Source of the DNA: Lamellibrachia satsuma
Lineage: Eukaryota; Annelida; Polychaeta; Sabellida; Siboglinidae
DNA length: 64,000 nucleotides
Direction of reading: 5' to 3'
Assembly (NCBI GenBank): GCA_033239005.1
Contig: BSQZ01000001.1
Span: forward strand, 31,989,688 to 32,053,687
Made by a program: the position numbers and the translations under genes. The notes below the pieces were generated by a model, which was not told where the DNA came from, made no database searches, and was given only the letters and a program-made list of their open reading frames with translations. Of the stretch, positions 1 to 64,000 are shown in pieces (positions within the stretch are counted from its first letter, which is position 1; each line of letters begins with the position of its first letter).

Positions 1-253
1 TGTTTCTCCACCTCACTCTCTTCTGGACTAGAGCTTTGTCAACAATTAAAACTAGCTAATTTAACTCTATTATCTGGTACTCTCTGCAGAATGAGTTATT
101 GTCATCTTGGCGATTGTGGGTCTGTAGGTCTGTAGGTCTGTAGGTCTATACTTCGCATTGCAGAACTGCGAACTGTTATTTTAAATGACATTTAAAAAGT
201 ACATATCATGTTTTTTTGGTGCTGAGCTTGTTAAACTGTTGAAAAGAACGCAT

Positions 254-343
254 TCCCGCGAGACGGAGTCGAACCGCCGACCTAAGGATGACAGCTACTT
301 AACACACTACAGTCCTCCGCTCTACCAACTGAGCTATCACAGG
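254..343 (-). tRNA. tRNA-Tyr(GTA) with 17-nt intron, unit A
   Basis: The minus strand folds as a tRNA. The acceptor arm closes as seven pairs including G-U pairs, the D arm is GCTC/GAGC, and the anticodon loop carries GTA. A 17-base insertion one base 3' of the anticodon is the standard place for the tRNA-Tyr intron. The T arm contains GGTTCGACTCC. One acceptor base differs from the copies at 7286 and 27217 but still allows a wobble pair, so the gene looks functional. Confidence 0.88.
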
Positions 344-781
344 TATACGGTAAGTCATAAAAATGATTGCCACCACACGCAACTAGCTGTTTTTACAGAG
401 CACACCCACGGTGAATATAATTTTATGCACCCGCGTGAACTTATTTCGCACACGGCTGACGTCATTACATGTACTGTTAGACCGAACACGTGCTAACGTT
501 GTCAGCGGGTACATTGTCATTCAAGTACGAAGATGACGGTAGAAGGATATAGATATGGTGTTAATTATTAGCAACGCTTTGTTATTGTGCATAAAATATG
601 AATAACTATTGCCAGCTCAATAGGATGTCTGTTAAATAGCTGAACGTTTTCTTGTCCCATGTGCTGCAATATAGCCGCAATTGATTGATCCGTTACTTCA
701 CTGTTTGCCCAGAAACCAGGTCCGTCAAGTGAACAAACATGGCCGTCGCTGTCAGATATTCTATCGTATATTTCGTTACAT

Positions 782-1376
782 TTGTGGCCCACACATTTAT
801 ATTTGGTGGTGTGTCGTTCAACCAACTACCATCTGCGGAATATTGGGAAAATCACGAAATATATGGACGTCAGTACAGCCCAGATAACCTCCCATGCGCT
901 TGTCACGTTAAAGCTGGAGTACCTGAATGGATTTCTGCACGGCCTTCCCGCGTGCCAACTGAACAAGCCACAACGTTGTATCGCGTATCCTTCGGGGGGG
1001 GGGGGTCATATCACCCCCGTTCTTGGTACGTTGCATCGGCTGCCTGTCAAGTACCGTATGCCGTTTAAAAAGCCAGACAGAGCCTTCTCCGTTGTTGCTC
1101 CCACATTGTGGAACAAAATTCCACATGTTCTATGCCCGGCTCCTTCGGCTGATGCTTTCAAGAAACAACCGAATACATACTTGTTCACTCGAGCTTTTTA
1201 GATTAAATTAGCTGGAGTTTGATTGATTTCGACTTTTTTAGTTTTTTATTTATTTTACTGAATGGAATTGTTTAGTATTGATAGATTTGTTTTTAATTAA
1301 TTAGTGAACTTGGAAAGCGCCTTTGAGCAGCTAAAGCTGGAAAAGGCGCTATATAAATATACGTGATTGATTGATT
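782..1376 (+). mobile_element. 5'-truncated CR1/L2-like LINE, 3' end
   Basis: The frame 782-1201 ends with the typical C-terminus of CR1/L2-clade reverse transcriptases: an ITPVL-LHRLPVKYR block, then FSVVAPTLWNKIP, then FKKQ-TYLF-AF before the stop. The 3' tail has the clade's usual end, a short AAGGCGCTATATAAAT motif followed by ATTG repeats. It is a dead 5'-truncated copy. It is missing from unit B and is the main reason unit A is longer. Confidence 0.8.
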
Positions 1377-1395
1377 TATTTATATTTTGCGATAA

Positions 1396-2977
1396 AAACA
1401 AAGAGCACCGTTGTTTCAGCGAGAACAGTATGTGGGAAGGTTTGACCTAGCAGTTGTATGCCGCCCTAGTAATGTAATAATAAACATGGATACTAAGGCG
1501 AAACGTCACAGAGGTCACTCTCACAATTAGGATTGTGATGTCAGACTCTGTATTGGTGAACACGTTGCGTTGTGAACTGCTTTGTGCTGTCCTTCCACTG
1601 AATCCTGGGATGCCGACGTGGCCGGTTTCCTTCGAACAGGGGCGTATCGAGAATTTTTCATTGGGGAGTAGACAACTTTTTTTTAACGCCAGCTATGATG
1701 GAAGCGATGTTTCCAAAACAAACATTCACCAAGTAATACACGTCGCCACAAGGTGGTTATAATCTGTATTTTGCACTGACAGGCGACGGCTTTAGTGGGG
1801 ATGGATCTCTATTATTACCGGCATCATCTATTTAAACAGTGCTCCTACTATTGGGGCGCTTTGGAAGCCACTGTCGGACAATTTATAAGAGAGGCAATCC
1901 GGGTGCCTAATATTAATGGTCGTATCACTGTAGCTGTTGCAGAGGTCACCATGTGTTCATACTTACTGCATTCTGTTATTTTTAAGCCCGTCTTGCGTCG
2001 TGGCATGTTGTGTATACGATATTGTCATGGTGTTGGGATAGCATTTAATTTCAAAAATATTCCAAGCTATTGTGACATTGATCTACTAGTACCTGGATGG
2101 TTGTGTCCACGTGACGATGACTTCCGTGCAGACAGTGCCATGTTAAATGCTTATCAACTTGTTATCTTTCAAGTAATTGATTTATGTTGTTTGACATAAT
2201 TTTATGACATGGGCGATATATACATCGTGTCGTATTTTAGTCATGTAGGTATAGTGCTTGCTAATTATGTTTTAAATTGTTCAGTTTGTTCGCTTATGAT
2301 GTTCACTAAAATGATAATTGTTTTGTTTACTCTGTTTGTTTTCGAAGCCCCGTCTTCATAATTCTGTCTGTGTAATATTTGCTCAATGCTTAGTGTTTTG
2401 TCCGATCTTGCCTATGATATGCGTTCGTTCGAGCAGGCAACTATGTTTTTAATACAGATGAACGAACAGTTGTTTTTATAATGCTCGATAGCCCTGTTGG
2501 AATTTTATTTTTGAGAACGTTTGATGCATATTCTTAATGAGATCACAATTGGCATTGTTGCATACATTTGTGTACGGCATTTATCAGACATTGACATGTT
2601 AATATACGTGCGATATTTTAGAGTATTTTGGTTTTATACAATTGTACGCACTGCGCTGTAAGTTATCTGGGGTCACACATGCGTTTGACCATAGTACTGA
2701 TGACTATTTTAATAAACTGATACTCACAATTACATATGTTAAAATATGACTGGATACTTACAACATAATTCCAAGATAATGTATAGGTGCTCAGTCGAGA
2801 CATCTGGAACCCATTACTGGTCATTCATAAAAAACACAGTCAGTTCACGTCAAGGGATTAGGTCTATGGACACACACAATTTAATTTTATGATACTCCGG
2901 AGGAATGTGACATATTCAACTGTTCGTAAGCACACTTATAGTTGACTCGAATGTACTGTGTATGTCACTGAACGTGA
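1396..2977. other. unit A spacer, no gene seen
   Basis: This matches 7498-9079 in unit B. The open frame 1795-2199 begins like its unit B partner at 7899, but B stops 37 codons earlier after a short indel. It has no motif I recognise, so I do not call it a gene. Confidence 0.6.
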
Positions 2978-3065
2978 GAATGAGACGGAGTCGAACTGAT
3001 GACCTAGTGATGACAGCCACTTAACAAAATATAATCTTCCGTTCTACCAACTGAGTGCCCTCGCT
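2978..3065 (-). pseudogene. decayed tRNA-Tyr, unit A
   Basis: The minus strand keeps recognisable T-arm, intron and D-arm blocks of the local tRNA-Tyr. The acceptor stem, the anticodon region and the B box are mutated and cannot fold. It faces away from a second decayed copy 240 bp to the right. Confidence 0.75.
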
Positions 3066-3308
3066 TATCCGACTCTCGTTAACCTTCGTGAATTCGCCTA
3101 GTAGAGAGTCGTAGGGGTCTCCAGTACTGTCAAACCTACGCGTACAAAATGTTATCACAAAACTCTGGAGATATTTGCCGTACTGTTGACTTTCACAGTC
3201 TCGTAAATAATGACCTCGCTAGAGCAGTGCCAACCAATATTACACCGTGCACGTCGTAACAAGAGTAAGCGACAAACTGAGGGCATGTTATAACAATGAA
3301 TTAGTGTA

Positions 3309-3398
3309 CCCGTGATATCTCAGTTGGTAGAGCGGAAGAATGTAGTGTGTTAAGCTGCTGTAATCCTTGAGACGGCGGGTCGACTCCGTCTCTAATGC
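3309..3398 (+). pseudogene. decayed tRNA-Tyr, unit A, plus strand
   Basis: It begins with an intact 5' acceptor CCCGTGA and a D arm with one change, and retains TGTAG and most of the T arm. The 3' acceptor half is unrelated (TCTAATG), and the anticodon stem has a mismatch, so it is a tRNA relic. Confidence 0.78.
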
Positions 3399-3849
3399 TA
3401 TTTTGGTCAACTCTGTTTAATATTTGTGGGATTTCCATGGCTGCTCTGTAAACGTGTATTGTGACTATTACGTGGTTGTTTCACATGCCAATACGTGCTG
3501 ATGACTAATTACAAACAAACAATATTACTAGGAACTGTTTAAAGGTTGACACCCATGTCATAAACGTTCATTCAACACTATCTCTAGCACATCATACAAC
3601 ACATTCATAATACAGCACGCTCTACATTGTAGACTACTTGGCAACATAAGTCCTCGGTACCGGAAGTCGTTCAGGCAATTTCCATAAAGAACTGCGCGTT
3701 CACTGTGCTGCAGTCAGTCTCCATGAATATGTTTAAGAGTAATATTGGCAGAAATATATGTATATGATAGGGCTATTCTTAAATGAACAAATTGCTGGAC
3801 TCTCGATAAGCCAATGGCTTCTTTGCCCCCTTGCCATACAGAATATTCA

Positions 3850-4060
3850 CCTACTTAGCAATTAGCATTAGTTGGTTAGTAGAAAGCGCATCTACTCACA
3901 TCATATTAACTCACTTGTCTCCTCATTGATCAGAACCCAATTAGATCTTTTTATCTGCGCTCATCCTTAAGGTGAATTTGTTCACGCGTGACGAGAACGC
4001 ATTGTCGCGTAACACTTTCACGGTCATACGTCATAGGGCGTGGCGTAATTATCTGAATCC
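3850..4060 (-). promoter_or_regulatory. relic of the stem-loop-gene upstream region, unit A
   Basis: Read on the minus strand, this resembles 25745-25860. It shows a TTCTCGTCACGCG box, then GAGCGCAGA, then a GGGTTCTGA block, then a GTGAGT...GTGAGTAGAT box like those upstream of the 103-residue genes. No open frame or stem-loop follows it, so it is a promoter-like remnant. Confidence 0.55.
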
Positions 4061-4744
4061 AAACTGACTGATTTTCACGGCCTAACATATCAGTAGGGAT
4101 GTTCACTTAACCACGTTCCTACGTATATAATGCTTACCAAGTCGCGTCGTCGAATCAACCTCCCAATAGGAAATGTTTTAAATTGTGGTTGTTCGTATTA
4201 AATAATTTGAATAAAATATGGAAGTTTTATTAATGACTTCAATAAATGAGAGTTTGCATGACATCAACATATATGCATGTTTCCTTGAAATATCCATCGA
4301 TGTTCTCATGGAAACTATAATTCAAAGTGTTCACACAATACCTGAAAAGCACTAAATCAACTGCACAAATGCGAGTCAGGCATTCCTTCAAGAACGGAAG
4401 ATAGTAGCATGTAAGAAGATGACTGGCAGTCATGGACGGATGGTAACTCTGGAGAAGACGGGTGTGCTTGAGGTCGGACAGCAGAATAATACCTATATAT
4501 GAGACTAGAATTGAAGAAACTGAAACAACCAAACAGTTTGTAGACCTGGATTAAGCTGTTTGTGTGGACGGTGGCGTGGAGACGGAAATTCGCAGGAGAA
4601 TGCGAGGGGGAAAGTGGACGGGGAGATGGGAGATAGATATATATATATATCTGGGAAGCACAAAGGAAAGTTGCTTAACTCGTGCGTAATACCAACATAC
4701 CAATACACAATAATATAGAGTCCCAGTTAGTTAAACAACCGGGT

Positions 4745-5003
4745 GAGACTAGAGGCGAGGGTGAAGAGAGTAGATCAACAAAGAATGGGGAGGTACGTGT
4801 GGAAGATAGTTTCGGGAGGAAGATGAAAAGGAGTCAGTCAAAGTGGGATGGTCACGAGCATGGAATGGAAGTTGATCGGATAAGAGAGGGTAGAAGGAGA
4901 AGGGTAAAACTAAACTTGAGATGGGAGACCTGTGTGAATAAGGAATTGATGGGAGTGGGAGGGGAGTGGAGAACGAGAGCGAGGGAAGGGGAGTGCAGAT
5001 GAC
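4745..5003 (+). mobile_element. LINE fragment, endonuclease/RT C-terminal tail, unit A
   Basis: The plus-strand frame encodes the tail typical of many invertebrate LINE polyproteins: a KRSQSKWDGH block, then a GRRRRVKLNLRWETCV block, then GVGGEWRTRAREG. Frameshifts and missing upstream domains make it a dead fragment. A purine-rich stretch and a short TA run precede it. Confidence 0.7.
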
Positions 5004-5191
5004 AGTGAAAAGGGAACAGTGTTGAAAGTAGAAGGTATACAAAATTCGACGACCGCTGTCGATACCAGCCTCTCCCCGCAGTTCAGGTATAACTAGGAGA
5101 GCCACAACATTTTGTACTTTAAAACAATAAGTGCGAAGCCTCTTTCACACGCCACAATTGTGTGATAACAACCTCTTTATGAGAAAATGTT

Positions 5192-5207
5192 GGCTCTGAA
5201 AAGAGCC
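5192..5207 (-). terminator. histone-type 3' stem-loop, copy 1
   Basis: On the minus strand it reads GGCTCTTTTCAGAGCC: a six-base-pair stem with a TTTC loop. It matches the replication-dependent histone consensus GGYYYUUUUNARRRCC. A purine element AAAGAGG (5172-5178) lies 13 nt further on, the usual spacing for the U7 snRNA target. Confidence 0.92.
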
Positions 5208-5221
5208 ATTTGTTTTGTGCT

Positions 5222-5533
5222 TTACTCGCGGCCGTAGAAACTTTCGTCTTCTACGGTCACTCGTGGGTCATCTCGATGACGGAGCTGCATCAGCTGACCG
5301 GCTTTCATCGCGCCGTACTCGTGATACGCCAAGTAGATCCCCTCGACCACCTGCAGCTCCATCTGCACGCAGTCAATGTAACTACCACGACGTTGCTTAG
5401 CAACACGTCCGCGACGCACTCTCAGTTCCTCAATGCGGCGATAGAGACCCTGGAGCTGACCACAAGTGCGGTCAAGTTGCCTCTCGATAACTGACAAAGA
5501 CTTTGGTGACTTGCTCTGTACCTGAGCTTTCAT
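5222..5533 (-). CDS. 103-residue protein gene with histone-type stem-loop, copy 1
   Basis: This is an intronless frame of 103 codons. The protein is mildly basic and looks mostly helical: an SVIERQLDRTCGQLQ stretch (14-28), a basic patch RRIEELRVRRGRVAKQRRG (32-50), and a conserved tail ending VEDESFYGRE. The start is fixed by a TATA box 44-51 bp upstream (5577-5584) and by agreement with the two other copies. About 14 nt after the stop the transcript contains GGCTCTTTTCAGAGCC and then AAAGAGG, the 3' signal of replication-dependent histone mRNAs. The sequence is no core or linker histone I recognise. Against copy 2 there are four silent and four replacement changes and no indels. Function is unknown; S-phase expression of a chromatin- or DNA-associated protein is an inference. 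Confidence 0.8.
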   Translation of the reverse strand: MKAQVQSKSPKSLSVIERQLDRTCGQLQGLYRRIEELRVRRGRVAKQRRGSYIDCVQMELQVVEGIYLAYHEYGAMKAGQLMQLRHRDDPRVTVEDESFYGRE

Positions 5534-5576
5534 GATGATCGATGTGAGAATTGTGAGTCAATCTGTTCACTCGATG

Positions 5577-5584
5577 CTTATATA
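5577..5584 (-). promoter_or_regulatory. TATA box of copy 1
   Basis: TATATAAG on the minus strand lies 44-51 nt before the ATG, implying a very short 5' leader as in histone genes. The same box is present at the matching place in copies 2 and 3. Confidence 0.75.
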
Positions 5585-6148
5585 CCTGCTGGCTAGTATT
5601 CTGGTAATTAACTCACTAGACATTCCTCGCCATCAAAGACAAAGAGTACCTACTCGCTTCATATTGACTCACTTTCATCCTTGTTGTCAATTAGTTAATT
5701 GCCTTTTTCACGCGGTGCAAAAACAAAGCTCTACTGGACACTTATTCATCCGTGACGGGAATCCATTGTCTCACTACGCAGACACAGCCAATTGTTACAA
5801 GAAATTGCTGACATTCAATTGTGATCGTAACTAGGAGAACATTAGTGAATATATTTAACAAGATTTAACAAGATTGCTCTCTAAACAAAGGCCAAGATGG
5901 GAAGTGCACAAAGAAGCAATTGGCTTATATTTCCACATAAGATGCATATTAACCCGGGGAATACAAAGGAAAACATGATTTGTATAACGCGGTCGAAGTT
6001 AACGTTAAGCTACGGTGATATCAGCAAGCTGTTGGCGAACCTGAAATGTAATACTAAATAATCTTATTATATAACACATTGTTGTATGTGTCTTATGTTC
6101 ATCTTCGTAGACGCCTCGCATCGAACTATAAAAGTATCGTGGGTTTAT

Positions 6149-6198
6149 CTCTCTCTCCTCTCTCTCTCTCTCTCACTCTCTCTCCCTCTCCCTCTCTC

Positions 6199-6250
<52 letters not shown>
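6149..6250. repeat. (CT)n microsatellite, unit A
   Basis: Imperfect CT run of about 100 bp. The Ser/Leu-rich open frames across it are repeat artefacts. The unit B counterpart (12364-12430) is shorter. Confidence 0.9.
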
Positions 6251-6387
6251 CTGTCTCTCTCTGTCTTCCTGCCTTGTTTATATTTACCTTGATGTATATT
6301 CATGGACTAGCTTAGTCATACATTATAACTAACGCAACTAGTTATTGGTCTTTCGCTATCGTAGATAGTTCATAAAGCAGTTTCAGT

Positions 6388-6917
6388 TTTAACAGCAGTT
6401 GAACCGGGCATAATGCACACTCCGTTGTAACAGCAGTTGAACCGGGCACAATGCACACTCCGTTGTAACAGCAGTTGAACCGGGCATAATGCACACTCCG
6501 TTGTAACAGCAGTTGAACCGGGCATAATGCACACTCCGTTGTAACAGCAGTTGAACCGGCATAATGCACACTCCGTTGTAACAGCAGTTGAACCGGACAT
6601 AATGCACGCTCCGTTGTAACAGCAGTTGTACCGGACATAATGGACGCTCCGTTGTAACAGCTGTTGAACCGGACATAATGCACACTCCGTTGCAACAGCA
6701 GTTGAACCGGACATAATGCACACTCCGTTGTAACAGCAGTTGTACCGGACATAATGCACGCTCCGTTGTAACAGCTGTTGAACCGGACATAATGCACACT
6801 CCGTTGTAACAGCAGTTGAACCGGACATAATGCACACTCCGTTGTGACAGCAGTTGAACCGGACATAATGCACGCTCCGTTGTAACAGCAGTTGAACCGG
6901 ACATAATGCACACTCCT
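6388..6917. repeat. 38-bp minisatellite, about 14 copies
   Basis: The unit contains TAACAGCAGTTGAACCGG and ATAATGCACACTCCG. Because 38 is not a multiple of three, all minus-strand frames stay open and rotate through the same peptides. Unit B has only two copies (about 12555-12630). Confidence 0.92.
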
Positions 6918-7285
6918 GTGTCCCGACCGTACGGATTTAGATTGAAAGGAAAATGCAATTAATATGTCAACAATTGACTTAGTTACTTGACTTAATCCTC
7001 TTGGCCCCTTCAGGAGCATAGGGCGTCAACCCTGTTTCTCCACCTCACTCTCTTCTGGACTAGAGCTTTGTCAACAATTAAAACTAGCTAATTTAACTCT
7101 ATTATCTGGTACTCTCTGCAGAATGAGTTATCGGCATCTTGGCGATTGTGGGTCTGTAGGTCTGTAGGTCTGTAGGTCTATACTTCGCATTGCAGAACTG
7201 CGAACTGTTATTTTAAATGATATTTAAAAAGTACATATTATGTTTTTTTGGTGCTGAGCTTGTTAAACTGTTGAAAAGAACGCAT

Positions 7286-7375
7286 TCCCGCGAGACGGAG
7301 TCGAACCGCCGACCTAAGGATGACAGCCACTTGACACACTACAGTCCTCCGCTCTACCAACTGAGCTATCACGGG
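7286..7375 (-). tRNA. tRNA-Tyr(GTA) with 17-nt intron, unit B
   Basis: Unit B counterpart of the tRNA at 254. The acceptor stem CCCGTGA/TCGCGGG is fully paired (one G-U), with A as discriminator. The D, anticodon and T arms are intact, with a GTA anticodon and a 17-base intron one base after it. Confidence 0.92.
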
Positions 7376-9079
7376 TATGCATTAAGTCATCAAAATTATT
7401 GCCACCACACGCAACTAGCTGTTTTTACAGAGCACACCTACGGTGAATATAATTTGATGCACCCGCGTGAACTTCTTTCGCACACGGCTGACGTCATTAA
7501 AACAAAGAGCACCGTTGTTTCAGCGAGAACAGTATGTGGGAAGGTTTGACCTAGCAGTTGTATGCCGCCCTAGTAATGTAATAATAAACATGGATACTAA
7601 GGCGAAACGTCACAGAGGTCACTCTCACAATTAGGATTGTGACGTCAGACTCTGTATTGGTGAACACGTTGCGTTGTGAACTGCTTTGTGCTGTCCTTCC
7701 ACTGAATCCTGGGATGCCGACGTGGCCGGTTTCCTTCGAACAGGGGCGTATCGAGAATTTTTCATTGGGGGAGTAGACAACTTTTTTTAACGCCAGCTAT
7801 GATGGAAGCGGTGTTTCCAAAACAAACATTCACCAAGTACTACACGTCGCCACAAGGTGGTTATAATCTGTATTTTTCACTGACAGGCGACGGCTTTAGT
7901 GGGGATGGATCTCTATTATTACCGACATCATCTATTTAAACAGTGCTCCTTCTATTGGGGCGCTTTGGAATCCACTGTCGGACAATTTATAAGAGAGGCA
8001 ATCCGGGTGCCTAATATTCATGGTCGTATCACTGTAGCTGTTGCAGAGGTCACCATGTGTTCATACTTACTGCATTCTGTTATTTTTAAGCCCGTCTTGC
8101 GTCGCGGCATGTTGTGTATACGATATTGTCAAGGTGTTGGGATAGCATTTAATTTCAAAAATATTCCAAGCTATTGGACATTCATCTACTAGTACCTGAA
8201 TGATTGTGTCCACGTGACGATGCCTTCGGTGCAGACAGTGCCATGTTAAATGCTTATCAACTTGTTATCTTTCAAGTAATTGATTTATGTTGTTTGACAT
8301 AATTTTATGACATGGGCGATATATGCATCGTGTCGTATTTTAGTCATGTAGGTATAGTGCTTGCTAATTATGTTTTAAATTGTTCAGTTTGTTCGCTTAT
8401 GATATTCACTAAAATGATAATTGTTTTGTTTACTCTGTTTGTTTTCGAAGCCCCGTCTTCATAACTCTGTCTGTGTAATATTTACTCAATGCTTAGTGTT
8501 TTGTCCGATCTTGCCTATGATATGCGTTCGTTCGAGCAGGCAACTATGTTTTTAATACAGATGAACGAACAGTTGTTTTTATAATGCTCGAGAGCCCTGT
8601 TGGAATTTTATTTTTCAGAACGTTTGATGCATATTCTTAATGAGATCACAATTGGCATTGTTGCATACATTTGTGTACGGCATTTATCAGATATTGACAT
8701 GTTAATATACGTGCGATATTTTAGAGTATTTTGGTTTATACAATTGTATGCACTGCGCTGTAAGTTATCTGGGGTCACACATGCGTTTGACCATAGTACT
8801 GATGATTATTTTAATAAACTGATACTCACAATTACATATGTTAAAATATGACTGGATACTTACAAAATAATTCCAAGATAATGTATAGGTGCTCAGTCGA
8901 GACATCTGGAACCCATTACTGGTCATTCATAAAAAACACAGTCAGTTCACGTCAAGGGATTAGGTCTATGGACACATACAATTTAATTTTATGATACTCC
9001 GGAGGAATGTGACATATTCAACTGTTCGTAAGCACACTTATAGTTGACTCAAATGTACTGTGTATGTCACTGAACGTGA

Positions 9080-9165
9080 GAATGAGACGGAGTCGAACTG
9101 ATGACCTAGTGATGACAGCCACTTAACAAACTGTAATCTTCCGTTCTACCAACTGAGTGCTCTCG
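9080..9165 (-). pseudogene. decayed tRNA-Tyr, unit B
   Basis: Unit B counterpart of the relic at 2978, with the same acceptor and anticodon damage, so the decay predates the duplication. Confidence 0.75.
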
Positions 9166-9407
9166 TTTATCCGACTCTCGTTAACCTTCGCGAATTCGCC
9201 TAGTAGAGAGTCGTAGGGGTCCAGTACTGTCAAACCTACGCGTACAAAATGTTATCACATAACTCTGGAGATATTTGCCGTACTGTTGACTTTCACAGTC
9301 TCGTAAATAACGACCTCGCTAGAGCACTGCCAACCAATATTACACCGTGCACGTCGTAACAAGAGTAAGCGACAAACTGAGGGCATGTTATAAAATGAAT
9401 TAGTGTA

Positions 9408-9497
9408 CCCGTGATATCTCAGTCGGTAGAGCGGAGGAATGTAGTGTGTTAAGCTGCTGTAATCCTTGGGACGGCGGGTCGACTCCGTCTCTAATGC
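9408..9497 (+). pseudogene. decayed tRNA-Tyr, unit B, plus strand
   Basis: Unit B counterpart of the relic at 3309. The 3' acceptor half is again unrelated to the 5' half, so no closed cloverleaf is possible. Confidence 0.77.
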
Positions 9498-9959
9498 TAT
9501 TTTGGTCAACTCTGTTTAATATTTGTGGGATTTCCATGGCTGCTCTGTAAACGTGTATTGTGACTATTACGTGGTTGTTTCATATGCCAATACGTGCTGA
9601 TGACTAATTACAAACAAACAATATTACTAGGAACTGTTTAAAGGTTGACACCCATGTCATAAACGTTCATTCAACACTATCTCTAGCACACCATACAACA
9701 CATTCATAATACAGCACGCTCTACATTGTGTTTTAGACTACTTGGCAACATAAGTCCTCGGTACCGGAAGACGTTCAGGCAATTTCCATAAAGAACTGGG
9801 CGTTCACTGTGCTGCAGTCATTCTCCATGAATATGTTTAAGAGTAATATTGGCAGACATATATGTATATGATAGGGCTATTCTTAAATGAATAAATTGCT
9901 GGACTCTCGATAAGCCAATGGCTTCCTTGCCCACTTGCCATACGGAACATTCACCTACT

Positions 9960-10170
9960 TAGCAATTAGCATTAGTTGGTTAATAGAAAGCGCATCTACT
10001 CACATCATATTAACTCACTTATCTCCGGATTGATCAGAACCCAATTAGATCTTCTTTTTACTGCGCTCATCCTTAAGGTGAATTCGTTCACGCGTAAAGA
10101 GAACGCATTGTCGAATAACACTTTCACGGTCATACGTCACAGGGCGTGGCCTAATTATCTGAATCGAAAC
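9960..10170 (-). promoter_or_regulatory. relic of the stem-loop-gene upstream region, unit B
   Basis: Unit B counterpart of the relic at 3850, with the same order of boxes. The CGTCACG core is mutated here. Confidence 0.5.
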
Positions 10171-10715
10171 TGACCGATTTTCACGGTCTAACATATAAGT
10201 AGGGATGTTAACTTAAAAACATTCCTACGTAAATAATGCTTATCAAGTCCTGTCGTCGAATACAACGCCCAAAAGGAAATGCTTTTAAATTGTGTTTGTT
10301 CGTTTTAAATTATTTGAATAACATATGGAAGTTTTATTAATGACTTCAATAAATGAGAGTTTGCATAACATCAACATATATGCATGTATCCTTGAAACAT
10401 CCCTCGATATTCTCATGGAAAATATAACTCAAAGTATTCCTACAATACCTGAAAAGCACTAGATGAACTGCACAAATGCGAGTGAGGCATTCCTTCAAGA
10501 ACGGATGATAGTAGCGTGTAAAAAGATAACACTGGAGAAGACGGGAGTGCTTGAGGTCGGGCAGTAGAATAATACCTATATATATGAGACTAGAATGGAA
10601 GAAACTGAAACAACCAAACGGTTTTGTATACCTGGATTAAGCGGTTTGTGCGGACGGTTGCATGGAGACGGACATTCGCAGGAGAATGGGAGAAGGAAAG
10701 TGGACGGCGTGATGG

Positions 10716-10718
<3 letters not shown>

Positions 10719-10804
<86 letters not shown>
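10719..10804. repeat. (TA)43 microsatellite
   Basis: Perfect TA run in unit B beside the LINE fragment. Unit A has only a short TA run at the matching place. Confidence 0.95.
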
Positions 10805-10806
<2 letters not shown>

Positions 10807-10902
10807 GGGAAGCACAAAGTAAAGTTGCTTAACTCGTGCGTAACACCAACAGACCAATACACAATAATAGAGAGTTCCGGTTAGTTAAACAAACCGGGTG
10901 AG

Positions 10903-11153
10903 ACTAGAGGCGAGGGTGAAGAGAGTAGATCAACAAAGAATGGGGAGGTACGTGTGAAAGATAGTTTTCGGAAGATGAAAAGGAGTCAGTCAAAGTGGGC
11001 TGGTCACATTCATGGAATGGAAGTTGATCGGATGACGGGGGATAGAAGGAAAAGAGTAAGACTAAACTTGAGATGGGAGACTTGTGTGAATAAGGAATTG
11101 ATGGGAGTGGGAGGGGAGTGGAGAACGAGACCGAGGGAAGGGGAGTGCAGATG
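10903..11153 (+). mobile_element. LINE fragment, unit B
   Basis: Unit B copy of the fragment at 4745. It preserves the SKWAGH, LRWETCV and GVGGEWRTR blocks. It lies between the (TA)n and the stem-loop gene on the opposite strand. Confidence 0.7.
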
Positions 11154-11348
11154 ACAGTGAAAAGGGAACAGTGTTGGAAAAAGAAGCTATACAAAATTCG
11201 ACGACCGATGTCGATAACAGCCTCTCCCCGGAGTTCAGGGATAAGGAGAAGAGCCACAACAATGTTTACTTTAAAACAATAAGTGCGAAGCCTCTTTCAC
11301 ACGCTCATGCACAATTGTGTGATTGCAACCTCTTTATGAGAAAATGTT

Positions 11349-11364
11349 GGCTCTGAAAAGAGCC
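11349..11364 (-). terminator. histone-type 3' stem-loop, copy 2
   Basis: Identical 16-nt stem-loop to copy 1, with the AAAGAGG downstream element at 11329-11335. Confidence 0.92.
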
Positions 11365-11378
11365 ATTTGTTTTGAGTT

Positions 11379-11690
11379 TCACTCGCGGCCGTAGAAACTT
11401 TCGTCTTCTACGGTCACTCGTGGGTCATCTCGATGACGGAGCTGCATCAGCTGACCGGCTTTCATCGCGCCGTACTCGTGATACGCCAAGTAGATCCCCT
11501 CGACCACCTGCAGCTCCATCTGCACGCAGTCAGTGTAACTACCACGACGTTGCTTAGCAACACGTCCACGACGCACTCGCAGTTCCTCGATGCGGCGATA
11601 GAGAACCTGGAGCTGACCACAAGTGCGGTCAAGCTGCCTCTCGATAACTGACCAAGACTTTGGTGACTTGCGCTGTACCTGAGCTTTCAT
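11379..11690 (-). CDS. 103-residue protein gene with histone-type stem-loop, copy 2
   Basis: Unit B copy, 103 codons, intronless. It differs from copy 1 at residues 7 (S/R), 13 (L/W), 29 (G/V) and 53 (I/T). Trp13 is shared with copy 3, so Leu13 in copy 1 is probably derived. The stop is TGA here and TAA in copy 1, both followed by the same stem-loop. The TATA box is at 11735-11741. The last 30 or so codons are identical at the DNA level to copy 3 despite the inverted location, which suggests strong constraint or recent gene conversion. Confidence 0.8.
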   Translation of the reverse strand: MKAQVQRKSPKSWSVIERQLDRTCGQLQVLYRRIEELRVRRGRVAKQRRGSYTDCVQMELQVVEGIYLAYHEYGAMKAGQLMQLRHRDDPRVTVEDESFYGRE

Positions 11691-12685
11691 GATGATCGAT
11701 GTGAGAATTGTGAATCAATCTGTTCACTCGATGCTTATATACCTGCTGGCAAGTACTCTGGTAATTAACTCACTAGACATTCCTCGCCGTCAAAGACAAA
11801 GAGTAACTACTCGCTTCATATTGACTCACTTTCATCCTTGTTGTCAATTAGTTAATTGCCTTTTTCACGCGGTGCAAAAACAAAGCTCTGCTGAACACTT
11901 ATTCATCCGTGACGGGAATCCATTGTCTTACTACACAGACACAACCAATTGCTACAAGAAATTGCTGACATTCAATTGTGAGCGTAACTAGGAGAACATT
12001 AGTGAATATATTTATCAAGATTTAACAAGATTGTTATCCAAACAAAGGCCAAGGTCGGAAGTGCACAAGGAAGCCATTGGCTTATTTTTTCACATAAGGT
12101 TCATATAAACCAAGGGAATACATATCAACACAGTGAACACATATCAACCCAGGGAATACGTATCAACCCGGGGAATGCATATCATCCCAGGGAATACAAA
12201 AGAAAACATAATTTGTAGAACGCGGTCGAAGTTATCGTTTCTGGTGTTATCAGTAAGATGTTCGCGAACTTGAAATGTAATGCCAAATAATCTGTTTATT
12301 ATGTGTCTTATGTTCATCTTCCTATACCCTTCGCATCGAACTATACAAGTATCAGGGGTGTGTGTCTCTCTCCCTCTCCCTCTCTCTCACTCTCACTCTC
12401 TCTCTCTCCACCTCTCTCCCCTGTCTCTCTCTGTCTTCCAGTCTTGTTTATATTTACCTTGATGTATATTCATGGACTAGCTTAGTCATACATTTTAACT
12501 AACGCAACTAGTTATTGGTCTTTCGCTATCGTAGATAGTTCATAAAGCAGTTTCCGTTGTAACAGCAGTTGAGCCGGGCATAATGCACACTCCGTTGTAA
12601 CAGCAGTTGAACCGGGCATAATGCACACTCCTGTATCCCGACGGACGGTACGGATTTAGGTTGAACGGAAAATGCAATTAATATG

Positions 12686-13165
12686 TCAACAATGAAAACT
12701 AGCTAATTTACCTCTACTATTTGATACTCTCTGCAAAATGAGTTTTGGCGATTGTGGGTCTGTGGTCTGTACTTCGCATCGCAGTACTGCGAACTGTTAT
12801 TTTAAATTACATTTTAAAAGTACATATTATGTTTTTTTGGTGCAGAGCTTGTTTAACTGCATCATGAAGAAACTGTTGAAAAGAACGCATTCCCGCGAGA
12901 CGGAGTCGAACCGCCGACCTAAGGATGACAGCCACTTAACACACTACAGTCCTCCGCTCTACCAACTGAGCTATCACGGGTATACATTAAGTAATCAAAA
13001 TGATTGCCACCACACGCAAATAGCTGTTTTTACAGAGCACACCAACGGAGAATATAATTTTATGCACACGCGTGAACTTCTTTTGCACACGGCTGACGTC
13101 GTTACGTGTACTGTTAGACCGAACTCGTGCTAACGTTGTCAGCGGGTACATTGTCATTCAAGTAC
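12686..13165. repeat. start of a third tandem unit (C), truncated
   Basis: This stretch matches the beginning of units A and B: the flank, the tRNA-Tyr, and the sequence after it as far as the match to about 529 of unit A. Similarity then stops abruptly and unrelated sequence leading to the homeobox gene follows, so 13165 marks the edge of the array. Confidence 0.85.
12891..12980 (-). tRNA. tRNA-Tyr(GTA) with 17-nt intron, unit C
   Basis: Third copy, in the truncated unit. All four arms and the GTA anticodon are intact, with the same 17-base intron position. The intron varies slightly between copies while the mature tRNA sequence is the same, as expected if the mature tRNA is under selection. 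Confidence 0.92.
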
Positions 13166-13615
13166 TGAGACTACGAGCGAGCCCAAGGGAAAAATCTGCA
13201 ATGGCTTGTCTAGTAATTCAACAGTTGTGTAATATGGACCATATTTCTTAAGGAAGTGACAAACAGATCAATTCAAACAACCACCGAAGTACGCTTTATA
13301 TTTATTATAACTAACAATGTACACACTACTTGGTTAAGGTTAAGCATACACATGCGGGTGACACACACCGCACATTTATTTTCTTCTAGCTAATCCTATG
13401 TCAAACGTTATTTGCATTACGCGTTACGTCTTAGAACTAGTCCAGCCGATCTCAGGTCATTCTTTGCATTTAACGATGCAGACAAATTCAGCAACCAATC
13501 AGCTAGCTTCACGACTTAAGCGATGCCATTTGACACATGTCAACTGGATATTTACGGTTTCACACCCGTCTTCTTCCATTGGAAACAGAAGCACAACTCG
13601 TGCTGCATGTGCACA

Positions 13616-14020
13616 TTATGTTAGTCCAGACAATCGTTCAAAGATGGGACGATATGTCACGTACTCCTGAGGGACTACAACATCCGATATTGCCTCTATT
13701 TTGTGTATGTTTTTATCCAGCGGTGTCGCGACCTTAGCGCGAATAACCGCTCTCAGACGTCCATCAGAATAGTTGTCTCGTGGTTGCCCAGTCGCCTGAT
13801 TGACGAGGAGCGTTAGCCGGGAAGGACTTTGGTCGAGGGTGGGCAAGACTTGCAGGACACGCCTTATGTGCACAGGCAGCGAGCGAATGACGACTGGCGT
13901 GAGGGGAGTCTGCGTCATCGGCACGTAGTCGCGACGAGTCTCGGGCGTCATGTGGTTCGGGAAACGAGACTCTCGTCTGGCGGAGTTGATGAGACGACGA
14001 CGCGAGTTCCGGAAATAGCG
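13616..14020 (-). CDS. homeobox gene, last exon: recognition helix and C-terminus
   Basis: It follows a strong acceptor (TGTTTCTTCGCAG) in phase 0. The first residues RYFRNSRRR complete homeodomain helix 3: position 47 Arg, 48 Tyr (normally Trp), Phe49, 50 Arg, Asn51, 52 Ser (normally Arg), Arg53 and Arg55. Asn51, the base-contacting residue, is kept. The remaining 120 residues have no domain I recognise and end at TAA. The codon usage is GC-rich compared with the flanks. Confidence 0.8.
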   Translation of the reverse strand, partial: RYFRNSRRRLINSARRESRFPNHMTPETRRDYVPMTQTPLTPVVIRSLPVHIRRVLQVLPTLDQSPSRLTLLVNQATGQPRDNYSDGRLRAVIRAKVATPLDKNIHKIEAISDVVVPQEYVTYRPIFERLSGLT

Positions 14021-15433
14021 CTGCGAAGAAACACCAGCAGACAATTATTCCCCTACGTTCGACAATTTAGATCCGTAAAATGCTATATTTTTTGGTGGAT
14101 ATTATTAAAGTATAATATTTTATGTTCGCGATATTACCACACATGTGACACTACTGTAATTTCAAGGCACTTACAGTGAAACTTGTAACAATTAGTGTTA
14201 TTTTGATCACGACTGCATTCATAACTTGGTGACTTCGGTCGATGTCATTAATGTTGCCAATAAGTAGACCCCAGTGAGTAGCACACTCGAACGTGTACTT
14301 TTCTGCTTTCCTTTCTATATATCGAAAATACACTTTGCAGACGTGAAGTATACGCAGTTACATGTCTATGTTTCACTAAAAACTTTTCACTAAGAACTTC
14401 TCATTTTCTAAAATAGAAAAAATCAAATAGAGTAGAAGAAAGCGCCTGTTTTTCATAATAATTAGAAATAAAAAACAAGGCTAATACTTCCTGACGCAAT
14501 TGACATATTATATCAAGGCGAGACGCTTTGTTTAAATGACATACTGACATGCAACATACTATGGGCTATAAAATTTTAATGTCATAGTAAGATACTTAAA
14601 TTGTGTAACACACAGGACTAAAAAACATTATGTGTTCCACTCTGTTGTGATAATAGTTTAAATTATTTTGAAGAAAAAAACATTAAATACGCCATTCTAC
14701 GTTGATGCCTGAACACATTCCAACACGCAGTCAACGTTTTACAAGCAAATATCACAGTAATGTGCTTAGAAAACTGACGTAAATCGCGTGAAGAGTGACA
14801 GTGCGCAATGCCGTCAGAATGGCCTTTTAACATGCAAGCCTTTCACCGACGTGACACTTTGAACTCAGCTTCCACGATCTGTGCACATTTAGGGCACTGT
14901 GCAAACCATGCACGTTGTTTTAGAAACTCCGGCTTATTTATGACGTTGCTCTTTTATGGGCTCATACCCCCTACTTCTGTGGGGTTGATCCCCATTGAAT
15001 CTGTTTGAATTCCCAATGCGTTTAATTGGGGTTCTTTATCCCATGAGAAGTTCATGCAACTGTAGTAGAGTGCCACGCCATCCCCTCCCGCGTCCTAATG
15101 TATCGAGTTTCCCCATTTCGAACAGGTACGCCTTGTGCGTAGATAGCTTATAACACTTCCATTCCAACCACTCATAACTTCCCATTCATATTCGACTTAC
15201 GGCGATGTAATTAACTTGTTCAAACACATTAAAGAATGAAACATGGCTGAACAGAAAACACCAAGGCTGGGGGTGGAGGGGGCAGGTTTAGTCACCCATT
15301 ATTTCCCATGCTACCACGAAGCGATGCCAAAAAAAAATACGAAAAACATCAAAACCAAAGGGTTGTCAAATTCCTGAAAATTAGACCAAACTACTTAAGT
15401 CACGTGACACTAATAATTTGATCTTTATCCGAC

Positions 15434-15570
15434 CTTCACGACCAGCGGTTGCAATCTTAATCGCTTCGATAATTCCTCCTTCACCGACATGCTGCAGTAG
15501 TTGTTCTGCTCAAACGCCGCCAAGAGCGCCACCTGCTGGTCTCTGGTGAGCGACGACAACGACAGACGAT
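15434..15570 (-). CDS. homeobox gene, coding exon 5: homeodomain helices 1 and 2
   Basis: Two bases plus 45 codons. It encodes homeodomain positions 2-46: LTRDQQVALLAAF gives Leu8, Thr9, Gln12, Leu16 and Phe20, then QNNY (Tyr25), KEELSKRLRL (Leu34, Leu38, Leu40) and LVVK (Val44, Val45, Lys46). The usual Arg5 is Leu here. The exon ends at AAG|GTCGGA, exactly between homeodomain positions 46 and 47. An in-frame TGA just upstream forces use of the TTTTGTAG acceptor. Confidence 0.8.
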
Positions 15571-15654
15571 CTACAAAACGTCATCTGTAAAACATTAGGT
15601 TAACTAGTAAACATGTCCTCGGGGCGGGATAACTTGGTAGTTTATACGTGATAG

Positions 15655-15785
15655 CAATGTTCGTTGTTATGTGCTAGAAGGCGCTACATACACAACATTA
15701 CACACCAAGCAACCTAGTCGATGTTATGTGCCAGATGGCGCTACATATACACCAAGCAACCTAGTCGATGTTATGTACAGTTGCT
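15655..15785. repeat. short tandem repeat with GATGGCGCTAC motif
   Basis: Two and a half copies of a unit of about 65 bp containing GTTATGTGCCAGATGGCGCT lie in intron 4 of the homeobox gene. No function is evident. Confidence 0.5.
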
Positions 15786-16283
15786 ACACGTGTTTTTACT
15801 ATAATTACCATAAGTATTCACCGCGAGCGCGTGGATTCTGCGATTGTTGGAAGTTAACGTTTTACGTAGCGAACACTTGTTGATTTATGATAAAAACCGC
15901 AAAGAACCCTTGATATACGGGGTATTTCGAAAAAAAAATAAAGGCGTTGTTACGCATTATTCGTGGGGTCGTTTATTAAAACCTGAAAGTTTGCCGCTCC
16001 AGATGCAAGCCTTCTTGGAGGAAACCGTTAACATACAAACATACGCTAGCTCGATTATAGTTAGATGTGTACTATTCAATTCAATTCTTTAATGCAGACA
16101 CATATAATGATGCATATATATGTACATATAGTCATACACGACAGCTATCAAAATAATGTAAAAAACCAGGTGAAACATAAAACATACACACAGTATGATT
16201 ACACAAGGTCGTTGTGCATATAAAGTGACTTTACCCATTGTCTACTTATGCTGAAAGTTTGTGCTTTGTGTAGCGTGGCCTAC

Positions 16284-16368
16284 CTGACCGCTGGGTGGGT
16301 GTTGAAGTCGACGCGATCGTCGTGTTCCCTGAGCATGTCGGGAACCGTCCGTGACACACAGAGTCTAT
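16284..16368 (-). CDS. homeobox gene, coding exon 4
   Basis: Acceptor TGTGTGTCACAG, donor GGTCAG|GTAGGCC. Twenty-eight codons plus one base. The frame is set by the phase-0 end of exon 3 and by exon 5, which needs one base (G+AT gives Asp). Another frame also gives a plausible peptide but is out of phase with both neighbours. An alternative acceptor at GTCTCGTAG would add five residues. Confidence 0.55.
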
Positions 16369-16924
16369 CTGTGACACACAACCCTACGAGACGGGAATCA
16401 GGGTGAGGGTGGAAAGAACAATATGTTAGTTAGGATATCATATAAAAGGCAAAAGTAGGCTGGCTACATTTCTGTTTTCCTTGCACTATTTAAGATACAC
16501 CAGGACATTAAACCTACGGGTCCCTATTTCTGTAAAAATTATTAAATCTATCATTTAAATTATTAAATCTTGAAAAAAAAGGAAATTTAAATAAAGTCAC
16601 GATTTTAAAAAATTAACAAGGCCAAACGATCCAGATATTCGACCAGTCCAACATAATTCAAGGTCGATATATACGCATGTATATTTGGTGTATGGCCTAC
16701 AACTGTAATTAGGTTTGCTCTCCATAAGTATCTACGTTAAACCACTCATTGTGAACTTGTCGTCACCGCTGAGTGAGTATGTGGCTATTTAGAAAATGCC
16801 GAGATCGTGTTTAACGCTCAGCAAGAATATGGTTGGAAATAATTATAGACTACATATTCTTGTGGCGCCCTATTGTTTACATATGCAAATACAATCATGA
16901 ATCAGCTACGTGTTGCATCGTATG

Positions 16925-17275
16925 CGAGAATAACTGGGTAAGAATTGTGGGAGTGAAAAGAATCGACAAGAGAAGAATGGAGGGGTTGAGGGAGGAAGTT
17001 GGTGTGAGAGAGAGAACCTCCCAAGGAAGCTGATGAGGAGTCGGTTAAAGTGGGCTGGACATGTGAATAAAATGGAAGGGGTGAGATTGACGAAGAGATC
17101 GAATGCACTTGGAGTGAAGGGTAGAAGGAAAAGAGGAAGACCGAGACTGAAATGGGAGGACTGCGTGAAGAGATATTTACTGGGAGTGGGACGGGAATGG
17201 AGAATGAGGACGAAGGATAGAGGGGAGTGGAGACGAATGATGGAGACGGTAGTAAAACGGAACAAGTTATGAAGA
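16925..17275 (+). mobile_element. LINE fragment in intron 3 of the homeobox gene
   Basis: Plus strand, with stops and frameshifts. It encodes the LINE C-terminal blocks VGVKRIDKRRMEGLREEVG, LKWAGHVNKMEG, GRRKRGRPRLKWEDCVKR and GVGREWRMRTKDRGEWRR. It is the same element family as at 4745 and 10903 but better preserved. It lies antisense to the host gene. Confidence 0.82.
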
Positions 17276-17487
17276 AGAAGGGGAAACATAAATCGACGAC
17301 CGGTATCGGTGCCAGCCTCACCCGGGAAGACAGGGAAAAGGAGGAGGACAACAACAAAAACAGTATCGTAAGAGGTAACTTGTCACTACTGTGTCCCAAA
17401 TCAAAGGCTTCCACTCTTCTTCAAGTAATTTGGAGAATGATATTTTTTTACATATAAGAAGAAAGGGAAAGAAGACCAAGCACTCAC

Positions 17488-17677
17488 GTTTTGTAGAGCA
17501 TAACCCTGTGATCCAGGCAATGGTGAAACGAACTGATGAACCGGTGTGTTATTCTCAAACCGGCAGCTAGACGTCGCCTCAAATGACGAATCTCCACCTA
17601 CCGGCGTTTGCGGGAACCACATCCTCTGGAAGTCTGTACTGCTGCTGTTTGTGTTTGGCGTCGATTCTTGCGCAGAG
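17488..17677 (-). CDS. homeobox gene, coding exon 3
   Basis: Acceptor TTCCGTACCAAG, donor AAAAC|GTGAGTG. One base plus 63 codons, Ser/Thr/Asn-rich, with an FQRMWFPQTPVGG stretch and the end GSQGYALQN in phase 0. Low complexity and Ser-rich, as is usual for regions outside a homeodomain. Confidence 0.72.
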
Positions 17678-18057
17678 CTTGGTACGGAAATCACGAAAAC
17701 CGATGTTAAACTAGTGCAGAACATACTGAATTTACAATAATATTAGAATTACGTTGATTATGGATGCTTTGTGTAAGGTGAAGAGAGCACTATAATGGTA
17801 TTTATTTCAGTAGATATTGGGAAATAACTGGCCGCATTGCATCTACTGGAATTGTTAAACACCGGGTGGTCACACGTTGTCACTTAAACAGTAAATTAAT
17901 CGCATTAATTAACACAAGTAAGATCATTGTTGCCTTCAAATATGTGTTGGTATGTCGGTAAATATAAAGTTATTTGCAAATATCACCCATGTTAATTACT
18001 CTTAATATCCCTTCATTAACACTCCTGTTGTAATCACTAAAACAGACTGGCACTTAC

Positions 18058-18167
18058 TAAAAACCGGAGTCGTCGGCGTGTGACGTCAACAATGTCGTCG
18101 CTTGGAGCGACTCGCGGCGGCCGCTGTGGGCATCACGTGCTACCCAGCGAACAGGCGGTGGAGTCCG
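18058..18167 (-). CDS. homeobox gene, coding exon 2
   Basis: Acceptor TTATCCACAG, donor TTTTTA|GTAAGTG. Thirty-six codons plus two bases (RTPPPVRWVARDAHSGRR to DDSGF). The two leftover bases TA join C of the next exon to give Tyr. A short 26-bp tandem repeat (18206-18290) lies just upstream in the intron. Confidence 0.7.
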
Positions 18168-18205
18168 CTGTGGATAATAAGTAGTGCAGCTTATATTCCT
18201 GCCGA

Positions 18206-18290
18206 AATCCACACACGTACATCCACATATATAATCCACACACGTACACCCACATATATAATCCACACACGTACATCCACATATATAATG
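18206..18290. repeat. 26-bp tandem repeat, three copies
   Basis: The units contain CACACGTACATCCACATATA. They lie in intron 1 of the homeobox gene near exon 2. Confidence 0.85.
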
Positions 18291-18701
18291 ATATGCGTTC
18301 ACCTGGAAACTGTAATGCTGAAAACTAAAAAAATGACAATGTTTTTTGTTCACCGATCTTCTGAGGCAACCTGTGATCAGCGAGAGGCTGGAAACGACAT
18401 TGACCCGCCCAGTATTTATCCTTTTAGACACCCACTACTTTGAGCCTAACCAGATCTAACGACTAAAGTCAATTATTTCGATTAATTTGAAAAAAAAATA
18501 AGTCGTTTCATTTAATCGACTGCGTATAATAAATAGACTATTTACACACAACACATATGGACATCAACAAGCCAAAATAGGCTACATTAGTTGAGGATGG
18601 AGTTTTAATGCACCCATTAGATTTGTTCCCACTTGCCGGAGCAAGATGGTTTATGATTAGACTACAATGCGGACACACTACATAGAACAATATTGCCGTA
18701 C

Positions 18702-18905
18702 GGGCGTGGTCAACTGACGTTCGGGCGACCCCGCTGTAGCATGACCTCGGTAGGTGCGGCCGTTAAGGGGGTAGGCGTCCGTCTCCCCCGAGTTGTGCAG
18801 GACCTTCGTGAAGCACGCGGCATCGACGGTCGTCGGGTGACACTTCCAGCTGTTGCCAGCGTCACCGATCCTCGCGAGCAACGAGTCGTATGCACAATCA
18901 GCCAT
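18702..18905 (-). CDS. homeobox gene, coding exon 1
   Basis: The acceptor CCTCACAG lies directly before ATG, so the coding region starts at the first base of this exon. Sixty-eight codons run from MADCAYDSLLARIGD to ERQLTTP and end in phase 0 at CCC|GTACGG. Another phase-0 donor (AAG|GTCCTG, inside the exon) cannot be excluded and would shorten the protein. The peptide is Cys- and His-containing but matches no domain I know. Confidence 0.65.
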
Positions 18906-19298
18906 CTGTGAGGATTGTAAATAATCAAGTAACTATTTAGATTGGGGGCTAAAAAGGCAATTCATCGTCGTAAAAATGTAAAATGTTGATGTTGTCCCTT
19001 GCGTATATGATATTTTCTACTTACCCTGATAGGTAACGGACTTTTGGATTTCAGTTATGATAGCAGCATCGTAATTCAGACTCTCATTGACAATACATGT
19101 AAACCATAGTAAGACAACTTAATTAAACTATGCATATCTAAAAAAAAAGGTTTATGTTTAAGCTTTACTATACGCGTTTGTACAAACCGTTAACAAACAC
19201 ATAAAGGCATATATATTTCGGGTCTATGATGTCGTGGACTTGTAGTTCATTTAATTTATATACCTAAATACCTAAACAAAATATAAAACTGGTCTTAC

Positions 19299-19460
19299 CT
19301 TTGTTATGTTCAGATTGCTTCAATTCTTCGATGTACGATATATTCTATGTCGACAGTGATTCTCCAACGAGAAGCAACACAACCGCTAGTTGCTCCAGCA
19401 CTCTTCTGACCAACACTGACCACTGATATCGAACATATTCGCTGCCCTCCCTTCTCACCT
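19299..19460 (-). promoter_or_regulatory. possible 5' untranslated exon(s) of the homeobox gene
   Basis: Two good donor sites face the gene on the minus strand: AAAG|GTAAGA at 19299 and ACAG|GTGAGA near 19460. The sequence beyond, to about 19620, is richer in CpG than its surroundings. Splicing the 19299 donor to the first coding exon gives AAAG|ATGG, a favourable start context. The transcription start is not visible. Confidence 0.4.
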
Positions 19461-19938
19461 GTAGTCCCAAATACCTCGGCTGGGAAACCTGAACGGGTTT
19501 ATGTCCCAGACGTCTGCATCGCTTTCTCGGCGACGAAACGAAGCCACGAAACGTCGAGAAACAATTGCCTTTTCAACAATGCGTCATCCGGTCTACGCTA
19601 TGTACTGACAGCGATCCAGACACATCTACTTTTGTCTCCTCATGCGTGGCTACGTCATCGCAATGATAAGGTTAAACATATTAGCGTAGGGGAATGTTGG
19701 TATAACATCATGTTCCAGAAAGAATGGAAGTTCGTGTATAAAACAAAACTGTATCTATCCGATAAACTGCTAAGACAAATATTTCTTCGTCTGATACAAT
19801 ACACGAAAGACAAAACATGAATTGCAGCACACGCATAGCACAGTTACATTAATAGTACATGTGTGGTTCCATTTTCTACCTTCTACGTCGGTTGTTCTAT
19901 AATATACAATTATATTTGTGATAGTTAAAGCCTTAGGG

Positions 19939-20704
19939 TGATATCGTACAGGACCACTCGATGACACCGCACATGACCAATCGGTGACACCGTGACCATA
20001 CAGGAATAATCGATGACATTGTGACCGTACATGGCCACTCGGTGACACCGTACAGGACCACTCGATGATACCGTACATGATCACTCGATGACACCGTGCA
20101 GAATCACTCGATGACACCGTGCAGAATCACTCGATGACACCGTACATGACTATTCGATGACACCGTACATGATCACTCGATGGCACCGTACATGACTACT
20201 CGATGACACCGTACATGATCACTCGATGACACCGTGCAGAATCACTCGATGACACCGTATATGACTACTCGATGACACCGTACATGATCACCCGATGATA
20301 CCGTACATGATCACTCGATGACACCGTACATGACTACTCGATTACACCGTACATGATCACTCGATGACACCGTGCAGAATCACTCGATGACACCGTACAT
20401 GATCACTCGATGACACCGTACATGATCACTCGATGGCACCGTACATGATCACTCGATGACACCATGCAGAATCACTCGATGACACCGTACATGACTACTC
20501 GATGACAGCGTACATGATCACTCGATGACACCGTACAGGACCACTCGATGCCACCGTGCAGAATCACTCGATGACACCGTATATGACCACTCGATGACAC
20601 CGTACAGGACCACTAGATGACACCGTACAGGACCACTCGATGACACCGTACATGACTACTCGATTACACCGTACATAACTACTCGGTGACACCGTACATG
20701 ACCA
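19939..20704. repeat. 23-bp minisatellite, about 33 copies
   Basis: Tandem GATGACACCGTACATGATCA... units with single-base variants, upstream of the homeobox gene. No open frame of interest. Confidence 0.92.
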
Positions 20705-23173
20705 GTAGGTTTGTTCTCATACTTTTCTCAAATAAAGTTTTTTTTTCTGGTGGCACGAACTTCAATGCGAAGTCCATATATACCTTAATTAACTAACGTA
20801 TTAAATTAAACTTAAAATGTTAAAGTTGTTCAATATGTTATGTGTGGAGGGGTCAATTCCTTACATATAATTCCACAGAAACACGGATACATACGTTTAC
20901 TGCCTATATTACGATATCTAATAAACCAACTATATATTCATGTCACTGTCTATTCTAATTCATTATCATAATATCACGAGTGTCAGTTACGACACACCCA
21001 GGTCGTTGTCGTCAGTTTCTCTCGCTGTACCCGAGTCTCTGGAGCGTCTAGACGTTCTCAACTGGGTATAGCTAGGCGCGATTCCACCTGGCCGCCACGA
21101 ATCGAATAAAAGAAAATAAAGTAAGCGGCGTCGCGCTTTTTGATTGCCAATTAACGGATTAAAAAGTTCATGTTGTGAATATAACTAACGTTTCGGAATA
21201 GTTTCCGTTTTTATATAGTACTGATAATTTATTTAATAATGCACTGACGCACACAATTCCACGTACAGCTGACACTGTTGGGTGCACGGATACGTTCACT
21301 GTGAAAGAAGCTCACCTGGTAAAAAGACATCCCTAAAAAACAACGCACCCGGAAAAAAACGATAGAATATTCAACCACCGCACCTATTAAAAACCTTTCA
21401 TAAAACTGGAGAGGTTTTTTCCGGGCGGACGGGGAAGGGGCCTTTTTAATACGTTAACGATTTAGAAGTATTTCATGGGCCACTTTATATGTCATTTCAA
21501 TAAGTTGTATCAGTTTGAAAGTGATAGGAATGATTAAAGGAACTCTTGGCCGAAGTTAAGCAAACATAACATGCAAATCTGACTAAAACTTGAGTATTCG
21601 TCACTTACATGGAATCTCCACTTAATCTCAAAAGTTAAGAGCTTCGAAACATGATTTAATATGTGTTACGCTTTCACTCTAAATGTATACATTTTGTCGA
21701 TTTTATTCACATGAAATGCACAATATATAATTATTTGTGTTTATAATATCAGTTGAAATACTATATACAAAGAAACTATGAACTGACACATAATTATATA
21801 TCACATAAGTGTTAGGCCACCTTTAGTGTTTTATTCATGACACTTGAGAAGGCACTTTCAATGCTGACTCTGTTGTTGGAGGCCGTTGCAGGCGAACCAT
21901 CCAGTCTAAATCACAGTATGTTGGTTGCTACAATCTAGTGTTTAGACAATGCAGGTTATACTAACTGTACAGTGTAACATCTTATAATAAATTCAAACAA
22001 AGATATAATGCTAAGTACTACACTGTAATTCATTAATAATAAACAGTATCACTTAATAGTTGTGTGCTAAAATCTTACTACGTTCTTGTAAATACTGTAT
22101 GCATGTGACTGTTTTCCAGTCAATCAGTTAAACCAGTTATTAATATATGTTGAGGCATTTAGGCTGACCGCCTCCAGGCATGGAACGTGGCTTCCAGCAG
22201 TCAGAGATGGTGTCCCGTTGTAAGCGACCTTTTCATGCATGGAACGTGGCTTCCAACAGCAGTCAGATATGGTGTCCCGGTGTAAGCCAGCGTTTATTTC
22301 ATAGCATTCAAGGCAGAGACAGCAGACATGGCTTTCAGACAGTCGACAGACATATGACAGGGCTTCCCAACAATGAACGCATCCCCATCAACAGGCGGTG
22401 GTGTGGGTTAGAGTTTTCGTTTGCTACCGGCACTCAACGGAAAGCTGCACACATTTAAATCCATATACACATAAGGTAATGTCATATCAGTGAACGAATT
22501 TACCTGTAGTTCACATTCACTCTCACTATATTTCACGGTGTGATACAAAAGGCGCAGACAAAAGTGTAACTAAAGGATGAAAAGTAATTACTACCCACTC
22601 AGTTTTATAAATACATTTGAAGTAATAAAGATGTTTTTATGATTATTATCAATTGTTTGACCAAAATATGATATTTCGAAAATGTTCTGTTGCCCACAAT
22701 TTTTTCCAGATTATTTTCAATGGTTGTACCAAAACATCATATTACCAAACATCTTATTACCAGATTGTCCAATTACCAAAATGGCCTGCATTCTTACAAA
22801 TGCACATACTTTAGTTTCATGTTGTACATGCTGTGACTTAATTGGACAACATTTTGGAGATTCTCTCATGGAACCATTTAAAGAAATCATCGATGTTCCT
22901 CGTGGTACACAGCTGTCGAGAACGAAATTAAATTGGTAGACATGAATGATCACTTTTACGATCCACATGGTAGAAGGTTTGAAGACGATAATTAATACAT
23001 ATGGGTGTTGCCGTACAATATTTTTTGTGCCATTTCATTAAGCATTTCAACAAGTAGCTTCGGATTAGGAACTTCATTCAGCTTTGCTGTTCTAGCGATT
23101 CAAACACAATAATGGGGCGATTACATATGGTTCCGTCACGCGTGAGCGAATCTGCCTTACAGACGAAATGAGA
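20705..23173. other. no gene seen
   Basis: AT-rich sequence. The only structure noted is a duplicated stretch of about 60 bp at 22178-22290 (shared ATGGAACGTGGCTTCCA). The open frame 22180-22458 runs over this duplication and has no recognisable motif. Confidence 0.6.
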
Positions 23174-23199
23174 CTATAGGCAATTTGCATCAACAGTGA

Positions 23200-23473
23200 C
23201 AAGAGTAACTGAGTTAATTTGAAGTGAGTAGATACTCTTTGTCTTAGCCAACGAACAACAATTGGTTAGTTCTCGGCCAAAGTACACTAATTGGTTAGTT
23301 CGCGTCACGCACGAACGAGTTTTGGCTGAACGTAGAGAAAACGACAACACATTGGAATTAAACAATGGCACGAGGAGGAAAGTGAGTTATTCTGAAGTGA
23401 GTGGCTATTCTTTGTCTTAGAGACCGACTATTGGTCAACTCGTTATCGGATTAAGTGCGCAGAGAGTATATAG
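23200..23473 (+). promoter_or_regulatory. promoter region of copy 3
   Basis: TATATAG is at 23467-23473. Upstream, GAAGTGAGTAGATACTCTTT occurs near 23221 and a close variant near 23395. ATTGGTTAG occurs near 23264 and 23289, and a third ATTGG near 23430. The GAAGTGAGT...CTTTGTC box also lies upstream of copies 1 and 2, on the minus strand near 5636-5665 and 11793-11822, so it is the best candidate for a shared control element. Confidence 0.6.
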
Positions 23474-23517
23474 TAAGACAATCTGCCGGGGAAATCACAA
23501 TTCTCACTTCGATCATC

Positions 23518-23829
23518 ATGAAAGTTCAGGTCCAAAGTAAGTCAGCGAAGTCTTGGTCAGTTATCGAGAGGCAGCTTGACCGCACTTGTGGTCAGCTGCA
23601 GATTCTGCACCGCCGCATAGAGGAACTGCGAGTGCGTCGTGGACGTGTTGCTAAGCAACGTCGTGGTAGTTACACTGACCGCATGCAGATGGAGCTGCAG
23701 GTGGTCGAGGGGATCTACTTTGCGTATTATGAGTATGGCGCGATGAAAGCCGGTCAGCTGATGCAGCTCCGTCATCGAGATGACCCACGAGTGACCGTAG
23801 AAGACGAAAGTTTCTACGGCCGCGAGTGA
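23518..23829 (+). CDS. 103-residue protein gene with histone-type stem-loop, copy 3
   Basis: Third intact copy, plus strand, 103 codons. An upstream in-frame start at 23455 would put the TATA box (23467-23473) inside the coding region, so I use 23518, which matches copies 1 and 2. Against copy 2 it has nine replacements, all in residues 3-71 (for example A3V, Y31H, C55R, H71Y), several silent changes, and no indel. The C-terminal third is unchanged even at silent sites. Upstream are two ATTGGTTAG boxes (inverted CCAAT type), an octamer ATTTGCAT near 23182 and two GAAGTGAGT...CTTTGTCTT boxes. The function of the protein is unknown. Confidence 0.82.
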   Translation: MKVQVQSKSAKSWSVIERQLDRTCGQLQILHRRIEELRVRRGRVAKQRRGSYTDRMQMELQVVEGIYFAYYEYGAMKAGQLMQLRHRDDPRVTVEDESFYGRE

Positions 23830-23843
23830 AACTCAAAACAAAT

Positions 23844-23859
23844 GGCTCTTTTCAGAGCC
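23844..23859 (+). terminator. histone-type 3' stem-loop, copy 3
   Basis: GGCTCTTTTCAGAGCC begins 15 nt after the stop codon. A purine-rich GGAAAGAGG element (AAAGAGG at 23874-23880) follows 14 nt later, where U7 snRNA would pair. Confidence 0.93.
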
Positions 23860-23983
23860 AACATTTTCTTCGGAAAGAGGTTGCCATCATAAAACTGGGA
23901 TTATCCTAAAACTGTTCATGAATAGATAATATAGCAGAGGATTCGCCTTTATTATTTCTTAGTTAAACATAAATTGTATAAAA

Positions 23984-23984
<1 letters not shown>

Positions 23985-24067
<83 letters not shown>
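23985..24067. repeat. (TA)n microsatellite
   Basis: Perfect TA run of about 83 bp. Confidence 0.95.
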
Positions 24068-24071
<4 letters not shown>

Positions 24072-24305
24072 AATCGAAATATGCACTCGGCAAAAGAATT
24101 ACAAGTTTAAGACAGATTCGCTTAAATTCCTGTGTAAGTATCATTTGGTAAATGGTAAATTTATAAGTGTTAACTGGCTAAGTGCAATTTGGTCAGCTTC
24201 TATAATATGTCAAGAGCGTAAACAGTTTATGTTAATAAGATAATGAGATATTTGGTAAAAAACCCCACAGCGTTTCGTTATGTGACGTAGCAATCCACAA
24301 ATGCC

Positions 24306-24587
<282 letters not shown>

Positions 24588-24970
24588 CACGTAAGTATAT
24601 ATATCTCAATATTTAACTAAATATCGTTAGCCTAGATACTGCTGATGTAGTGTTATGGCGGATTGCCCACACATTATGCTTTATTATATTCTATTCCGTC
24701 CATCTGTTTGTTTCTTTATTTCCTCTCACTCAATTTCTAAATCAATGATTTTTACCTTAGTGCCTACGTCTACTAATTTATCTATTCTTTAAAAAATGTG
24801 TTAATTGTTTAAAGTAACAAAAAATATTTGTTGCAAACTGATTTTTCTCAATAAAACTGTATGAATGGCGAATCTAGTTTACCACTGCATGTGTGCATTT
24901 ATTTTAGCGCGTTTCGATGATAACTAATACCATTTTATTCATATTATTTCATAATAGTATAATTGATTAT

Positions 24971-25772
24971 GCCAATGGAAAATACTTAATTTTGTATGTG
25001 GACTTTGTGCAAGCAATTGTTTATTTTATTTATAACGTTCGCTATGCCATTCAAGTTAGTTAATAAGAACAGCCAGATGGACAGTGGAATTGATGAGGTC
25101 AACTCATAGGCAAGATTTATGTAAGATATTTATTTAATTCCTACCTATATGCTAGGCCATGACAGTCTCTCAGTTTCTTCGTAGGAACTTGTAAGCGTAA
25201 CGCAACAATTCTCGTCACGCCCGAGCGACTTCACCTACCAATGGAAAATAATTAATTTTGTATGTGGACTTTGTGCAAGCAATTATTTATTTTATTTATA
25301 ACGTTCGCTATGTCATTCAAGTTAGTTAATAAGAACAGCCAGATGAACAGTGGAATTGATGAGGTCAACTCATAGGCAAGATTTATGTAAGACATTTATT
25401 TAATTCCTACCTATATGCTGGGCCATGACAGTCTCTCAGTTTCTTCGTAGGAACTTGTAAGCGTAACGCAACAATTCTCGTCACGCCCGAGCGACTTCAC
25501 CTACCAATGGAAAATAATTAATTTTGTATGTGGACTTTGTGCAAGCAATTATTTATTTTATTTATAACGTTCGCTATGTCATTCAAGTTAGTTAATAAGA
25601 ACAGCCAGATGAACAGTGGAATTGATGAGGTCAACTCATAGGCAAGATTTATGTAAGATATTTATTTAATTCCTACCTATATGCTGGGCCATGACAGTCT
25701 CTCAGTTTCTTCGTAGGAACTTGTACGCGTAACGCAACAATTCTCGTCATGCGCGAGCGAATTCACCTACCA
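24971..25772. repeat. 266-bp tandem triplication carrying a promoter-like box
   Basis: Three copies start at ATGGAAAATA (24974, 25241 and 25507), almost identical. Each ends with a TTCTCGTCACGCCCGAGCGA box, or a close variant, like the box upstream of the stem-loop genes. The last copy runs into the promoter relic of the truncated fourth gene copy. Confidence 0.85.
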
Positions 25773-25984
25773 GCTGAGCGCAGAGAAAAATACGTCTAAT
25801 CGGGTTCTGAGGAGACGCGTTAGTTAATAAGAAGTGAGTAGATACACTTTGTTTTAATCTGCTAACATTAATTGATCATATCGTGAGTTTAGCGAGCGTA
25901 AGAATTATTAAGAAAATGGAAACGTCTAGGAAGATGACAATGCCATTAGGAGGGAAGTGAGTGAATTTAAACAGCGCCACCAGC

Positions 25985-26037
25985 GAGATGACCTACGAGT
26001 GACCGTGGGAGACAACAGTTTCTACGGCCGCGAGTGA
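25985..26037 (+). pseudogene. truncated fourth copy of the stem-loop gene
   Basis: Only the last 17 or so codons remain (RDDLRVTVGDNSFYGRE, then stop), joined to promoter-like sequence upstream. The stem-loop position (about 26052-26067) reads GGTTATTTTAAGAGCT, which no longer pairs properly. Loss of the gene and decay of the stem-loop go together, which supports the stem-loop being functional in the intact copies. Confidence 0.8.
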
Positions 26038-26135
26038 AACTAAAAACAAATGGTTATTTTAAGAGCTAATGCTTTCTGACGTCGTGGCAATTCGGAAAGT
26101 GGTTGTGTTTTTATGTAAACCGTACAAACGCGTCT

Positions 26136-27028
26136 GCATTGTTTCAGTCAGTATCATATTTTATTGTAAATAATGTTTTTTTATTCTATGTGGCAAATTA
26201 ATATTATACATTTATTTTATGTTTACACTACATTCGCAGTGATAGCCACTATCTTATGTAACAGGTTTTCTATAGCTATTGTTGAACCAGGCTAAGCGGT
26301 AATCCTAGCAACGGGCATTGTGTTAGGTAACAGGCCGGTAATTTTTACAGAAGCGTATCACTGACTGGTGGACTACATATAGGATGGGGACTTATCTAGC
26401 CAGGGTCGGCCAGAGGTATGACGCGAGAAGGCGACTACTGAAATTGCATTTTGTATGATTTGAACATCGCGAGAAGGCGACTACTACTGAAATTGCAATT
26501 GTACGTTTGAACATTGCGAGAAGGCAACTACTGACATAGTATTTGTACTGTTTGAACATTGCCAGAGCGACTGGCGTAATACTATCGACTGGAAAATGGA
26601 TTTCAAATGGTATGCTTCCATATGTTACATGCAGACATATGCAATGGACACTTTCACTTTAAGAAAATCGGTGCTCTCCACACGAAAGCTGGTGTTAGCC
26701 TACCTATTCAATGGTACGGCACATGTGGATGTGTGCGAATTTAACAAGATAACATTTACGTGGGATCCAGGAACTATTGAAACGTACCCTCGGCGATGCG
26801 TCCTGCAGCAGTGTAGCCGTGATAACAAATTACCAAAGTCTGAATCTTGAGTCCATGTGAAGCATTGTTTCAGTCAGTATCATATTTTATTGTAAATAAT
26901 GTTTTTTATTCTATGTGGCAAATGAATATTATACATTTATTTTATGTTTACACTACAGTCGCAGTGACAGCCACTATCTTATGTAACAGGTTTTCTATAG
27001 CTACTGTTGAACCAGGCTAAGCGGTAAT
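26136..27028. repeat. about 168-bp direct repeats flanking a 560-bp segment
   Basis: 26136-26303 and 26862-27028 are nearly identical. Between them are three copies of a repeat of about 47 bp starting GCGAGAAGGCGACTA (26423, 26469, 26516) and an unrecognised 84-codon frame (26596-26850). The direct repeats lack TG...CA ends, so an LTR-type origin is uncertain. Confidence 0.65.
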
Positions 27029-27216
27029 GAACAGACGGGCGCCATCTTGCGTCTATCCTAGACAAAACAGTTACTCCACCTAGCGGACATGGCTAAGACA
27101 ACTCATTCGCCATGTTGTGTTGGCTTGAGGCCTTTATAGCAGTAGAACACGCAATACCACCTTTCTGACAGTCAAAGATCGCTATGTTATGACAATTAAT
27201 TTTTATTTCGCGTCTA

Positions 27217-27306
27217 CCCGTGATAGCTCAGTTGGTAGAGCGGAGGACTGTAGTGGACTACGTGGCTGTCATCCTTAGGTCGGCGGTTCGACTCCGTCTC
27301 GCGGGA
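27217..27306 (+). tRNA. tRNA-Tyr(GTA) with 17-nt intron, inverted cassette
   Basis: Acceptor CCCGTGA (27217-27223) pairs with TCGCGGG (27299-27305) and A27306 is the discriminator. The D arm is 27226-27241, the anticodon stem starts at 27243, the anticodon GTA is 27250-27252, and the intron 27254-27270 lies before base 38. The T loop is TTCGACT. The intron sequence differs from the units A-C copies while the mature part is the same. It lies about 3.4 kb downstream of the stem-loop gene at 23518, in the same relative order and orientation as in units A and B. Confidence 0.94.
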
Positions 27307-28700
27307 AGCGTTATTTTGGTAGCCTTGTATGTTATCGTAGCATAAATGCATGTTAATTTGTCCATGCTACTAGTTGCAGCACAAATCTACAAATATCGCC
27401 CTTTAGTCTTCAATATATCGTATTGATTTATGTTGGAAATTATTTTGTAAGTGCGTCAAAAATAATTATTTTATAAATATTTATGAAAAGTTGGTATTTC
27501 CTAATTAATTTAGAACACAGACGCCTACACATTCGGTGATGTTTAATGTAGAACATGATATTAAAATAACAGCACAAATGTAAGCTTCTCGTTCACACAG
27601 GCATTATCTGACGATCGTTAACATGTGCAAGTAGTCGTATAAAATGTAAGATTCTCGTTCACACAGGCATTATCTGATAATTATCAACATGTGCAAGTAG
27701 TCGTGTAAAATGAGAACTTGATGGTTTGTTAGATGTAGTAGCTTTTGCGGCTGCAAAGTATAATGTCTCCCCATCCGCGAACGAAGGTTGATGTCAACAC
27801 AGCGTGTACACTAGTATTTGTAACATAGGTCGTGAGGATAAATAATTATCATAACAGTATTTGCATATGTCAGGCCCGTCTTTACAGCTTTGAAAAGGGA
27901 CTTTCGAGCTTACAATCATCCAGGAATTTCTGGGACGATTTCTGAAAATAAAATGCAAGAGTTAGAGAAAATTGCGGGGGCTTCTATCGAAACCTCTGAA
28001 AACCCCTATGGACGGGCATGTGTGTGAAGAAGGAAATGTAAGTCCGGTTCACAATAATATGACACAGCAACATAATTGCGTTTCGCGTAGGCATTAGCCT
28101 ATTCACTAGATGACAGCATTGGTTTTTTCTGTGAATTCGTATGCATTATGTCTCTGTCAAGAGTTGTTGAAGATGTGCATGACTAGATGGAAACCGTCAA
28201 AGAAACTTCTGGAATGATACGCCTCAGGATATTAGATAGGCGACGACGTCTTAGCAGGCTTATTTCTAATCAATGTCGTGCGTCTGGTAAATGTTCATTC
28301 TTGATATTTTGTCTTTAGTAAATGCGTGAGAGATAAAAACATTCAACAGTGTAGTATTATTATTGTAATTGCCCTTATTACCATACTGATAAACATAGTA
28401 TTATATTAAATACATGATAGTATTTTACTTGTTCTACCTGAAGTTATCCCTGTTGAATATCATAGTCTAAGAGGGTGCACAAGTTCCCTAATTATCATGT
28501 ATATTTTCATTAGATCTACTCAACTTCATAGTGTATTGCATTCATGACAATAAGATTTATATTCCATGCTACAGTATTACATTGTACACCGCGCTTCTAA
28601 ACACCTTGGTTGATCTTCTACTCCGAACAGGTCTGGAATAAATAATCGACTGTGTGTAGTTCTACCGACCACGCTGTCGCTCCCAGTACAAAGAGCACAT
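27307..28700. other. no gene seen
   Basis: AT-rich. It holds a repeat of about 66 bp in two copies (27585-27715) with the shared phrase TTCTCGTTCACACAGGCATT. Confidence 0.6.
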
Positions 28701-28715
28701 TGCATCTACTGCTGG

Positions 28716-29252
28716 TTGTTATTGTTGTTGCTGGTGCTGATACTGATGATGTTACTGATGCTGATGCTGATACTGATGCTGATGCTGTTACTGATGCTGA
28801 TGTTCATGCTGTTACTAATGCTGTTATTGATGCTATTACTGATGCTGATGCTGATGCTGATACTGATGCTATTACTGGTGCTGATACTGATGCTGATGTT
28901 GATGCTGATGCTGTTACTGGTGCTGATACTGATTCTGTTACTGATGCTGATACTGATGCTGATACTGATGCTGTTACTGGTGCTGATGCTGATGCTGTTA
29001 CTGATGCTGTTACTGATGCTGATGCTGATGCTGTTACTGCTACTGTTATTGTCACTGTCACTGTTACTGTCACTGTTACTGTTACTGTTACTGTTACTGT
29101 TACTGTTACTGTTACCGATGCCGATACTGATGCTGCTACTGATGGTGATGCTGATACTGAAACTGATGCTAACGCTGATGTTGATGCTGATGTTGATGTT
29201 GATGTTGATGTTGATGCTGTTATTGATGCTGATGCTGATGCTGATGCAGTGT
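28716..29252. repeat. imperfect GCTGAT/GTTACT hexamer satellite
   Basis: A run of triplets dominated by GCT, GAT, ACT and GTT stays open in three frames. One plus-strand frame (28652-29344, starting GTG) would encode a hydrophobic stretch followed by Asp/Ala/Thr/Val repeats resembling a secreted acidic protein. The other frames are just as open and no start or splice site stands out, so I treat it as repeat DNA. Confidence 0.65.
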
Positions 29253-30339
29253 CATCATACATATTTGCAATAATTGTGGTGGCTATTGTTGTTCATAATC
29301 AAGACATTGTTTATCATAATCATCGTCTACGAACTCAACAGTAGCAGCCGCAACAGCAGACTAATCTCCGTAGTCTTCATAATTTATGCGTTTAACGAGC
29401 ATTTCCAATTAACGACTTGTCGTCTCGTGTTGTGGCAATGAACAGTCAAATCAGTTGCTATAAATACACGAGCATATGGCTTTTACGCAAACTCAACCTT
29501 CTATTTATGAAATTACAGTACATATTGATTGAACGAAGCCGTTGGTCCGCGCTCATGAACCATAACACAATAGCGGTGGTAATATCGACAATTAATACAG
29601 CCAATGGCGCTTCAATGTTGAGGAAACTGTACGATATTTACAATATCGTGTACTTTCCATGTGCCCGTGCTTCTTTTGTGTTACATCTTGTTATATTTAA
29701 TTATAGATTACTTCGAGCATTGTCAATTATAAATGGTCATAAATATGTGTAATTGTAACTGTCCAGACACAATGTAAGTACCCACATTCGATAACACGTT
29801 TTGTGTGTTGCGCTATAATACCAATATTAGAACGTGTTATAGCTTGAAACAGACGAACGGTGTTATGATCAGTAATTCCCATGTTATTGTCCGTTAGCTT
29901 ACAATAATTGTTTAAACTGTATTAAACTGTTCGCCATGGTGTAGCTAAATGTTGGGTATTTATATATTAACTTGTAGTAATTGCTTAATTTATGTAATAT
30001 ACTATTCATAGTAAAATATTTTCCGGGTGTCAACAAATAGTAGACACTATGAAAGCTGATTTCCAGTGTTGTCGTCATTTCTTCAGTGTTTCGCCAATTT
30101 ATTCCACGAGTCTATGACGTCCCTGTTCGTGAGCTTGCAGATTTGTTTTAATTCACCAGGGAACAAAATGCAAGTCCCCGTAAGCGTCTGGGACGCCGAG
30201 GGACGCGCTCAGCTGGAGGCACACCACAGCTAATACGTCATAAAAGGAAAACGACTTGTGGGGAACTGAGCGCGCCAGTTAACTTAATGTTTTTGTCGTT
30301 CTGTTTTGCAGACCATGTGGTCGAAACATTGGTTAATAA

Positions 30340-30657
30340 GCGGGCGGGCGGGCGGGCGGGCGGGCGGGCGGGCGGGCGGGCGGGCGGGCGGGCGGGCGGG
30401 CGGGCGGGCGGGCGGGCGGGCGGGCGGGCGGGCGGGCGGGCGGGCGGGCGGGCGGGCGGGCGGGCGGGCGGGCGGGCGGGCGGGCGGGCGGGCGGGCGGG
30501 CGGGCGGGCGGGCGGGCGGGCGGGCGGGCGGGCGGGCGGGCGGGCGGGCGGGCGGGCGGGCGGGCGGGCGGGCGGGCGGGCGGGCGGGCGGGCGGGCGGG
30601 CGGGCGGGCGGGCGGGCGGGCGGGCGGGCGGGCGGGCGGGCGGGCGGGCGGGCGGGC
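30340..30657. repeat. (GGGC)n, about 79 perfect copies
   Basis: About 318 bp of uninterrupted GGGC on the plus strand, with no A or T. Frames read Ala-Gly-Gly-Arg or Pro-Pro-Ala-Arg only because of the repeat. G-triplets with one-base loops can form very stable quadruplexes. Confidence 0.97.
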
Positions 30658-31492
30658 ACAGATAGACAGAAAGACAGGCATACACAGATACATACAGACA
30701 GAAGCACGCACGCACGAACACACATACACAAAGAGACAAACAGAAAACCGATCGATTGTCCCGCGACAAAGTTTTCAAAGAAGACCAACACAGATGAACA
30801 AAGCTGTTCGCTGGGCCCTTCTTCCCCGAAGGGAACAATTGCGCGACGAATTTAATCAAAGCACCATAATATCATAAACAGCTAATAACTCGAGTCCCGC
30901 CGACCACAACACGCGCTACAAATCTACCACCACATATGCATCAATTGCGTCAGTCTCACGCGTTCATCCATCAGCACGTGTTCAATATTCAGACATCGTT
31001 ACCTTGCCGGGAAAGTAATCTTCTATATTTTCTTTGATTAGTAGCGCAATTAAGTTAATCTCGACAGCGTACAAATAAAGCAGGCACTTCGTTAGGGGAA
31101 TATACACGCTGCAGATACACGGTCATCCATACCGCTGCTGTCCCGTGGTAAACACCTTCTATGAGTTAGCGTAGTAGAATTCAAAACGTAAATGCACTAT
31201 GTATGTGAGCAAAAACAAAGCTTGTAACAGTAATAACATAATACAGTTTGCAAGTAAAATGATTGCACACACCATCTCTATAGATATGTTGATTTGTTTT
31301 AGATTTAAATATGGACTTTTTAACCGAGGTAACGCAAACATTAACGATAATGTTTCTACGACACGATAGTAAACGTTGCCACATCGCACGAATGGAAGAC
31401 GTGTTGTTACTCGCCAGTAAACTCTAGGTGCGATGGTTACCTACAGAGCAGTAAACTACACATATACCCACATTGTACAAAATTATATAACG

Positions 31493-31586
<94 letters not shown>

Positions 31587-32486
31587 AACAATTTATCAAT
31601 CGATGTTACGTAGCATTATCCCTTCGCTTATATACATGAATAAATATAGTCAATACGTATGCCTAAGAAGAATTTTACAAAACGTATGTATTTGGTAAGT
31701 CTAAACTATTCATATGCAATGTATAATACAACGATTTTTTTTTCAAATGCAACGTTGCTTGCACTTGGCTTGCCAAATCAAAAAGAGACGTATCCACCAA
31801 TGTGTCCGTCATTGGAAACGGCTTTCGTCGTCATTTTCTTATATTTAAACATTCACAATTGCAGACCTTGGCTTGATAGTCATTACTATTCTGCATTTTT
31901 CCGTAATACCGCAGCTATATAAACGTAACTAATAAAAACAATGCGACTCCGCCGTTATACATGATATGCTTCGTTCCGTGGAGTTACGTTGGGTGGCGCT
32001 GCTAGTGCACCATCAGTTTAAATGAACAGTTTGTTCACTCCTTATTTTCAGTAGACGCACGAGTTCCATCTCAAATGAACATTTTAAGACACTGTTTCTG
32101 TGGAAACATATATATGTTGCATCGTGTAAATGCTAGGTTTCTTGGTTGCCGAATGATATACGACAATTCATTGTACATCTCATAAAGCACACGATCACGC
32201 AATCGGGTACCATACTGCCAGTAACTGAAACGTCCGCTGTGCGGTTGCCAGTAAAAAATATACACAACTGGCAACCAATCTCTGTCCATTCTTCAGCCAA
32301 CAACTGCCCACTCTTAAATCAAACTTCCATTGCCAATATACACAATTGGCAAACATTCATTGTCCACGCTTCTGCTGACTTAACCATTTCAATCGGGATC
32401 ATGTCATATTCCCTCATATGGCCAAAAGTAACGGTCTTATCGACTTGTCTATGACACGACGTCATGTGATGCACCACTCCGCTCTA
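30658..32486. other. no gene seen; (TA)n at 31494-31584
   Basis: The downstream flank of the large minus-strand gene. It has a perfect TA run of about 90 bp, a stretch of CAGA-type short repeats at 30660-30730, and no exon-like patch I could support. Confidence 0.6.
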
Positions 32487-32732
32487 TCAGTAGAGGAGAT
32501 CCGAATGCCCAGACACGTGTGACGTGTAGCTGATGGTGTCTGGCTCTGGCGGCTTAGGCCCATACCTCGGCAGCAGTTCCTCCTCCAGACGGCGCTCCAG
32601 CTCGTCCGTGTCGAAGTCTCCTTCGGCGTCATAGTCCATCAGTTCGACCGCGGCCTCGGCCAAGTTCTTCCGCAGGTACAGCTCCGGGCGTCGCTCGTCC
32701 TCGATTGTCCGGTCGATGGTCATCTTCTCTCT
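32487..32732 (-). CDS. terminal exon of the giant gene
   Basis: Acceptor TCTTGTTGCAG, phase 0, 81 codons and TGA. Mostly charged and helical: REKMTIDRTIEDERRPELYL, AEAAVELMDYDAEGDFDTDE and LERRLEEELLPRYG, then PKPPEPD and a short tail ending HSDLLY. Confidence 0.8.
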   Translation of the reverse strand, partial: REKMTIDRTIEDERRPELYLRKNLAEAAVELMDYDAEGDFDTDELERRLEEELLPRYGPKPPEPDTISYTSHVSGHSDLLY

Positions 32733-32949
32733 CTGCAACAAGACATGGACAGTGGTTTACTTGTAAATATATGGAGAGCGCCACCATGTAGTGACCCGGA
32801 GAAGTACACGCAAACTAAATTTAATTTGATGCCTTTTTGAAAAAGCGAGCAGAGTACATAGCAAAATCGCAAAACTAAAAACAGACAAATGTCAACCAAG
32901 AGTTGACTACACGAACATAACAGAGAAGGGTGAGTTAGTTTATGAAAAC

Positions 32950-32994
32950 CTGTTGGATGATCAATACGCCATCAATGGCGTCCTTGCCAGAAAG
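32950..32994 (-). CDS. 45-nt micro-exon of the giant gene
   Basis: Strong acceptor GTCTTTTCAG and donor CAACAG|GTTTTC enclose exactly 15 codons, LSGKDAIDGVLIIQQ. It fits phase 0 on both sides, so including or skipping it keeps frame. Confidence 0.6.
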
Positions 32995-33268
32995 CTGAAA
33001 AGACTATGTTAAATATCGTGTTTTATGCAGAAAAATACAGAATAACAACTGTATTTCGAGTAGTAAGAACAATTAAACAAATCCTTCAATGTTTCAAGCC
33101 CTCGCATACCGAAATGTCACTAAAAGTATTTTTTTTGGGGGGGAACTTCCTGACACTGGGAAAGTGAAAGTTGCAGGAGCACTGAATTAATGTGATGTTT
33201 GTTGATATGGCCCCAAACCGCGTGGGACAAACGTGAAAGCAGAAGTCGATGCGTTCGCCAGCCCGTAC

Positions 33269-33451
33269 CTGCATTCCCTCGTCAGCCTCCGCCAGTCCCA
33301 TGAACGTCTTGTACAATTTGAACGTGTCCTTCGTCGACAGCTTGGCCTCCTCGTAGCGGTGCCGGCGGCCGCCCGCCTGCTGCTCCAGCATGTTCCCGCT
33401 GGCCGTACGGTGCATGATGTGCTCGTACATACGACGACGCTCCTCCGTCGC
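33269..33451 (-). CDS. exon of the giant gene
   Basis: Acceptor GTTTCTGCCCCAG, donor ATGCAG|GTACGG. Sixty-one codons, phase 0 at both ends. Charged and probably helical: ATEERRRMYEHIMHR, RYEEAKLSTKDTFKLYKTF and MGLAEADEGMQ. Confidence 0.83.
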
Positions 33452-33979
33452 CTGGGGCAGAAACGGTCGCTTATGTACATGATAATTGCACGCCCACGCA
33501 ACGATGTAAGTCATATGTCAACGCAGTGGACGTCACATAATAGCTGTGCATATTTATAGACAGCCATTTGTGTCAATGACAATTGATGTCGTAGTAACAA
33601 TATATAAAGCATATTTCAGTTACATGGTACTTCGATGTTTCCTTCATCAACCAGTATAGCAGATGAATGGCATGAACATAGGAACGTACTTGATCGGGTG
33701 ATGAGGTTCTATAACACACCATATGGTCATATTGTTTTAATATAGCAATGAAGTCATACTGTCATAATAAAAATACAATTTTTGGACAGAAAATACTTAT
33801 TTTTTATTTCACCCCACGCACCATCCGCTTTCTAACTAGTTCCCAAACACACGAACACTCATGCACAAACGCACACACGCACGCACGCACGCATTAATTA
33901 ATTCATTCATCCACTCACTCATCCGCTCATTCACTGACCCATTCATTTCATGTCATTCATTCGGAAAAGATCGACGCAC

Positions 33980-34216
33980 CTGCAGATCTATCTCGATGAT
34001 TCGAGTGACGATCACGGACGACTTCTTGAACATGTCCGCGGCGCCTCTGATCGGCACGATGCGCACACAGCGGACCTTCACGGAGACGACGGCGTTGCCT
34101 CCTTCCAACCCCAGATCGACCTTCTCCGACACTGTGTCGAAGTTGAGCAGATCCTCGGCATCTCCTCCATCACCGGTCGGCAGCGGCCCTATGATCTCCT
34201 CCTCTTCCCGATCAAC
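33980..34216 (-). CDS. exon of the giant gene
   Basis: Acceptor GTCGACTAG, donor CTGCAG|GTGCGT. Seventy-nine codons, phase 0 at both ends: an acidic start (VDREEEEIIGPLPTGDGGD), then AEDLLNFDTVSEKVDLGL, then a hydrophobic-basic part ending SSVIVTRIIEIDLQ. GC-rich against AT-rich flanks. Confidence 0.82.
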
Positions 34217-35048
34217 CTAGTCGACAGCCGGATATGCATTATATAAATACGATTGAAGCATTATTTAACTACGATTGAAGCATGGAACATGGAACGTTTC
34301 AGATGATGGAGGTCTTACTTTGTAATAGAACAACTAAATATTATCCAAGGAAAAAACTATTAATTTAGGAATATGTTCACATTCATCTCGTATGATAACA
34401 GACTGCTCGAAGATTCATGTTGTTGTGTGACGGTTCACATATCAGTTAACACGTTTTGTGGCATTCGCGATAATGTATAATACAATAAAGTCGTAACACT
34501 GCAAAGACGTTGGCGTCCAAAAATGCAAACCAAAATAAACAATAATAAAAAAAACATTAATTGCGAATAAAAACATATTCCAGACATAAATACAAAATAG
34601 TTCAGGCTTAGTGATGACTACGTCCTCGTATCAGTCAGTAAGAGCACAGTATTTCTACAAGGGTTGCTATGACAAATGAGTTATACAATTACTGATACCA
34701 ACAACATAACCATTCGCCTCTGCAAACCTGTTCACGCAAACACCAACTCGATTTTAAGCCTCGCTACTACTACATAGTTAAAGCTTTCATTCCAGTTTCA
34801 CCACTGACATCAATGTACGCAGTTCAGTGAATGTGTGCAATGTAGACTTAATGGAATTGACCCGGCTTCGTTCTAAAGTAATGCGGTCAGTGTCTATGTT
34901 TAGATATTGTGTATACATCTGAATCAAACGTTGCATGCAATATACGTTGAACAAAAGCCGAACTGTTGAGCCAACCTACTACGATTGACACCCGTCCTAA
35001 AGAGTACATTGCAGTAATGTGCTGGAATGTTTTAATTATTATCCTTAC

Positions 35049-35173
35049 CTTGATGCTCTGCTTGATGCTGTCCATTGGTGCGTTGCGTAGCAACGTGGAT
35101 ATGTCAAACTCAGACGACGTCTGGCGGCCATAGTCGGTCTGGTCGTAGCCATTGTGACCTGATGTCGTGCGCT
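35049..35173 (-). CDS. exon of the giant gene
   Basis: Acceptor CACTTGTAG, donor ATCAAG|GTAAGG. Two bases plus 41 codons, including SGHNGYDQTDYGRQTSSEFD and ISTLLRNAPMDSIKQSIK. Ends in phase 0. Confidence 0.75.
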
Positions 35174-35286
35174 CTACAAGTGACATTGTCGTGTTGGCAT
35201 GATGTTTGACAACAATTATATTTGACATAATGTACAGGTATCTGTGCTCAGCTTGATGTACTCTCGTGTAGACATAGCATGCTTGC

Positions 35287-35317
<31 letters not shown>

Positions 35318-36268
35318 TTGGGGTTCGTGCGTGCGTTCGAGAGTCTTGTTTTTGTTATAATATTATGCAGAAATTATTCTCTACTGTAGGCAAGGCAAAT
35401 TAAAACATGTTTATGATTCTTGAGCACACATTACGATGAGGGGCAATTCTTTTGGAGTAGCCTTTTTATTGAATCTTACCGGATGGCTGAACAAAAAGAA
35501 TGATTTTTTTCAATTACACGTGCAGAAAGTCATTTGGTATAAACAGCACTGAGGGCAGATTATTTTGAAAAGCTTTCGGAAAGGCGATACGCCAAGATAA
35601 TGGGTTTGTATTGTACAGCAGCGTGTGCAGGGAAAGCTAATGTAGATAACAGAAACCAGATGCACAGATCAACCGCGCATTGACTTACAGAAAAGTAAAT
35701 GAATGTGTCCGTCAACTCGGGACAGCTTTTGTTCGTCGGCATAGACGCCAAAGAATGCTCTGACCGACACTATTGATAGTTCATATCAGGTAACAAAATC
35801 CGATATTTTGGTCAGAAGTTATGCTAGAGACGGTCATTGTTTCCCTCTCCCTAAGTGTTCTTTCCACGAACGCGCCACTTTCTATGTGACTGCTACGTCA
35901 GTGCCGCATTATTTGTGTCGACGGGCGATGAATGGGGTCTTTGTTTAGCTGTTCCTTCTGGCCTTAAATGCATCGCTAAATTACGAATTGAAAATAATTG
36001 CTATGATCACTGAGCCCGCGGACAGTTAGAAAAATGTGTGCAGAGGATAATGAGAAATAACGTGGTGTGAATGGTGCCTGAATACTTCGGCTGCGTTGCC
36101 AAGTCATACACTGATGACGTCTTTGAAAACATTATTAAGATAACTAATTAAAGCGTTATTTCCTAATAACTTCAAGGATGTGTTCCACGCGCCCTACGCG
36201 CATATAAAGTTGAAACAACTTTGTAGGGATAGGTTGAATATAATGTGATGCCATAGTAACAAATGTAA

Positions 36269-36658
36269 CTACAGTAGAACCTCTCAAAGCGGGAACCTCT
36301 TTGAAGCGGTCACCTCTTTGAAGCGGCCACCCCTTGGAAGCGGCCACCCCTTGGAAGCGGCCATCCCTTGGAAGCGGCCACCCCTTGGAAGCAGCCACCC
36401 CTTGGAAGCGGCCATTCATTGGAAGCGGCCACTCATTGGAAGCGGCCACCCCTTGGAAGCGGCCATTCATTGGAAGCGGCCACCCCTTGGAAGCGGCCAC
36501 CCCTTGGAAGCGGCCATCCCTTGCACAAGGCCACTGTATCACAGCCTGTTTTCCCCACACCTGTATATCTAACCAGCCCCTGTAATTCGGCCACCTCTTT
36601 AATCAGGACACTTTATCTCAGTCACTTGTGTGGCCGCTTTAGAGGAGTTCTACTTTAG
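36269..36658. mobile_element. MITE-like element with inverted ends and internal 17-bp minisatellite
   Basis: The left end CTACAGTAGAACCTCTCAAA and the right end, read on the opposite strand (CTAAAGTAGAACTCCTCTAAA), are imperfect inverted repeats. Inside, about 13 copies of a 17-bp unit (TTGGAAGCGGCCACCCC) expand between them. The long frames across it arise because 17 is not a multiple of three. Confidence 0.65.
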
Positions 36659-36721
36659 TTTGTTGTTGTTACAACAAAAATGCAGGAGAAATGTATGTAC
36701 TTAAAATATACAGGTTTTTAC

Positions 36722-36760
36722 CTGTTCGTGTTGCTTTTGTTGAATTCCCTTCGCCGTATC
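36722..36760 (-). CDS. 39-nt micro-exon of the giant gene
   Basis: Acceptor CTACTTGCAG and donor ACAG|GTAAAA bracket 39 nt. In phase 1 it adds GYGEGNSTKATRT and joins in frame to the giant exon and to 35173. The phase-0 frame (DTAKGIQQKQHEQ) looks equally protein-like but would need alternative sites on both neighbours: AAA|GTGACA on the giant exon and GTAGAG|CGC on the next. Confidence 0.55.
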
Positions 36761-39700
36761 CTGCAAGTAGACAACATCCATCATTAGTTTCTTAGAAAAC
36801 AATCTGGCTTGTCAGACACGAATCACAGAATATGTATATTACAACGAGAGAAATTGCGTAGAGAAGCTGATGAAAGCACAAGCGAGCATGACAAATGGGC
36901 ATGACACGACATGATATGGAATCAACGATGGACCACGGGTCGCTCACGTTGGAAGCGATCATATGAGAACGTTTGGCATGTTTGCATCTTAAGCGAGTTG
37001 TTAAATGTACAACTGGTCAGTGGCGTTTTTGTCTGACTAGAGTAAGGAGTGGCAGAAGTAACAATAATGTCACATATAGCAGCTGGTTCCTAAACAAAAC
37101 GTCACGGCATTTCTTATGCAGTTACCAAGAAAACGGTGTCAACGATATTCAGCAGGGTTAATGTCTGACAAGTTCACGTCATTCATCAATCACATGTACA
37201 ATTCCATATAATCGGGGCCAACGATGCGAGGACGTTTGTACCGGCGTCATACCGAGGGCTTCGTGCATCAACAACCGAGGACAAAGACAGGACTTGCGTG
37301 GGGCACGGTCAGCTACGGTAGAGCCTGCTTTCATGCAGAACAAACGGTCCATTCATCGGGGACTCACATCAGACGTTTATTGCTATATAATCGTCTTATG
37401 TGCTTGACTGAATGGTATTTTGCACGACCGTCGCGTACAGAATGTGAGGCCACTTTGACGAGATTGGTGATGCACCCTCGCAACAGCTGAATGATAAACC
37501 GTGTTGATAGACTAGTAATGTGAACAATTAATGTTTGTGTTTGCATTCATTTTGAAGGCCGTGCAAAAATGTTATCAAATAGCTACCCGTTTATATTGTT
37601 GGTGGATGTATAATATCAAAGCGAACCAGTTTTCAAAGAGGAGAGAGAGAAAGAGAGAGAGAGAGACGTACAGACAGACAGACAGACAGACAGAGACAGA
37701 CAGACAGACAGAGCGAGAGAGAGAGAGAGAGAGTGACTGTCTCAGTGTGAGAGGTTTGTAACTGCGAATGAGAGTTGTTATGTCACACTGTTTACCGTAG
37801 TTGTCAGAAAGGCATATACATATACAAAGCACAACTAGAATAGGTAGTAAACGTCATATAGAATAACACATAGGTGCGTGCGTACATAGAAACTGTATTA
37901 TTCAGGACATCAAACGTTTAATCAACATGAAACATCACGTTGCATGTAGATTAGAATAGTGCAACCCGACGTTAACAAGAATGCCCTGAAAAGGCATCCA
38001 TTGAATACACGACGGGTACATGTCACCTCCCTTACGACGGGTACATGTCACCTCCCTCATGGGGCCGAAACGTCAGTTGACCCGCAGTGCTCGATTCAGG
38101 GCAACTAGACAGAGCGCTATGGAGTGTCAGATGCGAGGCGCACCGCGTCAAGAAAGAAGGGGACGTCGCTTATTGTCAGAGTGCCATAAGTTATCCGGCG
38201 ACGGCGGCTTATAACCGGTTTTACAGCCACTCGTCCCCATTTGCAAATTTCATCAGCAAACGAGAACAAGTAATGGGCATACTTATTTGCCCATCCAAGA
38301 TCACATAGACGGGACTGTTCTATGAAGCATAATTGCCTGTTTTTGCGATGTTGTATAGGTGCACGTCGTTATAACTGTGCTGCTCCCTTGTGCAGTTATT
38401 ATAACGCGACTATCTCAAGCATTCAGAAACTAACTATCTGTTGCAAAATGGAATAGTTGTCCATGTAAAAAGTGGCGGTTCTGCATCATGAAGCGGTGTC
38501 GTATTTGCTGAGTGGCGCGCAATTTATAGAGTGGTGTTTTGTACACAGGTGTTACAGTATTCAAAGAATGTGTCAGTAGAGACTTCACCCAGGACACAAG
38601 TAAACGGTGTGATTTAACGACGACGTAATTTTTTTGCACACATACGTTGGTCTCGTAGCTCACTTTGAGAAGTCATGTAGAGCACTGCCATTGTCACAAT
38701 AATGGTTTTCTTTAAGTGCGCATAAGGGCGAGATCTGCTTAGACGAACGGTTAGGTCATGTCATGTTATGGCATTTCATGTTATGTCATGTCATGTTATG
38801 TCATGCCATGCTCGATATGAGAAGAACGCCGACGAAGGCGTTACAATTATTTTGGATAATTGTTAGTCTATGTATCGTGTTGTCACAAACGCACGTCAAC
38901 ACCTGTCAAATATCTAAAGTTATTTCCCCTACAATGAATAGTGATGCTCGTGTGAAACTGTATCAACGCAGCCAATGTGGGAAAAAGTGCTGCATTGAAC
39001 ATGTTAATACAATTATTCGTTCATACTAAAGCAACTTGAGACGAAATGGTACTTTTCGTTGAAACGCAGCTGTGTATATTAATTTAATTTGGGAATACAT
39101 ATCTGACATTACAAGCAACAACGCGTTACAAGCAGCAATGTTATGTGCCTTCGGGTAATTTTCAAAAAATATTGTATATGCCTATTCCATATCTGAATGT
39201 GATATGTTCAATTTGTAATGGCTGCATTTTGTCGTCTCTTAAAAAGAACACGTCGTAAATCACTGGTGCAAGAGACAATGCTTGGCCAGACACGACCAAA
39301 GGGCATGTTTTGACCGATGTACAAACTGTGCCAATGTTCAGTGACCACCTACGGCAACGCATTCACCACTGACCATGGACCAATACAAGTGTTGACAATT
39401 AAATAGTAACCACTTGAGCAGGTCATTTACATTGAGTTGATGCGGTAACGAGGCTTTCGTCTGCAGTCGTGTGTGACGTGTGTCGTCGGTCTAACAAGGC
39501 GTGTGACAACAACAGTTCTAGTTGGTGTTGACACATGTTGGTATTGATATGTGTTTACTACTGTCGATTGTGCAGGAATTATCACAAAAATAACGTTTGG
39601 TACACATGATGGCTGGTACAAAACTGGAATAAAATATTTATCTCATTAAAACGTTCCGAAGATTGAAAGAAAATAGTTGGACTAGATAAACTAGTGGTTT

Positions 39701-40035
39701 CCTTGTCCATTTACTAATAGGTACTTTGGTTCTTTTTTATTGTTTTTCTTGTTACATCTGGTTAAAACGCGATGCAATATCAAACGATTATATTGTAAAC
39801 GTCGAGCGTGTTTATTTTTTTAAAACAGTCGCGCAAACACACGAACACTAATGTTCTGACAAAAATGCTAATGTTTAGGGACATTTTTCTCAGTGGCCTT
39901 ATAAACACGTATGAATTGACGATGTGGCAAGGACGAATTGATATGCATTTTAAATGTGCCCGAATACTTCAGGAGCAAAGTATACTCATGCGTGGGAAAT
40001 CTCTTCCGAAAGACACGGGCAAAGTGGGGTGAACG

Positions 40036-40133
40036 AAATTGCCCAAGTTTCGAAACGGCAGTAGGTGGTTTCGAACCATGGTCCCTTCGACCGACAGCCC
40101 GACGCACTACTACACGACCACCGCGCCCCGGCC
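40036..40133 (-). mobile_element. tRNA-derived SINE head
   Basis: On the minus strand the sequence resembles a tRNA with an A-box-like GGTGGTCGTGTAGTAGTGCG and a B box GGTTCGAAACC about 50 bp apart, starting GGGGCGCGG. The arms do not pair as a proper cloverleaf, so it is more likely a SINE than a tRNA gene. Confidence 0.5.
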
Positions 40134-41102
40134 GTTGTTCTTGTTGTCAGTGTATATTCGAACCATCATCTCGGTACGACCTATATACATGTTTTATTCT
40201 GCATGTCTGAGGAAAATAAACGCAGCCCTCGTCCTTCAGTACAATGTTAACAACTTACTCTCTCATGCACAATTGTGTTGCCAAAGTAGTGTTCTGTATG
40301 TTTTGCTTGTTCGATACGTTATTTCAGATGCACTCAAATAAATCAAAATTGTTGTTCTCGCAAATGTCCCATAAATTGAAAAACGACCACTTGCGCAAAA
40401 CAGCCTCACCGCAACTGGGGAAGTCTATTTAGCTCCTCCCCCACAAAAAATATATGTACGGTAATTAAATTAAGTTGTACAGCACGAACATACACGTCTA
40501 GCCACTTACAATCCATGTTTCTAACAGTTATATATGGACAATCCGACGGAAATGCATGTGTTCTTCCACCACATGTGTCGCACTTTTCTACTAAAAACAA
40601 AAGACTAAAAGTATCTCCTGACAAATGGATTGTTTCAAAGGCCTTTTCTCTGACAAATCATAAGAGTGAAACAAATTGTATCTTCAAATGTGTACGCCCT
40701 ATACATTGCATGAAACAAGCTAAATATTTGTTGTTGTATGTGCGTGCGTGCGTGCGTGGGTGTGCTTGCGTGCGTGCGTTCGCGCGCGTGTTTGTTTCCA
40801 CGACCTGTCATCTTGTGTTCGAGCACGAATGTGATTTTTGGAAAGTCCAGTTTCAACAAGCCATTGAATACAGGGAACGTAAGTCTCGCGACCTAGTTTT
40901 AGCTCTGCAGTCCACTTGCGACCTTGGTTTTTTTATGCTTGTGTAATAGGATTGTATTTTGTTTTTGGGTGTACTCACAGACCTGAGAGCAAACGGTTTA
41001 AAATGTTTAGTTATTACAACAATTTGTTGTGTACTATTCAATGGAAATTGTATTATTACCTTTTGCAGAACATGTTACATAATGTATAGTAAACAGCAGT
41101 GA

Positions 41103-41105
<3 letters not shown>

Positions 41106-41195
<90 letters not shown>
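41106..41195. repeat. (TA)n microsatellite
   Basis: Perfect TA run of about 90 bp. Confidence 0.95.
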
Positions 41196-41197
<2 letters not shown>

Positions 41198-42903
41198 AAT
41201 GTTTCAGTATCAATTTCAATATTATTGTAAATAATGACTTTAAGTTTTTACAACCATAGTGCCAAATATTACAAACATTCTTATCTGATAATACAATATG
41301 TTGAACTAGGCTATTATATTGGTACTGAGTTTATTCTTATCTATGACGTAGAATGCAGTGCAAACCAAGCACCTCGTGTTAAGGCCACATCTGCCAAATT
41401 ACAAAGACCAAAGGTCAGTTGTTGTCAGGTCATATAATTATATATATGTCCGCCATACAAATGCAGCAAACAATTATAACTAAAATGTGGTCCAATGAAA
41501 TGTATGTGATCGTATGTTACCGTAAAAGAATGTGGCGCTTAAAATAAACACTGTCGATTATAAATTATAGAAACACTGCAATCAAGAACTGACATAGTTG
41601 TTGCCACTTACGACATCTGTTATAGTTAATAACACTGATCGCAGTGAACAGATCACATTCGCTGCCGTGCACACATTACAACACTGCCTTGATCTATTGA
41701 AAGCCTCATAGGTAATTGAATTTAGCCCCGGGTCACATAGGCTGCAGATACATCTCGCCAGACAAGGGAAGTCTGTAACTCTAGAACCCATTCGCGCACC
41801 TGCTACAATATTCCCTATTGTCGATCTTGTTTGGCAGTAAAGAAGGAAGACATGTATGTAACTAACTGCGTAATAGGCAAACGGTTTTGATAGAAGTAAA
41901 CACAGTATGCAATGAATACGTGAAGAACAAGATGAACCCCTTGTTTACAACATGTTGCTGCAATGGCTATATGAGACTCATGCACCATCACCGTTAACAA
42001 CGTGCTGTTTCACCCCGTAGATATACACCAAACTGCCGGCAGCAGAATATCGTATCTAATTTCAATTCTTTAGAAATACTAACGCATACATAGGCTGAAA
42101 CTTAAACCATGACATGCTGGCCGTTCGAAAACAGCCATTCGAGTCACCACTGCCTTGCGTGTGAGATATGGTTAGGAGAAAATCGATTTAGTTTGACGTA
42201 CGTGGGACGACTACCGTAGCGAACTAGGTCACAATGTAAATACGTTCCTCTCCAGGACGACAAGACACCGCACGCGTTAAACACATCGCCGGGGTCGAGC
42301 TACATAATGTTGTTGTCCAAATGCAATTTCGCTGTTCGGTTATTACAGGGCAGTCGCTGTTATGTCACCAAGGCATAGTGATTGAGACATGTTTTTGGCA
42401 AAACCAATAACGACGAATCTTTTGGGAGATGTGTTGAGCATTTGTCATTCAACTAAACATTCTAGCCATTGCCTAAACCATATTTCCATTGCATCAGAAT
42501 TGCGTCGGTATTGATTCAGTTATGTCACTTCCGATACGATAGTCATATGTCAAATTTGTTCTAATGTTTGCATGCTAGGTTCATGTTACAAGGTATATAT
42601 GTTACAATTATGAAATACGTATTGGTGGAGAAAACGAAAACACGCCCAATGACCAAGATAGCGCTTGAGGCAAACAACACAGCAACTGACCGTCTCGACT
42701 AACTCTTAATGTGTCTACTGCAAAGCCACTTAACAAACTCATCAACTGTATTGAAATATCAGTAGATAAAGGTTGAAAGTAGCCATCTGTTGAGATCAAT
42801 AACGACGCCATGACAATGATATAAATGGCATTTAGCATCATGGTTTATCATGCACATATAATAAGATGTACGTTCTACAAAACATCACAGTTGGTCACCG
42901 CAA

Positions 42904-43112
42904 CATACATGACAACATTGACAACATACATAACAACATTGACAACATACATGACAACATTGACAACATACATGACAACATTGACAACGTACATGACAAC
43001 ATTCACAGCAAACATGACAACATTCATAACATACATGACAACGTTCACAACATACATGACAACATTCACAGCAAACATGAAAACATTCACAGCATACATG
43101 ACAACATGCAAA
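42904..43112. repeat. 21-bp tandem repeat
   Basis: Units of CATACATGACAACATTGACAA and variants, about ten copies. A 21-bp period keeps all frames open, giving spurious Thr/Met, His/Asp/Asn and Val/Met-rich frames. Confidence 0.9.
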
Positions 43113-44723
43113 GGCGACTTTTGCAAGGCTAGCTCGGGGGCAAATGACCCGGGACAGAAAAATGCATTGCATAGAAGGAAATCATAATAGAACGGACCAG
43201 CAACGACCCGCGCAATTACATGGGAAGATATGACAACACGAATGAGTGAAGACCCGTTGTTGATTACATAGGTTCTGGACAGAGGAAGACACCATTAACG
43301 ACGTAGACTGCGTGCAAAGTCTTAGCATATCATACCTTATGTATAACAATATAACATTTATAGTTAGCTAGAAAGAATAAACGGCGTATGATACCAAAGA
43401 AGGAGCACTTCAATGTCACATGAGTGCATCCATATGTGTATGTCCATGTAACTGGCTGATACGATATATGATGTCAATATTATATCCGGTATGTTCAGAA
43501 TACAAATATTGTATTCACGTTTGGGTGAATATTTCATGAATTCGGCCGAAGTAAGCAATATCCACTACGGCGAATTCTTCGGTTTACTGAAGTGTCAAGA
43601 ACACAACTGAATGCACAGGAAACGCAGTGCGCACAAATGCCGATGTAACTGGTTAACATGCGTTAGCCCTCGAGGGTTACTACCCGCTATGACGACATGA
43701 CAACGATGCAATAAGAGAGTACATGTCTCGCTGGCAACAGTACATAATCCAGCGTGTACCTACATGCCTTTCACGGTTCATTGCACCGTCTCCAGTACTT
43801 GTCTTGTTATGCAAACACGAACGCATTTAAGCATTATGCACGGAGCAACAATATGGTTTCTTATCATTCATGGTTGATACATAAAAGGCTAACCGGACGA
43901 GTGCGAAGCTGTGCGTTGTGGCAATCAAGTTCATGTGTTACTGATGCAATGGATTTAGGTCGCAGTTACCACCAGACGAATTGGCATGACGGAAGGATGA
44001 CCAAAATTGCGTTCAATAGACTGATGCATCAGGATAGTCAGGAATCAAAAGGTCACAGAACAGCGGTTTCTTGCTACATGGCATTGCCAAACAAATCACT
44101 ACTCTGATAAAACATCAAAAACAAAAGAGGAAACTGCGATTAGGTACAACCAACCGATTCAGTAGAATATTTTACTGTCACTGAAGAAACGGTGATAACA
44201 AAATGTTTACAAATGATGAGTTTTCGAGCAATTCATTGCTATTAAGCTCACAGATGGTCATTCTCGATTACGAGAGATGAAACACTAGTTGTGAAGAAAA
44301 CAGGCCTACTGTGTAAAAAACCACAACATAAACCACGAGTCACGAACAGTAATGGAAATTGTCTTTGTGTGGTCGATCGCCGCGAGGTGTGACAACTCCA
44401 CCTACGCGAACAATCACAGTGGATGCAATTCACTAAGAGGCCGGCGCACTGAGGCTTATTTATGCGCGAGACCCCATTTCAGCATGAATGTTAGGTTTGT
44501 TCTCGACAGAGTGCAATGTTTCAGTATCCCCCTGGGCCTTCGCATTATCGACGACGTCGAAACAGGGCGCACACATCTTCGGGGTGAATATCTACATGTG
44601 AATACGTCAATGACACATTGCCGTGCTGTTGGCTGACATGTGTTCGACTGTAACGTCGGGCAAGAACACTAACGGGCGAATACGAAATGCAAATACAAAT
44701 AACGAAAATGTGCGTGCGAAATA

Positions 44724-44724
<1 letters not shown>

Positions 44725-44813
<89 letters not shown>
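44725..44813. repeat. (TG)n-(TGCG)n microsatellite
   Basis: TG run passing into TGCG repeats. Confidence 0.95.
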
Positions 44814-45972
44814 TCATATTTCTAGAATGTACAACGATATTGTCTGAAGTTCAATGTTTCGGGCATCTTACAACAGTGAATCATCTGGAGTGTTTGCGCT
44901 TCGAAACATGCATGTACAGTCTTCGATTAGCCGACCGGAACACTACAAATATCAGACAATTAGTACGTAGAGGCACATAGTGAGAGGCACTGGAAGGCGT
45001 GGGGGGCTGACCTGACAATAAGCGGGTAAAGTATTTGCATCCACCTCCGCAGGAAGTCCTTCTTTCCGACACGAACACCTTACGTTGAACACGTAGCCGC
45101 TTTCTATAGACTACTAGAGTGCAAGTGTCATTTCGCATTGATCACCCCCACCATAGTCCCGACTGACACAGTTCACGGAAAGCGTCACACAAACAATGTT
45201 ACTCACTGGACTTGTCAGATAACCGAAGCAACGGTTTTGATTGATTTCGACCCAGGTTGAACGCTGATTATAGGTCAACGTATGCGTCAAACCTATATAT
45301 TACCTTGAGCATATCACATATCAACATTAGCATAACATGTTTCGGGATGTTAGAAACTATTATAATTGCATGTGAAGGCGTTGACTGTGCTACGGATAAT
45401 GAATTATCTTTGGATTTTAATAAACGTGTTACAGGAAATTAACCATTTCCTTATGGAACGATTTAAAGAGAAAATAAGTTACATCGGTGCATTGATGGGT
45501 CTTTGTAATTGTCTAAAACGCGTTCCAAAATGAACTTTGGCTTCAAATCTACGAAACATCGGATGAACAGTGACAACATATTGCTGGAAGTGGCATACGA
45601 ACACATACATGCAGTGTATACATACACTGTGAGTTTCATAGCTGTGTAGGCCACTACATCCTCTCGGCATGTTATACGAACAGTTGGGCGACCGCCCAGT
45701 AGCACGGATGCCGACCGTTCAGCGAAGCGTGGCTTGGCAGCCAGACAAGCGAACACCGCTACGAGGAGAGGTGCATCTATTATTCAGGCCGCCTACACTG
45801 AGTGCCTTTTTAACGATAATGGTGACTGGGCCAACCGACAAAGTATCTCCGGGTTACACTCTCCGGCACGTTATCGTGTGTGTATAATTACGTCACAGCT
45901 ATGTGAGTCAAATTAATGTTAATGATGTTTGGCGATGATGACCCCGTCCCACCCACACCCCCTCCCCACCAG

Positions 45973-46014
45973 CCCCCGTACTATCCCGCGGCCGAGCCAT
46001 TGACCCAGCCCCCG
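45973..46014 (+). other. exon-like patch on the plus strand
   Basis: A pyrimidine-rich acceptor (CCCCTCCCCACCAG) and a near-perfect donor (CCCG|GTGAGT) enclose 42 GC-rich bases that could encode PPYYPAAEPLTQPP. It stands out from AT-rich surroundings but has no confirmed neighbouring exon. Confidence 0.25.
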
Positions 46015-49000
46015 GTGAGTGTTAAAAACGGGCTACTTACAATTCACCTCGTACATCAGTAAACAGAGTATGTCCAACACGGCCAATAGAAAACGTTAAC
46101 CTTAATCAGACTTCGTCGTCCTCAGCGTTGTCAACATGTTATTGTAAATGCAATATTCTGCAGTAGCAGCAATGCCTACACATTAATGTACTCATAGGAC
46201 GCGCATAAAGCATATGTAGTGGTCTCGTTAATTAATGTTAGAACATATATTATAGGTATGTATAGCATATGTTACACAAGTAACAAGCGCTTCAGTCGTC
46301 TCCGATACGTCTAATTATGAAACACGTGTAAGTTACAAACCGATTGTAAGTCTACCGATAGACCTATATAATATAGACCGACTTTAAAATACACTTTACA
46401 CACTAACGATACGCTTACTGAAACCATGCAATTTACACACGGACTACGCGTCTATTGAAACTTGAACACTTTACTCTGCTATAGGTGTACTGACATGTTT
46501 GCTCTCGATGCAGTCTATTCCTGTAAGCTGTGGTTGGTTTGCATGGTTTGCATTGTGATTGCGTTGTGGTCGACGCTGTGACGAGGGTACCCTTTCACCA
46601 ACATTCTTATAAGCTCATAACACAAGCACGATTTCGATCATTAAAACCGATTTTCCTCATTAGCTATGATCGAAACAGAAAACTGCATTTCACAAAGGTT
46701 CGATCACAGAATTTACCATAGAAACGCTCATTAGTTATGATGACGTTACACCGCTCTGTCTGTGACATAAGTATAACATTTCCATCATAAAATCATAAAG
46801 AATAGCATTTACCTAACTGCATATTATCTTGACTCCAGTTTTAGCTTTTCAAGTCAAACAAGTTTTCAAAAAGTGAGCGATGAATAGTATGCAAATTATA
46901 GCTTTTGTTTATACGGCGTGATCGTTTATAAAATAAATTTATACTCTCTTCGTTCAGTGAGCGAATAAACTGAAAAGTGTCCGATGGAACGTATTATCAG
47001 CCACTTTTGGACAACTTTTCTATTTATTTTGTCTTACTGTGTACACTGTGTAGCTTATGATAGACATTTCAATAATTAATTTAAGATGGATTTAATGAGC
47101 ATCTCAGTGAAACGCATTTTGAAAACGCTCATAAAAATCTATGATGGATTCTGTTTTATGGTGGGTTTTCCTTATGAGCTCATTATCTTAGTGGATATAT
47201 GCACCATTGGCATAGAAGGAGAATTAGCACTTCAGCCACATTGTTCCAGTTGAACATGGACGGGACACCCATCCCCCAGTTTATCATACTCGGATACGTG
47301 GACGAGTGGAATGCTACGTGAGAGGAATGCCACATATCAAGTGACGGTGTTACGAACGTTTGAAACATGACAGCGGGTGATTAAAAAGTACTCGACGTCG
47401 ATCGATACAAAGCAGTTGGAAGCCCACAGCGAACTACCATCTCTGGTTGCTAAGGAAATGGGCATTGCCATTGTTCACTAATGTTGATTCATCCCAAATA
47501 CAAACACAGCTGTACATTCTTACTGTCATATCGAATGTCTCACTGCTTACGTATGACATGGAGTGGCGCATTTTATGCTTGTCAATTGAGAATATAATGC
47601 AACGAAAGATTTCAACGTAGATTCATCAAAACTTAGCATAATTACCTAGTTTAATAGCAGTCGTTTGCTTTCAACTGAGATGTGTTTGCCTGACGAATCT
47701 CACTTCGAAAAAGTATATTATTTGCCGACTTGTTATCTCGTTAGTACCCGCTCACCTACGTATGCTAACCAAAAAATAAAATTATATATCTAAAAAGATG
47801 AAACACAGCAGTACCAACTGGTAATTTAATAGCAATATTAGCATGAATGAAAATAAAACCGATGCAGTGTACCGTGAACAAACCTGCTCCACCGAAAGTT
47901 GTTCATTTGCCACAGCATGTTGGAGCGATTGATCTGACGGACGGCATAAAGGCATGTCCTTCGTTGTACAGCACAGCTTAACACTTGCGCGGGCACGTGT
48001 TCGTGTTTATGTGTATGTGTTTGGTTTGTTTGTTTACGTGTGCAAGTGTGAGTGTGGATGTACGTGTGTACGTGTATATGTGTATTTGGATGTGCGTACG
48101 TAACTCTCGTGCAAGGCAATCGTACAAAAAAGGATCAGTCTAAGTTAGATAATAAACATGATTTCGTTGTTGTAGACCTGATTTTAACAACACAACAACT
48201 ATTAATAAAAATTGCTAAATCATATCTACGCAATATGCCTTCTTTGTTATTTCTGACTCGAACAACCATAGGTATGGTCGACAAATCACGTGCAATGTGC
48301 ATTCATAGATGTCACGAAATATTCCCTGCATATGACGGTCAACAACCTCGTAGACACTAATGTCTATGTTCATCGTTTATACTGTACTAAGTACAGTATG
48401 TTTGTTAATATGCGGCAAATTATTGTACCGTTTTTCTCATAGCAAGAATAGTTCAGTTTTATTTTAAAAAACTATGATTTAGTAAACAAAAAACTGAAAA
48501 AGAACTTTGATATCCATCTCACATAGTCATCCAGTGTGTGAGCATGGCTGCCTATGACACATGTTGTAATATGTGTGTGTAATTTTGACTTTTTTGCCAC
48601 GTTGAGAGTGTTAGTTTACAGCATGCAAAATCACAGTGGGTGTTCTTAGTAAAATAACGGAGTAGTGGTTTGTCATCGTGGTGTTGCGTCACGAAACACA
48701 ACCATAACATCAACTCAAGTTAATATAATAAAATGGTATTTTTTATTAATAATGCTTTCGTTCGTATTATTGTAAAGGGAACAGTGTGTGCGTGAGTGTG
48801 TAATCGTATATATGTGTATATGTGCATGCATGCATGTACGTACATGTGAACAGTGATCATACAGTGCACACTTTGAACGTGTTTGGCTTTATGGCCTCCA
48901 ACTAGCCGGGTTGGATTACAAGCTTTCGTGGTAAGAATGACTTCACACACCCACTGACAATACACCTGCTATCATTGACACTGACTCGAGAGTGGGACTA

Positions 49001-50533
49001 GACCGGTTACGGGCAACTGAGTGTACACCACTGTTGTGGTTTTATAAAACAGGTCGAGTTGCGAAAGTATTCGTTTATGTCATAAGTTCAACCGTACATA
49101 CAAGGAGGGACACTGAAAAAGTCCGCAGCCTTTCTTAAGATTAAAAGAATATTTCTACTGTTAACCGTCATGATTAATACGAGTTCTTGGAAGAGAACGC
49201 ACAACCGTATTATTAGACTATCCGATGACAACGTAATTCTTCGTGTCAAAAGGTGCCGTGTTCACACGCATGGCAACTATTGAACTGATAAACCTTTGAG
49301 TACTAGTTGTTGACTGTTCTAAACAATATCAATTATAATAAATAGCAACACATCGCGATAATATCAGTATTTATTTTATAGCAACCAACCATAACGGTTG
49401 AGTCTAGAACAACGGGTTACAGCCATATGGTGCTTGCACTACACAACGTTTGGTGCAAGAACAGTGGGCTACAGCAAATGATGCTTGCACCAGACAATGA
49501 TTGAGTCATGAACCACGAGCTGTAACTGACAGCTTGTAAGTGGTGAATGCCCTAATGCGACGGCCTCTGATGAACAACTACCAATGTTAAAACGAGTCAC
49601 GTACACCTGTATTTCATAGCTACGTAAATGTTGAACAGCGTACCAATCCAATTGTTTACAACTAGAAATGCATATCGATTACGAACTGCTTAACCCATTC
49701 TGTTTTGGTGCGCTGAACTTGACACGTCAGCAGCGGTTACTAAGCGGCCTGTATGTTGAGATTGTGTTATCGATTACAGTTTTTTCCGAACTGTAATTTT
49801 ATTAACCTTGCAAAACCAACACTGTCGACTTTACTTTACAAATCTGTCCTACAATCACACGTCAATATTTCGAACATTAAACAGACGGTTCTACGTGCAA
49901 ACACATTTGTATGACAGGTACATAAAAGGATTCTCTCAATGTTAGGATGCAACCACTAATCAAATCGGACAGGATAATTTCGCATTGATCGTTTGTATGA
50001 TCAACTGAATATAGATTGCTAAAGTGCACATTACACAAATAACCGCTTGCGATACCGGGACATGCTAACCTTGCCAAATATAAGACGCCTCTGCCATAAT
50101 TCAGTAGCGAGGCGATATCCTGATCAACAGATATGTGGTTAAGAAGCCTAATTATTTTTATCAGTTGACTGTGGGAAATATTTATTGTAAACTTCATCTA
50201 CGCGTGTTTGGGAAAAAATCCTTTCGTCTACTGAGTGACGTAGAACATGTATATTCATTGTAGGTGAGTACATAGGGCCGCAGAACACTGGAAGACCACC
50301 GATTATCTTATTGGGCATCACTGATTCGACCAGCCAGACTGTCCACGAACATTAGAAGTTCTCTGCAAACACGTCCTCAATGATAAACAGGCCATTGGGC
50401 TACGCATTAGACGATTGGCATGACAGCTTGCGCGACAACGTGCACGACAGCGTGCACCACTGGTCAGATTTGTGGGTTTTTGAAGCCTTTTTGGTTTATC
50501 TCACGAGTATTTGAGAATGTCGAAAGTTTTGTT

Positions 50534-50862
50534 TTCCTTATGGTACTTGTATTTGTACAAATCATGTTACTCTTATGGTACTCATAGTTCTACAAATTAT
50601 GTTTTTGTTATGGTACTCATAGTTCTACAAATCATGTTTCTCTTATGGTACTCATAGTTGTACAAATTATGTTTCTCTTATGGTACTCATAGTTGTACAA
50701 GTTATGTTTCTCTTATGGTACTCATAGTTGTACAAGTTATGTTTTTCTTATGATACTCATATTTTTACAAATCACGTTTCTCTTATGGTACTCATAGTTG
50801 TATAAATTATGTTTTTCTTAAGATACTCATAGTTGTAAAAATAAAACATTTCTTATGGCACT
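50534..50862. repeat. 35-bp minisatellite, about nine copies
   Basis: Units contain CTTATGGTACTCATAGTTGT and ACAAATTATGTTTCT, with point variation. Confidence 0.9.
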
Positions 50863-52179
50863 TATATGTATAGACATTTGATTTATCTTATGATCTTTGT
50901 TTTTTGCCGGTACGTGTGCATCGACGTGAAGGCAGGGTTTAAAAAACAACTCAAACTGAGATTTTAACTTACGATTGAACATATTGACAAGAACGGAAGT
51001 TTAACGTTAACATTTTGGCATAGCTATGGGCGTGAATTAAACCAGCTGGTCATATAATGTGAGTGACTCTTGGCGTTTGGCAGCTATTTAGCATTTCCTT
51101 CCATGCTAACTACTTAATATGCGTATCACGTGTCACATGTATTTTCTATTTGTACATTACACACAATGCATCCTCTATGTCGTATCACGCTATAATTCAG
51201 CTACGGAAAGAAGATGTATTGAATATCTCGCCAAGTAGGTGCGAAAAACCATACACAGCGTCGTCTATTTTTTCCTTCACACATGCCTGCTTTCATACGG
51301 GAAAAAACATTATTCAATTACGTTCCCCGGATCCTGCAAACGTGACCTACATGCGCTTGTTCCCTTCACAATAGAGCCTACGTTTCCCCGAAATCACGAT
51401 GTCTTGACACAATTTCCCAGGATCATGTTTCACAAAACAATTGAACCCTATCGTTGGTGTTTGACAAAGACATTATTTATGATTATATGGCAAACAACAC
51501 GCAAGCTGATAAGAGTGGCGTTACCTGGTGAACCACGTCAAGTTGTCCTTATAATACAGTCCTGCTCAATGAAGTAAGCACCGTTAATAAATAACGTTTG
51601 TGTCCAACGTTGAACAGTGTTCGTGTTTCTTGTGTTTTCGTTCAAAACACAGGGTTGGATGATGCACCAACAATTTTGCTAGCTTGTGCTTTCTGGGTTA
51701 GCTTTAGTAGCTTACTCGTCATGAAAGCCTACTCATCATCACATGACTGAGAAACCAAGTAGTAGTCGTATTTCAATGAGCAAGACAATAAGTTAGCCAA
51801 GAATGGTGTGGCTGTTTAAATGCATTGACTCATCAATGCAGGAATGCACGTCGGGAATATTACATTAGTTTAATGAGAGGTACGTGTGGTTCGCCTTCGC
51901 CACAAACGCCTATGCTACACATTATTTATTATAAAATCGGTTGCATCCCATTCTGATGGATACGATTATTCGTTCAGATGAATTGGTTACTACTTTGCAC
52001 AGCCTAGTTGTAGCAGTACAAGTAGTTTATTACGTTATCAAGTTGCATTATCACACGATTAGGTCATAGTAAGCCAAATAGGACAGGTTTGTGTTTCTTT
52101 TTCAACACCTTATCAATTACGATGATAGGGTTACAATTACAGAAGAAAAAGCATATGTGGTGATGTAATGCGGACATTG

Positions 52180-54110
<1,931 letters not shown>

Positions 54111-56100
54111 TGGTAACTTGATAAATGTACACTGTACACGCCCAATCTATATAAACCGTATCACATTTCCGTGTACACTAGCATGACTCAATGTGTAACG
54201 GGGGTCAAACCGTCAGCATCACTTACACGTTAAAGACTTAACGTAATTACGTCATTACAGTTGCATTATAACAGGTCATACTTGGTGATAATACAATACA
54301 TTACCTACCAAACCATGACTTAATAATATCTATAGAAGTCGGGTTGCTAGAACGAAAAGGTCTGCTAAGGATGAAATGAAAAGTGATTAGACATGTCCTG
54401 GAGGTGAACATAAACGTTGTATAAAAACAATCCTTTGGCGTGCGTGCGTGCGTGCGTGCACGCGCGCGTGTGTTTGTGTGTGAATTTAAGCTTCATATGC
54501 ACACGAAACTAAACGCGTCCACAGTATTGCTTCCCTGGTCAGCTATGCATAATTCATTGTTGCAAAATTCGCTGTGTTGTAGACAAGTAGACACATTTCT
54601 GACTTCTCATGTGTATTTTACTATCAACAATAATTTATTTATTTTACCAGCTGTCCGTGTCTTTACAGCCAACAGTGCGTCTACATCGTTCAGATTTTAT
54701 GGAAACCTACATGACTCAACCGTTACAGTTGATAACCGTGGCGAGTACACAATGCGGCCTGACAGATGAAGATGTATTCAACATAAACTACACACGAACA
54801 ATACAAACAATACAAACGAACACGGTCATGTAATCAAATGACAACATCTGAATGATTTCAGCTGGTCAAATGCGGTACGGTGTTATGCCGCTCTACTCAA
54901 TATTTGTGTTTTTAGCATGTTCCTCATCATAAATACAATTAGTGACCACGTGACCCGTGTCAGGCGGTCGTTATGTCGCCTGGGACTTGCAGTGAATGCG
55001 AAGCATGTGTGAATGTTTGTCTGAGCCAACACCACGCGGCCCCGACACCACTGACAGCCACTTTGGCGTTAGTAGACGTTAGGAGATCGGCGAGCGTTTA
55101 TATGCATTGCTCAGTGATTAATGTAACACGCCTATATACCTAGAGGGACTGTATCTATATTGTGTGTGGTGAACAGTGGATGTATCAGTGCAACTTTAGG
55201 ATGTTGTGAATATATGTTGTGCCAACGTCATGCTGGTTGTTCATAGTAGCACTTATCCTGGAAAGTATGTTCACTGCTGCCGTTATGAATGTGCTGTATT
55301 GTAGACTAATCGGATTTATATATGGGCTGGTGAGGTCAAATAAGGTTGACTGCGTGTCACATCTAGTGCATGAAAACAAGCATAACGCATGGACTGATGT
55401 GTATGTGTGCAGTTGCATTCTGGTCAACTAAATATGAAAGAAGCACGGGGTCGCCCGTGAATTATATGCACTGTTACAACATCCAGTACTTGGAGATTAT
55501 GTATAAGTTCGTGAATGAGCTGCGTATACGTAAATAACAAGGGCAGAGGAGCGACTGGGTTGACTTGTTGAAGGAAAGCAGACATGAAAGAAAGAATGAT
55601 GGATGTATAAGAGGAAAGAAGAACGAACGAACAAACGAATGAACGAAAGGACGGACGGATGGATGGGTGGATGGATGGGTATGCAGAGGATGGTATGAGG
55701 ATGGATGTATAATTTGGCATAATATTGGTAGACAATAGAGTTACAAACATGGTAGCATGATTTAATTTCAGAATATATGAATATACAGAACGGCTGATTT
55801 GTCATAACACAATTCATCTGACTGTACACAACGATATTATCAGACGATGTCTCGAAAAGTTGGGGATTGCAGCAACAACATTCCGCATGCATGTGCAAGA
55901 AAACAAATCACAACATTGCATTGGCCCCGTAGAAAGGCCAATGTTTACACGTGTGTAGATAAACATCCGCGTCTTGATTAACTGCGGTGCGGCAAAATAT
56001 CCAAGACAGCATCAGAACTCAATTATTGATACCATTCAACATAGTATTCGGACCGTCAACATCAATAATTAGAATTTGTATACGAAAATGTATGACCTAC

Positions 56101-59100
56101 CTCGTGTCACTTTGATCTCCCTGTCGAAGCCGTCATTGCCAGTTTCACGCGGCACGGTCCTGCTCTTCTTTTTTGTTGTCGTCGTTGTCGTCGTCTTCTT
56201 TGTGTTGTCAAACATGTTCACAAGATGTCGCGGTGGTTGCCTTTGGCCGTACACCTTCGTCGTGGTCTCGCGGTGGATGCGGGACAGGTCCTGGTCGCTC
56301 GAGTACATGGGATTCTCGCGGCTCTGGAAGTAATGGCCGTGGAAGGGGTTGACGTTGTCCTCGACGACCACCTCGTCAGATTCATTCTCCTCGACGATGT
56401 CGACAACCCGCGGGGCGCCCGTCGTGTCGATGGAGTTCTTGATGAGGATGCTGCCACGAACGACCTGCGGCAGGTTCTCGGCGCTGTGCAGGCCGTAGTT
56501 GTTGTAATCCTCCACCGGCGACAGGTACTGCTCCAGGTCATCCTCCGTCTGCCGGACATTGCCGTTCATCACGACGCGATCCCGGTCCTGGCGCTGCGTC
56601 TCCGTCACCGACCTGACGTAGTATTTCTGCCCTGAACCCTGCGCCGGTGATGGCGGCTGTTGGTCGGTGGGCTTGTAGCCCATCGTCATCGTTTGGTTGA
56701 TCTGCATGCTAAAATTCGACTTGGGGCCGCCGCCGCCGCCGCCGCCGTTGCCGACCGAATAATGAGATGTATTCTGCTCGAATTGGCGGCTGCTGTTGCT
56801 GCTGCTGCAGGCGCTGACAAGCGGCGGTGGAGGGCTTATTCCGTCTGAGTGGACCCGGGTAACACTGTAACCGCCGTCGTATTGCGGCCTCGGTGAGATG
56901 TTCTGCACGGCATAGATACGCTCCTCCCTCGTCGTCATTGCCTGGCCCCCTCCCCCGTCAAGGTACTGTACGGGGGCCGTCTGAATCACCTCGCCGTACG
57001 GCACGCCATCGTTGACATAGCCAAATGACGAGTCGTGTATCTGTGTTTCGTCAACATAGCGCGACGTGCGACTGCCAGGTCGACTCGGTGTCCCGGTGCT
57101 CTTCAGCTTCAGCGTGATGTGGTAGTTTTCCCCTCGTTTGTCAGCGTCCCGCAGCTCCGGGTCGATGCCCAGATCCTGCAGATCTCCCATGGACTCGGCC
57201 TGGTTCAAAGTGTACGAGGTCTGGTCCCGATAGCGCAGGTCCGGGTGCTGGGGAGGCGCAGATATGATACGGTCCTGCATGGCCCGCTGCACCGAGTACT
57301 TACCGCTCGTCGGCTTCCATCGGTACAGCGGTTCGCTGTAGGCCGAGTGCGTCTCCAGGTCGCTCGTGTAGGCGCCGCCGTCCAGTCGCACCTGGGTGAC
57401 GTTGGCTGGTCTGGACCTGGCTGAGTTCCGCCTCACTGGTATACGACCCGTGTGTGACTCGTCCACTCGAAGGTAGCGCGTCTTCGTCGACGATGACCGT
57501 GTCCCGTCGCGCATGTTGGAGTTCGCGACGACCACGGTGGCAGGAGGCTGTCCTGTTGGCTGATGTTCGCACTCGTAGTAATATCCGTTGTAGTCGTTGG
57601 GGAATCCGCGCTGCGCCGCACGCCAGCCGCCGTCTCCACTCTGTGTGATGACTGTCTTGTAGCCGCGAGGAGCTCGCCGTTGACATGCGTGACGGGCAGG
57701 GGGCGTGTCCACCATGTATGGAGACGACGATAGATCACCAGCGCGTCGTCCGTCCATATTCACCTGCACGGTGAGCGGCTGCAGCAGCGGCGCCCGGGCG
57801 GCCCGCGGCGCTAAATCACGGCCGCGGCTCGTCACGGTCGAGCTGCGCGTACGCTGCTGCTGACGTTGTGCGCGAGGCCGCGCGTAGCGGACACGCACGG
57901 CCGACCACGCCGCCGACTCGTCCTCGCTGCTGCTTGCAGTGCTGCGACGTGGCGTCGACAGAGGCGAGTCCGGCCACTGCCTCGGTCCTCCGTACGTCAC
58001 TGGGTGCGACGGTTGATTGTCGAGAACCCTCACGATCAGACCACCCGAGAAGCCTCGGTCCGGTCTCTGTAGAGTGCTCTCTCTTTCGCTTGAAGCCCAG
58101 TAGTTTCTTTCAGTAGTGTGTGTGTCATTCGCCAGGCGGCGACCGCTGTAGGTGTACGCTCCGTTGAACTGTGGCGGCTCGTTGCTATGCAACACGCCTG
58201 AAGCTAAAATCGTATCGATCACAGCTTGGTCCGTGCTATCTCGGGCGGTGTAGTCGAAGTCAGTTCTTTTAACCCAGCCCTCTGGCTGTTTTTCAACAAC
58301 TGTCACGCTGCTGTGTGTATCGGACAATGTGCTGTTCGAGTCGTTGTCACCTATGTCGACCATTGACAATAGCCCGTTGTTTTCATTCCTCTCATCTCCA
58401 TCCATTGCAGTTACCTCTACCTGTCTGAACGAATGGCCGTACCCCGTCGACGAGTGGTGATTAACAGTCGCAGCTTCAGTTTGTTCTCTACTTTCAACTG
58501 TATTCACATAAGCCTGTCTTTGGTTCGAATTTTGCTGTTCCGGGACTCTATCAGATGTGTTTCCATAACGATCCCCGAGCGCCGTCTCGATTTGGTAAGA
58601 ATGCGAATGAATAGTGGGTTCGTTCTCATTCGCAAACTCCAGACTCGGAACCTGTTCCTGCGATGCCATTGCAGCGGCATCGCCAGCGGTTTCGTCGATC
58701 GATTCGACAGTGAACTCTTCGTATGTATCCTGTTGATTTTGATCCGACCCCTCAGTGGGCGACCTATATTCCATTTCGGTCGATGCTATTGCCGCACGCA
58801 GCGATGCTTTTTCTGGAGGACCGGCGGAGTTAACTTTTGTTGTTAGTTTGCGTCTTTTGTCAGTGTGATTCACGCCTGAACTCTCATAGACCGTAGCCGG
58901 TTCAACGGCACTGTCTTCAGTCGCTATGTTCGGCTCAGGGTCAGGTACAGCACTGTCGTCGTTATGTTCACTGTGCTCTGAGTCAGACACCTGTATCAAG
59001 CTAGTCGTGACTTCCGATACACTGCCGCTCGACAAAGCCGCCTTCTTAGCGTGGAATTCCAACAACTGTTTGTGCAGTGATGATTTCTGATCCTTCGTCG

Positions 59101-62100
59101 CCTCTTCCGCCACGCCGACTTCCTCCATCGTGACGTCCCTTCCGGTGTCAGCGCTTATGGCGGATAACGCCGTTGACTCGGGCCGACTGTGAGCCGAATA
59201 CGACAGTCGCTCGCCCGTCACTTCTTCCCCTGTTTCCATTTGGGTCTTCCGCAGCACGACGCCGTACCCAGCGTCTTCGTGGTTCCCGAAGGTCCGATTG
59301 AGTCCGGCTTCCAATACTTGCTTATTTAGTCCCTCCCTGGTCTGTCGCAGGAGCTCCGACTCCCGATCAGTCGCCGTGTCTTGCAGCTGCCGTTGCTCGG
59401 CGGCCTGTGTCTCGACCGCTTCGTGCGGTTTACGTGATGTCAGATCTTGCGCCTTTTTCTTTATCTCACCGGCCATCTTCATGTCAATGATTGGACGGAA
59501 GCCACGTCGGGCCAAGTCCTGTCGGACCGCCTCAGCGCTGACAGGACTCTTGCCTGCGTCTGTGTTTTCCTCGCCATTGTCTTTACGCAGCGGTTCGGCT
59601 TCGAACGATGCTGGTTCCGCCGTTGGAGTGTCGATGCCTTCGATGGGGAATTTGAACCCGGCTGACGACGGCGTCGTCCCGGACGACGTCGGGGTCTTCT
59701 CGCGTCTTTGCAGCGAGGAACTGTCAATGCAGCCGCCTGTAAGCTGCATGTTCTTGAAGACATCCTTGACGAGGGTACCGACCGTCCCCTCCCGAACCAG
59801 CTCCCGCACCTCGTGTACAGGTGACGTGGCGTTCCACGCGATCGGCTTGTGTCCCGCATTGTCCCGCGGCACCGTGTTGTAACTCTTCACCGAGTCGTCC
59901 GCTGGAGAGAACTCATCGTCCGGTTCCGTCCTGGCTCGCTTCCTCCTGTCTAGCGAGGACGACTGGCTAGTTGCGCTGCTGGGACTGAGTGGCGTGAGCC
60001 CGCCCATCAACGTGCTAAGTTTAGCTTTGAACTCATCATTCTGTAGCACGGAGGGAGACACAACCATGGTTTCGGTGGTGTCGCCTGTCGCCTGGTTACG
60101 GCCAGACACATCCGACGCTCTGCTGCCGGTGCGCGAAAGGGATAGAGTCGTCGGTCGCTTCAAGGCAGGTGGACTCGTGGCAGGCGGTTCACCTAATATT
60201 GATTCCGCACCGAGCGCCTGCGTTGATGCCATCGTTAACGCCATCTGTCTAGCTGAACTCGACCCGTCTACCGACCGCCGACTGCCACTAGATTCGGACC
60301 GACTGATCGCATTGGTTCGCTGAGCGCTATGTGAGCTGCTCTCCGTCGTCGTGATGTCCCGATAAGCGACGGCGATATTGGTGCGAAACTGGCCTGGCGG
60401 TCGGTTCTGTTTTACCGGCTTTAGTGACGAGACGCTCGCGACAGGTAACGCTTCGCTTGGTTCTCGTGACGCTCGCGACGGTTCTGGCGCCGCCGAATTG
60501 ACCGATGTTCCGTCACGCCTGGCCGCCTGGCTGCTGCCGCTCGAAAGGGAAGTTTGCGAAAAGTGTGCGACTGAATTGGTTGCACTCGAAATGTTGCCAT
60601 CGGCATTCGCCACATGAGTTGAGTCCATCGATGACGTAACATGAACATTTAGTCCGGTTCTGCTTCCAGCTAAGCTGCTGCCAGCCGATTTGGGGTCGTC
60701 AGTCATCAGCTTATGAACACCTTGAGCTGATGATTTGTTCATCGAGTCGGAATGATTACTGTCACTGCGCGTAACAGTAAATATCCCGGTATTGTCGTCA
60801 ACATAGGTTGCATCCATACTAAATAGACCCGGTTCCCTGTTGAGGGATGTCATTGATGTGCGCATGCTTGATCTGTCGCTTTCTGCTTCCTGTTTTTTGC
60901 CAACCACAGAAGAACCACGGCTGACGTCACGGTTGATACTTTCCATTGATCCAGATATGCCTTGTGTGACATCATCTCCCCCAGACTTCACGGAACCGCT
61001 ATCTGCGTAACTACTCCGGGCTGTGGCTCCCTTCGTAAGGTTACGCACGATATCTTGTGCAGAAGATGCGTTCACACCCACTGAACCAGAGCGATTGCTG
61101 TCATTACGCATCAAGGCGGGTCTCCCGATATTTTCGCCAGAGGGAGCGTTCATGCGAAACGAACCTGGCTCTCTCGTGAGTGATATCATTGACGCGCGCT
61201 TGCTCGAAGTACCGCTTTCTGTTTCCGGTGCCCTATCGATAGAAGACGTGCTTCCGCGGAGGTCATACGTGACGTTTTCCTTGGACATGTAAATGTCGGG
61301 CGTGACGTCACCGTTCCCCGACCTTGTGGACGAGCTTTCTGCGTAGCTAGCATGAGCTTTGACCTCCGCCATGAAGTTTTGAACGATGTCTTCAGTAGAA
61401 GATGTGTTTACACCCGCTGTGCCAGACCGGTTGCTGTTACTGCGCAACATGGAGGGTGGTCTGTCATCATCGCCAGGGGGCGCGGTCATGTCGTAGGATC
61501 CCGTCTCTGTGTGGTCTGACATCGCAGACGAGCGTTTACTTGATGTGCCGATGGTTGTTTCTCTTTCCCTGCCAATATAAGAACCGTTTCTACTGACGTC
61601 ATGCGTGATGCTCTCTTGTGAGCGATATATATCTGGTGTGGGTGTCACGTCCCCTCCCCCTGAGTTAACGGAACCGGTTTCTTCATAGGTAACCTGAGCG
61701 GTGGCTTCAGCCGTTAGATTCTGAACGACGTACTGAGCAGAAGATCTATCCACACCCACCGATCCAGAACGGCTGCTGCCATTACGCCCTAATGCGAGCC
61801 TGCCGATATTGTCGCCAGAGGGCGCGTTCATTTGAAACGAACCCGGTTGTCTGCTGACTGATGTCGTCGATGTGCGCCTGCTCGATGCTGTTTCTGCTGC
61901 CCTGCTGACCGATGAAGCATTTCTGCTGACATCATGCACAAGGCTTTCCCTTGATCGGTATATGACCGGTGGTACGTCACCATCACCATATTTCGTGGAC
62001 CCTGCGTAGCTTGCTTGACTTCTGGTATCCGCCATGAAGTCCTGAACGATGTCTTCAGCAGAATACCTGTTTACCCCAATTGAGCCAGAACGATTGCTGC

Positions 62101-64000
62101 CATTACGCGTCAAGGCGAGTGTCGCGATATTGTCGCCAGATGGCATGTTCGTGTTATACGAACCTGGATCTCGGTTGACTGACAACATCGATGCGCGCTT
62201 GCTTGCTGTTCCGCTAGCTGTTTCTGGTTTCGCGTCTCCGGACGAACCACTTCTGTCTACGTAACGCGTGATGTTTTCCATTGACCTATATGTGACGTCA
62301 CCTCCCCCTGACTTCACGGATCCATATTCTGCATGGCTAGCTTGAGCTGTGGCGTCCGTCATAAGATTCTGAACGATGTCTTGTGCAGAAGATCTGTTTA
62401 CTCCCACTGAGCCAGAACGATTACTGCCATTACGCATCAAAGCGAGTCTGCCAATGTTGTCGCCAGAGGGTGCGTTCAGGTGGTACGAACCTGGCTCACG
62501 GTTGATTGATATTGTTGATGTCCGCTTGCTGGAGGGGCCGCTAGCTGCTTCCGGTTCCGCGCCGACGGAAGAATCGCTTCCTTCGAAGTCACGCGTGATG
62601 TTTTCCCTTGACCGATATATAACCGGTGTGACGTCACCTCCCTCTGACTTCACGGATCCATTTGTTGTGTGGCTAGCTTGAGCTGTGGCGTCCGTCATAA
62701 GATTCTGAATGATGTCTTGTGCAGAAGATCTGTTTACTCCCACAGAGCCAGAACGATTACTGCCATTGCGCATCAATGCTAGTCTCCCAATATTGTCACC
62801 AGAGGTCGCGTTCATGTGATACGAGCCTGGATCTCGGCTAACTGATATTGTCGATGCGCGCTTGCTTGAGGTGCCGCTAGCTGTTTCCGGTTCCGCGTCT
62901 CCGGAAGAACCGCTTCTGTCTACGTCACGCGTGATGTTTTCCACTGACCTATATATAACCGGTGTGACGTCACCTCCCCCTGACTTCACGGATCCATATT
63001 CTGCATGGCTAGCTTGAGCTGTGGCGTCCGTCATAAGATTCTGAACGATGTCTTGTGCAGAAGATCTGTTTACTCCCACTGAGCCAGAACGATTACTGCC
63101 ATTACGCATCAAAGCGAGTCTGCCAATGTTGTCGCCAGAGGGTGCGTTCAGGTGGTACGAACCTGGCTCACGGTTGGCTGATATTGTTGATGTCCGCTTG
63201 CTGGAGGGGCCGCTAGCTGCTTCTGGTTGCGCGCCGACGGAAGAACCGCTTCTTTCGAATTCACGCGTGATGTTTTCACTTGACCGATATATAACCGGTG
63301 TGACGTCACCTCCCCCTGACTTCACGGATCCATGTGTTGCGGGGCTAGCTTGAGCTGTGGCGTCCTTCATAAGATTCTGAATGATGTCTTGTGCAGAAGA
63401 TCTGTTTACTCCCACAGAGCCAGAACGATTACTGCCATTACGCATCAATGCTAGTCTCCCAATATTGTCACCAGAGGTCGCGTTCATGTGATACGAACCT
63501 GGATCTCGGCTAACTGATATTGTCGATGCGCGCTTGCTTGAGGTGCCGCTAGCTGTTTCCGGTTCCGCGTTTACGTCACGCATAATGTTTTCATTTGACC
63601 GATATATAACCGGTGTGATGTCACCGTCATCTGACTTCACGGACCCACTTTCTGCGTAACTAGCTTTAGCTGTGCCGTCCATCATGAGATTCTGTACGAC
63701 GTCTTGTGCGGAATACCTGTTTACCCCCATATAATCAGAACGGCTACTGTCATTGTGCATCATGGCGAGTCTCTCGTTATTGTCGTCTGAGTCCACAGTA
63801 ATATCATATGATCCCGATACTGAGACGTTTGATGTCATCGAAGCCCGCTTGCTCGATCTAGAGCTGGTTGGTTCTGGTTCTCTGTCGACTGAAGAACTGC
63901 TTTTGCTAACGTCACGTGAGATGCTTTCCCTTGACCGATATATAACCGGTGTGACGTCAACGTCCCCAAACTCAACGATGCCTTGAGCAGAAGATCCGTT
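56101..64000 (-). CDS. giant exon with about ten 112-residue tandem repeats (partial at 5')
   Basis: The frame is open from the window edge; the first Met at 63838 is internal, since 54 in-frame codons precede it with repeat sequence. From that Met, residues 1 to about 1,050 are ten units of 105-112 residues with the core SGDNIGRLALMRNGSNRSGS, then VGVNRSSAQDIVQNLM, GGGDVTPVIYRS and SSKR(A/T)S. Units 2-3 and 4-5 are near-identical dimers (672 bp). After that comes a long Ser/Thr/Glu-rich, apparently disordered region with Arg-rich blocks, a Gly run (about 2366) and a Thr run between lysines (about 2549). No signal peptide or membrane segment is seen. The frame runs 32 bases past the donor to a stop, so intron retention would truncate the protein. 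Function unknown; a scaffold or cytoskeletal role is only a guess. Confidence 0.85.
60660..64000 (-). repeat. coding tandem repeat, 336-bp unit, with 672-bp dimer
   Basis: DNA-level repeats underlie the protein units. Positions 62699 and 63371 begin near-identical stretches exactly 672 bp apart, so a two-unit block was copied recently. Single units in the dimer differ more from each other than from their counterparts. All length changes keep frame. Confidence 0.88.

Follow-up and report, generated by a model that had tools for sequence, protein, structure and literature searches.

The window analysed here, a stretch of 64,000 nucleotides of the Lamellibrachia satsuma genome (C1:31989688-32053687 of the searched genome), contains exactly three sites of GGCTCTTTTCAGAGCC, for which the chance expectation in the window is 0.08 with up to three mismatches permitted. 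Each site lies 3′ of one 103-codon open reading frame (ORF), and all three ORFs given in the preliminary description are present (Table 1), that of copy 3 being nested in a longer GTG-started frame. The 16-nt element has a 6-bp stem and a 4-nt loop, as in histone-type 3′ ends. The gap between stop codon and stem-loop was 14 nt in all three genes, where 14-16 nt had been described, and TATATA starts 51 nt 5′ of the ATG in each of them. AAAGAG starts 13-14 nt past the stem-loop, in agreement with the earlier placement of AAAGAGG; in histone-type 3′ ends the purine-rich downstream element lies about 13-16 nt past it. Furthermore, the Rfam histone 3′ stem-loop model RF00032 (Histone3) aligned over its full length at 5168-5212(-) with 33.6 bits (E 8.6e-8, 801 bases searched); the curated gathering score is 34, and since the copy 1 hairpin falls 0.4 bits below it, the hairpin does not appear in the whole-window gathering search.

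Table 1. Positions of the gene features within the window, and loci of the Merlin-type elements that carry the stem-loop.
Feature	Position or loci	Strand	Remark
CDS, copy 1	5222..5533	-	103 aa, intronless, two-helix-hairpin protein (model)
Histone 3′ stem-loop GGCTCTTTTCAGAGCC, copy 1	5192..5207	-	14 nt past stop
AAAGAGG, putative histone downstream element (U7 target), copy 1	5172..5178	-	
TATA box TATATAA, copy 1	5578..5584	-	start at -51 from ATG
CDS, copy 2	11379..11690	-	103 aa
Histone 3′ stem-loop, copy 2	11349..11364	-	
AAAGAGG, putative histone downstream element, copy 2	11329..11335	-	
TATA box, copy 2	11735..11741	-	
CDS, copy 3	23518..23829	+	103 aa
Histone 3′ stem-loop, copy 3	23844..23859	+	
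AAAGAGG, putative histone downstream element, copy 3	23874..23880	+	
TATA box TATATAG, copy 3	23467..23473	+	
Probable relic, fourth copy	25954..26034	+	~residues 77-103, 56% identity, tblastn E 8.8e-5
Merlin-type stem-loop loci, family A	L024, L026, L028, L030, L037, L044, L051		
Merlin-type stem-loop loci, others (1)	L027, L050, L055		
Merlin-type stem-loop loci, others (2)	L029, L031-L035, L038, L039, L041-L043, L045, L046, L048, L049, L054, L059		

Several other features were recorded in the window. A segmental duplication of ~6 kb (93-95%), between 1392-5965 and 7496-12122, contains the 103-codon gene. A tRNA-like sequence is repeated at 254-343, 7286-7375, 12891-12980 and 27217-27306 (Rfam tRNA, 54-57 bits), and three of these repeats were detected by ARAGORN, one being read as Tyr. 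An ORF of 2589 aa with internal serine-rich repeats occupies 56069-63838 (-) and was not matched by any Pfam family at E up to 5. A 2-kb TG/CA tract at 52137-54145 is, to judge from the translation, pure or nearly so; at 30290-30730 lies a long repeat of short units in which several frames are open.

The encoded protein and its relatives

No Pfam family was matched by the three window proteins at E up to 1, and a PDB sequence search with the window protein gave no match. The AlphaFold2 model of the window protein consists of two long antiparallel helices, residues 10-45 and 50-88, with a mean pLDDT of 80; ten-residue means were 80-98 over most of the helical part and below 50 at both ends. Screening of this model with Foldseek and VIA-align retrieved only generic helical hairpins. 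The ING N-terminal dimerization domain, prefoldin and the Kif21A antiparallel coiled coil display the same generic long antiparallel helical hairpin, a common arrangement for which no Foldseek E value of 0.001 or lower was obtained and which is not evidence of kinship. These profile and structure-prediction searches, the check that had been proposed with the preliminary description, uphold its statement that the protein resembles no histone, the modelled structure not being a histone fold.

Profile searching added P0001-P0013 to the family of the window protein; a parent family, whose relatives occur in Lamellibrachia, Mactra and Mya, was reached by way of a diverged match on C107 of the genome. 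The parent protein, of 150 aa, is modelled as the same hairpin, with ten-residue means of 94-98 from residue 11 to 90, followed by a long, acidic, poorly predicted tail. Family members align to it: the window-type copies did so with E values of 6.7e-6 to 9.5e-4 and 28-31% identity (n=11), and in a single comparison P0046 was 31% identical to copy 3 over 67 aa (E 5e-9). By protein, the same two-helix family includes LSAT2_008627, LSAT2_015069 and LSAT2_019049 of Lamellibrachia satsuma, NP493_229g03068 of Ridgeia piscesae, ACF0H5_017252 of Mactra antiquata and MAR_014602 of Mya arenaria, all of which are, by record name, annotated solely as hypothetical. One genomic family protein is 100% identical to LSAT2_008627, the parent-like gene L076, which lacks the stem-loop, unlike most family members read. 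Member L080, which bears the stem-loop, is identical over 119/119 aa to LSAT2_015069. In P0001 and P0057, as read from the protein letters only, the stop codon has apparently been lost and the stem-loop is read as coding (MALFRAN, TVLLRAN).

The preliminary description of a basic, H4-sized protein holds for copy 1 (103 aa, pI 9.46). Among 24 other members whose ORF could be read through, 16 were acidic (pI 4.2-5.4) and eight neutral or basic (pI 7.5-10.1); given this spread from 4.2 to 10.1, the family as a whole is not characteristically basic.

Recurrence of the stem-loop across the family

A protein search of the genome (735 Mb) with the window protein gave 15 matches, nine of them clustered at C1:31.957-32.014 Mb (three within the window), two at C1:186-190 kb and four more distant. 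A truncated gene copy lies beside the intact one at C1:186 kb (L014, ~404-490). In all 11 close copies the 103-codon ORF is intact, the TATA box lies at -51 and the stem-loop follows the stop after a 14-nt gap. The exact GGCTCTTTTCAGAGCC motif is present in nine of them; one other has GGTTCTTTTCAGGACC, in which C-G is replaced by U-A at one stem pair and U-A by U-G at another, and in one the terminal stem pair is G-U. Downstream, AAAGAG occurs at +13/+14 in 10 of the 11 and AGAAGAAG at +13 in the remaining copy. Values of dN/dS were 0.22-0.36 among the printed close-copy pairs with dS of at least 0.15; closer pairs, with few changes and hence noisy, reached 0.87. Judging from the diverged pairs, the close copies are under purifying selection. 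No AATAAA or ATTAAA was present within 479-600 nt past the stop in 10 of the 11 copies, and one copy has AATAAA 253 nt downstream; as the copies are related and the estimated expectation is less than one signal per copy, this absence is weak evidence.

With the parent protein, 88 genomic matches were obtained at E up to 0.01, a number that includes fragments of one gene and matches holding stops, and of which about 40 lie outside the stem-loop reading. A stem-loop (up to four mismatches, at least five pairs) was present within 150 nt of the stop in 25 of the 30 best of these 88 matches, against a background of 1 in 1026 other 150-nt windows from the same loci. The misses among the best 30 were L076, L091 and L097, together with L085 and L092, both of which contain in-frame stops. 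When the 11 close copies and L016, L017 and L018 are included, 38 of 44 members read carry the stem-loop, L018 being the sixth miss. Both L016 and L017 have two tandem stem-loops per stop, the second being TGCTCTCTTCAGAGCA, with a compensatory outer pair. Moreover, the variant GGTTCTTYTCAGARCC was found at 38 genomic sites, against none for the backwards control, and by comparison of coordinates 17 of these follow a family match at a distance of up to 190 nt; by the same comparison, four matches beyond the 44 members read (C10:3694180, C14:10398990, C18:2302421 and C32:6718481) are followed by GGTTCTTYTCAGARCC within this distance.

Of 36 members scored (the 25 stem-loop carriers among the best 30 matches and the 11 close copies, L016 and L017 excluded), 31 have an AAAGA or AGAAGA element at +6 to +28 and five do not; mononucleotide shuffles gave a mean of 1.6 and a maximum of 6. 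Across 14 distinct stem-loop rows, 96.4% of cells are paired and two pairs have changed on both sides, and the covariation score was matched by 4 of 500 shuffles; on the first six rows covariation was weak (51 of 500). The stem changes are partly compensatory. In a tree of 38 rows the stem-loop members fall into several separate clades, with six changes, at least three of which are forced by well-supported branches, while long branches leave the deep order unsure. Hence the signal was either ancestral and then lost, or gained more than once. Taken as a whole, the family is large, undescribed and lophotrochozoan, with arrays for example on C1, C10, C16, C18 and C32, and the earlier proposal is borne out in so far as this is a real, selected, multi-copy gene family, distinct from the known histone classes, whose 3′ end is of histone type.

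Stem-loops in transposon-like repeats

The exact GGCTCTTTTCAGAGCC motif occurs 230 times genome-wide (106 and 124 per strand), and its backwards-pattern control not at all. Hosts were sorted among the first 100 of these sites (C1 to C15). Histone clusters on C5 and C14 account for 51, as assigned by neighbourhood (C5:4470000-4478200 was read directly), single histone genes for two (L061, L062), histone remnants for two (L058, L060), window-type copies for nine and other family members for two; the last, L036 and L040, were thereby reached independently of the protein searches, through the exact-motif scan. The remaining 34 sites (33 loci) lie in transposon-like repeats, so that among the 100 sites listed the only hosts that are neither histone genes nor transposons belong to the two-helix family.

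Of 37 orphan stem-loop loci, 33 are transposon-like: 27 are Merlin-type (20 assigned by protein match, six by DNA clustering and L055 solely by its 3′ end), two are Mutator-type and four have a Mutator-type 3′ end. Histones and the two-helix family are therefore not the sole users of the stem-loop, and the earlier view that histone genes are almost alone in this has to be widened to such repeats. The Pfam domain DDE_Tnp_IS1595 was found in L030 and L050 (E 4.8e-18 and 1.7e-18), and in L024, L030, L034, L039 and L050 the stem-loop lies 22-54 nt past the transposase stop. L053 encodes a Mutator transposase (PF20700, E 3e-34) and L052 is 83% identical to it; both, together with the repeats L025, L047, L056 and L057, have the same stem-loop end plus AAAGAG or GAAGAG. 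Within 60 nt of the stem-loop, 13 of the 33 transposon-like loci have AAAGAG, nine more AAGAG, eight AAAATAG and three none of these. No clear terminal inverted repeats or target-site duplication emerged for the Merlin-type elements examined. Some Merlin copies carry a second, similar hairpin, and the family-A copies L064 and L065 share 96% identity over 2.3 kb.

The Merlin (IS1595-like) and Mutator-like transposons of this genome thus resemble the two-helix genes in carrying the same stem-loop, shortly 3′ of the transposase ORF in copies that have kept it intact, and differ from them in encoding transposases, for which no protein similarity to the two-helix family was detected. In tblastn searches at E up to 1e-4, the parent protein did not match the transposase loci, nor did three transposases match L036 or L040.

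Probable histone-type processing and its alternatives

In histone-type 3′ end formation, SLBP and the U7 snRNP are bound to the transcript, CPSF73 cuts it, no poly(A) is added and the mRNA is confined to S phase. For the SLBP RNA-binding domain (PF15247), two stretches above the cut-off were found on C34 (48 and 29.2 bits). The second contains a stop in its open frame, which would fit an exon edge. A genome search for U7 snRNA gave no match, and the search controls were silent too.

We consider it likely, from the gene sequences, that the mRNAs of the two-helix family are replication-dependent, SLBP/U7-processed and non-histone. The signals, their spacing, their family-wide recurrence, the partial covariation, the selected intact ORFs and the genomic SLBP domain are established at the level of sequence; processing and S-phase coupling, taken over from the known pathway, are very likely by analogy. 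The genes are predicted to encode antiparallel two-helix (coiled-coil hairpin) proteins. SLBP would bind the stem-loop of their mRNAs, the U7 snRNP would pair with the AAAGAG element, AAAGAGTTGCT being a candidate pairing stretch, and CPSF73 would cut between the two, to leave an mRNA ending in the stem-loop and devoid of poly(A). Such processing would imply that production and translation take place in S phase and that the mRNA is destroyed once replication stops. For the function of the protein we tentatively suggest that of a nuclear adaptor or dimeric hairpin required in amounts that match the new chromatin, with the odds somewhat against it; it might, for example, be a partner of histones or chromatin in rapidly dividing cells, such as those at cleavage stage, and acidic and basic members could form partner pairs. 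Association of the protein with chromatin is a guess.

The abundance of transposon-like hosts among the orphan stem-loop loci, and the scatter of family matches over many contigs, some with in-frame stops, would suit a family that is mobile-element cargo or transposon-derived, its hairpin being a signal of the element and not of host regulation. This is unlikely in view of the purifying selection and intact state of all 11 close copies, the family arrays on C1, C10, C16, C18 and C32, the bivalve relatives and the mutually negative tblastn searches. Passive hitchhiking, in which the genes would be fusions with histone 3′ ends whose stem-loops are ignored in favour of polyadenylation further down, appears less likely still: the single copy with a downstream AATAAA is in its favour, but several subfamilies that have diverged from one another retain both stem-loop and downstream element, the changes in their stems being compensatory, and the stem-loop members occupy several separate clades of the tree.

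Least credible, to the point of near-exclusion, is a reading of the protein as a strongly diverged histone or other member of the histone fold, such as an H4-derived variant. The H4-like length, the pI of copy 1 and the histone-type gene anatomy are what it would explain; the Pfam and PDB sequence searches without a match, the two long helices predicted in place of a three-helix histone fold, and the alignment of members to an acidic-tailed parent all speak against it. Histone identity is accordingly disfavoured, no histone profile or sequence having been matched and the three-helix fold being absent from the prediction.

Processing of the two-helix mRNAs by the histone pathway hence remains the preferred reading. 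On balance we favour, with less assurance, a broader one, in which SLBP/U7 processing in siboglinids, and perhaps in lophotrochozoans, acts as an S-phase cassette for up to about 88 non-histone hairpin genes and at least two kinds of DNA transposon. If true, the hairpin protein would be an undescribed animal protein made in step with DNA replication, its genes would be natural non-histone reporters of what the SLBP/U7 pathway really couples to, and the transposase of the stem-loop transposons would be made only during DNA copying. These transposons would also offer a direct test of whether transposon activity can be tied to S phase via RNA processing.

The literature search, with subscription papers mostly outside its coverage, revealed neither a non-histone family nor transposons reported to carry the histone stem-loop. 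Histone mRNAs are described as unique among animal protein-coding mRNAs in ending in a stem-loop and not in poly(A) (PMC6303110) and as the only known ones with such a 3′ end (PMC2642717). A large selected non-histone family, and transposons, with histone signals would break this histone-only rule. The product of the two-helix genes differs from that of histone mRNAs in not being a histone. In their signals the two agree: replication-dependent histone mRNAs (RF00032, SLBP/U7) have the same 16-nt stem-loop, an ACAAA-type upstream flank and an AAAGAG-type downstream element, the histone genes of this same genome share the stem-loop and have similar downstream elements, and replication-dependent histone genes are likewise short TATA genes in multi-copy arrays.
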